DNA of 64,000 bases from Aotearoamyces nothofagi. Its lineage: Eukaryota; Ascomycota; Leotiomycetes; Leotiales; Tympanidaceae. The notes under the pieces were generated by a model. The model was not told where the DNA came from. It saw only the letters and a program-made list of their open reading frames with translations, and did not search any database. Below, one piece after another: positions 1 to 64,000 of this stretch. The position numbers were made by a program, and so were the translations under genes. The stretch's first letter is position 1; each line of letters starts with the position of its first letter. Location: the NCBI GenBank assembly GCA_015345905.1, contig JADDTR010000004.1, positions 1,240,001 through 1,304,000 on the forward strand, given 5' to 3'.

Positions 1-665
1 GAGTTATATAGATAGTAATATTCAATAATAATACTATTTGATTTCAATTATATTTAAAATTGCAATTCTATATTTTAGACTTCTAAACTCTTCTTTACTA
101 AGTTGTCTAGCTCTTTATAGAACTTAATTTATCTATACTTTAATTATTATCTAATATTCTCTTTTATCTTGGCCTTAGTATTGATATTTCTATCCTCTAT
201 ATTTATTGTAATACTTACTATATAAGAGATAAGTCTAATATATCTATCTTATCTTCTAATATCTCTATTTATTCTTTAATATCTCTCTCTCTCTTCTCAA
301 TTGACTTATTAATATCCTTTATACTATATCAATAATCGATATTGCTCTATTCTCTTAGTATCTTCTATTTAAATCTATTAAAGTACTTAACTATTATAGA
401 TTTAGTAACTGTATTAAGGTTTATCTGAGCTCTATAATATTTATATAGATTTTATATAATATTGAAAGTTCTTTCAACTCTAGAGTCAATAGCTTTTATA
501 AATAATTATTAGCTCTTTATATTACTATTTAATATTACTGTTTAGTATTACTGTTTATATATCTAGAATAGTAAGAATATTATAAGCTATCTATATAATA
601 GAAGAATAAGAACTCTCTAGTCTCTTCTATATAGTTAAGACTGAAGTTTTAATATCTATAGAATA
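1..665. repeat. AT-rich, RIP-like degenerate block
   Basis: Almost pure A/T with C surviving mostly in CpT and G in ApG; TpA is very frequent and CpA rare by eye. This is the expected footprint of repeat-induced point mutation on an old repeat. No open frame survives. The block ends sharply near 665, where a pyrimidine-rich leader of the next gene begins. The original repeat family cannot be recognised, and the block continues beyond the left edge of the window. Confidence 0.75.
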
Positions 666-843
666 AAAAGACAAAAGTAGATATTGTTCTGCTTTGCCTC
701 CCAACTTCTTTCTCAGTCCTCTCGATTCTGTTGCTCTTTTCCCTCTCCTCCCGCTAGACTCTCCTCGACATCTGATTCTTTTACCTCTATTTTGATCCTC
801 ATCATCGTGATCAGCCGGCTCCACATCCATAGGTCAAGTCAAC

Positions 844-3305
844 ATGGTACGACGTCAACCAGATGCGGACTTCTCGTCCGACGACGATACCGATCCTGAG
901 AGCTGCTTCGACACTGAAAATGAGGACAGCGACCATGATACAGATCCTACAGATACAGATACCGACGTCGAACTAGACGATTCAGACGTATCGTGGCTAC
1001 TTAAACAGGACAATGTCCATCCGCCAGAATATTACATCAATCAAGAAGATGAATTTGACGAAGCCGAGTTCGATACGGAGGACTACGGAAAGAACACTCT
1101 CACACTCTTTAATGTCATAAAGGATCGCTGGTATCGGTAAGTGCATATGCCCTCCCATCGTTATGTGTGGTTGCATCGCTAATTAATCTCCCTTATAGAT
1201 ACTGCAAATATGTCCGGAAGGATCCCGAACGATCGATTAGAGCCATCACCCTTCCCCTTCTGTACAGCTTCTTCGACTGGATGTTGGATCAGCGCCGGGG
1301 AAAGGGGGGAAGAAGGGTGTGCGGCATCAAGTCATCTAGCACCCTCGGCACATACTGGAAGATATTTCGGCTTATATATGAGGAGGCCAACGACTCGAAA
1401 ATCCATTCTAAGCTTAACCGCAAGATGCACCGAGTAAGTAGCCGTTGAACGTTCCTCTACCCTCCTTAAATTGTGAGTTAGGACTGACACTTGTGTTTCT
1501 TTGCAGGTGCTCCGAAAATTGGCCAAAAAACACAAGTTAAGTAACAAGAAACGGGAGAAGATGGCGGTTGACGTCGAAGACCTTGTGGGAATCCTCCAAA
1601 TCAACTTGACTACAACGAAGAAGAAGTACGGACATGGGCGCCACCGCATACAGCTTGCCCTCTTCCACCATTTCGCTGGATTCTCTGCGAACCGGCCCCA
1701 AGCCGTCCTCGACCTTTGCTACCGACACATTGTCGTCTCCTTACTCCGCGACCCCGAAGGTGGTCCGCACCGGATCTTGCTTGAGTTTACCTACAAGTTC
1801 ACAAAGCAGTTTCTAGGTATGAAAGATGCATAAGTTTACCATCCCCTGCCCCTACCCAATGTCGTAAAGTGTTTGTGATTAAAGGCAGCATTAACAAGAC
1901 TAGTAATACCTTTCCAGTTCCTGAAATCATCTTTGATCCCTCCCTACTTCTTAGTCCCCATGTTTTTCTACTGGGTCTGCTTTTCGCCGATAAGGCCTTT
2001 GCAGCTCCGAACCTTACATCTGCAAAGCAACTCAGCAAGTTAGACATACGACCTGGTACTAATCAGCTGTCATTACCGCTAAAACGTAGCATGGACAACA
2101 TCCCTATCTTCCGCAAGTCAATTACAACCACCTATGGCACAGAGATCTCGCCGGACGAGCCCTTGCCATACACAACCCTTTTGCCGTTAGTTAAAACGCT
2201 CGGCGTCTTAACTGGGTTCCTCCATATCCACCGCCCCTATAATCTCCGATATGGCGCAGCCAATGCATTTAATAAGAGCGGTCTGTCTCACATCCTCTCA
2301 ATCTCTTTTGTCAGATATGCTAACTAATAGATCACAGGCGATATAAGTGACGCCCTGCAAAACATGATGATGCAGCACGCTGACATGCGAACGTTTATTC
2401 AACACTACCTTAAGCGGCAGGTTACAGCAGACACTGCTGCCATCGTACGCGGCCTAGAACCTCAATACGAGCTAATGTGGGCAGCGGGTAGGATGAGTCG
2501 TTGGATCAATCCAGACCGGCCCCAAGAGCTTACAGAGGAGGAGTCCCTCTCTGTCAATAATGACCCTTACATTCGCCAACTCCTTGCCCAGCGAGAAGAA
2601 TTGAAATTCCGTTTTAAACGCGAGGCTACGAAACAGCCTGTATACCAACTCCTCGGCCGAGAGATCTTTAATGAGAGGCAACGAAAAAGATCATCACACT
2701 TGAAGCAAGTGCAAAGCAAGTGGGACGAGGAACACCCTGTTGAGGAGATTGAACTGCAACTCTCGGGCCTCAAATTTACCGACGATGTAAAGACTACCTT
2801 GGATTTATCTGATGAGATGCCTCCGGCACAGAGACGCTTGGTTGAGACAGTTATGACGCTCCCGGGGATAACCTTGGAAGAGGAATTTTGCCGCCGCAAC
2901 GCTGCCATCGATGCGGTTGCTGCGTATTGCAAATTTGAGGAGGGCGGACCTGTCCGTGGGAGGAAACCTGCGAGCAAGAAAAGCGTGCTCCTGCCCTTAA
3001 ACGCTGATCCACAAGTGATAGCTGCCATAGCTGAAGAGCAAGCGCTGAGTGCAGCTATACTATCGGTGTTCAAAGAGCACAGACCTCTTATATGCTTCGT
3101 CTGTCTCGGGCGGAAGAGTCTCCCGTTCGAAAAACGCGTGTACAATTTTGCAAGTCCTGGAGATCTAACTAAGCACTTCAAACGGAAGCATTTGTCCCAC
3201 ATTGAAGAAGGGCAGAGGCCCGAGTGCAAGATTTGTCCGATGCAGCTTGAGCACAAGATGCATTTTCAAAGACATGCTCAGGAGATACACGGTACCGTTT
3301 CCTGA
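844..3305 (+). CDS. DUF3435 (captain-type) tyrosine recombinase with C-terminal C2H2 fingers
   Basis: Five exons, 844-1136, 1199-1433, 1507-1816, 1885-2280 and 2338-3305, join into an uninterrupted 733-residue protein. All introns are GT-AG, 57-73 nt, and the last has a TGCTAAC branch site. Residues 11-80 are acidic and low-complexity. A tyrosine-recombinase fold follows: Arg239 in ANRPQAVLDL (box I), Lys273 or Lys276 in EFTYKFTK (beta-hairpin lysine), Tyr398-x-x-Arg401 in YNLRYG (in place of HxxR), His425 in MQHADMRT, and Tyr435 in QHYLKR as likely nucleophile. These spacings match lambda-integrase-type enzymes. Two zinc fingers end the protein: C664-C667-H691-H696 and C708-C711-H724-H729. 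The family (DUF3435, 'FluG domain') includes the captains that mobilise Starship elements. A captain normally lies at the 5' end of its element and is transcribed inward, so cargo would be to the right. The start is the first Met of the acidic region. Whether the enzyme is active is unknown. Confidence 0.85.
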
Positions 3306-3972
3306 TGTTCCAATAAACTACTACTAGCCCTGGGCTACGTAGCTGTATTTCGTCTTCATTCATCAAGATTCCCTAGTCGCCAGTGGTGGTAATCAAATTC
3401 GGTCCTTAGACGCTAATTTGTCTACAGCACCGTTTTCAAAACCTGATTGTATACCCAGCGCGCATTGCTAAATTGCTTGGCCGTGGTTTCCTGTTCTAGA
3501 TTTATGACTTTTCATATCAGGCGCTGATTGGCGCCGACATTACCTTTTAAAATACCCTTTACTATGCAGCCATTCTTATTAGCAGCTTTTAGAAAATATA
3601 CTTTAAAAACGAAGTCGATTAACGTTATTTGAATAGCGACTATGTACAGATTCACGAGGCCAAAGTGAGCTCCGATTTGGAATCTAACAGATCGGGAGGA
3701 AGAGAAAGGGTTGGATGCTGATAAAAATAGATTTGTGGCGCGCCACTTGGGCAGCAGTGTTTCGCTATTTTAAGCGCGTCCCGCCAGGCAGTCTAACTCA
3801 TGAATTTATAACAGTAAGAACATGTTTGTACTAAGGCTGCAAGATCAGAGGCCTTGAGAAGGGAGCCTATCTCCAGGTATATTTCGCAGGGAAGGCAGTA
3901 AAAGGGTATGTCAGCCGGTATGTCAGCCATCATGTACACTGATTGGTGTGAGAGGTTATTGTCGCGATATAT

Positions 3973-4083
3973 ACACTATCGACCGTCGGTAAGTCCGAGA
4001 TGCACTGGGACAAGACAGTGCGGCTCTGGGACGCGGCTATAGGCACGCTGCAGCAGGCTATTGCACTTGCCAAGTTTAGGTAG
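3973..4083 (+). pseudogene. Relic of a WD40 repeat, NLR (NACHT-WD40) type
   Basis: One short frame reads WDKTVRLWDAAIGTLQQAI and then runs into a stop. The WDKTVRLWDAATGTLQQ pattern is the repeat core of HET-E/NWD-type fungal NLR proteins, where such repeats come in near-identical tandem copies. Here only one recognisable copy is left, without NACHT or effector domain, so it is a fragment. NLR genes are frequent Starship cargo, which fits its place next to the recombinase, but a single repeat is thin evidence. Confidence 0.5.
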
Positions 4084-4325
4084 CGAGCGCTGAAGCTCCA
4101 GCGCACCCCTAACTAGCGCTGTGTGAAACTTGTATCGGGTGGTAAGGGCAGAGAGCGAATTTCATTAAATACGGTTTAGCTCGTAAATAAAAAATAGAAA
4201 GAAGTTGATCTTTGTTAACGTTAACGTTATCCTAAAAGCAATGAATAGTAGTGGTCAAATTGTAGTACGGGATTTTCGCCTTACAGGGGTGCCGATTAGT
4301 TATGTTGTTGCCTTAGGCAAACATA

Positions 4326-4450
4326 CTTCTCTTCAGAGACTTATCTTCAGAGCTATTTTCTCTTCAGATGTATTTTCTCTTCGGAGCAATCTCTGAAGAG
4401 TCATATTCTCTTGAGAGAAACATCCGAAGAGACACATTCTCTCCAGAGCC
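4326..4450. repeat. Array of self-complementary CTCTTCAGAG-like decamers
   Basis: About eight variants of CTCTTCAGAG occur in 125 bases, spaced roughly 15-20 nt. Some are in direct orientation (TTCTCTTCAGAG, TCTCTTCGGAG, TCTCTTGAGAG, TCTCTCCAGAG) and some inverted (TCTCTGAAGAG, TCCGAAGAG). Each unit is nearly palindromic (CTCT..AGAG). Short A/T-rich spacers separate them. The array is not part of any gene. It could be a protein-binding array, a small foldback element or a transposon end. Confidence 0.65.
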
Positions 4451-4463
4451 ATCGCTGGGCCTA

Positions 4464-4515
4464 GAAAATCTCACGTGATTTCCGGAAACTTAACTTAAGT
4501 TAGCGTGAGAATTTC
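4464..4515. repeat. 12-bp inverted repeat with palindromic centre
   Basis: The left arm GAAAATCTCACG (4464-4475) and the right arm CGTGAGAATTTC (4504-4515) are inverted copies with one mismatch. They enclose two smaller palindromes, TTCCGGAA and TAACTTAAGTTA. It lies directly right of the decamer array and just outside the phosphatase promoter. A foldback element or the end of a mobile element is possible; no target-site duplication could be assigned. Confidence 0.55.
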
Positions 4516-4720
4516 CACTTAGGTAATCCATCTTGGCGGCTCTGCCTCGAGCACCCAAATCTCCCTCCCACTTCTTCCACCTTTTCCGCCTTTTCGCTCC
4601 ATCATTCCACTATCCGCTCAATGTAGGCTTGTTTTTAAGCTGCAATCCTCGCTTCGCCGATTCATCGCCCGGTCTAATGCAGCAGCTGGCTCCGTCTCTA
4701 TAATCCACCGCACGATCAAC

Positions 4721-5296
4721 ATGTCGAACCCGTCAATCACCAAGATTGCCGATCAACTTTACCTTGGCGATAGCAAGAGTTCTCGTGATCGCAAAATCCT
4801 CGTTCAGCACAACATCACCGCCGTGGTCTCTCTCAGTGGGGGGCAATGGGTCCATTGGAGCCAGCCCTGGTATAAGGAGATCATCCCTGAAGGCAATCAC
4901 CTGTTCAGAAAGTGCGAAGACAGTATGACGCAAGACCTGCTGCCCGAGCTCGCCGACATATGCGACTTCATCAAGCAGCGCCTGGATTCCGGTTCTGTTC
5001 TCGTCCATTGCGACCGAGGTGTATCACGGTCTGCCACGGCCGTGATCGCCTATCTCATGCAAACTTATCAGTACGACCTCTCCACCGCCTTGGCCTTTGT
5101 GGGAGGAAAGAGAAGGATCAAGCCGAACGAGAACTTCAAGGAGCAGTTGGAGGTATGGGGAGCGGTTGGGGGCAATGTCTGGGCAGCTCGGGGAGTCCCC
5201 AAGCCAGAATATGCGGTTTACCTGGCAAAGAGGACAAAGAGATTGCAGGAGGCAGGGCTGACGGGAAACGAGCCAGTCGGCGTAACGTCCTTATAA
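4721..5296 (+). CDS. Dual-specificity protein phosphatase
   Basis: A single-exon protein of 191 residues covering a complete DSP catalytic domain. The P-loop is HCDRGVSRS at residues 96-104, with nucleophile Cys97 and phosphate-binding Arg103. Asp67 in RKCEDSM is the likely general acid. The downstream RIKPNENFKEQLEVW segment is the usual DSP helix. The enzyme should remove phosphate from Tyr and Ser/Thr of protein substrates, probably in cytosol or nucleus since no targeting signal is visible. Small stand-alone DSPs are common in filamentous fungi and the substrate cannot be told. The start is the first ATG after a pyrimidine-rich leader. It sits within the island bounded by AT-rich blocks, so it could be mobile cargo or host DNA; nothing in its composition decides this. 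Confidence 0.85.
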   Translation: MSNPSITKIADQLYLGDSKSSRDRKILVQHNITAVVSLSGGQWVHWSQPWYKEIIPEGNHLFRKCEDSMTQDLLPELADICDFIKQRLDSGSVLVHCDRGVSRSATAVIAYLMQTYQYDLSTALAFVGGKRRIKPNENFKEQLEVWGAVGGNVWAARGVPKPEYAVYLAKRTKRLQEAGLTGNEPVGVTSL

Positions 5297-6118
5297 CTAA
5301 CGACCTACCTTAAATGTACCACGCCTTACGTGCACAGTCAACGCCTGTCTTAATCCTTCAGATTGCGGTGCCCCAGATATCCGACTTCTTGTGGGAGGCT
5401 CTCTCTTGTCCTCTCTAGACAGTTACCTGTTCCCCAGTATCGTCAGGAATCTACAATAATGGTGGACGCGTTTTCGCTCTGATCCATTTTGGCCCCGTAA
5501 ACACGATGCCCCTCCGAATTTTCCTTACAACAGCCACCTTCCTCCCACCCAGGAGCGGAAGCCCGTGGATGGCCTTGCATGAGCTTCTGGAGGAATGCGC
5601 AGAGCAAGGATGCGTGAAGCATTACCGGGACTCCTTTACCCGCTTCAAAACTTTTATAGACACTCAGAAGAACATTACTTGTACAAACCTAGCCATGAGG
5701 ACTCGTCTGACAATGTGGCAGAGCCGGTGCTAAAAAAAGGTGGAAATACTAGGAGAGATACAACAGCTCGAAGGCCGGTTATAGACAGTCACCATGTCAC
5801 GCAAGGATCAGGATCACATTGGGAGTTTGTATACCCAAAAGTTGCTGTACCATTGTTCAACTATGGACGACATAATTGAAAAAAAGGAGAGTGTAGCCGG
5901 AGAATGGCTTCTCCAGAGTGACAAAGCATGCCGCCAAATACTAGAAGACGGCGGATGTGTGGCGAACTGCGTGAAGAAAGAAGCATGGTTGGGAGTGGAG
6001 TGATAGTTGGAAAGAACGGAACAGTCGGCGGTGGCAGGGCGAGAAAAAGCCCTCGGTGGTGACGGGACGTGGACCGAGGAGATATTTCATCATGAATATA
6101 TGGAGTCCACCTCTTTCT
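5297..6118. other. Intergenic; short frames of doubtful coding value
   Basis: Three overlapping plus-strand frames of 69-94 codons (5506-6003) lie here in different phases. One reads as amphipathic helix, but no family is recognisable and no splice model joins them convincingly. They may be remains of a decayed gene. Confidence 0.4.
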
Positions 6119-6511
6119 CTATATGCTGTTCGTGCACCTTAAAGGCTCGAGACCGGGCTGGTCGTACCGGAGTCTTTGTCTAGGGTGGGGTTCATCTGTT
6201 AGTATTCTTCTCCCGTGGTCAGGAGCTGGGGGTAGCAACTTACTGCTCATGAACTTATACCTGACACCTCCATACTCATCGGCAGGTCCTGTACCGCTTG
6301 CGGCCAGCCTCTTGAGCCAGTTTACAAGGCCCGGCGCCCTGAGGTTGACGCTCTTGTCGCCCGTGCCTGTGTGTTGGCCCCAGAGCGACACGGAGCCCCA
6401 TTCGACAAGTCTGGCTGGTGTCTCACCGATCAATGTCGCATCGGACTTGCTGAACTCGTTCGGAATGCCTGCATTAACGAGTTGTTTGCATTCCATGATC
6501 AGGTTGGACAT
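6119..6511 (-). CDS. Small two-exon hypothetical protein
   Basis: Exons 6511-6244 and 6195-6119 are separated by a 48-nt intron with a GTAAGT donor and an ACTAACAG acceptor end. The join gives an open frame of 114 residues starting MSNLIMECKQL and ending CTNSI. The 5' exon has balanced composition and could be genuine. I recognise no family. There is no signal peptide or membrane segment; the protein is basic and rich in Gly, Leu and Ser. It lies at the right rim of the recombinase island, next to the AT-rich block. It could be a lineage-specific gene, transposon cargo, or a remnant of a longer gene. An in-frame Met at 6556 would add 15 residues. Confidence 0.4.
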   Translation of the reverse strand: MSNLIMECKQLVNAGIPNEFSKSDATLIGETPARLVEWGSVSLWGQHTGTGDKSVNLRAPGLVNWLKRLAASGTGPADEYGGVRYKFMSSKLLPPAPDHGRRILTDEPHPRQRLRYDQPGLEPLRCTNSI

Positions 6512-6579
6512 GTTGGGCAGAGATGATGTGTGGTTTGGTTGTCGTCGAAGGTGCACGTGCTGGGCTGACTGGAGTTGCT

Positions 6580-8690
6580 TAGCTATAGAGCATTACTATA
6601 AGTTACAAAGAAAAAAGAGAAGAGAGCTCTATTTACAAAGTAACTCAAGTCGATTCTTAAAGAAGGTAAAAAGAGAGAAATCAAAGAGAGGAATTGACTC
6701 TTATATATCCCTGACTAAATACAGGGGTTACTACTATTCTTTGTTGTCAATAGATAGAGGCTTTCTTTATTGTCAATAGTATACAACTTAGTATTATAAA
6801 ACCTTTTCTTTGTTTGATTGCTGTCTAAAATAAGCAATTCACTAAAAGAAAGCAATAGCTGTCTAAAATAGTAAATTGCTTTTTCTTATCTATAAAGAGA
6901 GCCTTCTTCTCTACTTCTATTCTCTTCTTCTTTTTCTTCAAGATCTTCTCTCTTCTACTAAAGTAAGTATAGTAATATATAATAGTAATATAGAGTATCT
7001 AGATTTTAGCTGATCTGATAGTATTACAATTTATAATACCTTAGATAAAGAAGTCATCTAAGAAGATCAGCCTTTAAGACCAAGGTAAATATACCCTCTA
7101 TCTCCTCCCTCTATTACTTCAGACTATTAACCTTATATTATAGACACTTATACTACTTTATATATCTCTTTGTATACTAAAGTATTAACAAACTGTTGAT
7201 AGTATAATATTGCTAAGGCTGTATAGAATTGAATCTATAAGGCCAATAAGCTCTACTTCTATCTAAGGCCTTCTAAGGTCTTAGACAATTCTTGCTCTAT
7301 AAAGGTAGATAGTAAGTAATCCTCTGTCTAATATATATAATTACTAATTAAGAATAGTCTATACTCTACTTGAAATTAGATACTACCAAAAGGAGGTTAG
7401 ATTCCTTCTATCAAAATTAGTATTCTAGTATCTAGTTTATAAAATCATCTAGAATATAAAAATAGACAATAGTCTATAATACTAGTCCTCTACTATTCTA
7501 GTATTCTAGAAGGCTAGTAAGATATATTTGATCTTGTTCTTTAAGAGTAAGTTGAATCTCTCTACTAATTAATAATAAAATAACTAATAAATTCTAGCTT
7601 CTAATATATATATAATCTATACTAAGTGTATTACTATCTAGAGTAAGGATATATAGTTGGTAAAGTAGTTTTATACCTCTATAGTAGTCTAAGAGGTCTA
7701 TAATTTGTAAATAAAAATTTTTTAACTATAATTCTACTTTTGTAGTTATTAATATAATAGTAACAGTAAACAGTAATATAATAACATCTAGAATTGTAGA
7801 TATATTATACCTTTAAAATTCCTATATTTTCTAAACAGTAATATTCAATAGTAATATAATAATATATAAAATCTTAAACTATTCCAATTTTAATATAAAT
7901 AATCTAATAATATATTTAATTATTATAGACTGTTTTCTAGACTGGACTGTTTTGTTCTAGACTGAACTAAACTATTTATAAATAGTTCAGTTCAGTTTAG
8001 AGATTTCTAGACTAAACTATTTTAAAATAGTTTAGTCTAGTCTTACTATCTAAATAGTCTATAATATTATAATCTAGACTAGACTATTAATATCAATCTA
8101 GTTCTAGACTGAACTATTCTGAAATAGTCTAGTTCTATTTTAGAAGAAATAGTCTAGTCTATAAAACAGTCTATAAATAACTTTTAAGACTAGACTAAAC
8201 TAAACTATTGACTAGTCTATAATAATCTATATAACTATAATTGATAATTAATAATAACAATTCTAGAATACTATACTATATATATAATAGCAATCTAATA
8301 ATCTAATATAAATTAGAATAAATATCTCTTTATATCTAATATCCTTTAAACTTTATTAGTAACTATATAATATTCTAAACTATATAAATAAATTATATAA
8401 GATATATTTAATATATATAGAGTCTAAATATATTATTCTAAGATTAAATAAATATTATATTTATAGATAAGGAATTAACAGATTAAAGAAATACTATACT
8501 ATCGACTAGAGATAGACTATCTCAGAAAGTAGAAAAAGAGAGAATTGCTTTTACTGAAGCATTTATTTAACTGAATAATATAGTATACTAAGTTATACTA
8601 TACTTTATATAATAGATAGAAAGCAATATATAGAAAGTTAGAAAAATAGTATATTTACTTGTACAGATAGTTGTGTACAACTTCTAGACA
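6580..8690. repeat. AT-rich, RIP-like degenerate block
   Basis: About 2.1 kb of extreme A/T content with frequent TpA, rare CpA and no coding frame. The first 200 bases (6580-6780) are less mutated and contain a TATATATCC box and short direct repeats, as in a promoter-bearing end of a retroelement; I cannot name the family and treat it as a fossil. The motif GCTGTCTAAAATA occurs twice near 6820-6870. Long palindromes cluster at 7920-8230. Confidence 0.7.
8007..8040. repeat. 34-bp perfect palindrome in the AT-rich block
   Basis: The sequence from CTAGACTAAACT to AGTTTAGTCTAG around the centre TTTTAAAA is a perfect 34-bp inverted repeat without spacer. A second, 18-bp perfect palindrome centred on TTATAA lies at 7970-7987. 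Many further copies of CTAGACT/AGTCTAG lie between 7920 and 8230. Confidence 0.85.
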
Positions 8691-10646
8691 GCTCCGAATA
8701 CAAAGGCTGCGTATAGCATTGCTTGGCTAGTACTATATGTCGCAGGTCCTATACAATGTATGTTTGCAGTAGGTCCACCACTATCCTCAGCCCCCTCCCT
8801 AGACAACCATGCCGCCATCATTAGCAATCCAGGAACGACAATTCATCCCGACGGAGGAGGGCACCACCACCCCATCTCACCAGGGACATGACTCAGTCCT
8901 CTCAACGTCCAGCGTGTCAAGAAAAGGCCTCGGACAAATAAGCATACATAGTGGATGCACTCGCAGCGTCTCGTCCTCGTGCAGAGAGGGCGCTCACTAC
9001 CACAGCACAGCCCAGCACCCGTAAGCCACCATATCAACCACAGCACACCCATCTCACACGAAGACACCGAGTTACCGCCGCCAGCCCTCCCCTCCTCTCT
9101 GCCCCCCCATCCCCATCCCAGTTCTGGTATCCAGATTCCAGCCGCCTCCCTGCACATCGCCAAGCCCATCAGCCGACCCTGAAAATCATGCGATTTGAAA
9201 GGGGGGGAGGGAGGGAGCCGCCGCCGCCGCTTTTGGATTTATACTGTAGCATATCACATACGCAGCAAGACGCAGCACCATCTACCCGCAGCTTCCATAC
9301 CGTGCATAAGTAGGTTTCCACAACACCCCTCCCCTGGAGATCCGCCGAACCGAGCCCGACCGTGCCGCAACCTATCAGTGCGCGCCGGAGGCTTTGCTCC
9401 TAAATGAGAAATACGTGAAATGCGCGATGTTTTTTTTTTCTTCCCTGCGGGGGACGGGAGGGGACGGGGCAGGGTCGTGCCAGGGCTTGGACCTTGTTTT
9501 GGCTTTTCTGCAGCGACCCCTGGAATAGACGGGTGTGCTGGTGCTGTTCGCGGTGGAGGCGAGCGCGTGCAGATGGGGCGCGTGGATAGGGGTCGGCGGG
9601 AATACGGATAGGTACTCACGGCAGGTATAGGCTGTATGTAATGTGCATGTCAGCTGTGGATACGAGTGTCTTGGCTGCCGTGCTGTGTGCGATGTGGTGC
9701 TGCGAGTATGAACTGTGCCGCCGTGCTACCCTGGCCGGATCTCGGGCTTTGACGGTGGGAAGGATGGATCGGATCTGATCGGTTCGGTTGGAAGCGTGGC
9801 ACGGGTTAGGGATCTAGGTAGATAGATTGAGACGAGATGAGATGAGACGAGAGGGATGAGATGGGAGGAAAGGAGATAAATTAAGAAATAGATAGAGAGA
9901 CAAGCTGTAGATCGATTGGGAAGTTTTTCTGGAGAGCGGGAATAGTGATGCCTCTGAATGAGTATTGAAGATGGAGAATAGAAAATCGAGACTATACGAT
10001 GGATATAGGCATATTAAATAATATTAGAAATTATTAGAGACTACATACAAAACAAAAAAATATTTGACGATATACTGTATCATCTATATTATATGAATCA
10101 TATTATGCAATACAGCAACGATCACCAAGATAAAATACACAAACACCAAAGAGCCATTATTTTATCCTAGATCTTGCTCTTGGTAAACCATCTCTCACAG
10201 ATTTACTATTATCCTATATATACCCATTGTAAAATACCATTCGAGTGAATTAATTCTAGTCAAGCCTCAGTCCTCAACGACTATCGAGCATTACAAACCC
10301 TATATCCTAGCCCCAAGCACTGCAGAGGAGCCGTGCCTCTCTTCCTCTTGGGATGCGGAAACGTACTGCAACTAAACTGTCTAGAGATTGAACAGGGAGA
10401 CGACATATAAAGACTAATCGTCTACCCGTCCCTACCATGCTTTATTCATGACGAGTACGCTGGAGTGGTGAAAGGGACTAGATTAATTCGATGAAAGTGG
10501 CGAGACGGAAGGGAGATTGGCTGGACTGGTCTCGCTGCTTGTAAGGACGCTGCATTGTTTCCATAAGATCATAGTATAGGACGAGGAGTTTCAAGAACCT
10601 TGCCTGACTTCACACTGTTCTCATCTCTATAGTATACCATTCTGAT
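8691..10646. other. Gene-free interval right of the AT-rich block
   Basis: No gene can be supported. It contains a CT/CA-rich stretch (8770-9150), a run of CCG repeats at 9220, a G-quadruplex-like tract (listed separately), a GATGAGA-type purine repeat at 9820-9890 and an A/T-rich part (9950-10260). The frames of 60-120 codons here are low-complexity and overlap on both strands. Confidence 0.5.
9449..9474 (+). other. Candidate G-quadruplex tract
   Basis: Five G runs of at least three (GGGGG, GGG, GGGG, GGGG, GGG) with loops of 1-2 nt follow directly after a T10 tract and a short linker. The pattern satisfies the common G3+N1-7 quadruplex rule. No gene lies nearby on either side. Confidence 0.6.
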
Positions 10647-13600
10647 CTAGTTAGCAAGAGATCCATCCTCTGGCTCCCCACCCTTATCAGCTGCGCCGTT
10701 CTCAAAGACTGCCTTCCCGAATCTCGGAATGTCGAATGTCCCTTCGTAATCTACAACATGTCCATATATATACCATCCAAAACCCTACAAACCAAGAGAG
10801 GGCCGCAATCTAAAACCAAACCCAACCGGCTCGACCGGCCCTTCCCATTTTTCAAAATATACTGCCGGACCTTCGAGATCTGGTGTCTAGTCTCGGCCAA
10901 CAACCCCGTCATATCTAGCTCTACATTTGGGTTATGTTTTGCCGCGCCCCTGATCGCAGCCTGCATGACATGAAAACGATTGACGTTATTCCCCAACAGC
11001 ANCCGTTCTCAAAGACTGTACTCCCGAATCTCGGAATGCCGAATGTCCCTTCGTAATCTACAACGCGTCAATATATATACCATCCAAAGCCCTACAAACC
11101 AAGAGAGGGCCGCAATCTAAAACCAAACCCAACCGGCTCGACCGGCCCTTCCCATTTTTCAAAATATACTGCCGGACCTTCGAGATCTGGTGTCTAGTCT
11201 CGGCCAACAACCCCGTCATATCTAGCTCTACATTTGGGTTATGTTTTGCCGCGCCCCTGATCGCAGCCTGCATGACATGAAAACGATTGACGTTATTCCC
11301 CAACAGCATAGCAAATGCCGTGATCGTGCTGCCCTCCTTTTTATATCACTCAATCGATACACGGTCTAGTTTGGGGTATCTAAATAACAGTCCCTGGATC
11401 TCGTTTGCGTAGCCGTGATATTTGAAATGAACCTGCCGATCTGGGGAGTAGAGGCTGTCGAAATCTTGGTGGGTGAGGTGGGGGATTTTGCTTTCGAATA
11501 CCATCAGGTCGGTGATCTTTACGACGCGTACTCGTGGGGAGGGACATCTTCAATGAAGGATAGCAGCTGCGGTTACGACTTCGAGCATCATTTCTGCACC
11601 GGTGCCGACGGGGAAGACATCGGGAGATAGGCCGAAGTCGGTGCTGGCGAATTTCCAGACGCTGGCACCGGGCTTGCAGTGGTTTTGGCTTCGTCAACGG
11701 AGTGGAAGGTGAGGACTGGATGTTTGAATCCGACCCTCAGGTTTACGTGGTCGACGGAGCGCAGACCGTGGGCGAGGATCAGGAGAAAGGTGTTCTGGTT
11801 CAGTTAGTGAGTGCTGATTAAGGAGGACAGAAGTAGGCATAAAAACTTCATCTCCATAGACTACTTACAGAATCTAGTAGAATATAAACACGCGCAGCTT
11901 TCAAGTTCAATACTACACTAATGAAGGAAGAGTTTTCATGAGAAATTCAATTGTGTTCCTATCGAGTCCATGTACTTTTTTATATGTAATTTAAGATTTG
12001 ATATGTCAAATCTCCAAGTAGTCTCACGAGCCATCTTGCTGACTTTGCTGTACTGGGCCATCATGGTATAGATGATACCTAGGAAACTCTTGTAACGTGG
12101 AAAGACAGCAGTCCGTCCAGTGAGAGTATTTCCTGAATGAAATTAGCAATGTTCAAGACTGATTATAGATGAATCCAGCCTTATGGGGAACATTTTCGTA
12201 GAGGCTATGATTTACCTTGCATGAATCCCTGACAAGTATGTTCACTCAAGATTTCAACAACCCTCCCCCTTTCTATAAGAGAATTCATCCTACTAAAATT
12301 TACAGCCAGTGTTTTTAAATAATAAATCGAGCTTATTGCTAACAAGTTTATCTGGAGAGAATACACTAAGAGACTTTTGATTCTCGACAAGAGCCTGATC
12401 AATAAGATCAGTAATAGTCTTCATGCAAGAAGCCTCGAAATCCTTTCCAACTACGAAATCTCTCTATTCAGGTACCTTGAGGGGTCCACAACTGCTGTAT
12501 GATTCGGCAATTTGGCCAAGTTTCTTGTTATCATCTTTCGGTATGATTCGTCTGATGGAATCTGACATCACCAGTTTCGGTGAAGAGTTGGGATGGGACG
12601 TAAGAGTGAAACCACTTCTGAAGCTGTTCAAGTTGTTCTTTGCTAGTCTTTGCCTTCATCAATGGAACTTGATGTGCAGGAAAGATCCTGCCTCCGTCGA
12701 CGATCTTTAGTCCGCTCCAACCTTTTGGAGTGCCCTCTTATGATAACTGGCCAACGAGGTTTCCAAACTGGCTTCCACTTCTAGGAGCTTTCCTAATCTT
12801 ATGAATCTCATCGTATGCCCACTGGATACTGGCTACCATATCACGGTCAATATCTTCAAGGTCTTCCACAAACCTGACTTGGCATCCATAGCTCGTAAAA
12901 GGGGTAACCAGTTCCTTGTCATCCATACACTCGAATATCGACGTCTCCGAGACCTTGAAGCCATTAACATGGAAGATGGGAATAACTACACCAAACACAG
13001 CAGGGTCTATATATTTTACGCCATGCCAAGCAGCAGCAGTTGGACCAGTCTCGGACTTGCCATCGCCATCGCCAACAACACACGCAATAATCAAGTTGGG
13101 CTTGTACATAACCGCAGCGAATGAAACCGAGAGTATATATCCAAGCTTACCACCTTCATGGATAGCACTAGGAGTTTCAGCATCGACATTAGTTGGGAGC
13201 CCGTGAGGTGTCCTGAACCTAGTAATCAAATTGTGTAGACCTTGTTTGCCCCTGCCATATTATGGGTAGAAGTGTGCCATACTCTTTTCGAGCTAGAGAG
13301 ATGCTAGAATAGCTGGGACACCATGACCTGGACCAGCGACGTATAGAATGTCTGCATTTGTATCTCGTTGAAGATAGTTAGATGTGCATATACAGGTGTA
13401 AGGCTAGGACATGCATCTCAATGACCAAGACAAGGGTTACTCGATAGTTTGAGAAGTCAACTTAGAATAGGCAGTGTGATAATACCTAGAAGCCGAGGTT
13501 TGATGTCATTTAATGTGAGATCCCGCTCTAGATGTGCATTATCACCGAGGAACATCATGGCTTGTATTTGTCAGCAGATACCACCTGAGACTATTTTGGC

Positions 13601-13790
13601 CTGTACAGTGAGCTAAATTAATTTGGCTGACTTACCAGCAGCAGTTTAATTACTGGTTCTGCGAAATTTCTCGAGATATTTAAGACCAGCATCATTCAAA
13701 TTAATCTTCTCAAGATGGACGAGGGAAGGACATCTGGCACATTGGATGGCAGTGGTCGAGGGTACGGCCTATCAATCCTTCTCTAGGCAC
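10647..13790 (-). pseudogene. Decayed phosphoketolase (Xfp) gene
   Basis: Fragments in all three minus frames follow the phosphoketolase family from end to end. They include RPYPRPLPSNVPD and FLGDNAHLERDLTL (N-terminus), LYVAGPGHGVPAILASL, the TPP-domain segment NVDAETPSAIHEGGKLGY with GDG...SETGPTA (12738-13229), CQGFMQGNTLTGRTAVFP, CKPGASVWKFASTD, and the C-terminal RFHVMQAAIRGAAKHNP ending in a stop at 10647. The intact enzyme (about 800 residues) splits xylulose-5-phosphate into acetyl phosphate and glyceraldehyde-3-phosphate. Here the start position (13790) reads GTG. Two conserved Trp codons are stops: in GHWGTCP at 13418-13420 and in SLWLEGS at 13293-13295. Several frameshifts and further stops occur. 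Both Trp losses are G-to-A changes, as RIP would cause, and 11800-13600 is AT-enriched compared with the 3' part. Acetate kinase lies divergently 1.6 kb away. Confidence 0.9.
10696..11308. repeat. 306-bp near-identical tandem copies flanking a single N
   Basis: Positions 10696-11001 and 11003-11308 are two copies of the phosphoketolase 3' end, separated only by an N at 11002. About eight differences all fall in the first 95 bases; the remaining 210 are identical. The unequal spread of differences and the N suggest overlapping contig ends that were not merged, rather than a biological duplication. Confidence 0.8.
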
Positions 13791-15403
13791 TTTGGCTTTG
13801 ACGTGGTAAGTTTGATTTAATGTTGGATGTTTGGTGATCAAAACATAATGCTATAGCATCTGTGGTGGAGGTATGATGTCAACGGGTTTCAAACGAGCTC
13901 GATCAATGCTGATTGCACGGATTACCGCCGAAGACAATCAACCTCAACAATCTGATTACTGTCTTGCAAGATCTATGGGCCTATAAAGAGCTGATTGCGA
14001 AAAGAAAAAGAAAAGGAAAAATCGTAAAGACTCACCAGGGAGTGGGTGGAAATTGAACGTCTACTCATTCTTTCAGCAGTGGCTCGGTATTGGCGTCAAT
14101 ACTCATCCCTGAAGAGTATTCGGAGCTCTCAACCTTGGTAGCCCATTGCCTATGGATCTGGACTGGACGGTGGCATGATATCAACCTCCCCATAACTGGC
14201 TCTTTGGCGTCCAGTCCACTCGCATATTTAGCTGGCAGCTTACGTCAATTGGCATCTTCTACCTGTGTCCAAATGAAAAGAAGATACATGGCAGTGACGT
14301 AGTCTCTACCGAGGCGGTTTATGAAATCAATGGCACACCTGTGAACGCCAAGATGGCCCATTTTCCAATCGTAAACTGGCTGCGCAAAAACAGACCTAAA
14401 CCTCTGAAATCCGCAAGGCTTATCCAGAAGAAGCCCGTCTATGATAATACTGAATTTGGCCTGCTTAGCCCAGCTCGTTCTTCTTTTATAAAGATTCCCT
14501 GGCCGTTGCAGTGATTTCTCGGGTCGCTTGCAAGCCGTGCCGTCCGTTATTTTGCAAGCTACCGGATTACGGAAACCGAGGCTAAATGCCAAGTTGAACA
14601 CCGGGGCCCCACACCCTCCTGAGAACACTAAGCACATCGGTGCGTTCAACTGTATCGATGCATCATAAGATAACCTCCGAATCTTCTGCAAATTTCTGAG
14701 AACGTCCAGAAGAGGAGCTTCGACTACGTGGCCAGTTCTGGGCACTTGAACCAGACTGGTGGTTTGGATATAAAGTTGCAGCGCTGTGGCCAGCTATCTT
14801 CAACGCTGCTCCAGTTCGCTTGCGAGGCGGGCATCCAACCTTGCATTTGGCCGAGTACAGTTGCCGCAAATTGACCGACCCAATGCTCTGATCTGCGATT
14901 ATCCTGCCGCCAAAGCGTCGAGTTGCACATTCCTCCCAGGGAGCTGAGCGCCGACGGCCTCGCTGATAGATATATTGTATTCCATGCGGGGACAGAAATC
15001 GACGAGGTTGAAGAATGATGCGGTCGCGCTGAGGTTGGGACGGAGGTGAGGACGGAGGCCGGAGGCCGGAGGGCTCAGCGGAGGCACCGGAGGGTTCAAC
15101 GCCGCGCGCGCGAGTCCTCCTCTTGTCGTCCTGCTGGGCCCCAAACCCGCCCCGACCGCCCAGACAGGCCCAGCTTACGGATGGCCATGCTGGGGCCCCA
15201 GCCCGCTAAGCTATCCTCCGCGATCATGATCACGACAGCCTCGCGGGTGGGATGATCTTTGTATCAGAGGCACCTGGCAAGATACCAGGAGACTTTGCCC
15301 TCAATCAGCTCAGTAGGCTCAATAAAAACTCTGCGAGAGCCCCAAGCCCTTCGCAGCGCAGCACAGTGCCGCACTGCCCAATTCCCACTTCTGCAAGTCT
15401 TTC
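13791..15403. promoter_or_regulatory. Divergent region between phosphoketolase relic and acetate kinase
   Basis: The two genes are transcribed away from each other, so this 1.6 kb once held both promoters. A 166-codon minus-strand frame (14245-14745) shows no recognisable family and no splice context. A GC-rich, purine-rich stretch lies at 15040-15130, followed by a C-rich segment before the acetate kinase start. No regulator site could be identified with confidence. Confidence 0.45.
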
Positions 15404-16714
15404 ATGATGCCAAAAATCATTCTATCCATCAATGCAGGCTCGAGCTCTGTTAAAATCTCTGTTTACACCGCTGAGGACGGAAAGGCGCCGCTGCGGGTGG
15501 CCGAGACCCAAATCGACGGCCTGACCGCTCCGCCGCCTCAGCTGAAGTATATTCGAGGCTCAGAACTTATTGTAAAGGACAAGAAGCTTGACCCAAGCAT
15601 CCAGAGCCAGGACGATGCGTTCAGGTACTTGTTAGATGAGCTCGTCAGCGACGAGAAGCTGCCGCAGATTTCAAAGAGGGAAGACATCACCCACGCCTGC
15701 CACCGGGTCGTTCACGGCGGCGACTACAAAGAGGCCAAAGTCATCAACGAAGACACATGGCATCACTTGGAGACACTGACAGACCTTGCACCACTGCACA
15801 ATGCTTCTGCCCTCGAGATCGTGAAGTCGTGCGTCCGGGAATTGCCCACGGCAACGAACGTGGCGTACTTCGACAGTCAATTCCACCACTCTCTTCCTGA
15901 ACACATCCGCACATATCCCATCGATCAAAAAATTGCCAAGCAGAACCAGCTGAGAAAGTATGGGTTCCACGGAATCAGTTACTCATTCATCACCAGATCG
16001 GTCGCTGAGTACCTAGGCAAGCCACAGAGCGAGACAAATATCATCGCATTACATCTAGGATCTGGCGCAAGCGCCTGTGCAATTCATAAGGGCAAGAGCT
16101 TTGATACGTCCATGGGGCTAACACCGCTTGCTGGTCTGCCGGGTGCAACAAGAAGTGGCAGTATAGACCCTAGGTACTTCAATCTGAACATCTACTTCAA
16201 AACATCAAGAGCTTGACTAACAGCTTCTAGTCTCGTCTTCCACTATGCTAGTAATGTTGGGAAACTGGCTCCCTCTTCGACCTCCTCCCTTCACATCTCT
16301 GAAGCTGAAGAGATCCTAAACAAACAAGCCGGCTGGAAATCGCTAACTGGAACTACAAACTTTGGCATAATCGCCGCTTCTGATGATCCTAAGATGAAGC
16401 TAGCATTCGACATCTTCGTCGATAGAGTCTGTAGCTACATCGGCTCCTACTACGTGACATTACACGGTACAGTTGATGCATTAGTCTTCGCAGGAGGAAT
16501 CGGTGAGCGGAGTGCCGAGCTCCGCAGAAGGGTAGTATCTGAATGCGAGTGCCTAGGCTTCGAGATAGACAACGAGAAGAATGGCAAGAAGATCGAATCG
16601 ACCGTGCAGGATGTAGGGAAACAGGGGGCCGCTCATCGCGTCTTGGTATGTGAGACCGATGAACAGTACGAGATGGCATTTGGCTGTGCCACGGACCCAA
16701 AGATTTTCGAATAG
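15404..16714 (+). CDS. ackA: Acetate kinase
   Basis: Two exons (15404-16173, 16231-16714) with a 57-nt intron bearing a GACTAAC branch site give 417 residues, close to the usual length of about 400. Family motifs appear in order: ILSINAGSSSVKIS (signature 1), HRVVHGG with the substrate Arg, APLHNASALE, FDSQFHHSLPE, YGFHGISYSFI, HLGSGASACAI, DTSMGLTPLAGLPG followed by ATRSGSIDP (signature 2), and FAGGIGERS. It should convert acetyl phosphate and ADP to acetate and ATP in the cytosol. In fungi its partner is phosphoketolase, often encoded next door, as here, but that neighbour is a pseudogene. The frame is intact and motif residues are conserved, so the enzyme is probably functional or only recently freed from selection. 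Two adjacent ATGs start the frame; the first is used. Confidence 0.95.
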
Positions 16715-19700
16715 ATGTAGGTCTGCTGCGACTCTTGAATCGTAGAACACGATATAGAAGGCCCATTGCTGTATTTAGCTTTTTGTTTTTAGCATCTTTC
16801 CTAGGACCCCCCGTTCAACATGTTCTCTCCAATCGCTGCGTTATTAAAAGTTCCTCTGGTACACACCCGTATCTTCTCATCCTTATCTGCTGACGGTTCT
16901 CTGCTTCGGAGATTCGTTGTAATATCTATGATAATGCGGTCACCTATTACTGGAAGGCCTCGGCATCGGCGGCGGGTTATTCGATATGAGAAGTAAGCGG
17001 CTCATGCCATCGAATGCCAATGTCTTTTCATATCTCGTTTGCTGTTTATGGGCAAGCTGTTGATGGTCTTGGATCAGCGGTGGTGTATACTTGGTGCCTG
17101 ATGACCTTTATTGTCTTGCTTACATCCTCCATGATAATATCTCCTTCTTTTCACTTTATTCTCATGTTATCCTTTTCCTCGATAGCTACCATAGCTAGCG
17201 ATATCTATCTCTATGCTATTATACTATACTCACAGGCAAAGTATCTGCAAACCGTTCGTCGGATCTCGTCGATTTGTCTATGTCATCTTTCGAAGCTGGA
17301 GCAATGCTGTTGTCGTACTTTGACAACAAGACTAAGTCCGCGACGAAATTTCGAATTAATGCCAAGTTCTTGGGTCCTAGCTGCTAGCTGTTCACTGTTG
17401 CTGCTATGTAGTTCTGGTGTTATCTTTAAATAGCAATGAACTTATTCTGGTCTTGGTGAACTCCTCTTATGAACGTGAACACTGTCCTGATCGGCACAAG
17501 ATGCCGACTAGAAGTCTCTCTGCCGGCATTTCTTTTTCCCAGATCAATAGATATTGACTGCTTCGGCGACTAAGATATAAATCTGCGAAGAATTCTTCAT
17601 AGAAACAGAGTCCGTTCTTCATGAAGGTGCCTGTTCTAGTGACATGGTCCAAACCGACCTACCTTGCAAAACACGGTTTGGTTGGCTCGTTCCATCTTAG
17701 GCCGCACGGCTTTGAAATTCTCAGCAGCTTGTGGTACTGACTAAGTGCCATAGTAATATTGTATAGCCTAGATGGAGGATTATATAGTTCCTGTAACTCT
17801 GGTTGGAGGATTGTTGTTGTTATATAATCCTTGTTGCAATTTGGCACAAAGTTGTAGGCTGCAGTGTTCTGTAGATGGCGTTGCTTGCTTGCGAGCTTAA
17901 GGCAAGGCTTAAGTTTACAGGTTGGTAGGAATACCACTTAAGGCGACACCCGCTACTACTGTTTAAGGAATTCCTTGACTGACTGACAGGTACTGGCCCT
18001 CAGATTTTAACAATCCTGATATTCTACCAGTCTAGACAAACTCCTTTTGTAAAAGTTATCAAGAAAGGTTCTAGTATAATATTTACTACTTTAATAGTGG
18101 TAATTATATTCTCGTTCCCTGGGGACAGAAAGACTGCAAAGGTAGCGTTTAAATAGTATCTGATAGACCGAATAGTTATTCTATAAGACATAATAGGAGA
18201 ATGATACGTGCATCTCGAAATATAGGTTTACCGGTTACTGGACCCACGGGCAAAAGACTCCTGCAGAAATAACTCGGTATTAATTCCGTTGACATCAAAT
18301 CGAACAGGCATTTATTCTTGCCATTAGTGGAATCTCAAAACCGCAAAAATGTCGTGAGAAGAACCAAGTCGGGGCCGGAGACACAGACTGCCGAGATGCA
18401 GCCATGACAGGACAAAGTGGGGGCTGGGAAATACCAAGATCTAAAGGCTGTAGGACTCGACAGGGGAAAGATGCACGATATTCGCAAAATGCGGTTATTT
18501 TTGAGTTGATAATGACCAAGAAGTCGGGTGCGCGCCTGGCGCCTTGATGACGCCAGTATCGGGGGTCAGACAATGCCCGACGAGCAGCCCAGGACCTGTA
18601 ACTCACCGCCCTACAGACAGGGCATGGCTTCCTTCGCGGTGCGATACATGCTGAGGCCAGGGATCGTAAGGGATCATCAAGGATCAGTCAACGGGGTCGG
18701 CGGGGAAGCTGTCGGTTCTGGACGGGGTTGAAACTGCTCTGTTGGATTTTTGTGTCCGAATGTAGGTATGACGCCGCTCCTGGTGGCAGTTCGGGGTATT
18801 TTCGGATGGACTTGGGGGCCTTCTACCGGTGGGAATCGTGGGAGGGGATTCGGAGAATAGCGGTAGTCGCTGGGTATTGGCACGTTTCTGTGGTTGCGTC
18901 CGTCTATCGTAGCATACCTCCTTCCCGCCCTCATGCTGGAGCATGCGCCTGGGTGTTGGTGGCTGCGTTTTGAACGGTATTATCAAGAACGACGGAGTCC
19001 GCAGCCAATCGTGAAGTCCGTGGTCTATTAATCGTCAGTACTGGCCGCCTCAGGTGTATTCTGCGACGCCAGTTGCTGCTTCTTTGGAGTTTGAGATCTG
19101 GGGGGGATCCGAGATCACAACGTTTGTCGGAGGCTCGAGGCACGATCTGGAAGGACAGAGGCTGGCGTTATGGCTGCGAAGTTGGAGATGTCGCTCATGC
19201 TTCACACGTGGAATGAGGACAGGCAGATGTCGTGTGGGTGTACCCTTTGCAAGATGTGGCATGTAACGTATCCATGGTACTGCGAAGTACCCGGAGGTGC
19301 CAGGAACGTCGGTATCCGACAGCCAGAGAAGCAGGCGATGGGTGCTGCCAACCTGGCTAACAACGAGCAGCCAACTGGAAGACATGGAGGTTAATACCTT
19401 GCCTTGAATACCCTGATGCGCATAGACTGGCACGCTCGGATTCCCATATTGGCGTCGAGATGCCTATAGCGCAGCATATATATAGCATACGGCCAGCTTA
19501 CAGCATACAGCATACAGGCAGCGTACGGCGTCCAGTATCCAGTATCCATCATCTAGCATCCTCCAGCATACTGCATATAACGTACAAGACCTAGTATACT
19601 GGCCTAACTAATGCAGAGTATCGGATCAGCATCGACCTACCTACACGTATTATTATACAGTACGCACACGACAGAATACTCATACATACGCTGTAGGTCT

Positions 19701-20745
19701 CGGGGCTCATAGCATGGCATGGCGCGGCATGCAAGTATTACCGTATATCTATCTGTCCACTCTCTAATCTGTTGGATTTGTCTGTTGCAGCTCTACTTTC
19801 GTATAGTATACTCCGTGGGCTACATGTCGTGCTGTATCTGGCCCAGGCCACTCGCTATGGGTACTTATACTCGCACTGGCACTCCGCCCCCAATGGTGCT
19901 GCTGTTATGCATACAGAGATCTTTCACAAGCTAATGTCGTCTATCTATAGTTAAGATGGTCCTTCTCCTCCTTGCACGCTACATTCAACCATGCCACCTA
20001 GACCACGGAATACTTCGCGCTTCTGGTCTTTAGCACAGTGTTTGAGGAGAGCCGATACTGGTGCACAGGTGCAGAGTGGGCCCTGGTTTCCTTGGCCTGC
20101 CGGCCCTTGAACGTACAATCATTCCAACCAATACATCACCAGCAGTTCATCGGGTCTTATAAGGCTGAAATGCACACTCCTGCCGCCCCCATCATTGCTG
20201 CCGCTACTCGCATGAGCGTCCTCCGCGCGTGAGCACCGAACCGCCTGAGACGACTGTCGCCCGTGTCTTGATAGCCCTTCCGACCACGACCTGCCTTTCC
20301 TGGGACTTTTACTGGCACTGGACGGGATCAGATATCGTGTCTATTCTTTCCTCTACGCAGCTCATATCCCCGCTACCTGCGTAAACATCCACACGGAAAG
20401 ATAGATAGTATCCCGTCACGAAGCATTCTATCTATATTCATTTTAGACGGCGAAAGAGCTAGTAGCTATGCATGCATTCTGTCACATGGGCCCAGACGCA
20501 CACGCATCAGTTGACAGTGGTTAACAGGGTGCGTAACAGGGCTACAGTCAAGAAGCTCAATGCACTGGACTTTCGACGCAGCCGCCTAACCGCCTTGCCC
20601 CATCATATATCAAATCCAGGATCCCCCATCATGAATTGACCCTTAATACTACTTGTCACTGCCATTGACACTCATGAAGCTCTTCCTCCCAACTGTCGTT
20701 TCTTTACCATTAATTTCCTATACTGCTGTAACTATCGATGCCAAA
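16715..20745. other. 4-kb interval without a supported gene
   Basis: Short frames occur on both strands but none has family resemblance or convincing splice signals. The 17014-17433 frame is hydrophobic by composition only. Around 18000-18240 the sequence is A/T-rich and may be an old repeat. From 19470 to 19610 the motif AGCATAC or close variants recurs many times (AGCATATA, AGCATACGG, CAGCATACAG), a loose microsatellite. C/T-rich leader sequence precedes the transcription factor. Confidence 0.45.
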
Positions 20746-22421
20746 ATGGACTCTAAGATAAGTAACATGAAAAAGAGACTTCGAGCAAGCAAGCCGAAAG
20801 TCAAGAGTGGTTGTATCACGTGCAAGTAAGCATTTGACATCAGATGATGGAATATATGACTAAACCAAGCTGATCGAGTAGGATACGGCGAGTGAAGTGT
20901 GATGAGAGAAAACCCGGGTGTCTGAGATGCCAGAGATTTGGACGAGAATGTGATGGATATACAGCTGAGATTTCAACAAAACGAGGCATTTCTCTTGTTC
21001 CTATTCAACCTCGTCCCTCATCTCTTACAACATATACACTATCCTTCTCTATACCAGGAGACGAGCAGGAACGCCGTTATTATCAACTCTTCTGTGACCG
21101 AACTGCTGTAGACCTGAGCGGTTTCTTTCCTACAGACTTCTGGACTCGTATTGTCCTTCAGGAAAGTCACGCAGAACCATCCGTAAGGCATGCAGTCGTC
21201 GCTCTTGGTGCTCTTACCAGAACACTTCAAGACTCAACAGCGGGGCCATCTAGCATGGCTCTGCATCGACCAGACCATGACGTGGATCACCAACAGTTCG
21301 CCTTCACGCAATACAACAAAGCCATCGTCAGCCTCCGCCAAACATTATCCAAGAGCAAGCCCGAGCTCCGAACCGCCCTCGTATCATGTCTCCTCTTCGT
21401 CTGCTTCGAGAACTTCCACGGCGACCACGAAGCAGCCGCCCGCCACACCCAAAGCGGGCTCGGCCTCCTCGACCAGTGGCAAGCCCAAGACCACCCCCTC
21501 AGCACCTCGCCCCGCACCTCGCCCCGCACCTCGCCCACGGAATACCAGCTCGACACGCTCCTCAACGACGAGGTCTTCCAGATGTTCGCCCGCCTCGACG
21601 CCCAGGCCTTCGCCCACGTCGGCTCCGAAACAAACACCTACCCCAACCCGCGCCTGCTCCTCTGGCAATCCCTCGGCGAGCACGGCGTGCGCATCCCCCA
21701 CCGCTTCACAGACGTCGGCGAGGCGCGCAGCACCTGGGACTTCCTGACGCAGCGCGCCGCCCACGTCCACAAATGCCTCGCCCCCTACCGCCACGCCCCG
21801 CGCGCCGCGCTGCCGGAATGGATCAGCGGGGAGCGGGACGCCTGCCTCGCCCAGCTCCGGGGGTTCGAGGTCGCGTGCTGGCCCCTCCTCGACCAGTCTC
21901 GCGGCACGGACCTCGCTGCCGGCGCCGTCGTGCTCTACCTCTGTAACAAGATCGCCGCCATCTCCCTTTCCGCAAGCATGACGCCGGGGGAGTGCCAGTA
22001 CGACAACTTCCAGCCCGATTTCGAAGACATCGTCGCGCGCGCCCTGCCCCTCGTCGCATCCTCGCCCGCCCCCGCCCCCCACCTGCGCCCCCTCGCCCTC
22101 GAGCTCGGCATCGTCCCGCCCCTGCACCTCGTCGCGCAGAAGTGCCGCCGCCCGCGCCTGCGGCGCCAGGCCATCGCGCTGCTCCTCCGCAGCCCGCGCC
22201 GCGAGGGCAGCTGGGACGGCCGGGTGCTGGCCCGCGTCGACGCCTGGATCGCCGGCGTCGAGGAGGAGGGCGCCGACCCGCTCCGCGCCCTGCCCGAGTC
22301 GGCGCGGTGGCGCCTCGTCGAGGTCAGGAGCTGCCTGCTGCAGCGCTGGGTCTGGGCCCGGTGCGCGCAGGACTCGGGCGGCGCCGGCACGCGGCTGAGG
22401 GAGACGAGGATCACTTGGTGA
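20746..22421 (+). CDS. Zn(II)2Cys6 transcription factor
   Basis: Exons 20746-20825 and 20882-22421 (56-nt intron inside the zinc cluster) give 539 residues. The binuclear cluster is C23-x2-C26-x6-C33-x6-C40-x2-C43-x6-C50, with the basic segment KIRRVK between, as in Gal4-type DNA-binding domains. A fungal-specific regulatory region follows (from about residue 75, with FFPTDFWTRIVLQESHAEPSVRHAVVALGAL split over that stretch), typical of regulators in the DUF3468 group. It should act in the nucleus on CGG-type sites; targets are unknown and no metabolic gene cluster surrounds it. Codon use changes within the gene: the first 450 nt are mixed, but from about 21360 third positions are nearly all C or G. 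An in-frame ATG at 20674 would add a hydrophobic, signal-peptide-like 24 residues; this is unlikely for a DNA-binding protein, so the later start is preferred. Confidence 0.9.
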
Positions 22422-22838
22422 CGGGGCGTGGAGATTGGTAGCGCGGGGGTCTGGGGATGGGAGAGTTTAGGAAATCTTCCTCTCGGCCCTTCTTCTATCC
22501 GCCTTCGGCTGAGTGCCCTTCCGAGGCCACTTAGCCCTCGCCTGGTGAAACTGTAAATTGTAAATGAAGGAAGAGCTCTCAGTCCAGACTCACGTGCTCA
22601 AAGGAGAAGAGTCTCTAGATAACGTATCCCTATATTATTCACTCTAGATCGGATGCATGTAGAGGGCTACATCTGGCTACATGTTCATTCATCCATCTCT
22701 ACCACATCTCATATTTCCCTCTTATCAACCAACCTCGCGCCGTATTCCTCTATTCCTCTCTACTTGTACACTTTCAACCCACATCCTGTTACAGCCTCAG
22801 AAACCCATCCGCTCCCCTCACCTTCCTCGATACCTAGA
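22422..22838. other. Convergent 3' interval
   Basis: Sequence between the ends of two converging genes, with a C/T-rich stretch at 22690-22830. It should hold both 3' untranslated regions; nothing else is seen. Confidence 0.5.
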
Positions 22839-25800
22839 CTAGACTTTACTTGCCCGTCTCTCCAGTATCCAATTCCTCTCCCTGTCCTGCACTCCCGTCT
22901 CCCTCTTCCACAATTGCGTGCTCTGAACCTGCATTGCTGCTTCCGCTGCTCTTCTAGCCATTAAGGTTGTCTTGCGCTTCGGAGGAGCAACATGAGCTGT
23001 AGATTCAGCAATGTTTGTCTTTGAGGATGCTGCAGTCCAGAGAGCATTCTTGCTAGAATTAATGCTGTCGGATTGAGTAGGGGGTGTCCATGTCGACGGT
23101 TTTGTGACGCTTTGGAGGGCAATATTCGGGAGATATGAGGTGGAGGTGGATGTGGGCTTGCGGGCAGTGCTGTGCAGCCAATGTCGGCCTACAGGCTTGG
23201 CCGTGTTGCTAGATTGTGAGTGCCAGAGAGTGGTGGATACAAGGGATGTAGGACGGACAGTTGTAAATTTGGATGGCTTCCTTGGAATTGCGGTTGAGTT
23301 GGAGGAGAAGAGAGCCGATTTGGTGTGGGTAGGTTGTTGCGCTGACCATAAGGCCGTCCTGTGTTGAACAGAGGTAGATGGAGCGATGGGGGAAGCGGAC
23401 CACATGTGATTGACTTGTTCTTGTTTCTGAAAAGTAGACTGGAAGTATCCTATGGCTGCTGGGTGGATATCCGTTGTAGCGGAAATCACTGACTTCGAGA
23501 AGAATACAGGATGTGTCAAAGCCGCATCATACTTTGTCGGAGTCATAGCTGATTCTTTTGAACTTGCCTTCATAAACGATCTATCCAACTGTGCTGGTGG
23601 AACAGCGTTCTTAGCTTTCGGGCTCTTCACTTGAGGTCTGCTGGCTGAAATAGCTTCAACGAGTGCTGCGTCCCATTCTGCTGGAGAAACAGCACGGCGC
23701 TGCATAGGTCGAGAAACACTCTTCGTCTCTTGAATTTGAGTCTTTTGAACTACCTTTAATGGCATCCATGTTCTTTTCGACAGTTGTGTCTCAGAAACCG
23801 ATGAATCTGCTTTCGCCTCCCAAAGATCCCGTGATGCCAGAACCTTTGACTGTCTGAGAGGTGCTACATCACGATTTGATGGCTTTCTTATGGGGATCTG
23901 AGACTTGTATTTCTCTGGCTCTAGCTTTTCTAGAAGAACCACTGGCGAAGCTGCTTTTGCTACAGCCGGTGCAGCTTTAGAGTCCAGCCAAGTCGGCAAA
24001 GTAGGTAAAGCTGCAAGGTCTGCAGTTGTCTGAGGAAGGGGTTCCCAGAGGGAAATTGATGATGCTTTTGTGCTAGCAGATGCAACAGAAGAACTGTCTG
24101 AGACTTCAGGGGAAGAGCGTCCTGATGATGACGAGGAATAGATTGAGGGGCTCCTTGGACGAATAGATGACTCTGAGATCCAATGATGGGAGAAAATGCT
24201 TTCTTCGTTGCCGGACCAGAGTTCTTGGGTTGTTAGAGACAGAAGTGGTGATGTGTTTGTACGAGTTCTGTGGGTTATTAAAAGCGCGGCGGGTTTTTCA
24301 TGGCTTGTACGACAGTTACGTGTAGTACCAGGAGTAAAAAGGCCACCTGTTTCAGTTACCAGCTTGAGTTGTCGAGGGGTCCATAGTGTAGCAGTACTGT
24401 TTAATGATTCTTGCGTATTAATCTTTTGTTGATTCCACATACCAGCAGTAGGCTTTTCGATAGTATGTGAAACGCTTGCAATTGCAGTTGTCCACAAGCT
24501 CCTCGACTGGATAGATGGAAGACTTGTGCTCACTTGGCGTGTTTTACGTGTTATTGAAAGTGCAGCTGGAACATTGTGACTTGTGCGATAGTCCCGCACA
24601 ACTCCAGCAGTAAAAAGCCCAGATACATCAGTAGCAAGCTCTAATTGTCGAGGCGTCCATAGGTTAATACTACTTGTTGATGCGGATGCAACCTTCGGAT
24701 AATTGGTCCCTTCTTGAACCCACATTCTCACTGGCTTCTCGTTTTGACGTGAGATAGTTGCAATTGCAGAATTCCACAGACTTTTTGACCTGATCGTTGG
24801 GATTTGTGAGATCCGTTGGTGAGGCCTTGAGACTCTATTATCGGAAGTTTTCTTGAGAGGGACCAAGTTCTCGACATTCTTGGTCATCCATAAGGTTTGA
24901 GGCTTAGTCGATAGTTTATTTTGAAGATTCGATTTGCCTGATCCATTCCATAAACAATAAGTAATTCTATCTGGAACCTTCTGTTCGATTGCCATAGATG
25001 CTACAGGCATTCTAACAGATGATACGGCTGTTGATTCAAGAGGTATTGACTCGTCAGCTTTGCTAGGAACGATGTCCTTTGGTGCTACATATGTTTTAGG
25101 CTGAAGCATAAAGTCGTCTTTCGCAAGAGTTCTTTCGGTACTATCTTCGTCAAAGGTAGGAGGTAATGGAGATTTTGGTGCAAGTGGTTGAATTGGTAAG
25201 AATTTTACCATAGGTGCCCTAGTAGTTGGCACCACTGGAGCGATATCATACTCTTCGTCTGATTCGTCTGATTCGTCATAGTCCTCAATAATTCTTAGTG
25301 GTGGTAAAAGACTACCTCTTGATGGGACATCATTTGAGTTGAGCAAATCTGCAATCTCCCAAAGTGTGCTCTCGTCAAAATCATCATCGCCGTCTAGGTC
25401 AGATTCTTGCTCATAGTCCTCTGGCCGGTATTCATCCTCGTCGTAGTCATTAAAGAATGAAGAAGAATAATCATCCGCCATTGGCTCTAATTGTCGCGAT
25501 TTTGCCTCCAAAGTGGGATTCAAGGCCTGTCCGGGGGCAAGAAATGGCAGTTTAGCCATGGGTGGCTTGTAGACTGCATTGTCTGACGTTTCTCCCCATG
25601 GAAACTGGAAGATCCCTAAAGTCTCCCGCTTGTGTGGCAATGGTGCTGGACTTTCAACTATCGAACTTGTTACGAAGGTTTGTACGATTTTGAGAGCTAG
25701 AGACTTACCAATATCCGGCAACAAAGTAACGCGCTTTGACTTTCTGGGTGGCCTTTGAGTTACTGGACGTATCACGATACTCTTGGGGCGCTTCACTTTG

Positions 25801-28800
25801 GATCCCCACAGGCCAACCAAATCTCGATTGTGACTTGTAGATGCTGGCATTGACCAAAGACCGGAACTAGTTGTCTTTAATGGATGATGAAACTTTTGTG
25901 GCTTTCGTCTAACAGATTTTGCAGCTGCAGGCTCAGGAGAACGATTGCCCGAGACGAAGTTAACTTGGGGGGCAACCCACATTTTGGCTGACGTAGAGAT
26001 AGGAATGGAAGGCTTAGGTTGCCAAAGAGTTCGAGGTTGTACGACAGCCTGAGAGGTGGGCATAACTTCGTCATTATTGATGTCAAGAATTTCTTCATCA
26101 GAATCAGAATCAGATTCAATCTCAGTGCCAGATTCGGTTTCAGAGTCCAAACTATCGGATAGTGTCGGGCTACCTCCCTGTCTCCTTGGAACAGATAGAA
26201 AATTCAGAGACTTCTTACGCAAAAGTGATGGCGCGTTCTCTGCATATTCTATCTGAGCTTGCGCAAGGCGCTGTTGCCAGGCAGTTGCTCTAGAGCTTTC
26301 GGGACTTTGTGTGGATGACGTATCAGACTCCTCTCCCTTATAACTTGAAGGCGTACCACTACTGATACATGATAGTCGAGCCACCAACCGTGGAGTAGCA
26401 CCTGGTGAATCTTCCGACGATGCAACGGAGTACCCTGGTGATAATTCCGCTTTTAAAGATTCGTATAAAGGTACGGATGAAAAGTCAGAATCTGTCGAAT
26501 CACGGTCGACGTTACGGTGCATTTGCATCCAATGACTCTCTTGTTGACCCATTTCCTTCTCTAGGTTGTCAAGAAGTCCGAGACGTGAATCATTACCAAT
26601 GCTGATGTTCTCTGATAGGCCATTTGGAGCATTACGCAGCAATGTGCCAAGAGATTCACGATTTGGGTCCTCGAATTTCTTTAGTTGGGCTTGAATCTCC
26701 ATAATTGCCTTCTCTGGTGCATCCATAGGCTCAGGCTCTGGGTCACGGATGACAACGTTTGTCTTGTTACCAGAACCACCTAATAGTAAAGGTGTGGGTG
26801 GTGGCATTGCCCGCGATCCGAGAGTTTTTCTTCGCTCCGAAAAGGCGGGAATATCGTCACCAATTCGCGTGTGCCAAGGGCGCTCGATATAGAGTGTAGA
26901 AGGACTGGCATCGAAGTAGAATGATTGGCGGTTGCTGTTCGAGTTTGCAGATAACGAGGTTGCATCCTCCGTATCAAGCATCACTGTCATCAAAACATCT
27001 TCCTCATCTTCCTTCTGGGGCGTATGATTCTCTACGTCTAACGGTGAATCGGGCAGTCCTCTCGAATTGGCAACTTGAGCGTCTACCGGTTTCCGACTCG
27101 GCAGGTCCAATTCACGAGCATTCTGTTGCGCAGTAGCTAAATCAAATGCAGGAATAGGTGAGTGGATTGACTCCCACGCAACGGTTGAGGTGTCATTAAA
27201 ATCTTCTCCAGTTGAGCTCGTTTCCGTGAAGGCAGATTTTGGCATGTGGGAATGAATGGTTGATTTGGGCACACTAGTAATATCGGAGGCAAACTCTGGG
27301 TTCCATTTGGCTTTCTCGTTTTCTGCAAGGCTCAAGTAAGTGTTGGGGCTGAAGAGATATGTGTCTTGTACATTGGCCCGAGGCTTATCCGAAGACGTGG
27401 CATGCTGGGTTATTTGCTCAACAGATGCAATTGTCGTTCTCTTAGAGGCCCTCCGACTGTGTACCTCCTCTTCAGAAGCTATTTGATCCATAAAATCACG
27501 CGCTACTATACCAGAAGGTATACGCGGTATTGATGGTACAGATGATCTCCGACTACTGATCTGCCGCGTTCCTGGTGGCGCTGGAAATAGCAACGACATC
27601 TTTTCATCTACCGTCATGCTTCTAGTATCATTCGGTAGTAGTCTTTGAAGTTTGGAGGCACTAGTTGGAGGCATTGGCAGCGGGGGTAGAGCGGTAGGGC
27701 TCCCCGAATCAGCCTGCAGCATTGATTTCCTTGCTGAGACTGATGAACCAGATTTGCTTCGTTTATGATGTCTAGGTGATGTCTCGCTCGGAAACAGGAC
27801 TCGATCTGCTTCGCTGTCTCTCTTATATGGCCTTGGCCGATTCAGAACAGAAGTCAAAGGAGGCACAGAGCCTTGATTTCCAGACTCATAGGGCCTGCCT
27901 CCTGCTGCAATATTAGGAGCTCCCTTAATGATCGCCCTCACCATACTCGGATTATCGTAAACGATGTCGTTGACAAGCATTACTGTTTGCTGATCAGGAA
28001 TCGGCTGATATGCCTTTAACTTGGGGTTCGATGGAAGCCCTCCTCTACTTGGATTTCTTTGGAGTGAGAGCTTTCCAAAATTAGGCTTTTCCGGATCAAA
28101 GTTACCGGTCTGACGAGGAGATCGTCTCCTAATCTCGTCGTGTCCCGGAGAGAGTGATGCTGAAGTAGAGCTCGCGCTAGCATTAACGGATAATCCAGAA
28201 TTCTCAGAAGTCGTATCATTGGTGGTGGAAGTTGACGGGTTCTTCACATGATAGGCGCTTGGTGCCTCTTTCCGCTTGATACTGATGCCTTTTTTCAAGC
28301 CTTCCGCAGGAGTCGTCACAGGCGGTTTGGGAGCTGGTCGGTTTGCAACAAGCTGTCTACCAGCTGCAACTTGTCGTCGCTCGCGTTCATTCTCTGCAGC
28401 AGTAGCCAAATCAACTGTTCTCATCCGAGCAAATGGTCCGTCGGATGATGGGTCTGGATCAGCCATGATCGGCTTTGAAATTCCAAGTTTACGCACACTA
28501 AGCTGCGTAGGCTGCTTTTGACGTCCGAAAAGTTCCCTCTTTTTTGGCTGCTCCAGACCTGGCATCTGCTCTACAGATCGACTAGTCTGAGCGGCCATGG
28601 CAGTCCCAAAAATAGCACTTGAGCTACGATTGAAAATTTTCGATCCAGATCCACCGGCATTTTCAATCTCTGTCGTCCGCGTGATAGAATTGCCCATCTT
28701 GGAGTACTTTTCATCATTGCTCATGGTCCCCTGGAAGACTATTGTTGGTGAATCGTGAGGGGTATTTGATGGGTTGACGACAAAAAGGTTGCCACTATTC

Positions 28801-29812
28801 GCATATCTGTGAGTTACTGATGGCGAACCATTACTCTCATCGAAGGTGCCTAATGATCGAGACAGTGGAGCCACAAAAGGCGACCTTGCCTCGGGGGTAC
28901 CCCTGTCCTCTTCTCTTGCCAATACTAGTACTCCTGGATATGAAGCGACAATGGCTATTGCGGGTTAGCATTCTGAGTCCGGTAGAATCGACAACATGGT
29001 TGAGCACTCACACACTAGAATCATTAAACCGGTAGCTGGGAGAGCCGTCCGAAGAACTAAGATGATAGATTCCAGACCAATGAGCATAGCAACGCTAGAC
29101 TAGAACTGGGTGTCAGCACAGCCAAGTAGATAATTTTAATAATGCAGCTAGAACGTACCCCAGTCCATAAAAAGAATCCTACAATACACAGCATGAGAGC
29201 TTTACTATGCCGCTGGTTTGCATTCGAACGTGGTCCTTTAACATCTTTCAGCAACCCTAATGTGAGCAACCTGATAGCCACAATACTAATGATGATAGCG
29301 TCAAGAGCTATGACGGCGATTGCTACTGGCAGTAGCTGTGAAGTCGATATGCATACTGGTGCGATTTGTGTCCGTGTAAACCCAACAAAGATGCTGCCTG
29401 CCACAGCTCTAAGACCTATCAAGAGCCCCAGGCCGTATCGTTCAACCGGAGACTTTGTGACATGAGCCACGGACCATAGCAGAAAACCTCCGATTGCAAC
29501 TCTTGCTCCTTGATCCAATGTTGTCGATAGGAAAATCGTGACTTTGCAGATATTTGGAGGGACCATAAAATTAAGAAAGTCGAGTTGCGCCCATATGGTG
29601 GCTGACAAAAGAAATAACGCGAGGACCAGCCTCGGCCGGTCTTTAAAGATTGTTGAGAAATGGCCTTTGATGTATAGTTGTGATGCACCCATTGCACCCT
29701 GGAAAAGAATTCCTCTAGAGGCGGCATTAGTACTTCAGAGGAGTATTTTGCTCCAGATCACTAACAAGGTAAACGCAGCTGGCAGTGTCATGAAGAGATT
29801 AGGGTCGGCCAT
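22839..29812 (-). CDS. Giant conserved fungal membrane protein with disordered LW-motif tail
   Basis: Four exons (29812-29766, 29714-29159, 29099-29012, 28954-22839) joined by 51-, 59- and 57-nt introns give 2268 residues. The first 260 form a polytopic membrane domain (VLALFLLSATIWAQ, AVAGSIFVGF, ALMLCIVGFFLWTG, SIILVLRTALPATGLMILVS). The rest is Ser/Pro/Thr-rich and predicted disordered, with acidic patches (DEDEYRPEDYEQESD region near 25400). Its second half carries about 21 Leu-Trp or Met-Trp motifs, as in STLWEIADLLNS, SLWNSAIA and TLWTPRQL, including two copies of a 40-residue unit beginning LWTPRQLxL. I recognise this as a conserved filamentous-fungal architecture but know no function. 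The first intron is a multiple of three and contains an in-frame TGA, so only the spliced form is full length. The 5' exon is the least certain part; without it translation could begin at Met 29692. Confidence 0.8.
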
Positions 29813-31634
29813 GGTGAACGGTATTAAAGATAAAGAAGAAACGAAGCATAAAGAGACCCAATCTATGGGCTAGATAAGAATGTAGGGTGGCCAGGAAGCA
29901 TCGCGGTCATCAAGTCTCTACTTGATTCCGTGGTGAGCGCCAGCAACATGCAACCATCGATGCTCACGAAGGACGAAGTAAAGCATCGGTCAACAGAGAC
30001 AATAGGAAAGAGGCCGGAAGAGAGGGCAGCGCGGACCAGGCCTTCTCGTCTGCAGTCGATCGGCCAAGGGAGAGTCCTGACACAGAGGACCACATCAAAC
30101 GTCAACAGAGTGCCAGGACAAAGCTTGGCCTCCCCAGCTTGGGCGGTGCGGCAGAGCGAGGGCGAGATGGAACAGCACGTCAAACCTGGCCAGCTCTGCA
30201 TTGACAGCCGCGCAGGCTCCAGACGCACGCGAGCATCCGGAGGGATGCTGATTGGCTCACCAGGGTCGGTTGTGGCCGATGTGGTCGCCGGCGACTCTGT
30301 GCGCTTGCTGGGTGCGTTTCGCCTCAAACCGGCCGAGTTTCAGGATGCGGCCGGAGAGGCGTCGCTGCTGGTCAGAGCAGCCAGAGGATGTGCAAGTATT
30401 GTGTTGTACTGTACTGTACAATACAAGTCAAGCACCCCGACGTGACTGAGCTGCAGAGAGATAAACTCTGTTCTCTGCATGCACGGAGTCGCCATGTTTA
30501 CTTTGCTAAGTTATGGTGAAGTGGCTGGGGATTCTGCCATCATGTAAGAAGCTTATTCGTACTCCGTCGCATCTCGTAGCAGCTGGAGTCGTGCACTCAG
30601 ACATCGGTTTCAGATCCTTAGGCAGCCAGATCAGGTGTTGCTGCTTCTCGAGCAAAGCGTCACCACGAATTATATTAATTACTGTATATTTATTACTGTC
30701 GTTGTTTTGTCGATTACTTCACGTCAATCCCCATCGATTCCCACGTCGAGCGTCGTCCATGTATAAGCCAGGCACGTGACCGTTCGCCGCCTTTCCCCTC
30801 ATCCTTTCATTTCACCTCACTCATCCTCACCACACTCGCCCATATTTTATCACTCCTTCGCCTCAGTTCAGCTCTGCTCAAAGCGCCAAACAGGTACCTC
30901 GTTGCCAGAATAGGTCCCTAAAGTGGTATATCTTAATGCACTCCAGGATGATGGATGAGTTTTATTTGTTTTATAAGCAAAGGTATTTTACATGCAATAT
31001 TGCAATGATATGTTCAATTTAATAATTAAAGCTTAGACTTTCAATTAGACAAAGTCTAAATCGTCCTCGAATCGGATTCTCCTCCTCTCATAGTTATTTT
31101 ATCGCGAGGATGAGCACCGGAGTCGCGACGTGAGATTCGGGTGCATTTACGACGCCTTACAGAAGCAAAGGCAGAGCAGAGAACCGGTGAAACGAAGCTA
31201 CGTACATTCGAGAATCGCATGTTTCACTCGTCATTAACCATCATTTGTTCGTTCAGCAGGCGGCATTTTCATTCCGTCAGCCAGCTACTGTGTACAGCCG
31301 CCATGAAATAAAAAAAAGATGCCGAGAAGGCATCGGGAACCCGATACTAGACACAGCGCTATCCCGAAAAAACGCGGGGGAAAAGGTCAAGACTAAGAAA
31401 AGGCGGGATTATGACTAACAGCTTCCCCGGCCCTTCTCTGGGCACCATCACCCCGATCTCGCGCTTCTATAATCCTTCTTTTCTGTATAGACATTACATT
31501 TATAATCCTCCTTTTCTGTATAAACATTCCTGCTCGAGCACATATGTTTTCGTTCGTGGATATCTCTATCTGCCAGTCTTGAGGGTGCCGGCGTTGCAGT
31601 ACCGGGCTCGAGAGTCTGGGTTTTTTGGGGTGTG
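29813..31634. promoter_or_regulatory. Divergent intergenic region, 1.8 kb
   Basis: It separates the giant membrane protein (left, minus) from the MFS carrier (right, plus) and should hold both promoters. Overlapping frames on both strands at 29863-30445 mirror each other and show no family. A C/T-rich run at 30780-30850 resembles a fungal core promoter but no gene follows it. An imperfect inverted repeat, GTATTGT...ACAATAC, lies near 30395-30425. Confidence 0.45.
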
Positions 31635-33180
31635 ATGACTGCTGCGCTCGCAACCGAGAACGATGATCTGGGTGGACAGCATCGGAGGGGCCAAGAAGAG
31701 ACTTCTGCGCCTCCTAAGAACTCGGAGAAGACGTCTACTCATGGCGATGCTGAGCAAGCGCCGCACGAAGCAAAAACGGTCGATGTTCCGCCTGATGGCG
31801 GTTATGGCTGGGTCTGCGTCGCCTGCTGCTTCTTGATTAATGCGCATACCTGGGGAATCAACAGCGCAAGTCCAATACTGCTACCCCTTTCTGAACTCTG
31901 CTAACCCTCGCCAGTCGTACGGTGTCTTTCTCGCCCATTACCTGTCCACAGATTTCTACCCAGGCGCCACGGATCTTGATTTCGCATTCATAGGCGGCCT
32001 GTCGATATCCATGTCGCAGGTCGTCGCTCCTTTCGCAACCATCATCACGAGAAAGTACGGCACGAGGGCAACCCTTCTGACCGGCATTGTCCTCCAGACC
32101 GCTGCTCTACTTGGAGCATCATGGACGACGCAGACTTGGCAGCTGTTCCTTAGCCAAGGACTTTGCTTCGGCTTCGGGATGGGCTTTCAATTCACTGCCA
32201 CCGTCGGCATCATTCCCCAGTGGTTCGGCCGACGCCGCTCCCTCGCCAACGGCATCGGAGCTGGAGGCTCTGGCCTCGGTGGTCTCGTCTACTCGCTCGC
32301 CACCAACGCCATGATCCAGAGCGTCGGCATCGGCTGGGCCTTCCGCGTCCTGGCCGTGGTCTCCTGCGCCGTCAACTGCGTCTGCGCCGTCTTCATCCGG
32401 GACCGCAACAAGCAGCTCAGCGTCGTGCAGATCGCGCTGGATTTCAGGCTCTTGAGGCGTGCCGAGTTCATCCTCACGCTGGGCTGGGGCTGCTTCAGCA
32501 TGCTTGGCTACGTCGTGCTTCTCTTCTCCCTCCCGTCGTACGCCACGAGCATCGGCCTCACATCCAAGCAAGGCTCCATCGTCGGCGCCATCCTCAACCT
32601 CGGCCAGGGCATCGGGCGGCCGGTCGTCGGCTACTACAGCGACCGTCTCGGCAGGATCAACACGGCTCTCCTGGCGACCTTCGTGACCGCCATCTTCTGC
32701 TTCGCGATCTGGATCAACGCCAGCAGCTACGGCGTGCTGCTCTTCTTCGCCCTCGTCGGCGGCATGCTCTGCGGCACCTTCTGGACCACCGTCGCGCCCG
32801 TCAGCGCCGAGGTGGTCGGCCTCCAGATCCTGCCCACGGCCCTCTCCATCTTCTGGCCCTCCCTCGTCGTCCCCAGCACCTTCGCCGAGGCCGTCGCCCT
32901 GAAGCTCCGCACCGCCGCCGGCCGCACCTTCCTCCGCGCCCAGATCTTCACCGGCTTCATGTTCCTCGCCGCCGCCCTCTGCCTCTGCTTCGTCCGGGCC
33001 TGGAAGATCGCCGAGCTGGAGGCGGCCGGCGACCGCGGCCCCGCCAAGAGGGAGGAGGAGATCCGGGACGATGATGCGGTGCCCAGAATGCCGCCCGTGG
33101 CGAGGACGGTTAGCGTTGCGGCGAGCGTCAGGAGTAAGGCGAAGGCTGCGAGGGGCTTGTGGGCGCTGAAGCGCGTGTGA
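31635..33180 (+). CDS. MFS carrier, monocarboxylate transporter (MCT) type
   Basis: Exons 31635-31865 and 31915-33180 give 498 residues. The N-terminus is a soluble tail of about 55 residues followed by the MCT hallmark DGGYGWVCVACCF. Twelve hydrophobic segments follow, with the MFS loop motifs SDRLGRIN and GRPVVGYYSDRLG in the second half and FGRRRSLANGIGAGGSGLGG in the first. It should sit in the plasma or an organelle membrane and move a small carboxylate or related solute; fungal members also serve secondary metabolite clusters, so the substrate is open. The 49-nt intron begins with GCAAGT, the consensus of GC-AG introns, and has a TGCTAAC branch site; the join WGINS-SYGVF fits the family. 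Third codon positions are strongly G/C-biased after 32150. A long minus-strand frame over the gene is a shadow of this bias. Confidence 0.9.
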
Positions 33181-33486
33181 TGCTGTTTTGTATATAGGCT
33201 GGGCTGCGGGCATGGCTGGAGCATTTGCATCTGCACGTCATTCACAATAAAGGTATATAGTCATCCAGGGTATCGTATCTACCGTCATTTCCGAATAAGA
33301 GACTTTTGCAGTTCTGCATATTACTATCCCCATCCCACAGACCATCAGTACCATGCTCACCCATTCCCAAAGCCGTGATTATTCCCACATCCATCAGCTC
33401 CCATCTCTCCCCTCCCCAGAAAGACGATATCCAAATCCCACCAGCCCCCCAACCCCCCCCCCCCCCCCGCACGCTCCTTCCCCAAA
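33181..33486. other. Convergent 3' interval with poly-C tract
   Basis: Between the converging carrier and HD-protein genes. A run of about 18 C, broken once, lies at 33451-33470. Otherwise nothing. Confidence 0.5.
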
Positions 33487-35048
33487 CTAGTCCCACTCCT
33501 CCATCAAGCTGTTCCCCAAGACGCCGTTGGGGAAGTCCTCCTCGCCGAGGTGCGTCGTGTGGGCCCACGGCTTCAGCCCGTTCTCGCGGCGGATGGTGGC
33601 GGCGAAGCAGCTCGACCATTTCTGGCGCGGGTAGTGCTGGACGACGTCCTCGATGGTGGACCGGTGCACGAGAGTAGGGTTGGAGCCGATGTTGTCTGCG
33701 GGTGCGCGGGAGGGGGGGTTAGTGCGGTTGTGGGAGGGGTGGGGTCTGGGCTGGGTTCGTGGTTGGAGTGTGTGTTGGGGGGCAGAAGAAGAGGACGTGG
33801 CAACAGGAGAAGAGAAAAGACGCACCGAAAATCGTAGCCAGCTGTATCAACGCGCCAACAGTGGTCAACGTCCCCGTGTCGCCCAGATCCTGATGTCTGA
33901 TGATAGCCTCAGCCACGCTCTCGGCCTGTGCCTTTTCCGCGCCTTCTTTCGTCAGGACGTCGAGGGCGATGAGGCCGCCGTAGAACCTAGACGGGTTCGT
34001 GCTCGTTAGCCGCGGCGTGCGAGATAGGGGAAGAGAAAATAGAGGAAAGGAAAAGGAGAAGGGAAATGGAGGAGATGTCGCGGGGGGGGGTGACTGAGCG
34101 AAGGGGTGGCTTCTCCAGATGGTGATGAGTCTGCACAATGGGATAGGAAGGCTGCGAAAAAGGAAAGGAAATTCCCAAAAGACCAGAGATCATAAGCCAT
34201 GCCCCCAGAAAGATGAAGAAAGAATATGAAGAAAGAAACTGCCAAAACACAGCCAGAGAAACCCCCTCCCCCCCCCCCCCCAATCCCAGGACCCAAAAAA
34301 CAATACATACTCGAAACTCAGTCTCGTCCCCTCCATATTCTTCTCCGTCGTGCCGATGTCGTGCAGCAGGCAGGTCAGGAAATACGTCTCCTCGAGCAGC
34401 GGCCCGCCCGCTTCGAGCCATTCGGGGAACGAGTTGCGTGCTATTGCGATTCCTATTTCGGGGGGGACAGGGAACGCGTTAGTGAGGTGAGTGTTTGCGG
34501 GGGGTTTGGGGTTGAGATGCCAGGTTGCTAGTTCAGGTTTCCTCCTCTTGCGGGCCTGCTACGGCTTGGGTTTGGGGGAAGATGTGATGGATGGCCTTGG
34601 AGGCGCTCCTCTGATTTTCATCATCGTCGTCTCTTTCTTCTTCCCTCCTTTTAAGTTTTGCGCTCCTTCTCCCCACCCCCCCCCTCTTCCATATCCACCA
34701 CCTCCCGTCCCAAACCTCCCAAGTTTCCAGACCCCAAGAAAAACACCCCAGAAAGACAAAACTCAAAAAAGAGAGGCCCTGAGACTCACCATAAAACCAA
34801 GCCCTCAAGCTGTGCCTAAACGTCCTCTCCTCCAGCTCGGCCCTCGCAAACTCCAACACGCTCCTCGCAAGGCGCGAGTCCGGGATCCCTATCTCCGCCA
34901 CCGTCATGGGCGGCGCGTCTCTGATCTCTCTACGCGTCGAGAGCAGCCGGTCGACGGAGCGCGGGAGCGCCGTCCAGCCGTAGATTGCTGTTGTTGTTGC
35001 TGCCGCTGCTGCTGCTGCGTCGCTTGCTGCGTCAGTAGCTGTGGACAT
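33487..35048 (-). CDS. HD-domain protein, cyanamide hydratase-like
   Basis: Four exons (35048-34790, 34452-34311, 33986-33826, 33695-33487) give 256 residues, the normal length for this family. Metal ligands of the HD fold are visible: His79 in RTFRHSLR, His117-Asp118 in CLLHDIGTTEKNM, His165 in IIRHQDLG, and Asp188 in ATIFDNIGSN. The YGGLIALDVL and GLKPWAHTT segments are typical of fungal cyanamide hydratases and yeast Ddi2/Ddi3, which hydrate cyanamide to urea. The enzyme is expected in the cytosol. The Ala/Thr-rich first 20 residues are probably unstructured. Introns of 337 and 324 nt are much longer than any other in the window and are filled with homopurine, homopyrimidine and poly-C runs; the third is 130 nt. 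No cluster partners are obvious, though a carrier gene converges on it. Confidence 0.9.
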
Positions 35049-36200
35049 GGCGGGAGGCAGAGGGTGAGAGGTCGCGATACGGGAGGTGTATATATATATA
35101 GTTATATCGTCCAAGGATATTATCCTGCTTAAGCAACCGGACTATCAACTGTTTTACTTTTTCGCGATATCGTCCTCAATGCAATAAATAAAAAGAAAGA
35201 TGTGTCTTATTTCCAGAGAAAAGTTCAAGACATATATAGCGTCGAGTCTGCAGCGGTCACCTGACACCACGCGGGATCTGCTGCAGTACTACACCTGCAC
35301 TTTGATGAATGATCTTTGCAGAACAGAACTTCCTCGCTCTCCCGCGTCTCTCACGATCAAATCAATCAGTCAGTCAGTCAGTCAGTTAGTCGCTCAGCCC
35401 ACCCGATCTGCTCCTTCCTTCACGTCTCCGTCGGTCGACACTCAGAACCCACTGTGCCGTTCGCACGTACAGTCAGCACTGCGGTCAGTAATCAGATACA
35501 TCACATCACATCACATTATACCATACCATGCCATGCCATGCCATCCAAATCCCGAACTTAACGCCGCCCCTCCAGCCCCGCGCATCACCAAACCCCGCGG
35601 AGAAGAACTCCCACCTCAGTAACCCCCTTCCTTCCTTCCTTCTCCCCCCCCCCTCTCCTTTTCAATCTATACACCCGTCCACCTGTCCATCCATCCATCC
35701 ATCCATCCATCCATACTCAGTATCCCGCCCCCCTCTCAGATCCCTAAATCCCACACCCAAAACCCCAAAACAGCAAAAAAAAAAAAAAAGATCGCGTCAG
35801 TGTTCCGATAGACTCGCGCCATATATATCCCGACTCGTCGCGTCAGCTTACGCTGCACCCTAGACGCAGGACGCAGCTAACTAGCAGTCACTCAGGGAGC
35901 GGCAGCGCCCAGCCAATCGTCGATGCTGCGTCTGATGACGTCTGATGCGCTCGAGATGGTGTGCGACGCGCATTTGTGTATCAGCACCAGCATGTCAACT
36001 TTCTAGTTGAGAGCATAGAAGTATCAGAGCCCTCACGGAATAGAATTTTATATGTATGTATGTATATATATATTATATTATATTATATATATGCATCTCA
36101 AAATCAATTCCCAAGCATTTCCAAATTCCAACTCTATAAACTTTTCCTCCCTTCCTTTCCCACAACCATTACAAACATTAAAACCATCCCAAACCCCCAC
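35049..36200. other. Intergenic with several microsatellites
   Basis: Upstream of the HD-protein gene. It holds a CAGT repeat (35365-35390), ATCACATCACATT and CCATGCCATGC runs (35500-35545), a CCTTCCTT run, a CCAT repeat (35685-35712), an A14 tract (35776-35789) and a TATA-type repeat (36050-36090). No gene is seen. Confidence 0.6.
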
Positions 36201-37969
36201 CTAGATCCCATTATCAGCACAAGTAAACAACCCCCCAACCGACCCCGCCGCATAGCTATCAAGGATGCTCTGCACACTAGCATACGTCCCCGCCCCTAGA
36301 AAGAACAATCCAATCGCAATAATGACAACATTGAGAGCGAGCTTCAAGTATCCATACGGCGTCTGTTCATGGAGCCAGTTGACGCCGCCATCGACGCGGC
36401 GCATGCGGATGTATGCGACGCCCCAGAAGATGAAGCCGAAGAATGAGTCGAAGAGGGACGACATGAGAGAGAGCAGGTCGTTGAAGAAGGGGATCACTTC
36501 GGCGATGATGAAGGCACCGATCCATGTCACAGCGAGGATACCCGCCCATGCTGACCAGCCAACGACCGTGTGGCTGCTCTTGTGGACGGTTCCTTCGAAA
36601 ACGCGGAAGAAGACGAAGCGGGCTGAGACGCTGGCGTAGAGGACGCCGAGGAAGATGAGGGTCGGAATCATGAAGGAGAAGGACACTTTCTTGTACACTT
36701 CTTGTAGGGAGCCGAATGCTGGAGCGGTGTTGTATTGGTTGCCAGTGTAAGCATAGACAACGCCGCCAACGCAGCTGAAGAGGATGACTTCGGCGATCGT
36801 CACTGCCCAGAGAGCTTTGGGGAAATCTTTTGGGTCACGCATCTCAGCAATGAAGCTGGGGAGTGTAATTTGGCCAATGAATGTGTAGCTGATGTTCAGG
36901 AAGGCGTTCATAGCAGCGACAAAGGTGGTGCCTTTGACAGGCAAGGCAGTCACAATTGGAGCCCCGAGCGCAGCTGTGTATCCTGCAGGTTCGTCTTCAA
37001 TGCCGGCGAAGATGGCGGCTAGCAAGACGGATATAAAGGTGAAGAGGGCTGATGCTGTACCAAGCTTTGACAGAGCATTGAAAGTTCGTGGTAGGGAGCA
37101 TATCCAACAGATGATAGTTGCGATGACGGCAAACACTACCGTACATTCGCTATGGTTTGTGATCGTATTCAGATACTTTGCACTAACGAGAACGTGAAGA
37201 CCCTGCAATAGTAAGTATTAAGGTGCATGAAGAGAAGTAATTTGCATACCTGAATGAAGGTGTTGTTCAAGACGAACATAACAGCAGTAGCATACCAAAC
37301 CCAGGGTTTACCCCAAAATAGCATTTGCCCAATATCACAGACATCTCTAACTTCAGGGTGGCGGAGACAGAATTCCCTATTGATGGTTAGCTATTTGCCA
37401 TTTTCTTCTTTTTTGCATACCACCGTGATAATAAACGACTTACCAAACCACAAGAGATGTATACAAGACAAGTAGAGCAACGACAACAGTCAAAATAAGC
37501 CCCGGTACCAGACCTAGGACTGAGTACGAATAAGGGAATGACATAATGGCCAAGCAGATGTACTCCGAGAAGAGTAACCCAGCAGTCTAGGCAATTGTTG
37601 TCAGCATGTATCAATCAGAGATATCTTGGACACAGCCGACTATTCAGCCAGTTGACCGTGTCCGCGGTGGGTTCTCACCTTGTACCAACTGCAGGTCCTG
37701 TATTGTAGAGCATTTCCAGCTTCTAACTCAATCTGCCTTCCAACAATATCAGACCCAGAGATGGATTCCGAATCAGACGTGCCGAAGTCATAGCCTGACA
37801 AATGAGGCAAGACAGGCGCAATGCGACCTCCAACCCTCGTGTCCCGCTGGCCAAGTCGACTTCTCGCCGTGGCCTTTTCAGCATCGTATGTGCGCGAAGA
37901 CCTGCTGTCCTTCCCCGCCGCAGTTGATTCTTTCGAGACCGGAAGGTCAGCGTCGTGATTTATCGCCAT
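36201..37969 (-). CDS. AAAP-family amino acid permease (Neurospora Mtr-like)
   Basis: Four exons (37969-37679, 37586-37444, 37376-37250, 37202-36201) with introns of 92, 67 and 47 nt give 520 residues. A hydrophilic N-terminal tail of about 95 residues carries many Ser, Asp and Glu and possible phosphorylation sites. About eleven membrane segments follow, starting at TAGLLFSEYICLAIMSFPYS, which is the conserved first helix of Aa_trans (PF01490) proteins. Further family segments are LYTSLVVWEFCLRHPEV, NAFLNISYTFIGQITLPSF and IAEMRDPKDFPKALW. It should import neutral amino acids across the plasma membrane by proton symport; the exact range is unknown. An in-frame upstream ATG at 38092 exists, but the 37969 start gives the more usual tail and lies closer to the family pattern. 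Confidence 0.9.
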
Positions 37970-39163
37970 TTTCGGCTCGGGAAATGGACTATAGCTTCGC
38001 AATGGGGCAGCGTGGGGAGGACAGAGGCGCGCTGCATCAACCACTACGTCTGGCCTATGTCGGTGTGAGAGGGCGGGACGAGGATGTGACACTCGTACAC
38101 GGGCAATTGGGAGAGTGCGAAAGCAACAGTCGGGGGCTTCTGCAAGTACAAGGCAAAGGATGTAGTTGAAAGAAAGACGGGGACAGAGGACGAGAACGAG
38201 GACATATCAAGAAGAAACTTTAGTTTAGGTTGCGGCAGGTCGACTAGCAGATGGAAGAATGGAGCCTATAGCTTGGACGCATCAGAGACCGAATGCATGC
38301 GCCTTGGCATATACAGTACAGTAGAGTTCTCCCCCTTCCCTGCCTCGCCCTGCCCTAGAGCGACAGTCCCTGCCGCCGCTGGTCCACGAGAGACGCGGGC
38401 TCAGCTGGACCCGTGGGATTCTTCATCCCATGGCAGACAGGGACCGACTTTGGCCTCTGAGAGGATGCGTGGATGTCTCGATCTCATGATTCTCACCACC
38501 GCGCGGCAGGGCGAAGGGGGCAGCGGTGGATCGACATCAGGTTCTGCATGCTGCTCCAGAGCATTTGCGTACAGTCCAGGACGGATTTGCCGTGCGGTTT
38601 AGTGACGTACCGCGACGTTACCGTCCTAGTCGCCGTGGTGGGTGCGGCGGGGGCCTGCGTGCCTTGCGCGCAGTGGCCAGGGACCTCGCTGCTTAGTCAG
38701 CCGAGCGAAAAGCCTGCCGCCGCTATCGCGCTATCTCGCTAGTGCGCAATCCGGCCTTACGAGGTAATCCTGTATACGAGCTATGATGCTGAGCCCGTTA
38801 CAATGAGATTAATTTATCTGCCTCAACTGAGTATATCGGTTACTGCTGGACTCGTCTGCAAAAAACAACATAGGGCATCAGAGTATACTTCTGGAATCTG
38901 CAGAGCGCAAGGCCGGCTGGGGCGAGAGCCGGGAAGAGGATGGAATTTGCGAAGATGGACGGGAAGAAGGTGCCCAAGAAGAGCAGGTATAGGAAGGTGA
39001 GAATTGGGCTGGCGAAGTTACTTTGATTGCCTTCAGAATAAACATATTCCAACATCTATGTAGCTGACAGTGTATATATAAACTTGCTCTACGTCAGCCT
39101 ACTCGCGGGAGTAGGCTGTTCAAGGCGCTTTGTTTCCTCCAGTACTATAAGAAAAACTGACCG
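37970..39163. other. Intergenic between permease and RBR ligase
   Basis: Promoter side of the permease and 3' side of the ligase gene. A perfect hairpin with 9-bp arms, AGCCTACTC and GAGTAGGCT, and a GCGG loop lies at 39095-39116, about 50 nt beyond the ligase stop codon. A 71-codon hydrophobic minus frame (38840-39055) is not supported by family or splice evidence. Confidence 0.5.
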
Positions 39164-40594
39164 TTAGACTCTATGCATACGACAGCTCTGGCAAGCATTC
39201 AAATGGCAATGTCTACACGACAGAATGAACTTCCAATGGCGGTCGTCACAGATTTCACATTTAAAACCTTTGCGGCGGTAGCCGTCTATCCGTTTCCAGT
39301 GGCCATGATGTTCACACTCATGATTTGCCTCGATTTCTCTGCGCATGTCTCGTACACGTTGTTGGCGCTCTGCAACAGCCAAAGGTCGAAGTGCTTCTCG
39401 ATCGACCACTTCCTCAGCTCGGTGGATAATGTTCTCCACGTCAAACGCATCGCAACTGCATTCTTTGGGGTCTTTCCACTCTATACCACAGACATAACAG
39501 AACTGTGCCGAACAATTGCATCTGTGGCGGAGGTTAGTCTTGGATATATAGAATGGGAAGCTTAGCTATTACGTTATATGGTTGCAACCTTCACGTAATT
39601 CAACTACTGCACTGCAAGACGTGCAACGCCGCCAGCCTTTATCGTCGGCGAGGCTCAAAACAGCCTGCAACCCCTCATCCGCGAGACACTCTCCGGCATG
39701 AGCTATATTTTTGCAATGAATACATGTCTCGGATTCGCAGACGCCGCAGGTGACATGGTCCTCCGAGGGTAGTATTGGAGGAATAAACTTCCCGCAGCTG
39801 CGGTTAGAGCAGTATACCCTATGGATGGTTGTAAACTCAACCTCTGCATCTAGAAAGGCATTCAACTCCTCAATAGACAAATCTTGTCTAACCAGCTCAA
39901 TAGATATAAGCTGCCGACAACACTTTGGTGGAAATACCGTTTCGTCGGTGCTTGCCAAGATAAAACGTTCCTTGAGACATTCTTTGCAGTAGACATGATC
40001 GCAACCCAGGCGTGATGTCTTATGCTCAGGAAAGGCCTCATAACAAATCGAGCAGTTTACTTTGTAGAGTGGCAGCTTCTCAAGCACCTCCTGCTGGCGC
40101 AAAGCATAAGAACGCGAAGGTCCAGCGACAGCGACGTCCGAATCACTCTCACAATACGTTCCGTAATCGGTATCTTGTAGCGCCCACGTCACAGACGGTG
40201 CCTCCTCTACGTCTTCAACATTACTCTTATCGTCTTCTAGCAATCCAATCTCTGGATTATCGGAACCATCCTCGCTGAATCTCAACGCAAAGGCCCGATC
40301 GCGGCTAGCCTGCCTCTCCTCTGCTCTCAATTCCTCAAGAGCAATTGCATCAGCATCAACTGCCTGCGCAATACTGTGCGCAATACGTATGTCTTCAAGA
40401 AGAAGGATGCTCCTTTTCAATTCGGCCTCAAAGTCGTCGAATGCTAAGGCTGCATCGGGTGGGTCGTGGGCGGAGTATTTCCCACGTCGAAAGTTGCCCT
40501 CGGCCTCGATCTCAGCCAATTGAAGGTTTAGAGCGTAGAGTTCATCGTCGCACCCGCCAATGTTGTCAATAAATGGCATGTTGAGAGTCGCCAT
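39164..40594 (-). CDS. RBR-type (RING-IBR-RING) E3 ubiquitin ligase
   Basis: Exons 40594-39573 and 39521-39164 (51-nt intron) give 459 residues. Residues 1-175 are acidic and partly helical. RING1 spans Cys181-Cys226 (CSICYEAFPEHK, CDHVYCKECLKE), the IBR spans Cys262-Cys303 (CSNRSCGKF, CGVCESETCIHC), and RING2 begins at Cys324 (CTSC). In EGCNHITCNC, Cys337 holds the position of the catalytic cysteine that forms the ubiquitin thioester in HHARI and parkin. Ligand pattern FCYVCGIEW closes RING2. A Cys/His-rich tail (CEHHGHWKR, CEICDDRHWKFILSCRHC) looks like an extra zinc-binding module. Proteins of this layout are abundant in filamentous fungi; targets are unknown. The intron falls inside RING2 and splits the Thr codon of CNHIT. 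Confidence 0.92.
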
Positions 40595-41481
40595 CTTGCA
40601 TGTTAGTGAATAGAATATGTCGACATACTCTAGGGGGTGCGAGTATATTTACGGTGTAGAGTAGCGCAGTAGACCGCTCATCCTCCAAGGCAAGGGGTAC
40701 GGCTTAATCTACTTTAAACTTTCTATATTAAAGCTTAAGAGGGACGGCGTAATAAAGTTTCGATAGCTGTAGCCCCTCTTGTACCTTGGAGACTGCCTCG
40801 ATCCTGATTTGCATAGGGGAACTACTATAACAGTAGTTCTCGGTTGAAGGTGCGCCGGCAAAGGTTGGGTTTGGCAAAGATAATGGCTCTAAGGCTGTAT
40901 CAATAGGAAGCATTGCTGTCCCAGTAACGGTGATAGGAAGCCATTGTGCAAGCAGCTTGCGGGTTTGTTTCTGCTGCAAAATAATCGCGAAGGAGCAGAA
41001 GCTGCCGTGGATGTCGGCTGGCTCTTTTTGCCATATCGCTGATGCCAATTGTACTTCCTAGTTGAAGAATATGAGTATACTGGCTAGTCTTGCGAGCGAC
41101 TAGATAATATAATCATCATAAGGGCTAAGTATCGTTATGCAGTGTAGATTCGGGTCAGAACATGGGCCATCTATTGCCTGTCGAGATGGCATGGCGTTGT
41201 AGCAGTGGGGTTTAGGCTGTAAATACCCAACGTTTCTTCATATGTATTCGCAATACTACAACACCACTTTTGAGTTGCAATAATAAGATGCACGAAAGAG
41301 GTGACCCTTGGATGACAAAAATGATAATTAATTCGCAGCAATGATAAGTGACTTGAGGTACATTAGATTATTATCCTTGTATTGTACTTTACCTTAAACG
41401 GCAAGGTGTAACATGGATAACCTAGTAAATGTGGGGCTGACTTTGTATTAAGACAGCGGGAGCCTACCGTACATGTCATCA
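40595..41481. other. Intergenic
   Basis: Lies upstream of the RBR ligase and downstream of the CoA-ligase gene. A 106-codon minus frame (41048-40728) has a protein-like composition but no recognised family. The rest is A/T-rich without features. Confidence 0.4.
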
Positions 41482-43918
41482 TCACGCTCGGCTTGCTAAT
41501 TCTATCACTTTCGCTGCTGCTTCTTCGAAATCATCAAATGCGTACAGGTCGAGTCCGCTCTCCGCTATCTAAGGTGCAAGCATGTTAGTCTTGAGATTGT
41601 TCCTTGTCGCCTGGAGCCGTCAGAGGGATGACTTACAATTCTCTGTCCTTCGGCTTCGTTTGTGCCTCTTATTCTTACCACGACTGGAATCTTCATGTCC
41701 AGTTCTTTAAAGGCAAGCAAGATCCCATTCGCAACCATATCTCCTTGTGTTAGACCTCCAAAGATGTTCACGAATATCGCCTTGACTCTTTCGTCCTGGA
41801 GGAGGAGTTGGAAACTCTTTTTCACAGTCTCACTTGTTGCTTTGCCGCCTGTGTCGAGGAAGTTGGCTGCCTTTCCTCCAGCATCTGCAAGTGCATCGAC
41901 TGTATTCATTGCCAGTCCCGCGCCGTTAACAAGAGTCCCAATATTTCCGTCACCAGCAAGTTTAATATAAACAATTCCATGATTCTCAGCCTCGACTTCT
42001 TCTGGCACTTCATCTTCAGTCCGGCGCAGAGCGTAGATATCTTCCTGTCTGTCCGAACTTCGGTAAGCGGCATCATCGAAGCCGAATCGTGCACCTGTCA
42101 CCTTGAGCTCTCCAAGGCGTTCGACGACCTTTGTCTCAAGAAGGATTGCCTCTTTCTTCCTGTAAAGACTGATAAGTTCCTTGAGCAACTTGTGGAGAGA
42201 GTCACGTGTTGATTGGTGCAGTTGTAGGTGCTCCGCTATTTCTAACACTTGACTTCTATCAAAGCCTCCTACATAATCAAACGGAAAGTATTTGGCTTCC
42301 TTGTATATGCTTTGAGCATCGGTAATTGGCGACGCAATTATACATGGATAGAGGCTAGACCGATCGACACCAACTGCAAGGAGTCGCTGTGTACCTTTGC
42401 CCGAATATTCGGCGGCATTGATGCCATGTTCCCGAAGAAGATTAAACGCTAGATCTTCTCGGATATATAAATTCCGTTTCTGTGTTTTGGTAATGGGTGA
42501 AGGTGTCGCTGTTAGCGTTACACGCCTGGCCATAGTGTGTATGCTTCTTCGCTGTGACGCACCGACCGTGCCAGCACTAGTGCTTGCTCTTCCTGATTCA
42601 ACCAAAAGCTTTCTCATGGCATCACCAAATTTGGCTGGATGATTGACCATTGTGACTCCAGCATCTTCGAACGCGCCGATTTTAGTTCTGGCACTAGGTT
42701 CTCCGGGTTCTGTGAACGCTCCTGCATGACCCATGGCTCGACCCGGAGCGGCATGAATACCAGCGATAAGTCCAACAATTGGTCTTGCGTCAAGTCAGTA
42801 ATGACCTACTTATTGGTTATTAGTAACTTACTTGGGATTTGAAGTCCGTTGCTTATACTCTTTAATCCATTGAACTGCATCCAATTCAGCCTTGCCACCA
42901 ATTTCTCCAATCAGCAAAATTCCTTCGGTACTATCATCATGCTCGAATATCCTCAAGGCATCAACAAAGTTCGTCCCAGCAAGTACATCACCACCCATGC
43001 CTATGCATAAGCTTTGGCCTAAACCTGCTCTTGTGGTTGAAGCGACGGCTATGATAGTCAAAAGCGATCCTCAAATATGTATGAATTCCAAAGCCAGCAT
43101 ACCTTCATAACTTAAAGTACCCGACTTTGCAATGATACCCACGCGACCAGGCGTGAAGTACGCCAATGGCTGAAACCCAATCCTGCATTTCCCAATCGCT
43201 GAGATGATGCCAGGACAGTTTGCACCAACTAAGCGTGACTTAGACTGTGTCTTCAATATTGATAGGATCTGCTAGCATCAGCAAATACCAACAAATCTTT
43301 CATGTGGAACATACTCTCATCGTATCATGAATAGGGATATGTTCAGCAACTGCAACAATCAGGGGGACCTCTGCCTCTATCGCCTCTTCAATAGCCAAAG
43401 AAGCCTGATGAGCAGCTACATAGATTCCGGTAGCATCAGGCTTCAACTTCTCTACTGCCTGACAATAATTTCAGTATGAGTCTACAAAAAATGAAGGATC
43501 AATCTACCTGTCGCACTGAGGACAGGACTGGAAGTCCAAGGTGTTCTCCACTCTTCCCAGGAGCCACGCCGCCAACAATATTAGTTCCCCAAGCAATTGA
43601 CTCCTGTGCATTTGCCGTTGCCTAATTCATCATTAATACATCCTTCATATACATAATTTTTTCAGAGTACAAGTCATACCTGTTTACCTATGTCATGTCA
43701 ATACCTTTACGTACATATATGGTACGGAAAGCCCGAATTGAAAAAGGAACAAGGCACAAACCTGTAAATCCCTGGAAAATAACCCTCGTATGAGCACCAA
43801 TATTCAAATTCCCAACCGTGTCCTCATACGCGCACTTCCTCGCCGTGGTGCCAAAGCATGCTCTTGTTACCGCGCCCGCAGGCCTGGGCCTCGCGAGGCG
43901 CCGAACAGGGCGAAGCAT
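41482..43918 (-). CDS. Fused alpha/beta succinate-CoA-ligase-like enzyme, probably mitochondrial
   Basis: Eight exons: 43918-43762, 43687-43680, 43621-43508, 43458-43315, 43271-43103, 43048-42832, 42783-41637, 41568-41482. The product is 680 residues (690 from the in-frame ATG at 43948). The basic start [17 protein letters not shown] looks like a mitochondrial presequence. The first half matches the alpha subunit of succinyl-CoA synthetase: [62 protein letters not shown], and the phosphohistidine His289 in MGHAGAF. The second half is a beta subunit: an ATP-grasp-like part from [13 protein letters not shown], then [17 protein letters not shown] and [17 protein letters not shown]. Canonical mitochondrial enzymes have separate subunits; fused alpha-beta paralogues occur in fungi, and the acid they activate is not settled. 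Exon 2 is only 8 nt. Intron 4 is 43 nt and its acceptor could shift by one codon. Confidence 0.88.
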
Positions 43919-43948
43919 AATGGGTCGGTGCACCTCCTGGACGAACAA

Positions 43949-45065
43949 CAGTACCGTACGTCTCTATATATTCGCAAGATCGATTGTAGACGTGACAGAA
44001 CTGGAAAACCTATACAATGGCAAAAAAGAAAATGCGGATTGTAATCAATGGAGGGAGATTCGAGGCCGAAAGTCGGCCCACAACGACATGGTTTTAGCGC
44101 TCGATGTGGTGAGATTATTCTTCACCCCACAATTTCGAGATACGGTTCCCCGGACGGGCATTTGTTGTGCCTGGTATACGGGTCATGTGATCTACAGTAA
44201 TTGATTCAAGTAATCAGCCACATGATTTACGTTGACCCAGGCATTTATATTTATACAGACACTGTGGTAGTAAGTATAATAAACCAAAATGTGGGTAGAT
44301 GGCTTAGCAATGCCGCGTTTTAAGATCTTGAACTGTAACTCTAGCCTTAAGATAATAATTAGCGGGTGAGCAGCCCCAATCCACCCAAATGTGCTAGAAC
44401 CCATTATTCTATTATTTAATATGCCTACTGTCACAGTTTGTCGACAATTATAAGATTCCTAGACCACGTCGAAGTATTTAAGGGTACGGTAGTTATCAAA
44501 TGCGGGTCGAGCGAACAGCAAAATTGAGCATGAATCAAGGTTTTCGAATCGAGTACGAGCGAAGCCACGACATCTTTGGCATAGTCGCGGAGAGGGTTCG
44601 CATGATTCTCGCCCCCAGACCCCCTCCACCGTCAAGCTTCTTTAAATAGTAGAAATCTCCATATATATTCGGCTGCAACATAAGTTGCATATCAAACCGG
44701 CCAGTTCTGGAGGCTTTCTTATCGATAGGGGATTCCAGGCCTCGCTTGCTACAAGCTAAGGAACAGCCCATCCATTGATCCGCGTCACCGTGAACGACGC
44801 CGCACACGCAGCGGTGGAGAACGGGTTTCGTGCCACTGAAACGGAAAAAGAGGGATCTCAGTCACGTTTTCTCCGCAACTGAGCCGGCCTCACATCCGAG
44901 AGTTTGTTCCTTTAACAGGCCTATTGAGATCACCAATATATCCTACCTTACTACCATTACTTATTTTGCTGAACGATCCGAGAGCGCTCGACAGACATAT
45001 ACTATTCGCTTTAACCTAGGAGTAAGAAAGAAAGAAGATATCGGTCTATCAATCATCACCTCATA
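43949..45065. promoter_or_regulatory. Divergent intergenic region
   Basis: Separates the minus-strand CoA ligase from the next plus-strand gene and should contain both promoters. Around 44180-44235 CATGTGAT and ACATGAT lie in inverted orientation. No gene is supported. Confidence 0.4.
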
Positions 45066-45712
45066 ATGTCGTCTGATCGTAAAGGTAATGTTGTCATCCT
45101 CCCCTACTCTTCAACAACCTTTCCAAAATCTCAATCTCCTCCCCCAATATACGCAATTAACGCTCTCTTCTAGGAATCGAGTCCTCCCTCTCCAAACTTA
45201 GTGTCTCCCCTACAAACAACACCACCTCCTCATCCCCTTCAAAGTCAAATAACGCCCCCGTGGCCGACTCCTGGGAAGACGAAGACTTGGACCTCTCCTC
45301 TGGTTCCGAAACCGACACGCCGCTCACAACCCAAGATTCGCGCGACTACCCCGACGCACCACCGCCAACCCCCATCTCGCCCAGCATCAGCCGCACGAAC
45401 GAACCGTTCATCAGTCCTTATGGGGAAGTGTTGAGCAACGGCGGCGGCGGGTTTGATGGAAGAGGAAGCGGAGATGGCGTAGGCAGAAGACCGAGTGAAC
45501 GCATTATGAGACCTGATAAAACGGATGCTGTGGCGAAGAGATTGATTGCTGGCGCCTTGGGCGTGAGGGCGCCGAAGAGGACCGATGAGCAGAAGGCCTA
45601 TGATAAGGCGCTCAAGGAGAAGGAGGTTAGGAGACGGAGGGAGGAGAAGGGGGCGAAGGAGAGGGCAGAAGTCGAGGCTAGGAGGGCGAAGGAGGCCGCT
45701 TGGCGGGATTGA
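45066..45712 (+). CDS. Conserved small fungal protein with C-terminal coiled coil
   Basis: Exons 45066-45084 and 45174-45712 (89-nt intron) give 185 residues. The first exon codes only for MSSDRK and part of a Gly, a common fungal arrangement. The protein is Ser-rich and disordered, with a conserved-looking acidic patch ADSWEDEDLDLSSGSET around residue 40. A Lys/Arg/Glu-rich helix of about 55 residues ends it (KRTDEQKAYDKALKEKEV onward) and should form a coiled coil. No targeting signal or known domain is visible. The pattern recalls uncharacterised fungal proteins with possible nuclear or ribosome-biogenesis roles, but I cannot assign a function. Confidence 0.75.
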
Positions 45713-46258
45713 GAGTAAAGGATGGGCGGTAAGATGCCATTTTTAGGCAGCAGTGATTGTATAATACTTGAAATTTAGGGCATATTGTATATCATGGAAG
45801 GGTTGGAGTTGAGGGTGTAGTAAGGGAAAATATATATGTAGATTAGGGCAAAGGATATTGGACAGCTATACATGCTTAGTAGGGAATTAATACCATTCAC
45901 GCGTTTTGAAGACTTCGAAACGATATTGCAGCCCTTGTAAAGAAGGCGCAGGAATAATCGTCATACCATGGCCATGTGTATCAAATTGTTTTAGATAAGC
46001 ATGTTAGGCATAATAAGAAACAATATAAACTACTGGTCACTTTTAGACAGTCGGGTGCAGGGTAGATTCTGATTTGCAGAAGAGTATCTATCCTCACCAT
46101 CGCTGGTAATGCGCCTTATCGCCAGAAGTGACGTCCGTCAATAAACAAACCAATACCCTATGCTCATTAAGAATCATTTCCCTTGTGCAAAATGCCTCCT
46201 CGTGACTACCTTTGACTCACAGGTTCAGTCCACTATCACTACGCCAGACCTTGCCCCT
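45713..46258. other. Convergent 3' interval
   Basis: Between the converging coiled-coil gene and SUMO gene; holds their 3' untranslated regions. Nothing else seen. Confidence 0.5.
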
Positions 46259-46678
46259 CTAGTTGCTTCCGCCAATCTGCTCTTGATGAACCTCGAGTGT
46301 ATCTCCATCTTGCATATCGAGCTATTAGTGCCACGTTAGTATTGATGTCGCAGGTCACAGTCAAAACGTGAAATGCGAGCAAGACAAAACCAGCGATGTC
46401 CGAAATGAATGTGGTAGGAAAGCGCTTCAGCTTACAGTATCCGGGCTATCGGTGGGCTGAACGCGTGAACCGTCGAACAGGAATCGCACAGAGCTCGAAG
46501 CTTTGCCTTGTCTCTCGCAGAATGCATCCATCAACTTCTTCAAGGCTGTAGTGCGCTTGATCTTAAAAAATACCTCATTGTTGTTGTCGGTGACTTTGAT
46601 GTTAAGATGTTCTGTAGGCTGGGCTTCTTCGGGCTTGTTGGCACCACCTGGGCTTCCGTTCTCGTCCGAGCCTGACAT
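46259..46678 (-). CDS. smt3: SUMO (ubiquitin-like modifier)
   Basis: Exons 46678-46436 and 46321-46259 (114-nt intron) give 101 residues. A short flexible N-tail is followed by the beta-grasp fold: EHLNIKVTDNNNEVFFKIK, TTALKKLMDAFCERQGK, SSVRFLFDGSRVQPTDSP and LDMQDGDTLEVHQEQIGG. The di-Gly after residue 97 is followed by Ser-Asn, which the SUMO protease would remove before conjugation. It modifies nuclear proteins such as replication, repair and septin factors. It is divergent to CMC4, sharing a 467-bp upstream region. The gene is presumably essential or nearly so and unremarkable in composition. Confidence 0.97.
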
Positions 46679-47145
46679 CTTCAAGAGGAGATCGACTTGA
46701 AGTGGGAGTGATTGAAGGTGTTGAGGAGACTATAAAAAGGAGATAAGTTAGCGTATGCTCTAGGTTTGCATAGGACAGGGCAATACGCTTACAGGTATAC
46801 CTTAAGTGCTGTAATAGAGTTTCGGGGAGTGCAACGCTCACGATATTATGTTGAAGTGATTGAAAGAGATGTCAGAATTCACGGCGGCGCAAATGGTATC
46901 GACCAAAGCCGTAGCGCGATTGGCTATCACTAGTGATTGGCGATTAAACGACTCAGGAAAACAAGCAAGCAAGCCAGGTCTAGAAGATTCACCTTGAATA
47001 CATCAAAGACAACCTCTTTCCTTCATAAACTTTTCTTCTGGGGAAGTTAATTACTGGGCATTGGAGGTCTAGATACAGGATTTGTTCGGACTAAAAGATA
47101 TTATCGAAGTGCCTCCAAAAGCAGGATCGAAGCGAATATATCAGC
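46679..47145. promoter_or_regulatory. Shared divergent promoter of SUMO and CMC4
   Basis: 467 bp between two start codons facing away from each other. A C/T-rich stretch and several CTAAC-like sites are visible, and a 5'-UTR intron for SUMO is possible. No defined regulator site can be named. Confidence 0.45.
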
Positions 47146-47541
47146 ATGGTATGTAATTGCTTTCAGGCCAGCTTTCGGTCATTGACATTCATTCAAGGCA
47201 CCCAAGGACGATATTTCTACTGAGCCTCCATGCCACCCTCGGGCAGTAAGTGCCTCCTCTAGTGAGGAACTCCCTCAATGCTAACTTCATGTAGTGCGCG
47301 ATCCAAGGCAAGATTCCTCTTAAAAGTCTGGACATGCTCCTCAACTAACAAGGCACAAGATTGTCTAGTAAAGAACTCTTACAACGAAGAGAGGTGTAGA
47401 TCCCAGGTCGATGCACTATACGAGTGCTGTAATGCTTTCTACGAGAAGAATGGTGACGAAGCAAAGACAGTGAGCTGTCCGAAGGCAAACCTATTGAGGT
47501 TGAAGATGAGGCAGAGAGCTAACGACAAGCTGTCAAAATGA
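47146..47541 (+). CDS. CMC4: Mitochondrial twin-CX9C protein CMC4
   Basis: Four coding exons (47146-47148, 47198-47245, 47295-47307, 47360-47541) give 81 residues. The first coding exon is just the ATG, the third is 13 nt. Both CX9C pairs are visible: C-HPRACAIQD-C and C-RSQVDALYE-C, which form the disulfide-linked helical hairpin of intermembrane-space proteins imported through Mia40. PCHPRACAIQDCL is the CMC4 hallmark. Human CMC4 and yeast Cmc4 are linked to respiratory-chain biogenesis; the exact role is unsettled. The third intron (47308-47359) must use a GC donor (GCAAGA) to preserve the motif, since no GT lies near enough; its branch site is CTAAC. The other introns are GT-AG, 49 nt. 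Confidence 0.9.
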
Positions 47542-48798
47542 ATACTTTAACTATACACAATAGTACTTCAACTGTACATAATAGTTGATTCATCGTAATA
47601 GACAGGCCTCGGTGAGGTGATTCTCAATGTTTAGTGATTGGTTCTGATGGCAATATAACGCTCCATTTCGTATGTCCACCTTCAGCCCTACAAGAGGTCA
47701 GGCAACGTTAATACAGAGCGTCGGTGTCTTTCTCGACGTCAATTAGCGCGTTAAATCAAGCATTGATTGCTTCCAACGAGACTCTAAACATGGCGTCTTG
47801 GTTTATTACATTGTTGAAGAAGGAAACTTTTTTGAGGCGAACTTTTCGTTTTATGTTTCGATTTGCGCTAGACTTACTTAGGAGTTTGCGCCTCAGGTAC
47901 AGCTTTATACCTATCGACGAACCAGAAACTCCCGCCAGTATTGGGAGGCAACTTTTGATTCATTACCTCTTTAGACTTCACCATGGTCAATATTTAAATA
48001 GAATCGCCTTCAATATTAAATCAGGGCGTTTTGCTATAATGATATATGCAACAAGAAATAGATTGAATAGTAGGTGTCTACTAAGGTACAGTCGAATCAG
48101 AAGAAAAGTGCCATCAGTCAAGCCAAACGAAATCTTTAGAGTTGCCATTCATATGAAACTGACTATCAAAAAGTTAGGCCCAGGATACTCACAACTAGCT
48201 ATGTGGAATATTATAACTTGAAGGCTGGCATTTCACCTATAGCGCTAGAGGGCTATAACAATTTAATAAAAGTAAAAATGTAGCTTTGAGGGCTGGTAGC
48301 TTAAAAAGCGGTATCAATACAGCAAGATGGCAGATTGGTATGAAGCTGCATAACTTACTATTGCCCAGACTACCTGTAAATTGGAATTCTGGATGAGACT
48401 TTGCTCTATATCTTTTGAGCTGATTACCCAACTGTACTTCGTCTAGTGGAGATTCATGTCTGAGACTTCTAAGACTAATTTCCATACTATTAAATGCTAT
48501 AATTGAGGAAGATTCTTCAGCCAAACCTAATACAACTTCGTTAGTAGCAAGGAATATAATATTGCAATCAGTCACGAGAATTGAGATGTGGTTCACGATT
48601 CTGGAGGGGAGCTTGAATCGTTTAGCGCTTATGCGCTTTATTGGAAACGCGCCTCAGGTACCAAAGTAAAACAAACGCGAAAGAGCTCCTACCACTGAGC
48701 TCTGTAATCATGGACGCATTGCACTGAGGATTCTAGCAGCATTCTCCTTGTGATAAGTCCAAAAGATTCATGAGGCCTTTTCTTAACGAAGTTACATT
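47542..48798. other. Interval with possible coding relics
   Basis: A/T-rich. A 119-codon minus frame (48596-48237) contains a good GTAAGT donor near 48355 whose best acceptor gives a product of about 88 residues; further left, minus-strand fragments in different frames suggest a decayed gene. No family is recognisable. A plus frame at 47724-48221 is the complement of these fragments and looks fortuitous. Confidence 0.35.
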
Positions 48799-51700
48799 AT
48801 GGCCCCAATAACACGGAGTGGTCTTTCCCAGACCCCCCGAAACACAACCTTAAATTCCCAGGTAGGAATCTTTATCCTATTCAGATTCTCGAAAGATCGC
48901 AACCACTAACGGCTGTGCAGAATTTTCGTGAAGGAAGTTGGGAATTCGCAGGAGTATGTTGCCCTCGGCCTAGATCTTACAAGGAGCTCGATGGCTAACA
49001 AATAATAGTCTGAACCGCGATCCGAAGACTCTCGAGAAGCGTCAGAAGAACCTAGGTCTTATGATGGCGTAGATGTTGAGTACGATGATGAGGAAAGTAG
49101 TAAGTCTCCAGTTGCACAACTATCTTGTTCCTGCGAAGAGGCTCAGCTGTACTGACTGTTACTTACAGATTCTGAAGGATCCCACGCCCTATTAGAAACA
49201 ACCGAAGATCATGAAGACATTCTACACCCTCTACGTGAAGCAGCAAACCGAGTGGGACGTGAAGTGGAGAGGTTTGCCGAGGTTCTAGATGGATACAATC
49301 CTCTGAAGGCTATCGATGATGCAGAAAAACACGACATGACTTTTGATCTTATCGATCTCTACCATAACATTGCTATTGAGACAGTGGAGCGCCTTCGTGA
49401 TCAACATGCCTCAGAAAGGAAACGCGAAGATGGTGCACGATGGACAGGGAAGTTACGGGCCTCCAAAAACAGCCAAGACATAGATGCCATGGATACAGAC
49501 GATGGCGATGATTTTGAACACCTGCCACTGGACTCGAAGACTACTACTGTACAGGACCTGAATCGTTGGGAGCAGGAAGCCCGCACCTGGGATCTATTAC
49601 GTCGAATGATCAATCTTCGGTATGCCCAAGATGATTCTGTCACAAAGACACCTGAACCTATCCATCGTTATTCCTCAGAGCGCCAAGTTTGGAGGACATT
49701 CTTGCAATCAGATCCATTAGCTTTGGAACGAGACACAGTTTTAAGATGGTTAAAAGAAACTGCAGACGATTCGGGCGAAGATATCGACGTCTTAGTCCAC
49801 GAACTTCAACAAAATGCAGAACGTGGCGATATTATCGCTCACGGTTGGCTTCATACCAAGTCGGCAATTAAAAATCAGAAGCGCATACACACTTGGCCAC
49901 ACACCCTCGATCCATCCTCCCCAGAAGTTCAAAGAGTACACCTTAATACTTCGCGGACGGAGCCTCTGATCACACAACTTGATCCAGATGCGCCCACCCG
50001 CCAAGACCGAAAACTTGAGGTTCAGGATGAATATTTCGAACGGGCTATTTGGCTCGGATGCTATGAAATGCTTCGTAGGGGCAAGAATGCTGAAGATATT
50101 AGGGAGTGGTGTCGGGACCGAACTGAAATCTGGAGAGCGGTCAGCATGTCTGGTTTGCCAGATGATGACGCGGATGCCGATGAGCACACGTCCGATTACG
50201 CATCTACTGCACTTTGGCGACGTATGTGCTTTTCGTTGGCTCGAAGAGGTGGCGGCGATGAATATGAACATGCAGTGTATGGCATTCTGAGCGGAGATCT
50301 AGCCAGCGTCCAACCTGTATGTCGCTCAGTTGACGACTTCTTGTTCGCACATTATAATGCCCTTCTAAGAAGCCAATATGAGGCTTATTTACGAGCTCAC
50401 CATGCGAGCCGGGCACCAGCGGACGTCGTTCAAACATTTGGTGTATTTGACGCTCTGCAGTTCCACGGCGATCCCAAGACTGTCGGAAAGCGCCTGACGG
50501 ATTTATTCAAGACAGATCCTAGCTTGGAGATAGAAGCAAAGCAACCGATGAAGATGATCCAGGGTGTTCTAATCGCCAAGCAGTTTGAAAACTTCATCTA
50601 CCAGCAGGGATTGGCATTGTCGAAGTACTCAAACGCAGATATAGAATCGAAGCTCATTCCGAGATTCGACATCAGTCCGGAAAATGAGGATACAACTGCA
50701 TACATTACGCTTGATGACCACGATGGCTTGAGAGTCCTTACTCATATGCTTCTTGCCTTTAAAAGCCTAGGAATGAGCTTTGGTAGTGGGATCAAACCTT
50801 ATGCAATTGAGAATATAATTGTGGCATACATCAGCTTCCTTCGATTGGCGGGTAAAGAAGAGCTCATACCACTGTATGCTTCTCAGTTATCCGAAGAGAG
50901 ATGCTACGCCACTCTCGGTAGAGAGTTGGTAGATATTACCGATCCTGAGCAACGAATCACCCAAATCCGGTTAATGAAGGAGCTTGGCCTAGATGTGCAG
51001 AAATTTGTCCGATACCAGACTCGATTCCTCGTACAGGATTATCCAGACAAGACAGAAGGATATCCAGCCCTGGGAAAATTCAAGATTTTAGACGAACAAG
51101 ATGGAGCTGATGGCTTTAGCAAGCAGATAAGAACTGATTTTATTGGAGCCGATGTTGACAGAATTGATATGCTACTAGTCCGTAGTATGGAATGGCACCT
51201 ACTAGTCGATGGCCTGTGGTCTGAGACATTCCGTACAGGTGCTTTGCTATATAAGCGTTTCTATAGTAAGCATGGCTACCATCCTGCAAAGTAATTGCTA
51301 ACAAAGCTACAGAGCAGATGAAACTTTCCGCGGCTAGGGAGTTAGCGAAGCAGGTCCCAAGCTCTGTGATATCACTAAGCAAAACGCAACTTTTGCTAGG
51401 TGAAAGCGTTGATCTGATAGGACTTGAGGCTGATGAAGAAGATATCACTGAACGGCTTGACGGCACTGCGGAGGAGAAGATGCTCTTGAAGAAACATATG
51501 GCTGCCGAGGCCAAGAGCTTCCTGGATCTTGAGAACCTCGTCCAGGCACTAGATTTTATCGAGAGTGCTGCCGATATAGCAGATTCCTTGAAGGGATCGT
51601 AAGTCTTTCCCTTGATGATTTAGAGACCCGACTAATGCCTAGGAAGGAACACCAAGTTGAAAAAAGAGTTTCGCATGCAGTTTCACTCAAATTTTGCGCC

Positions 51701-52133
51701 TCTCAAAGCAAGCGTCAGTAGGCTCTTGCAGGACTGGCTTCTTACAAGTCAGAAAGGTAAGGTACCATCCTGTTTAATATTGTGCCATAGGCTGACTAGA
51801 TTCGTAGAGGAGCCAGAATTCAAGTTGCTTCGGGAAGCTTATCTTCCGGAAGTTATCTTGGCTTACGATGGCATTCTTCACTTTGCGGGCCTCTTCTTGT
51901 CACGCGACAACTTTCTAGAATGCTTAGATCTATCAACCGTCATCGCTGCTGAGGACTCAGATCTTGCGGAGTTGTTCGTTAAGACAGGACGAATGCCAGA
52001 ACTGGTAAATGCGCTAGCTGGCAATAGCAAATCTCTCTTATATAGCACTGCACCTGACAAGAGTAGGCCTAAGCATAGCAAGAAGCTAAGGGAGAAAGGA
52101 TGGTCTCGAGAAATCTGGAATATCAAGCTGTAG
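48799..52133 (+). CDS. nup84: Nuclear pore protein Nup84/Nup107
   Basis: Six exons (48799-48861, 49009-49099, 49169-51265, 51313-51598, 51647-51756, 51808-52133) give 990 residues. The acidic, disordered N-tail (to about residue 50) precedes an alpha-helical solenoid with family segments FAEVLDGYNPLKAIDDAEKH, WEQEARTWDLLRRMINLRY, YFERAIWLGCYEMLRRGK and REAYLPEVILAYDGILHFAG. Nup84 is a scaffold member of the Y-shaped (Nup84/Nup107-160) complex that coats the pore membrane. Exon joins were chosen to keep the family reading: RFYKQMKLSAARELAKQVP at 51265/51313 and SQKEEPEFKLLREAYLPE at 51756/51808. The last intron is 51 nt, a multiple of three with no stop, so retention would add 17 residues without a frame change. 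Confidence 0.92.
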
Positions 52134-52814
52134 AATAATACGACTTGTAGGAGTATAATTTTGGGCATTTCCATTTTTACTTAGACAAATTATTTTTGCT
52201 ATATGCAGTTATCAAGTGCCGAGACGATTTATATCGTCATGACGTGACAGCAGAAAGTGTCTAGCAATTGACTTTTCTTATGAAATTAATTTCTAACATA
52301 GGACTTGCTAAATATATTATAATTTATTTCGTCACGACCTGGCAACAGGAAATCTGTCTAGCAAGTGAATTTCCTGCATATATAAATATCCCAGCAATAC
52401 TCAATGTTGTAAAGCGTCGACATTTCTAATACTAGATATCCCGGTGTAAGCATGTGGTGTCTGCGAGCGGGACGAATACATAGTTTTTGAGTCCAGACTG
52501 TGACGAAAAAGTAGACGACGTTGAAAGTGGCAGCGGTGGCGAAGACTTCAACGACGACAAGATTCGAAATAACGACAGAATTTTCAATATCGACGGTAGA
52601 ATCATATTGTGTATTATACTACATTGAGAGGAGGCACCGTGGAATTTGTACCACATGATTCTGAGAACCTTTGTCGTGGTAAGAGTAAGGAGGTGAATAC
52701 AGATACTCTATGCGCACACGAAGTTTGGGTATTACGACGTCGCTGAATGCAAACAAAAACACCGAAACGCTCCAAGACACCGTCATAATCCCTTTCCAAC
52801 CCTCTATCTCAGTC
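52134..52814. other. Convergent 3' interval with an imperfect direct repeat
   Basis: A/T-rich. Two related segments at about 52230-52285 and 52330-52375 share TCGTCA-GAC-TG-CA-CAG-AAA and TGTCTAGCAA. Short frames near 52440-52700 have no support. Confidence 0.45.
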
Positions 52815-53705
52815 CTACAAGGTCTGCCATACTGCCTCTACAACCAATGCAACTACCAACCCAACCAAACTCCTCCCTACCATCCTCCTATCTGCCGCAC
52901 TCGAGGCAACCGAAAACCCTGTCGCTGTTGTTGTACTTGCCGCAGTTCCGTAAATCGAACAAGTCGATGGGCTCCCCTGGCATGCCTCACTGCTTAAGCT
53001 GCTACAAATGCTAGTTGCTGAACTTTCCGCCAGATTTCCTATAGTTTGTGTCGGGGTAATTGTAGTTCCTCCATTTGCTGCTGCAATAGTGACTGCGTAG
53101 CCTACTGCACCTTCAAGGTCTGCAGTACATACCGCATAATTTGCTGAGCAGGCACTGTATGCGGACGAACATGCTGCAGAATTGGTGAAGGAGGTTGCAA
53201 TAACAGGGTAGGGGAAGTATGCATTGGAGACGTAGGTTATCGATGCTGCGGTGGTGGTGGTGGCTGCTATAGCAGCAGTATTGCTGACCGTGCTTGTTAT
53301 TACGATAACTATACCGGAGGAGGTTGTAGTTATTGCAGTTACAGTAGCTGGAGTGGTACTTGTTGTGTCTGAGCCAACTGAGATTGTTCCAGTACAGTAC
53401 GCTCCTACGGGACAGCAAGCTGCATTTCCGGCATTGTCTTGGGAGCAAACACTGCCAGAACTGCAACAGACCGATGCTGCATCAGCTGCTGTGAGTGTAG
53501 AGCAAGAGCTTGGGCAGTTCTGCCGCTTTACCAGTTCGAAGGAATCTTGTTCCGGCTCTGTGTCGCTGGATATGAGAGTGTCGTTGAGGTATGATAGTCT
53601 GGAATCTGAGAGGAATGCTGGGGAAAAGGCTGAGATATCGGAGGGATGTGCCGAGCTGGAGATGACAAGAATGGAGACGTGGAATGCGATTCCGAGAAGC
53701 CGCAT
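52815..53705 (-). CDS. Secreted, GPI-anchored Cys/Ser/Thr-rich protein
   Basis: A single exon of 296 residues. The N-terminus MRLLGIAFHVSILVISSSAH is a signal peptide. A Kex2-type site (VKRQ) near residue 60 would free a domain beginning QNCPSSC, with a Cys-rich part (CCSSGSVCSQDNAGNAACC). Long Ser/Thr/Ala stretches follow, suited to O-glycosylation, then a second Cys-bearing segment (CSSAYSACSANYAVC). The hydrophobic C-terminus SLVGLVVALVVEAVW after Ser-Ser-Ala is a GPI attachment signal. It should lie at the plasma membrane or cell wall. The Cys pattern is shared by many ascomycete wall proteins of unknown role; I cannot name a ligand. Confidence 0.8.
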   Translation of the reverse strand: MRLLGIAFHVSILVISSSAHPSDISAFSPAFLSDSRLSYLNDTLISSDTEPEQDSFELVKRQNCPSSCSTLTAADAASVCCSSGSVCSQDNAGNAACCPVGAYCTGTISVGSDTTSTTPATVTAITTTSSGIVIVITSTVSNTAAIAATTTTAASITYVSNAYFPYPVIATSFTNSAACSSAYSACSANYAVCTADLEGAVGYAVTIAAANGGTTITPTQTIGNLAESSATSICSSLSSEACQGSPSTCSIYGTAASTTTATGFSVASSAADRRMVGRSLVGLVVALVVEAVWQTL

Positions 53706-54175
53706 TTTTTGCAGGAATACGGAATGGAGCTATATTTTGATTGAAGTCTTTATTTGAAGGAAGTGGTCGCAGGAGGTGGCTCAATTGGCTTGTTGCTCAG
53801 TCCGTTGCGCAATGCTATAAGACCGACAAGCTTTTGTGTTGACACGAGAGATTTCCCCGCAAACTGGGCTTCACGGCTGGAGAGAGCTTCGCAATGCACG
53901 AGACCCTCCTAAAAGTGAGATTCGGGAGGATAGAGAAGGTATAGATTGGCATCAAACGGTTTGAATTGATCTGCAGCAGTTTTGAACGTTCTGGATATTC
54001 AAGTTTTGCGTCACCGCACCCACATGCCTATCTGCCAATCGTACTCGTGATAACTACAGCAACGGCATTAGATCCTGGACGCTGCAGCCCTAATTCCAAG
54101 GCACAGATCATTCCTACAGCCTTGCGGCCGACTACCAGCCTCAGCCTCACCTTCATCTCGAGATGTAGTACGGCA
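53706..54175. promoter_or_regulatory. Divergent region between GPI protein and Rad10 genes
   Basis: 470 bp between facing-away starts. An in-frame extension of the Rad10 frame reaches back to 53966 but looks like leader, with no family similarity. Confidence 0.4.
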
Positions 54176-55363
54176 ATGGACGAGTTCGATGAATTCGGTG
54201 ATGCAGACTTCCTCGAGGCTCTCGCTGCCTCTGAGGCTTCATCCGCGCCTTCCTCTGCGCGTCCAAAACCCGTGCAACCCACACCACAGCGGCTCGAGAA
54301 ACCACCCATTCCTTCACCCTCCACCGGTCCCAAGGTCGTACAACCTACCCCTCAAGCGTTACCCAGTCGCTCTGCTGGGTCCTCTATCCTAGTCTCACCG
54401 AGACAGAAAGGCAATCCGATCCTAACACATCTACGTTCTCTGCCATGGGAATACTCCGACATCCCGGCCGACTACGTCCTTGGTTTGACAACATGCGCGC
54501 TGTTCCTATCACTCAAGTACCACCGCTTACATCCGGAATACATCTATAACCGCATCAGAGGTCTACAAGGGAAATATAATCTTCGTATCCTCCTCACAAT
54601 GGTGGATATTGGCAACCATGAAGACAGCTTAAAGGAGCTATCGAAGACAAGTCTGATAAACAACGTCACGGTGATCCTATGCTGGAGCGCCGCAGAGGCA
54701 GCGCGGTATCTAGAATTATACAAGAGCTACGAACATGCGAATCCTACGGCGGCGATACGAGGGCAGCAAAGTACGAGTTATGCGGATAAATTGGTCGACT
54801 TCATTACCGTACCGCGGAGCATTAATAAGACAGATGCCGTCAGCTTGGTCAGTGCATTCGGGAGTGTACGGGCGGCAGTGAATGCGAGACCAGAGGAAGT
54901 GGCAGTTATAGGTGGATGGGGAGAGAAGAAGGTTAGGAGATGGTGTGGGGTTGTGCAGGAGCCGTTTCGCGTGAGGAAGACGGCGAGGAGGATACTGGGT
55001 ACGCGGGACGACGCGACGGGCGAGGCTGAGGGCACCAACCCATCAGGGACCTTTGAAACTGCAGGTCCATTGAGTCGTATATCGCTAACAGACACTCACT
55101 CTGCCGCGGAGCGGACTTCCATCCCAGAAGCCACCCCAGATCCAGCCAGCAAGACGCCAGCCACCGCACCAGACCCCCCAGCCGCGCCGTTCCAAATGTA
55201 TGAGCCAAGCGACGACGACGACGACGACGAAGAGGCCCTAATTCTCGCCGCAGTGGAAGCAGACGAGCGCCTAGCTAAAGAGAAGAAGAGAGAGCAAAAC
55301 AACAAGGACAATGAACTCAGCGATGGAATTGCAGCCGCACTCGCAAAGCTCAGGAAGAACTGA
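54176..55363 (+). CDS. rad10: DNA repair endonuclease subunit Rad10/ERCC1 (Swi10)
   Basis: A single exon of 395 residues starting MDEFDEFGDADFLEAL. The disordered N-tail has two near-copies of KPVQPTPQ / KVVQPTPQ. The central nuclease-like domain reads NPILTHLRSLPWEYSDIPAD, CALFLSLKYHRLHPEYIYNR and VTVILCWSAAEAARYLELYK; as in all ERCC1 proteins it lacks the metal-binding ERK motif. A double helix-hairpin-helix domain follows (KLVDFITVPRSINKTDAV, EEVAVIGGWGEKKVRRW) that binds the XPF/Rad1 partner and single-stranded DNA. The complex cuts 5' of lesions in nucleotide excision repair and trims flaps in single-strand annealing. The C-tail is acidic with a run of seven Asp, then a basic coiled segment. 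Confidence 0.95.
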   Translation: MDEFDEFGDADFLEALAASEASSAPSSARPKPVQPTPQRLEKPPIPSPSTGPKVVQPTPQALPSRSAGSSILVSPRQKGNPILTHLRSLPWEYSDIPADYVLGLTTCALFLSLKYHRLHPEYIYNRIRGLQGKYNLRILLTMVDIGNHEDSLKELSKTSLINNVTVILCWSAAEAARYLELYKSYEHANPTAAIRGQQSTSYADKLVDFITVPRSINKTDAVSLVSAFGSVRAAVNARPEEVAVIGGWGEKKVRRWCGVVQEPFRVRKTARRILGTRDDATGEAEGTNPSGTFETAGPLSRISLTDTHSAAERTSIPEATPDPASKTPATAPDPPAAPFQMYEPSDDDDDDEEALILAAVEADERLAKEKKREQNNKDNELSDGIAAALAKLRKN

Positions 55364-56246
55364 TGAGATTGCACATTCCAGCTTCAACCCATGGATATGA
55401 CGAAGCTAAATACATGCATAGATATACGCGGTTAGTAAGGATCTGCTGCGAATGATACCTTCGATGCTGTTTTCATATAGACGGCGGCGGTGGAGGAGGA
55501 GGGGGAGTAATAGAGCCACAGCTCCCGCATCTTTCTTCAGCTCCAGCTGAAACCGAAACCCTCATGCTGAGATCTATGGATGGATAGTGAACTCATCAGC
55601 GCACCTATCAACATCAACATCAAACATATTTGGGCATTTATGTATTTCTGTTGCAGCTTTGCCTGCGTATATACCACTATATATCAACTACGCTACCCTA
55701 CCCTACCCAGACACAACACAGCACAGCACACGCCAACCGACCTCATAGCCCAAGAAAAATACAAACACGTAAGACATCAAGGGAACGGAGCTGCATAGCT
55801 ACGTGGGCATCATACAAATCACATCCATCCAATAACATCTCATCCTGAAATTCAATTCATGTCAATTCCATCATCTATCTACAAACTCTCATCCCCATGC
55901 CCGTCATCTACAAAACTCCCAAATACAATCCACACCCGTGGACGTTTCTTTCCTTCTTTCCTGTTGAACTCTTCATCGAAAGGGAAAAGACCCGCTCTAT
56001 GCAAAAAAAAAAAAAGACCCTGTCCTATAACGCCATTCCTATGCTTAATTTGTCTGTACTGAATATGTGTATGAATCGAACTAGGAGAGAGAGAAAGACG
56101 TGATAGGTGCGACGACAAAAAGGGGAGTGCTTGCTTGCTTGCTGGCAAGAAACGAATGTGTAGAGATGGCATACGTCATCTCAACCCCCCATTTGCGACT
56201 AAGGCTATTCATCGAGAAGTGTAATCCACAACGAGCTCCATTCTCT
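55364..56246. other. Convergent 3' interval
   Basis: Between the Rad10 gene and the next minus gene. Contains a GGCGG/GGAGG run at 55480-55510, a CTACCCTACCC repeat near 55693, A12 near 56006 and a TTGCTTGCTTGCT run near 56131. No gene. Confidence 0.5.
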
Positions 56247-57626
56247 TTAGATCGTCACCGTATCGTCCTCCAGCCGGTTCGAATTCTCCTGCCCGGCCTT
56301 TGAGGGGACCTGTGACATCCGCGGTCCAGAAAACTTTGAATTAGCCTTCGGAAGTGCGGACGGCATGGCATTAGCGTTTGCAGGTAGCAAGACCGGTGAT
56401 GTGGGAGAATCGGCCTCGCCGGAGCTTTCGCTTACATTTATCGAAGGCGGAGGTCTGACATTACGAGCACGCGAATCCAGCGAGGTTGCTTGTGGAAGGC
56501 CCGAATCCGCGCTGGCTATAGTTATGAGAACGGGTCTGGGCATGCCTTCTCGCGTCTCGGATTTTGTGCGTGATGAAGAGAGGAGGGAGGGGAGGGGGAC
56601 CTCCTCGATCGAGTCCTGGGATAGTCTGCGATTGGCCACGGCAGAGAACAGTGGCGATGCTCTCATGTGCCTTGAATGGCCATCTGATTCTGAAGATTGC
56701 GACTGGCTTCGTCCTCTCTGGATGCGGCTCCTTTGTGGAGTCAACGTGCCATGCGTCTTGGCTTGAGAACTAGGCCTCGTGTATACTCTTGCTAACTCTA
56801 ATTCCGAAGGAGTCTCGCCTCGTCGTATTTTCTCCTCCACAGCTCTGCCCGTCACCTTTCGGCTCAGACTGAGACTTGATCTCTCAAAACCCCTTTGGCT
56901 GCTACCTCTACTGCCACTTCGATCTCGGTTGGCCTGTTCTTTCCCTTCCATGATCTTTGCTGAAGGTGGAGGCTGCAACATCCACCTTGTCGCACCTTTG
57001 CTGGTTGGTTGTGAGCTGACAACTGGAGGATGTAGATCATTGACTGGTGGATTGCGCGCAATATAATAAGGAGAAGTCTCCTCTTCTTTGAATGGCCCAC
57101 TCTTGCTCAATCGACCTTCCAATGCTCGTAGCGTTGATCCGACTGATGATCCAGCTGTTGCCAAAGCTTCTCTAATTCTCTGTCCAGCTCCAGGCGAATC
57201 ACTACCCCATAGTTCCTCGTCTTCCCTCTGGTATCGTTTTCTATTCCAATTGTCGCCGGATAACCTTTGACTGTCCACCATAGTTGGACTACTTCCACCT
57301 TCAGTACTCAAGCCACCGTCGCTCACGGTACTACTACCAGGCCCGGCACTGTTTAGATGCATTGTACTAGCATTTTTGCTGCCTTCTTTGTCTCCCTTTC
57401 GTTTCGATGGTCCTGGTCCGAGCATAATCTCCTCGTTCCAATAGGGGTTCGTCGAGAAAGGCGAAGGATGTCGGTATAGGCCAGGCTGTTCCTTCTCGAG
57501 TTGAAGCTTTTCCGCATGCTCACGTTTCGCCGTCTTCTTCGCCTGGCGCCGATGGCTGACTTTGGAGCAGGCTGAACAAGACAGCACGTAGAATATCACT
57601 GACTGGATCCCGTACTGAATCGACAT
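56247..57626 (-). CDS. Conserved fungal protein with N-terminal membrane segment
   Basis: A single exon of 459 residues. The start MSIQYGIQSVIFYVLSCSAC is a signal anchor or membrane segment, followed at once by a basic stretch (KVSHRRQAKKTAKREHAEKL) and then PGLYRHPSPFSTNPYWNEEI, a segment I recognise as conserved among filamentous ascomycetes. The remainder is Ser/Pro/Arg-rich and disordered, with a helical part near residue 150 (IREALATAGSSVGSTLRALE). No function is known to me. Topology suggests a membrane-tethered cytosolic protein. An upstream in-frame Met at 57677 adds 17 residues that would spoil the membrane start, so 57626 is preferred. Confidence 0.75.
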   Translation of the reverse strand: MSIQYGIQSVIFYVLSCSACSKVSHRRQAKKTAKREHAEKLQLEKEQPGLYRHPSPFSTNPYWNEEIMLGPGPSKRKGDKEGSKNASTMHLNSAGPGSSTVSDGGLSTEGGSSPTMVDSQRLSGDNWNRKRYQREDEELWGSDSPGAGQRIREALATAGSSVGSTLRALEGRLSKSGPFKEEETSPYYIARNPPVNDLHPPVVSSQPTSKGATRWMLQPPPSAKIMEGKEQANRDRSGSRGSSQRGFERSSLSLSRKVTGRAVEEKIRRGETPSELELARVYTRPSSQAKTHGTLTPQRSRIQRGRSQSQSSESDGHSRHMRASPLFSAVANRRLSQDSIEEVPLPSLLSSSRTKSETREGMPRPVLITIASADSGLPQATSLDSRARNVRPPPSINVSESSGEADSPTSPVLLPANANAMPSALPKANSKFSGPRMSQVPSKAGQENSNRLEDDTVTI

Positions 57627-59881
57627 GATTGCTGATTGTCGATGTCGTAGAGGTGACCGAGTGTGCGCCGATCGCAAACCTGCAGGGACTCTACAGATAC
57701 ATGAATGCTACACGGCTGTCGTCTGATTGAGGGTGCGTTGAGTATGAGCAAGAGACACGACGATTGCGTGTTTCGCAGACCGGCAGGAAATCGCTAGCAG
57801 GCGTAGCAGGAAGAATGCTGGCGCAGATCCTCGCTCGATATGTATTTCGCTGGAGGCTCGATTGCGTTGTTTCGTTGTCTCTCAGACTGGCGCTTGTCTC
57901 AGGTGTTCCAAAGGTACGTACGTGGACACCCTGAAATCCGAATCGCGAACGGTCTCGAATAAGATATATTCACAGGGGTGGTGCTGTATCAATACAGTGA
58001 CAAGAAGGCATCTGGGACGGATGCGCTGCAAGTAATAGCAGGATGATAGAGCTCTCGAAGTAAGGGGCTGTGTTGTTGTCAATTGCAATGAGCAGTCGAC
58101 TTGCTCTTTCCAGTCTTGGGGATTAAGGTGGCTTATCCAGGACGACGAGTTCGCGCCGCGTGGGATCGTGGGCTATCGTGGCTGACAGTGCTGATTGGCC
58201 CAGCGGCCTGTTTGCCTTTGTTAAATAACGATGGTGCCAAAAGGTTATTTTACTATGTTTGCGAGGAATCCTGTCTAGACAGTGGCATCGAAGATTTACA
58301 GGGAGAGAGAGAGAAAGACTCGAACATGCAGATGTCAAGGAGACACAAGAGGCACAGAGGCGCAGGAGATCAATGCCGGCCCTGCTCATTATGTACTGCA
58401 TCCCACTTCCCACTTCGCACTTCCACTTACCATATCGATAAGTCCCAGCTGGATGTGGGCGGCCTTAGAATGCAACGCAGCGCCGGGAGACGGAGACGGT
58501 GGAGTGAATCAACGGTGGCTTAGAGACTGGCAAGAGGCGTTGTATAGGGTAGCATAGGGTAGCAACCAATTAGGCCATGCGCCGTCGACCTCGATTCCAC
58601 AGTCCGCCATGCCGCTTCAGCGACGCAGACAGCAGCGACCGCCATCGCCACAGCGCAGCTAGGGCTTGCCAGCGCGCGCGCGGCCAACAGCTCCCAGACA
58701 CGGGCACATTTCAGCGCAGCATTGTGCAGCTTTCCCGACTCAGTCCCGATGTCCGTGGCATCCTTCGTAGTATATCGCGCGGTATATTTCGAGGTATATG
58801 TGCTCAGTCATGATGCACGAGTCGAGCCCGTGTGTCAGCCATCACCTGCGCCGTCAGGTGAGAAGGGCCAGTGCACGACAGAATAGGCTGATTCCGCCGT
58901 CTCGCTTGCATCGCCTGGGTCGCTTGAGTCGCGCCGAATGCTCAGGAGTCGCCTACCTCGACGGGCTTGAGGGGTGCAGACGTACGTTGATCGTGCGCGC
59001 GTGGTACGACAGGGCCCTCTCCTCGTTGCCCACACGGGATCGTCGATTTTCATCCGTGCTGGAGAGCTGCGATGGGCATTCGAGCGCTGGCCATTAACGG
59101 GGAAGGCAGGGTAGAGCGGGTAGGGCTTTGTCGGGGTGGCTCGTGGGCCTGGAGATCAGGGTATGCACGTGGCCGAGGCTTGTAACGAGCGAACCATATG
59201 CCTGGCGTTGGAACGTGCGAGAGCTTCTGGGCTTTGACATCAAGATAATTATATCTGTTGTTGCATCTTTGGCTGTGATAGATGCGAATCAATGTCTCTC
59301 ATAAGAGATACTCTGCCGATACTGAATCTTGGTGCCCTCGGCATCATCAAGTCTACATACATGTATGTATATCACATCACATACACGCCGTGGAATCATC
59401 GAGTAGGCATGGGAATGCATTAATTGCAAACAAAGAGCCGACATGGCTAGAAGTCCCAAATGGGGATCTGATAGTACAACATGTTTGAAGCCCCAAGTAA
59501 AATATGTAGACAGAATCAGATATGATCCTGGCCGTGTCCGAGTGACTTTTCTTCCCTTTCCCTCGCTGTGCATGCTGCATGCTGTGCTCAAACGCCAGAC
59601 TCTGTCGAGCCATAAACCAAACCGACAAGAAAGACTAAGCAGAGAACAAGACAAAACAAAAAAAACCGCCTGGCCTATGCAAAATTGCCCTCGTAGTCCC
59701 GTGGCCACTATGCAAGTTGAAACCTCAGGGAGTAGGGACCTGAAGTTGAAGTCTGCATTGTACAGTCTTACAAGACACCTGCACATGTATGCCGAGAACA
59801 AGAGTTGGTGCCTTTCACCCTAAGAGCCTGATCGACATTCAGTGCAGCACCTCGTCCAAGCACTGGTCCAGAAATTCACAC
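57627..59881. other. 2.25-kb interval without a supported gene
   Basis: Upstream of one minus-strand gene and downstream of the next. Frames of 60-170 codons occur on both strands (the longest 59801-59289, minus) but are rich in Cys/His/Arg by chance and lack family resemblance. GGGTAGCATA is repeated in tandem at 58548-58564. The right end probably is the 3' untranslated region of the following gene. Confidence 0.45.
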
Positions 59882-61234
59882 CTAGACCTCCCACTCATCA
59901 TCAGCCACCTCATAGGATATCTCCTCAAACCGGTTGACAGAGCTCGGGACGCTCTCATGCTGCAGACCCAGAACGTGTTTGGCTGGTATGTAAGAATTCA
60001 CCTTCTCGGCTTTGGTTGACTGGCTTGCACCACTCCCATTCGTGCCGTTTCCATTCGTTACTTTATCTGTATCCTGCATTCCAGCCTTCTTGCTACCTTT
60101 CTTCCCTTTGCTCACAGTGTCCCATCCTGCCTCTTCCTCAAGTAACTTTATCTGTTCCTCCTCAGAAGGCAGTGCAGCTTGCCATGTTTCCTCCGCCTTC
60201 AGAGCTTCTGCTGTAGCAGACTTGGACGCTGTAGACACAGGATTGGCCCTTGAGTCGTACGTGTCGAGTAACTCGACCTTGGTGGTACCAATGCTGTCAC
60301 TGTTCTGGATGGGCGCACTTGTAGATGCTGTCCAGATAGATGATGCAGGTGCTCTCGCAGATATAAACGCACTGCCGTCTTTTGCTGCCCGACCTTCTGC
60401 CTCCCTGGCAGTACGACGTTGCTTCTCCATCAGCACGCGACGTTCCTTTTCATCCTGCTCTCTCTGAGCCTTCCTTTCTTCATTTTTCTTTCGGTGCTGG
60501 CGCTGCTTCTTTGTTTCGACAGGTTCGAAGGTCTGCACCGGCTTCTTTTTTGTCTGTTGTACAGTTGTTGGCTCTGTAATGCGAAGGACCGATGGTCCTG
60601 CTGTTCGAGCTTCTAACATATCAGATACATCAGTTGCGCCAAGATCATTTATCGTGGTCGCACTGAGATCTGGGGAGTTGGATGGGGATAGGTCATTATC
60701 TCTATTAGCACTTGCAGGGGTAGTTGTATGATGGGCGTCGGTATCGACACCATGCATGGAGTGACCCGCTGTCGAGCTGGTGTCTTTGGCACGGGATTGC
60801 TTGATTGACTTCTTTTGGGAGGCTGTTGGAGGCGCGGCTGCCCGAATTGTACCAAGTTTGGCGTTCTGAAGTTGTCTAGCAAACTCCTTATTGTCCAAGT
60901 CGTCATCGCGAGCTTCGTCGTTGGTGACCTGGTGAGCAGCAAATGTAGGCTGCTCTACAACGACACTATCTGGCTTTGTGACCTTTTGCCTTGTCTTTTT
61001 CTGTGTTTTCTCGGTGGAATTATTTGTCTGATCGCTACCGATGTGACCATCCTCGACGCGCTTCTTTCCCTTGCCGTCCTTTCGCGCATCTCCAATTTTG
61101 GTTTGCTTCTGTGCTGGGGTACGATTATATCCTTTGGTATTTTTGCCTTTCTGCTTGTTGTTATAATAGTAGTATCCCAGGCCGAGCAGGGTAATACCAG
61201 CCCAGCCAAACAAAGTGGTACCTGCAGTAGTCAT
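59882..61234 (-). CDS. Conserved fungal protein, N-terminal membrane anchor and long charged tail
   Basis: A single exon of 450 residues. The start MTTAGTTLFGWAGITLLGLG then YYYYNNKQKGK is a short signal anchor followed by a basic stretch. The middle is disordered and rich in Ser, Thr and Asp. A charged coiled coil (KKQRQHRKKNEERKAQREQ onward, about residues 240-290) follows. The C-terminus has LPSEEEQIKLLEEEAGWDTV, then basic residues and an acidic end (EISYEVADDEWEV). The pattern suggests a tail exposed to the cytosol from the ER or mitochondrial outer membrane, but I know no function. The Met at 61234 places the membrane segment at the start; an earlier in-frame Met (61414) gives a long non-conserved-looking leader. 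Confidence 0.7.
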   Translation of the reverse strand: MTTAGTTLFGWAGITLLGLGYYYYNNKQKGKNTKGYNRTPAQKQTKIGDARKDGKGKKRVEDGHIGSDQTNNSTEKTQKKTRQKVTKPDSVVVEQPTFAAHQVTNDEARDDDLDNKEFARQLQNAKLGTIRAAAPPTASQKKSIKQSRAKDTSSTAGHSMHGVDTDAHHTTTPASANRDNDLSPSNSPDLSATTINDLGATDVSDMLEARTAGPSVLRITEPTTVQQTKKKPVQTFEPVETKKQRQHRKKNEERKAQREQDEKERRVLMEKQRRTAREAEGRAAKDGSAFISARAPASSIWTASTSAPIQNSDSIGTTKVELLDTYDSRANPVSTASKSATAEALKAEETWQAALPSEEEQIKLLEEEAGWDTVSKGKKGSKKAGMQDTDKVTNGNGTNGSGASQSTKAEKVNSYIPAKHVLGLQHESVPSSVNRFEEISYEVADDEWEV

Positions 61235-61733
61235 TGCTGGGGAATGCAGGTGCTGAGTGTGTGGAGATGTTGATAGGAAAGTTCCACAGTTGGAAAGTGA
61301 CGTCCACGACCTAGGAGTCTTGGAGGTCAATTGAAAAGCTTTTGCTGTCGTCGAGGGACAGGTCTGGTTTTGATATCCAGGATGTGACGAAGCTGTGATT
61401 TCAACAGATCTCAAGATTTAGAGGTACGTAAGGTATAAACTGGAGTGAGGTGGTATGTGGCTTCTTTGAGTACTGGTGGAGCTGCTAGGATATACGAGCC
61501 GACGCTAATACCCCTAGCGCATGTGTAGCGTCCGGTATAATATTCCGCTCCGATAAAGGGCTCTAGGGTATAGCTGCTGCCCCACTAGCAGGTCGACGAC
61601 AAGAGACAAGAGAATTACCTGTTCAGTCTTGTTTGTTTCCAATTCAAGATCCTCCCTTTGATCTCGAAGACCCAAAGAGCGTATATACAGAACGAAGCTT
61701 ATATAACCACTTTACCAAGAACTTATTGTCAAA
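61235..61733. promoter_or_regulatory. Divergent promoter region
   Basis: Between the anchored protein and nucleoside hydrolase genes. TATATACA at 61681 and TATATAACC near 61700 lie just upstream of the hydrolase start and may act as its TATA element or leader. Confidence 0.4.
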
Positions 61734-63229
61734 ATGGCTCCTCTTCACCGAGTTATCATTGATACTGATCCAGGTGGGCACTTCTTCATTTATTACTAAA
61801 GTAGTTTCCTAACCGGGCTTTATAGGTGTCGACGATGTCCTAGCTATTCTTCTGGCGCTAGCAGCAAAACCAGAAGAGCTTGAAGTACTATTACTCTCTG
61901 TGACATATGGGAACGTCGAGGTTGATAGGTAAGCGGCTGTTCACGCGGGGCTGGGCCCGAGGCGTATGCTGATATTAGGTTTAGCTGTCTCAAAAATGTC
62001 GCAGCTCTTTTCCATGTCATTGAAAAAGAGTTAGAATGGCGAAAAGCACACGGCCAGTTAGAAGGGTTCGATACTATGAAGACATTCAAGCCACTCGTTG
62101 CAGTTGGGGCAGCTCACCCACTGGAAGATGAGCTCTTGATGGCCGACTATTTCCGTATGTTTCCAACATCAGCCAAGAAATAAAACAAATCTAATTAAAC
62201 AATATAGACGGAAAAGATGGCCTTGGAGGTGTCCACGACAGCGTTGGTGCTCTATTATAATAACGTTTGAGACTGACATCGCGCTAACGACATCAGCATC
62301 CACATCTATCACCTTCCGATACATGGAAAACTTTATTTAAGCCACTTCCACCAAACGCCACTGCAGCTGAGATAGCTGAGGCTCGTGATGTAGTTCCCTC
62401 AAAGTCTTTTACCGCTTCCCAGGAGGTGGCGCACAAGGAGATCCTTCGGCTTTTGCGCGAGAACCCCCGTGATACCATCACCATTGTTGCCGTAGGCCCA
62501 CTAACGAACCTTGCTCTAGCTGCGTCGGAGGACCCAGAGACATTCCTCAAAGTCAAAGAAGTCGTTGTTATGGGAGGTGCAGTCGATCGCGAAGGCAACA
62601 TTACCCCAGTAGCTGAATTCAACACATACGCGGATGCTGTAGCTACCGCTCGTGTATTTGCACTGACTTCACCAACACCAGCGTCTACAATGCCCCCAGC
62701 TCCCGCTGGCCTAGCAATTTTGCCTCCTTACCCTGAGAAGCTATCCAGACAGCTGAAGCTGACACTCTTCCCACTTGATATTACCAGCCCCCACCAGCTG
62801 ATTAAGTCATCCTTCGACCAGAAGCTTTTACCTCTTGTCAAAGCTGGCAGCCCTCTGGCGGAGTGGGTCTCCGTTTTCATGGGCAGAACTTTTGAAAGGA
62901 TAAATTCGTTGAATGGCAGTGTGGATCCTGGACTGTCCCTGCATGACCCGTTGTGTATTTGGTATATGCTCAGTAGGTCTTCCCCTGCATGGATGGGACC
63001 TCCGAAAGGCCTCGAAGACATACGGGTAGAAACTACAGGACAGTGGACTCGCGGGATGCATGTGGTGGATCACCGTAATAGAATCAGGGCCAAGAGCGAT
63101 GGTAATGAAATTCCAGGCGACGATTTTGGCTGGCTCAGCGCCGTTCGTGGCAATAGAATCAACAGGATCGTAAGCTCACCAGGTGAAGATGCATTCGGGC
63201 ATTATCTTCTCGAACGTATCTTTGGTTAG
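61734..63229 (+). CDS. Inosine-uridine-preferring nucleoside hydrolase
   Basis: Five exons (61734-61773, 61826-61928, 61979-62154, 62208-62242, 62297-63229) give 428 residues. The calcium-binding signature DTDPGVDDVLAI lies at residues 11-22. Later motifs are TYGNVEVDRFSCLKNVAAL, TIVAVGPLTNLALA, VVMGGAVDREGN, VAEFNTYADAVATARV and SLHDPL, whose His is the catalytic-site residue of this family. The enzyme should split nucleosides into base and ribose for salvage; the enlarged form with an insert of about 40 residues after GGVHDS is usual for fungal members. The fourth intron uses the weak donor GTTGGT, but the family reading HDS-HPHLSP supports it. Introns are 50-54 nt. Confidence 0.92.
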
Positions 63230-63595
63230 CACGATTACTAGTACCTTAGCAGAATTTAGTAAATATTTTAGACTTCATATTTATGCCTTAATGCTAGATA
63301 CATGAATATATCTATTATACAATATACGAAATCAAAGACTTTCTAGATGCAATGTTCTACGGGATTCTGGGCACTCCAGCGTTCAATACAACAAATTTGA
63401 GACAGCCTTTCAGATTCTATCTTTCATGGGATTCTATGTTGTAAGAGCCGAAGGGGTCCACCTCCTTCCCAATTCAAAGTCCCTCTTCCCATATCCTGCC
63501 AAAACGCCAAAACGAGCCATCTTTTCCTCGCCCATATTCCGATGTCTCGCATCTTCTCATCAAAGCATCTTCAGTATCCTTTCAAGCCATATTCA
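63230..63595. other. Convergent 3' interval
   Basis: Between nucleoside hydrolase and LSM8; A/T-rich, with the 3' untranslated regions. Nothing else. Confidence 0.5.
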
Positions 63596-64000
63596 TCACG
63601 AATGCTTCACGCCTCCAATGACTGCTCCTCTGACCTCACCCCAGTTGATGCTATCGTCTAATTCTTCGTCCACCAATCCTACCACGGCTACATTATCGCC
63701 TCTTATAAGATACAACCCATGTTCTACCTCCATCGAGGGCTCGTCATCTTCTGGAGGCCTTATGATTCTCTCGTGCGTTTGCGATAGCACCTGAAGTTGA
63801 TTCAAATAAGCACATGCCAAAAACATCTCCTCTGACCTGAATCGACCATATATATCCATAGTCCATGTGGGAAAATTGAAGGTGCTCACCAAATTGGTCA
63901 TCTGGTCGCAACTAAGTAGCGTTCCGATCAGGGTCCGCGAGTCGCACGTCAAAACAACCACTTTCTCTATCCAGCTGTCAGAATGCTTTGTAAGCCTTGC
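63596..64000 (-). CDS. LSM8: U6 snRNA-associated Sm-like protein LSM8 (5' end beyond window)
   Basis: Exons 63974-63890 and 63790-63596 are seen; a GT-AG intron of 99 nt lies between, and another intron runs from 63975 past the right edge, so the first residues are missing. The visible part reads WIEKVVVLTCDSRTLIGTLL (Sm1 motif), SCDQMTNLVLSQTHERIIRP, then EHGLYLIRGDNVAVVG (Sm2 motif with the RGDN RNA-binding turn) and ends VRGAVIGGVKHS. LSM8 completes the nuclear Lsm2-8 ring that binds the U-rich 3' end of U6 snRNA and takes part in splicing. Length and sequence are typical. Confidence 0.95.
   Translation of the reverse strand, partial: ARLTKHSDSWIEKVVVLTCDSRTLIGTLLSCDQMTNLVSTFNFPTWTMDIYGRFRSEEMFLACAYLNQLQVLSQTHERIIRPPEDDEPSMEVEHGLYLIRGDNVAVVGLVDEELDDSINWGEVRGAVIGGVKHS

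Follow-up and report, generated by a model that had tools for sequence, protein, structure and literature searches.

The window analysed here is a stretch of 64,000 nucleotides (C4:1240001-1304000) of a genome that was searched over 25.5 Mb and 55 contigs and whose gene content and RIP-like repeats suggest a filamentous ascomycete. Close to the start of the window, a captain-like DUF3435 gene and a phosphatase gene lie together in an un-RIPped island that interrupts a RIP-mutated hAT-like repeat, with AT-rich, RIP-like DNA flanking the captain-like gene on both sides. The features, numbered from the first letter of the window, are as follows:

1..695, minus strand, left part of the RIP-mutated hAT-like repeat (repeat-family matches)
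696..6582, no strand, un-RIPped island interrupting the repeat, 5887 bp (junction mapping, composition)
844..1136, plus strand, exon 1 of the captain-like gene, acidic N-terminus (frame joining, gene finder)
1199..1433, plus strand, exon 2 (frame joining, gene finder)
1507..1829, plus strand, exon 3 in the 731-aa model, holding R239 and K282 (profile, relatives); in the 722- and 733-aa models this plus-strand exon ends at 1816 and holds R239
1830..1903, plus strand, putative intron 3 of the 731-aa model, 74 nt, ATAAGT...CTAG, non-canonical AT-AG
1904..2280, plus strand, exon 4 in the 731-aa model, holding Y396-x-x-R399
2338..3305, plus strand, exon 5, with H423, the putative nucleophile Y433, two C-terminal C2H2-like motifs and the stop
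4721..5296, plus strand, dual-specificity phosphatase gene, 191 aa, PF00782 at 80.3 bits (Pfam, open frame)
6583..8219, minus strand, right part of the same repeat family, terminus at about 8219 (repeat-family matches)

The spliced plus-strand frame from 844 to 3305 is open without a stop over five exons, and the joining of 844-1136, 1199-1433, 1507-1816, 1918-2280 and 2338-3305 gives a stop-free protein of 722 aa; the same span, with five exons and 722 aa, was returned by a crude gene finder that scores coding potential and had been trained with 264 kb of the same contig. Three lengths were obtained according to the choice of intron 3, namely 722 aa (1817-1917), 733 aa (1817-1884, the choice of the sequence-only reading) and 731 aa (1830-1903), together with a 732-aa variant carrying an AT-AC intron, the 731- and 732-aa models being based on comparison with the relatives on C13 and C14. 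The match to the DUF3435 profile (PF11917) spans positions 1-418 of 418, and all three models lie far above the cut-off of 25.8, with 444.9 bits for the 722-aa, 464.7 bits for the 733-aa and 473.4 bits for the 731-aa protein, and 469.5 bits for the variant. The earlier identification of the predicted product as a captain-type DUF3435 tyrosine recombinase is supported by this whole-profile match; of the 733 open codons claimed for it, the open frame stands and the length would give way to 731 aa, which the profile prefers.

The comparison with the relatives bears directly on intron 3. The codons past 1816 read GGT ATG AAA GAT GC in C4, GGC ATA AAA GAT GT in C13 and GGT ATT AAG GAT AC in C14, the changes among them being mostly silent, and no GT is present in C13 where the captain-like gene has donor 1817. 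The putative intron then starts with ATAAGT (C4), ATAAAT (C13) and ATAAGC (C14), the frame resumes behind CTAG, CTAG and CAAG, respectively, plus one base and AAT or AAC, and the joined proteins of the three loci share LG-[MI]-K-D-x-N-x-F-P-x-P-E-I. The matches on C42 and C7 were too divergent for inclusion. Intron 3 of the captain-like gene thereby seems to be spliced as ATAAGT...CTAG. At 1830-1903 this would be a conserved non-canonical AT-AG intron adjoining the putative catalytic lysine. Fungi rarely have introns that begin with AT: in the table of one survey, 46 AT-AC introns stand against 208,522 GT-AG ones among stop-free introns divisible by three, and no AT-AG class is named (PMC7072748). 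If intron 3 is ATAAGT...AG, a gene finder built on GT-AG introns would join the catalytic domain of such captains wrongly, and the misjoin of our own gene finder at this intron would be an example of the problem.

The residues of interest in the 731-aa protein are R239, A242, K282, Y396, R399, H423 and Y433, with K282 present in this model only and missing from the 722- and 733-aa models; alanine stands three residues after the arginine, lysine 43 after it, and a YxxR pair is followed by a second tyrosine 37 residues after the first. The order of R, YxxR, H and Y had been read correctly from the sequence alone, with the numbering now moving from Y398, R401, H425 and Y435 to Y396, R399, H423 and Y433. 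Judged by this spacing and by the residues described in PMC12506042, R239, K282, Y396, R399, H423 and Y433 would make up the catalytic set, as R260, A263, K308, Y424, R427 and Y458 of the Sanctuary captain are matched there to R173, E176, K201, H289, R292 and Y324 of Cre, and the corresponding tyrosines Y381 and Y416 of HhpA are reported as necessary for function. The tyrosine in the first place of HxxR had likewise been seen correctly; it is no oddity and would be a pattern of the captain family, because both the Sanctuary captain and HhpA carry it in PMC12506042. The hhalign comparison of three captain rows with XerC, XerD, FimB, FimE and Cre produced one alignment, a weak one (probability 3.2, E 0.014), in which Y396-x-x-R399 falls on H-x-x-R; the sequence search of solved structures returned two weak matches and no recombinase. 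The C-terminal part carries CxxC/HxxxxH (C2H2-like) motifs, for which the Pfam zf-C2H2 score is below threshold (11.5 against a cut-off of 25.2 bits), and GCR1_C is absent among the four Pfam matches of the 722-aa protein at E <= 1.

Differential states of preservation were observed for the DUF3435 relatives. The PF11917 search of the genome returned at least 13 rows in at least six places (C4, C13, C14, C42, C7 and C9), of which C42, C7 and C9 hold partial, more distant matches, the one on C9 falling short of the cut-off. The two nearest relatives, on C13 and C14, are pseudogenes, colinear with the captain-like gene, with insertions at the intron places and with the CxxC/HxxxxH C-terminal motifs common to all three. 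C13 aligns with the captain-like protein in three pieces, at 41, 49 and 57% identity, and has 14 stops opposite codons of the captain-like gene; C14 aligns in two, at 31 and 39%, and shows 5 stops as well as a frame break next to the nucleophile position, where it has His. Both pseudogenes (C13:9294-11684 and C14:6574-8972) lie less than 12 kb from their contig starts.

The sole other DNA match to the captain-like gene in the genome is C13, at 64% identity. By codon position 1/2/3 the identities are 66, 75 and 45%, with 52% in the introns (722-aa exons), indicating that the captain-like lineage was under protein selection in the past; judged by these figures, such past selection leaves the locus undated. 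No overall C-to-T excess was observed in C13 against the captain-like gene (258 vs 263), which is in part at odds with heavy RIP of C13, and an excess was found in CA/TG contexts only (58 vs 26). The captain-like gene itself has a coding score at the 45th percentile of 49 predicted neighbour genes, and its composite RIP index of -0.39 is negative, yet above 47 of these 49 genes, hinting at slight RIP or at composition. RIP acts on repeated DNA, and single-copy DNA escapes it. Because genome searches with 3306-6600 and with the captain-like gene (844-3305) turned up no close second copy of the island, the intactness of the gene shows neither the recent arrival nor the selection on a solo captain that had been offered to explain it, since an un-RIPped single-copy island is expected at any age.

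The AT-rich DNA on both sides had been described as two RIP blocks, and both are present; they are, however, not independent, as they match opposite ends of a single repeat family and keep its order and orientation. The left part extends about 298 bases to the left of the window start, to its terminus at L026:9702. Match rows of the family, short and partial ones included, number 37 for the left part and 145 for the right part. Elsewhere the two parts are separated by 3163-3179 bases in six places (two on C11, one on C8, two on C4 and one on C42) and by 4076 bases on C53, compared with 5.9 kb at the window locus, where about 3154 bases of the middle are missing as measured by another copy on C4 (copy A). 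The parts at the window locus are non-overlapping and in register, and the two ends presumably derive from a single copy of the repeat. The sequence TAGACTRGY stands at the termini in 10 of 10 ends of five copies, the window locus included. The hAT dimerisation domain (PF05699, cut-off 21.4) was matched at 24.4 and 24.2 bits only at C37:150880-151038 and C37:151711-151869, both of which sit in copies of the left part of the repeat. A frame of copy A is hAT-like by eye; Pfam found nothing in copy A (L023:4751-10000) on three minus-strand frames with X at stops. Inspection by eye showed no 8-bp target-site duplication at the window locus or in the copies A, C8 and C4:250-256 kb; the C11 copy, one end of which borders on other repeat DNA, was left out. 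With none at the comparison copies either, this result is uninformative. A captain remnant within the repeat core was also considered and rejected, as a tblastn search of copy A with the captain protein returned a single match, at chance level (E 8.4).

No element ends had been identified in the sequence-only reading; the edges of the island are now located at 695/696 and 6582/6583. The captain-like ATG lies 148 bp inside the left junction with the gene pointing inwards, and the left junction is presumably the 5' end of an element. The repeat continues through the left junction in 19 of 25 rows and through the right one in 11 of 17, counting the query copy, and the window locus stops at both. 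A few other copies break nearby: C37:151588 ends 6 bases beyond the left junction, and the rows C37:3825, C22 and C11:3 (the last at a contig start) set in 40-45 bases beyond the right one. Composition changes at both edges, the outermost 148-150 bases of the island having a GC of 0.49 and 0.51 with 4 and 2 TA, against 0.23 and 0.32 with 29 and 17 TA just outside. Direct repeats at the edges amount to chance-level words, the best shared one being TGCTT, a length reached in 2292 of 5000 shuffles, and inverted repeats there are likewise at chance level (1813 of 2000 shuffles).

The phosphatase is the sole full-length match in the genome search, with four weak partial ones elsewhere, and no such gene was found beside the relatives in C13:1-20000 or C14:1-18000. 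Its coding score is under those of all 49 predicted neighbour genes, which says little for foreign origin because the comparison genes were picked by the same score; it could be an ordinary host gene. Two further gene predictions within the island (scores 2 and 1, one of them antisense to the phosphatase) were left uncounted for their low scores. To the right of the repeat, Pfam recognises phosphoketolase (12741-13259) and acetate kinase (15326-16213) genes, the only matches above cut-off from 19 of the 24 open stretches of at least 100 aa in 8700-21300, and one further open stretch within the island likewise gave none; lying side by side, they may be a pathway pair. The gene finder missed both the phosphatase and the phosphoketolase genes, so gaps in its gene list mean little.

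On balance, we lean towards an orphan captain-like DUF3435 gene, probably still coding, in a small remnant of a DUF3435 element that inserted into the hAT-like repeat and later suffered a loss, and this is the history we prefer. The protein would bind DNA through its C-terminal C2H2-like motifs like other captains, Y433 would cut with the aid of R239, K282, Y396, R399 and H423 if the presumed activity holds, and the strands would be rejoined without a DDE step. An element with its recombinase 148 bp inside the 5' edge (695/696) would have landed in a hAT-like repeat copy; later, the far part of the element and about 3.15 kb of the repeat would have been removed, presumably in this order, leaving the captain, the phosphatase gene and two repeat ends. 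Some results count against parts of this history. A clean insertion would keep its target, so the loss of 3.15 kb counts against simple insertion; the edge repeats at chance level, the 5.9-kb size and the confinement of DUF3723 matches to C21 and C11 count against insertion of a Starship-like element; and the other repeat copies breaking near the junctions count against a clean picture.

Among the other histories, one in which the captain and phosphatase genes were resident or earlier, and two hAT-like copies of the same orientation inserted on both sides and lost their inner ends, is unlikely, if not markedly so. The family is common and often fragmented, many of its 37 and 145 match rows being partial, and shared orientation and complementary order are possible by chance, but the parts at the window locus are in register without overlap, both outer termini are present, and left and right identities are similar to C11:32.9-38.5 kb (89/88%), C8 (87/88%) and C4:250-256 kb (82/82%); they are less alike for C11:38.7-44.2 kb (81/84%) and C53 (83/88%).

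It is rather improbable that repair after excision swapped the hAT-like transposase core for a 5.9-kb filler, creating a composite non-autonomous TIR element. The outer termini were kept while a core of about 3154 bp was replaced, as is typical of TIR elements with an exchanged interior; against this, no second island copy, as donor or transposed, appeared in the searches made, and the repeat parts are heavily RIP-mutated with the island clean near both edges. Distinctly improbable is the joint proposal of a TIR element with its core exchanged for captain and phosphatase plus an AT-AG intron behind the catalytic lysine in three paralogues. A true composite would place an intact Starship-type captain, the enzyme of a different class of transposon, inside a hAT-like TIR element. 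ToxhAT/ToxTA is likewise a TA-flanked TIR element with unrelated genes, situated inside a Starship (PMC12506042), and differs in that the cargo of a composite at the window locus would include the captain. A solo recombinase domesticated for a host role and maintained by selection is very unlikely: the frame is open while the C13 and C14 relatives have their stops, and the coding score is ordinary for the region, but the catalytic residues are kept, which are reported lost in the domesticated, Crypton-derived DUF3504 genes of animals (PMC3212892), and the gene lies in a repeat nest.

Compared with known systems, the preferred remnant shares with the Starship captains HhpA of Hephaestus and Sanctuary a whole DUF3435 domain and R-A..K..Y-x-x-R..Y at like spacing, as well as C-terminal DNA-binding-like motifs and a gene near one junction that points inwards, the Sanctuary captain lying about 350 bp from its 5' edge (PMC12506042). 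Starships differ in being 15-700 kb long (PMC12134995, PMC12289983) with direct repeats, found in 19 of 20 curated elements, 18 of 20 having TIRs (PMC12153272), whereas here the island has 5.9 kb, two recognised genes and no nearby DUF3723; elements below 15 kb are dropped as captain indels in PMC12153272. With its 5.9 kb, its single copy as far as searched and its chance-level repeats, the island is not a recognisable Starship. A Starship extending further right is not supported, as the repeat resumes at 6583 and is followed by the phosphoketolase and acetate kinase genes; the left-junction search, whose query held the first ~380 bases of the missing core, gave no rows downstream on C4. Fungal Cryptons (CryptonF) are similar in being small elements encoding a tyrosine recombinase (PMC3212892); their proteins have GCR1_C, for which the window protein has C2H2-like motifs instead, and their 6-bp terminal direct repeats were not seen at the island.

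Orphan captain-like tyrosine recombinase genes are the fitting category, being captains without a recognised element. DUF3435 genes are more usually solo and some captain families insert in other transposable elements (PMC12134995), and orphans far outnumber Starships, with 10,628 captain-like genes against 143 Starships in 2899 fungal genomes (cited in PMC12289983). The gene is one more of the many known orphan captains and not a new system. It is set apart within this category by lying inside a different transposable element with both junctions located, which offers a model of how it may have been stranded when it entered, or was exchanged with part of, another transposon and a loss came after; these junctions and the possible AT-AG intron are what the locus adds to an ordinary orphan.

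Several minor observations were made around these loci. The degraded DUF3435 locus at C42:110461-111326 lies about 0.5 kb from the hAT-like repeat family (C42:111820-113465), and three of the six DUF3435 places (the window locus, C13 and C42) are within about 1 kb of this family, which counts for the preferred insertion into the repeat. The DUF3723 family often accompanies Starships. Its genome matches are found only on C21 (518565-519376) and C11 (4036-5004, with 20 stops), none near the island, and these are possible remnants of Starships elsewhere in the genome. To the left, 20 kb and more away, lie genes for what we take to be glucan synthase, Prp31-like and Clf1-like proteins. The DNA that precedes the window by about 15 to 2 kb (L025, L026) is GC-rich, at 0.54-0.71 per 500-base bin with one bin at 0.47; this stretch holds one predicted gene and adjoins an AT-rich block. 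Between the two island genes, a run of diverged short repeats is present at 4320-4450, around TCTTCAGAG/CTCTTCGGAG.
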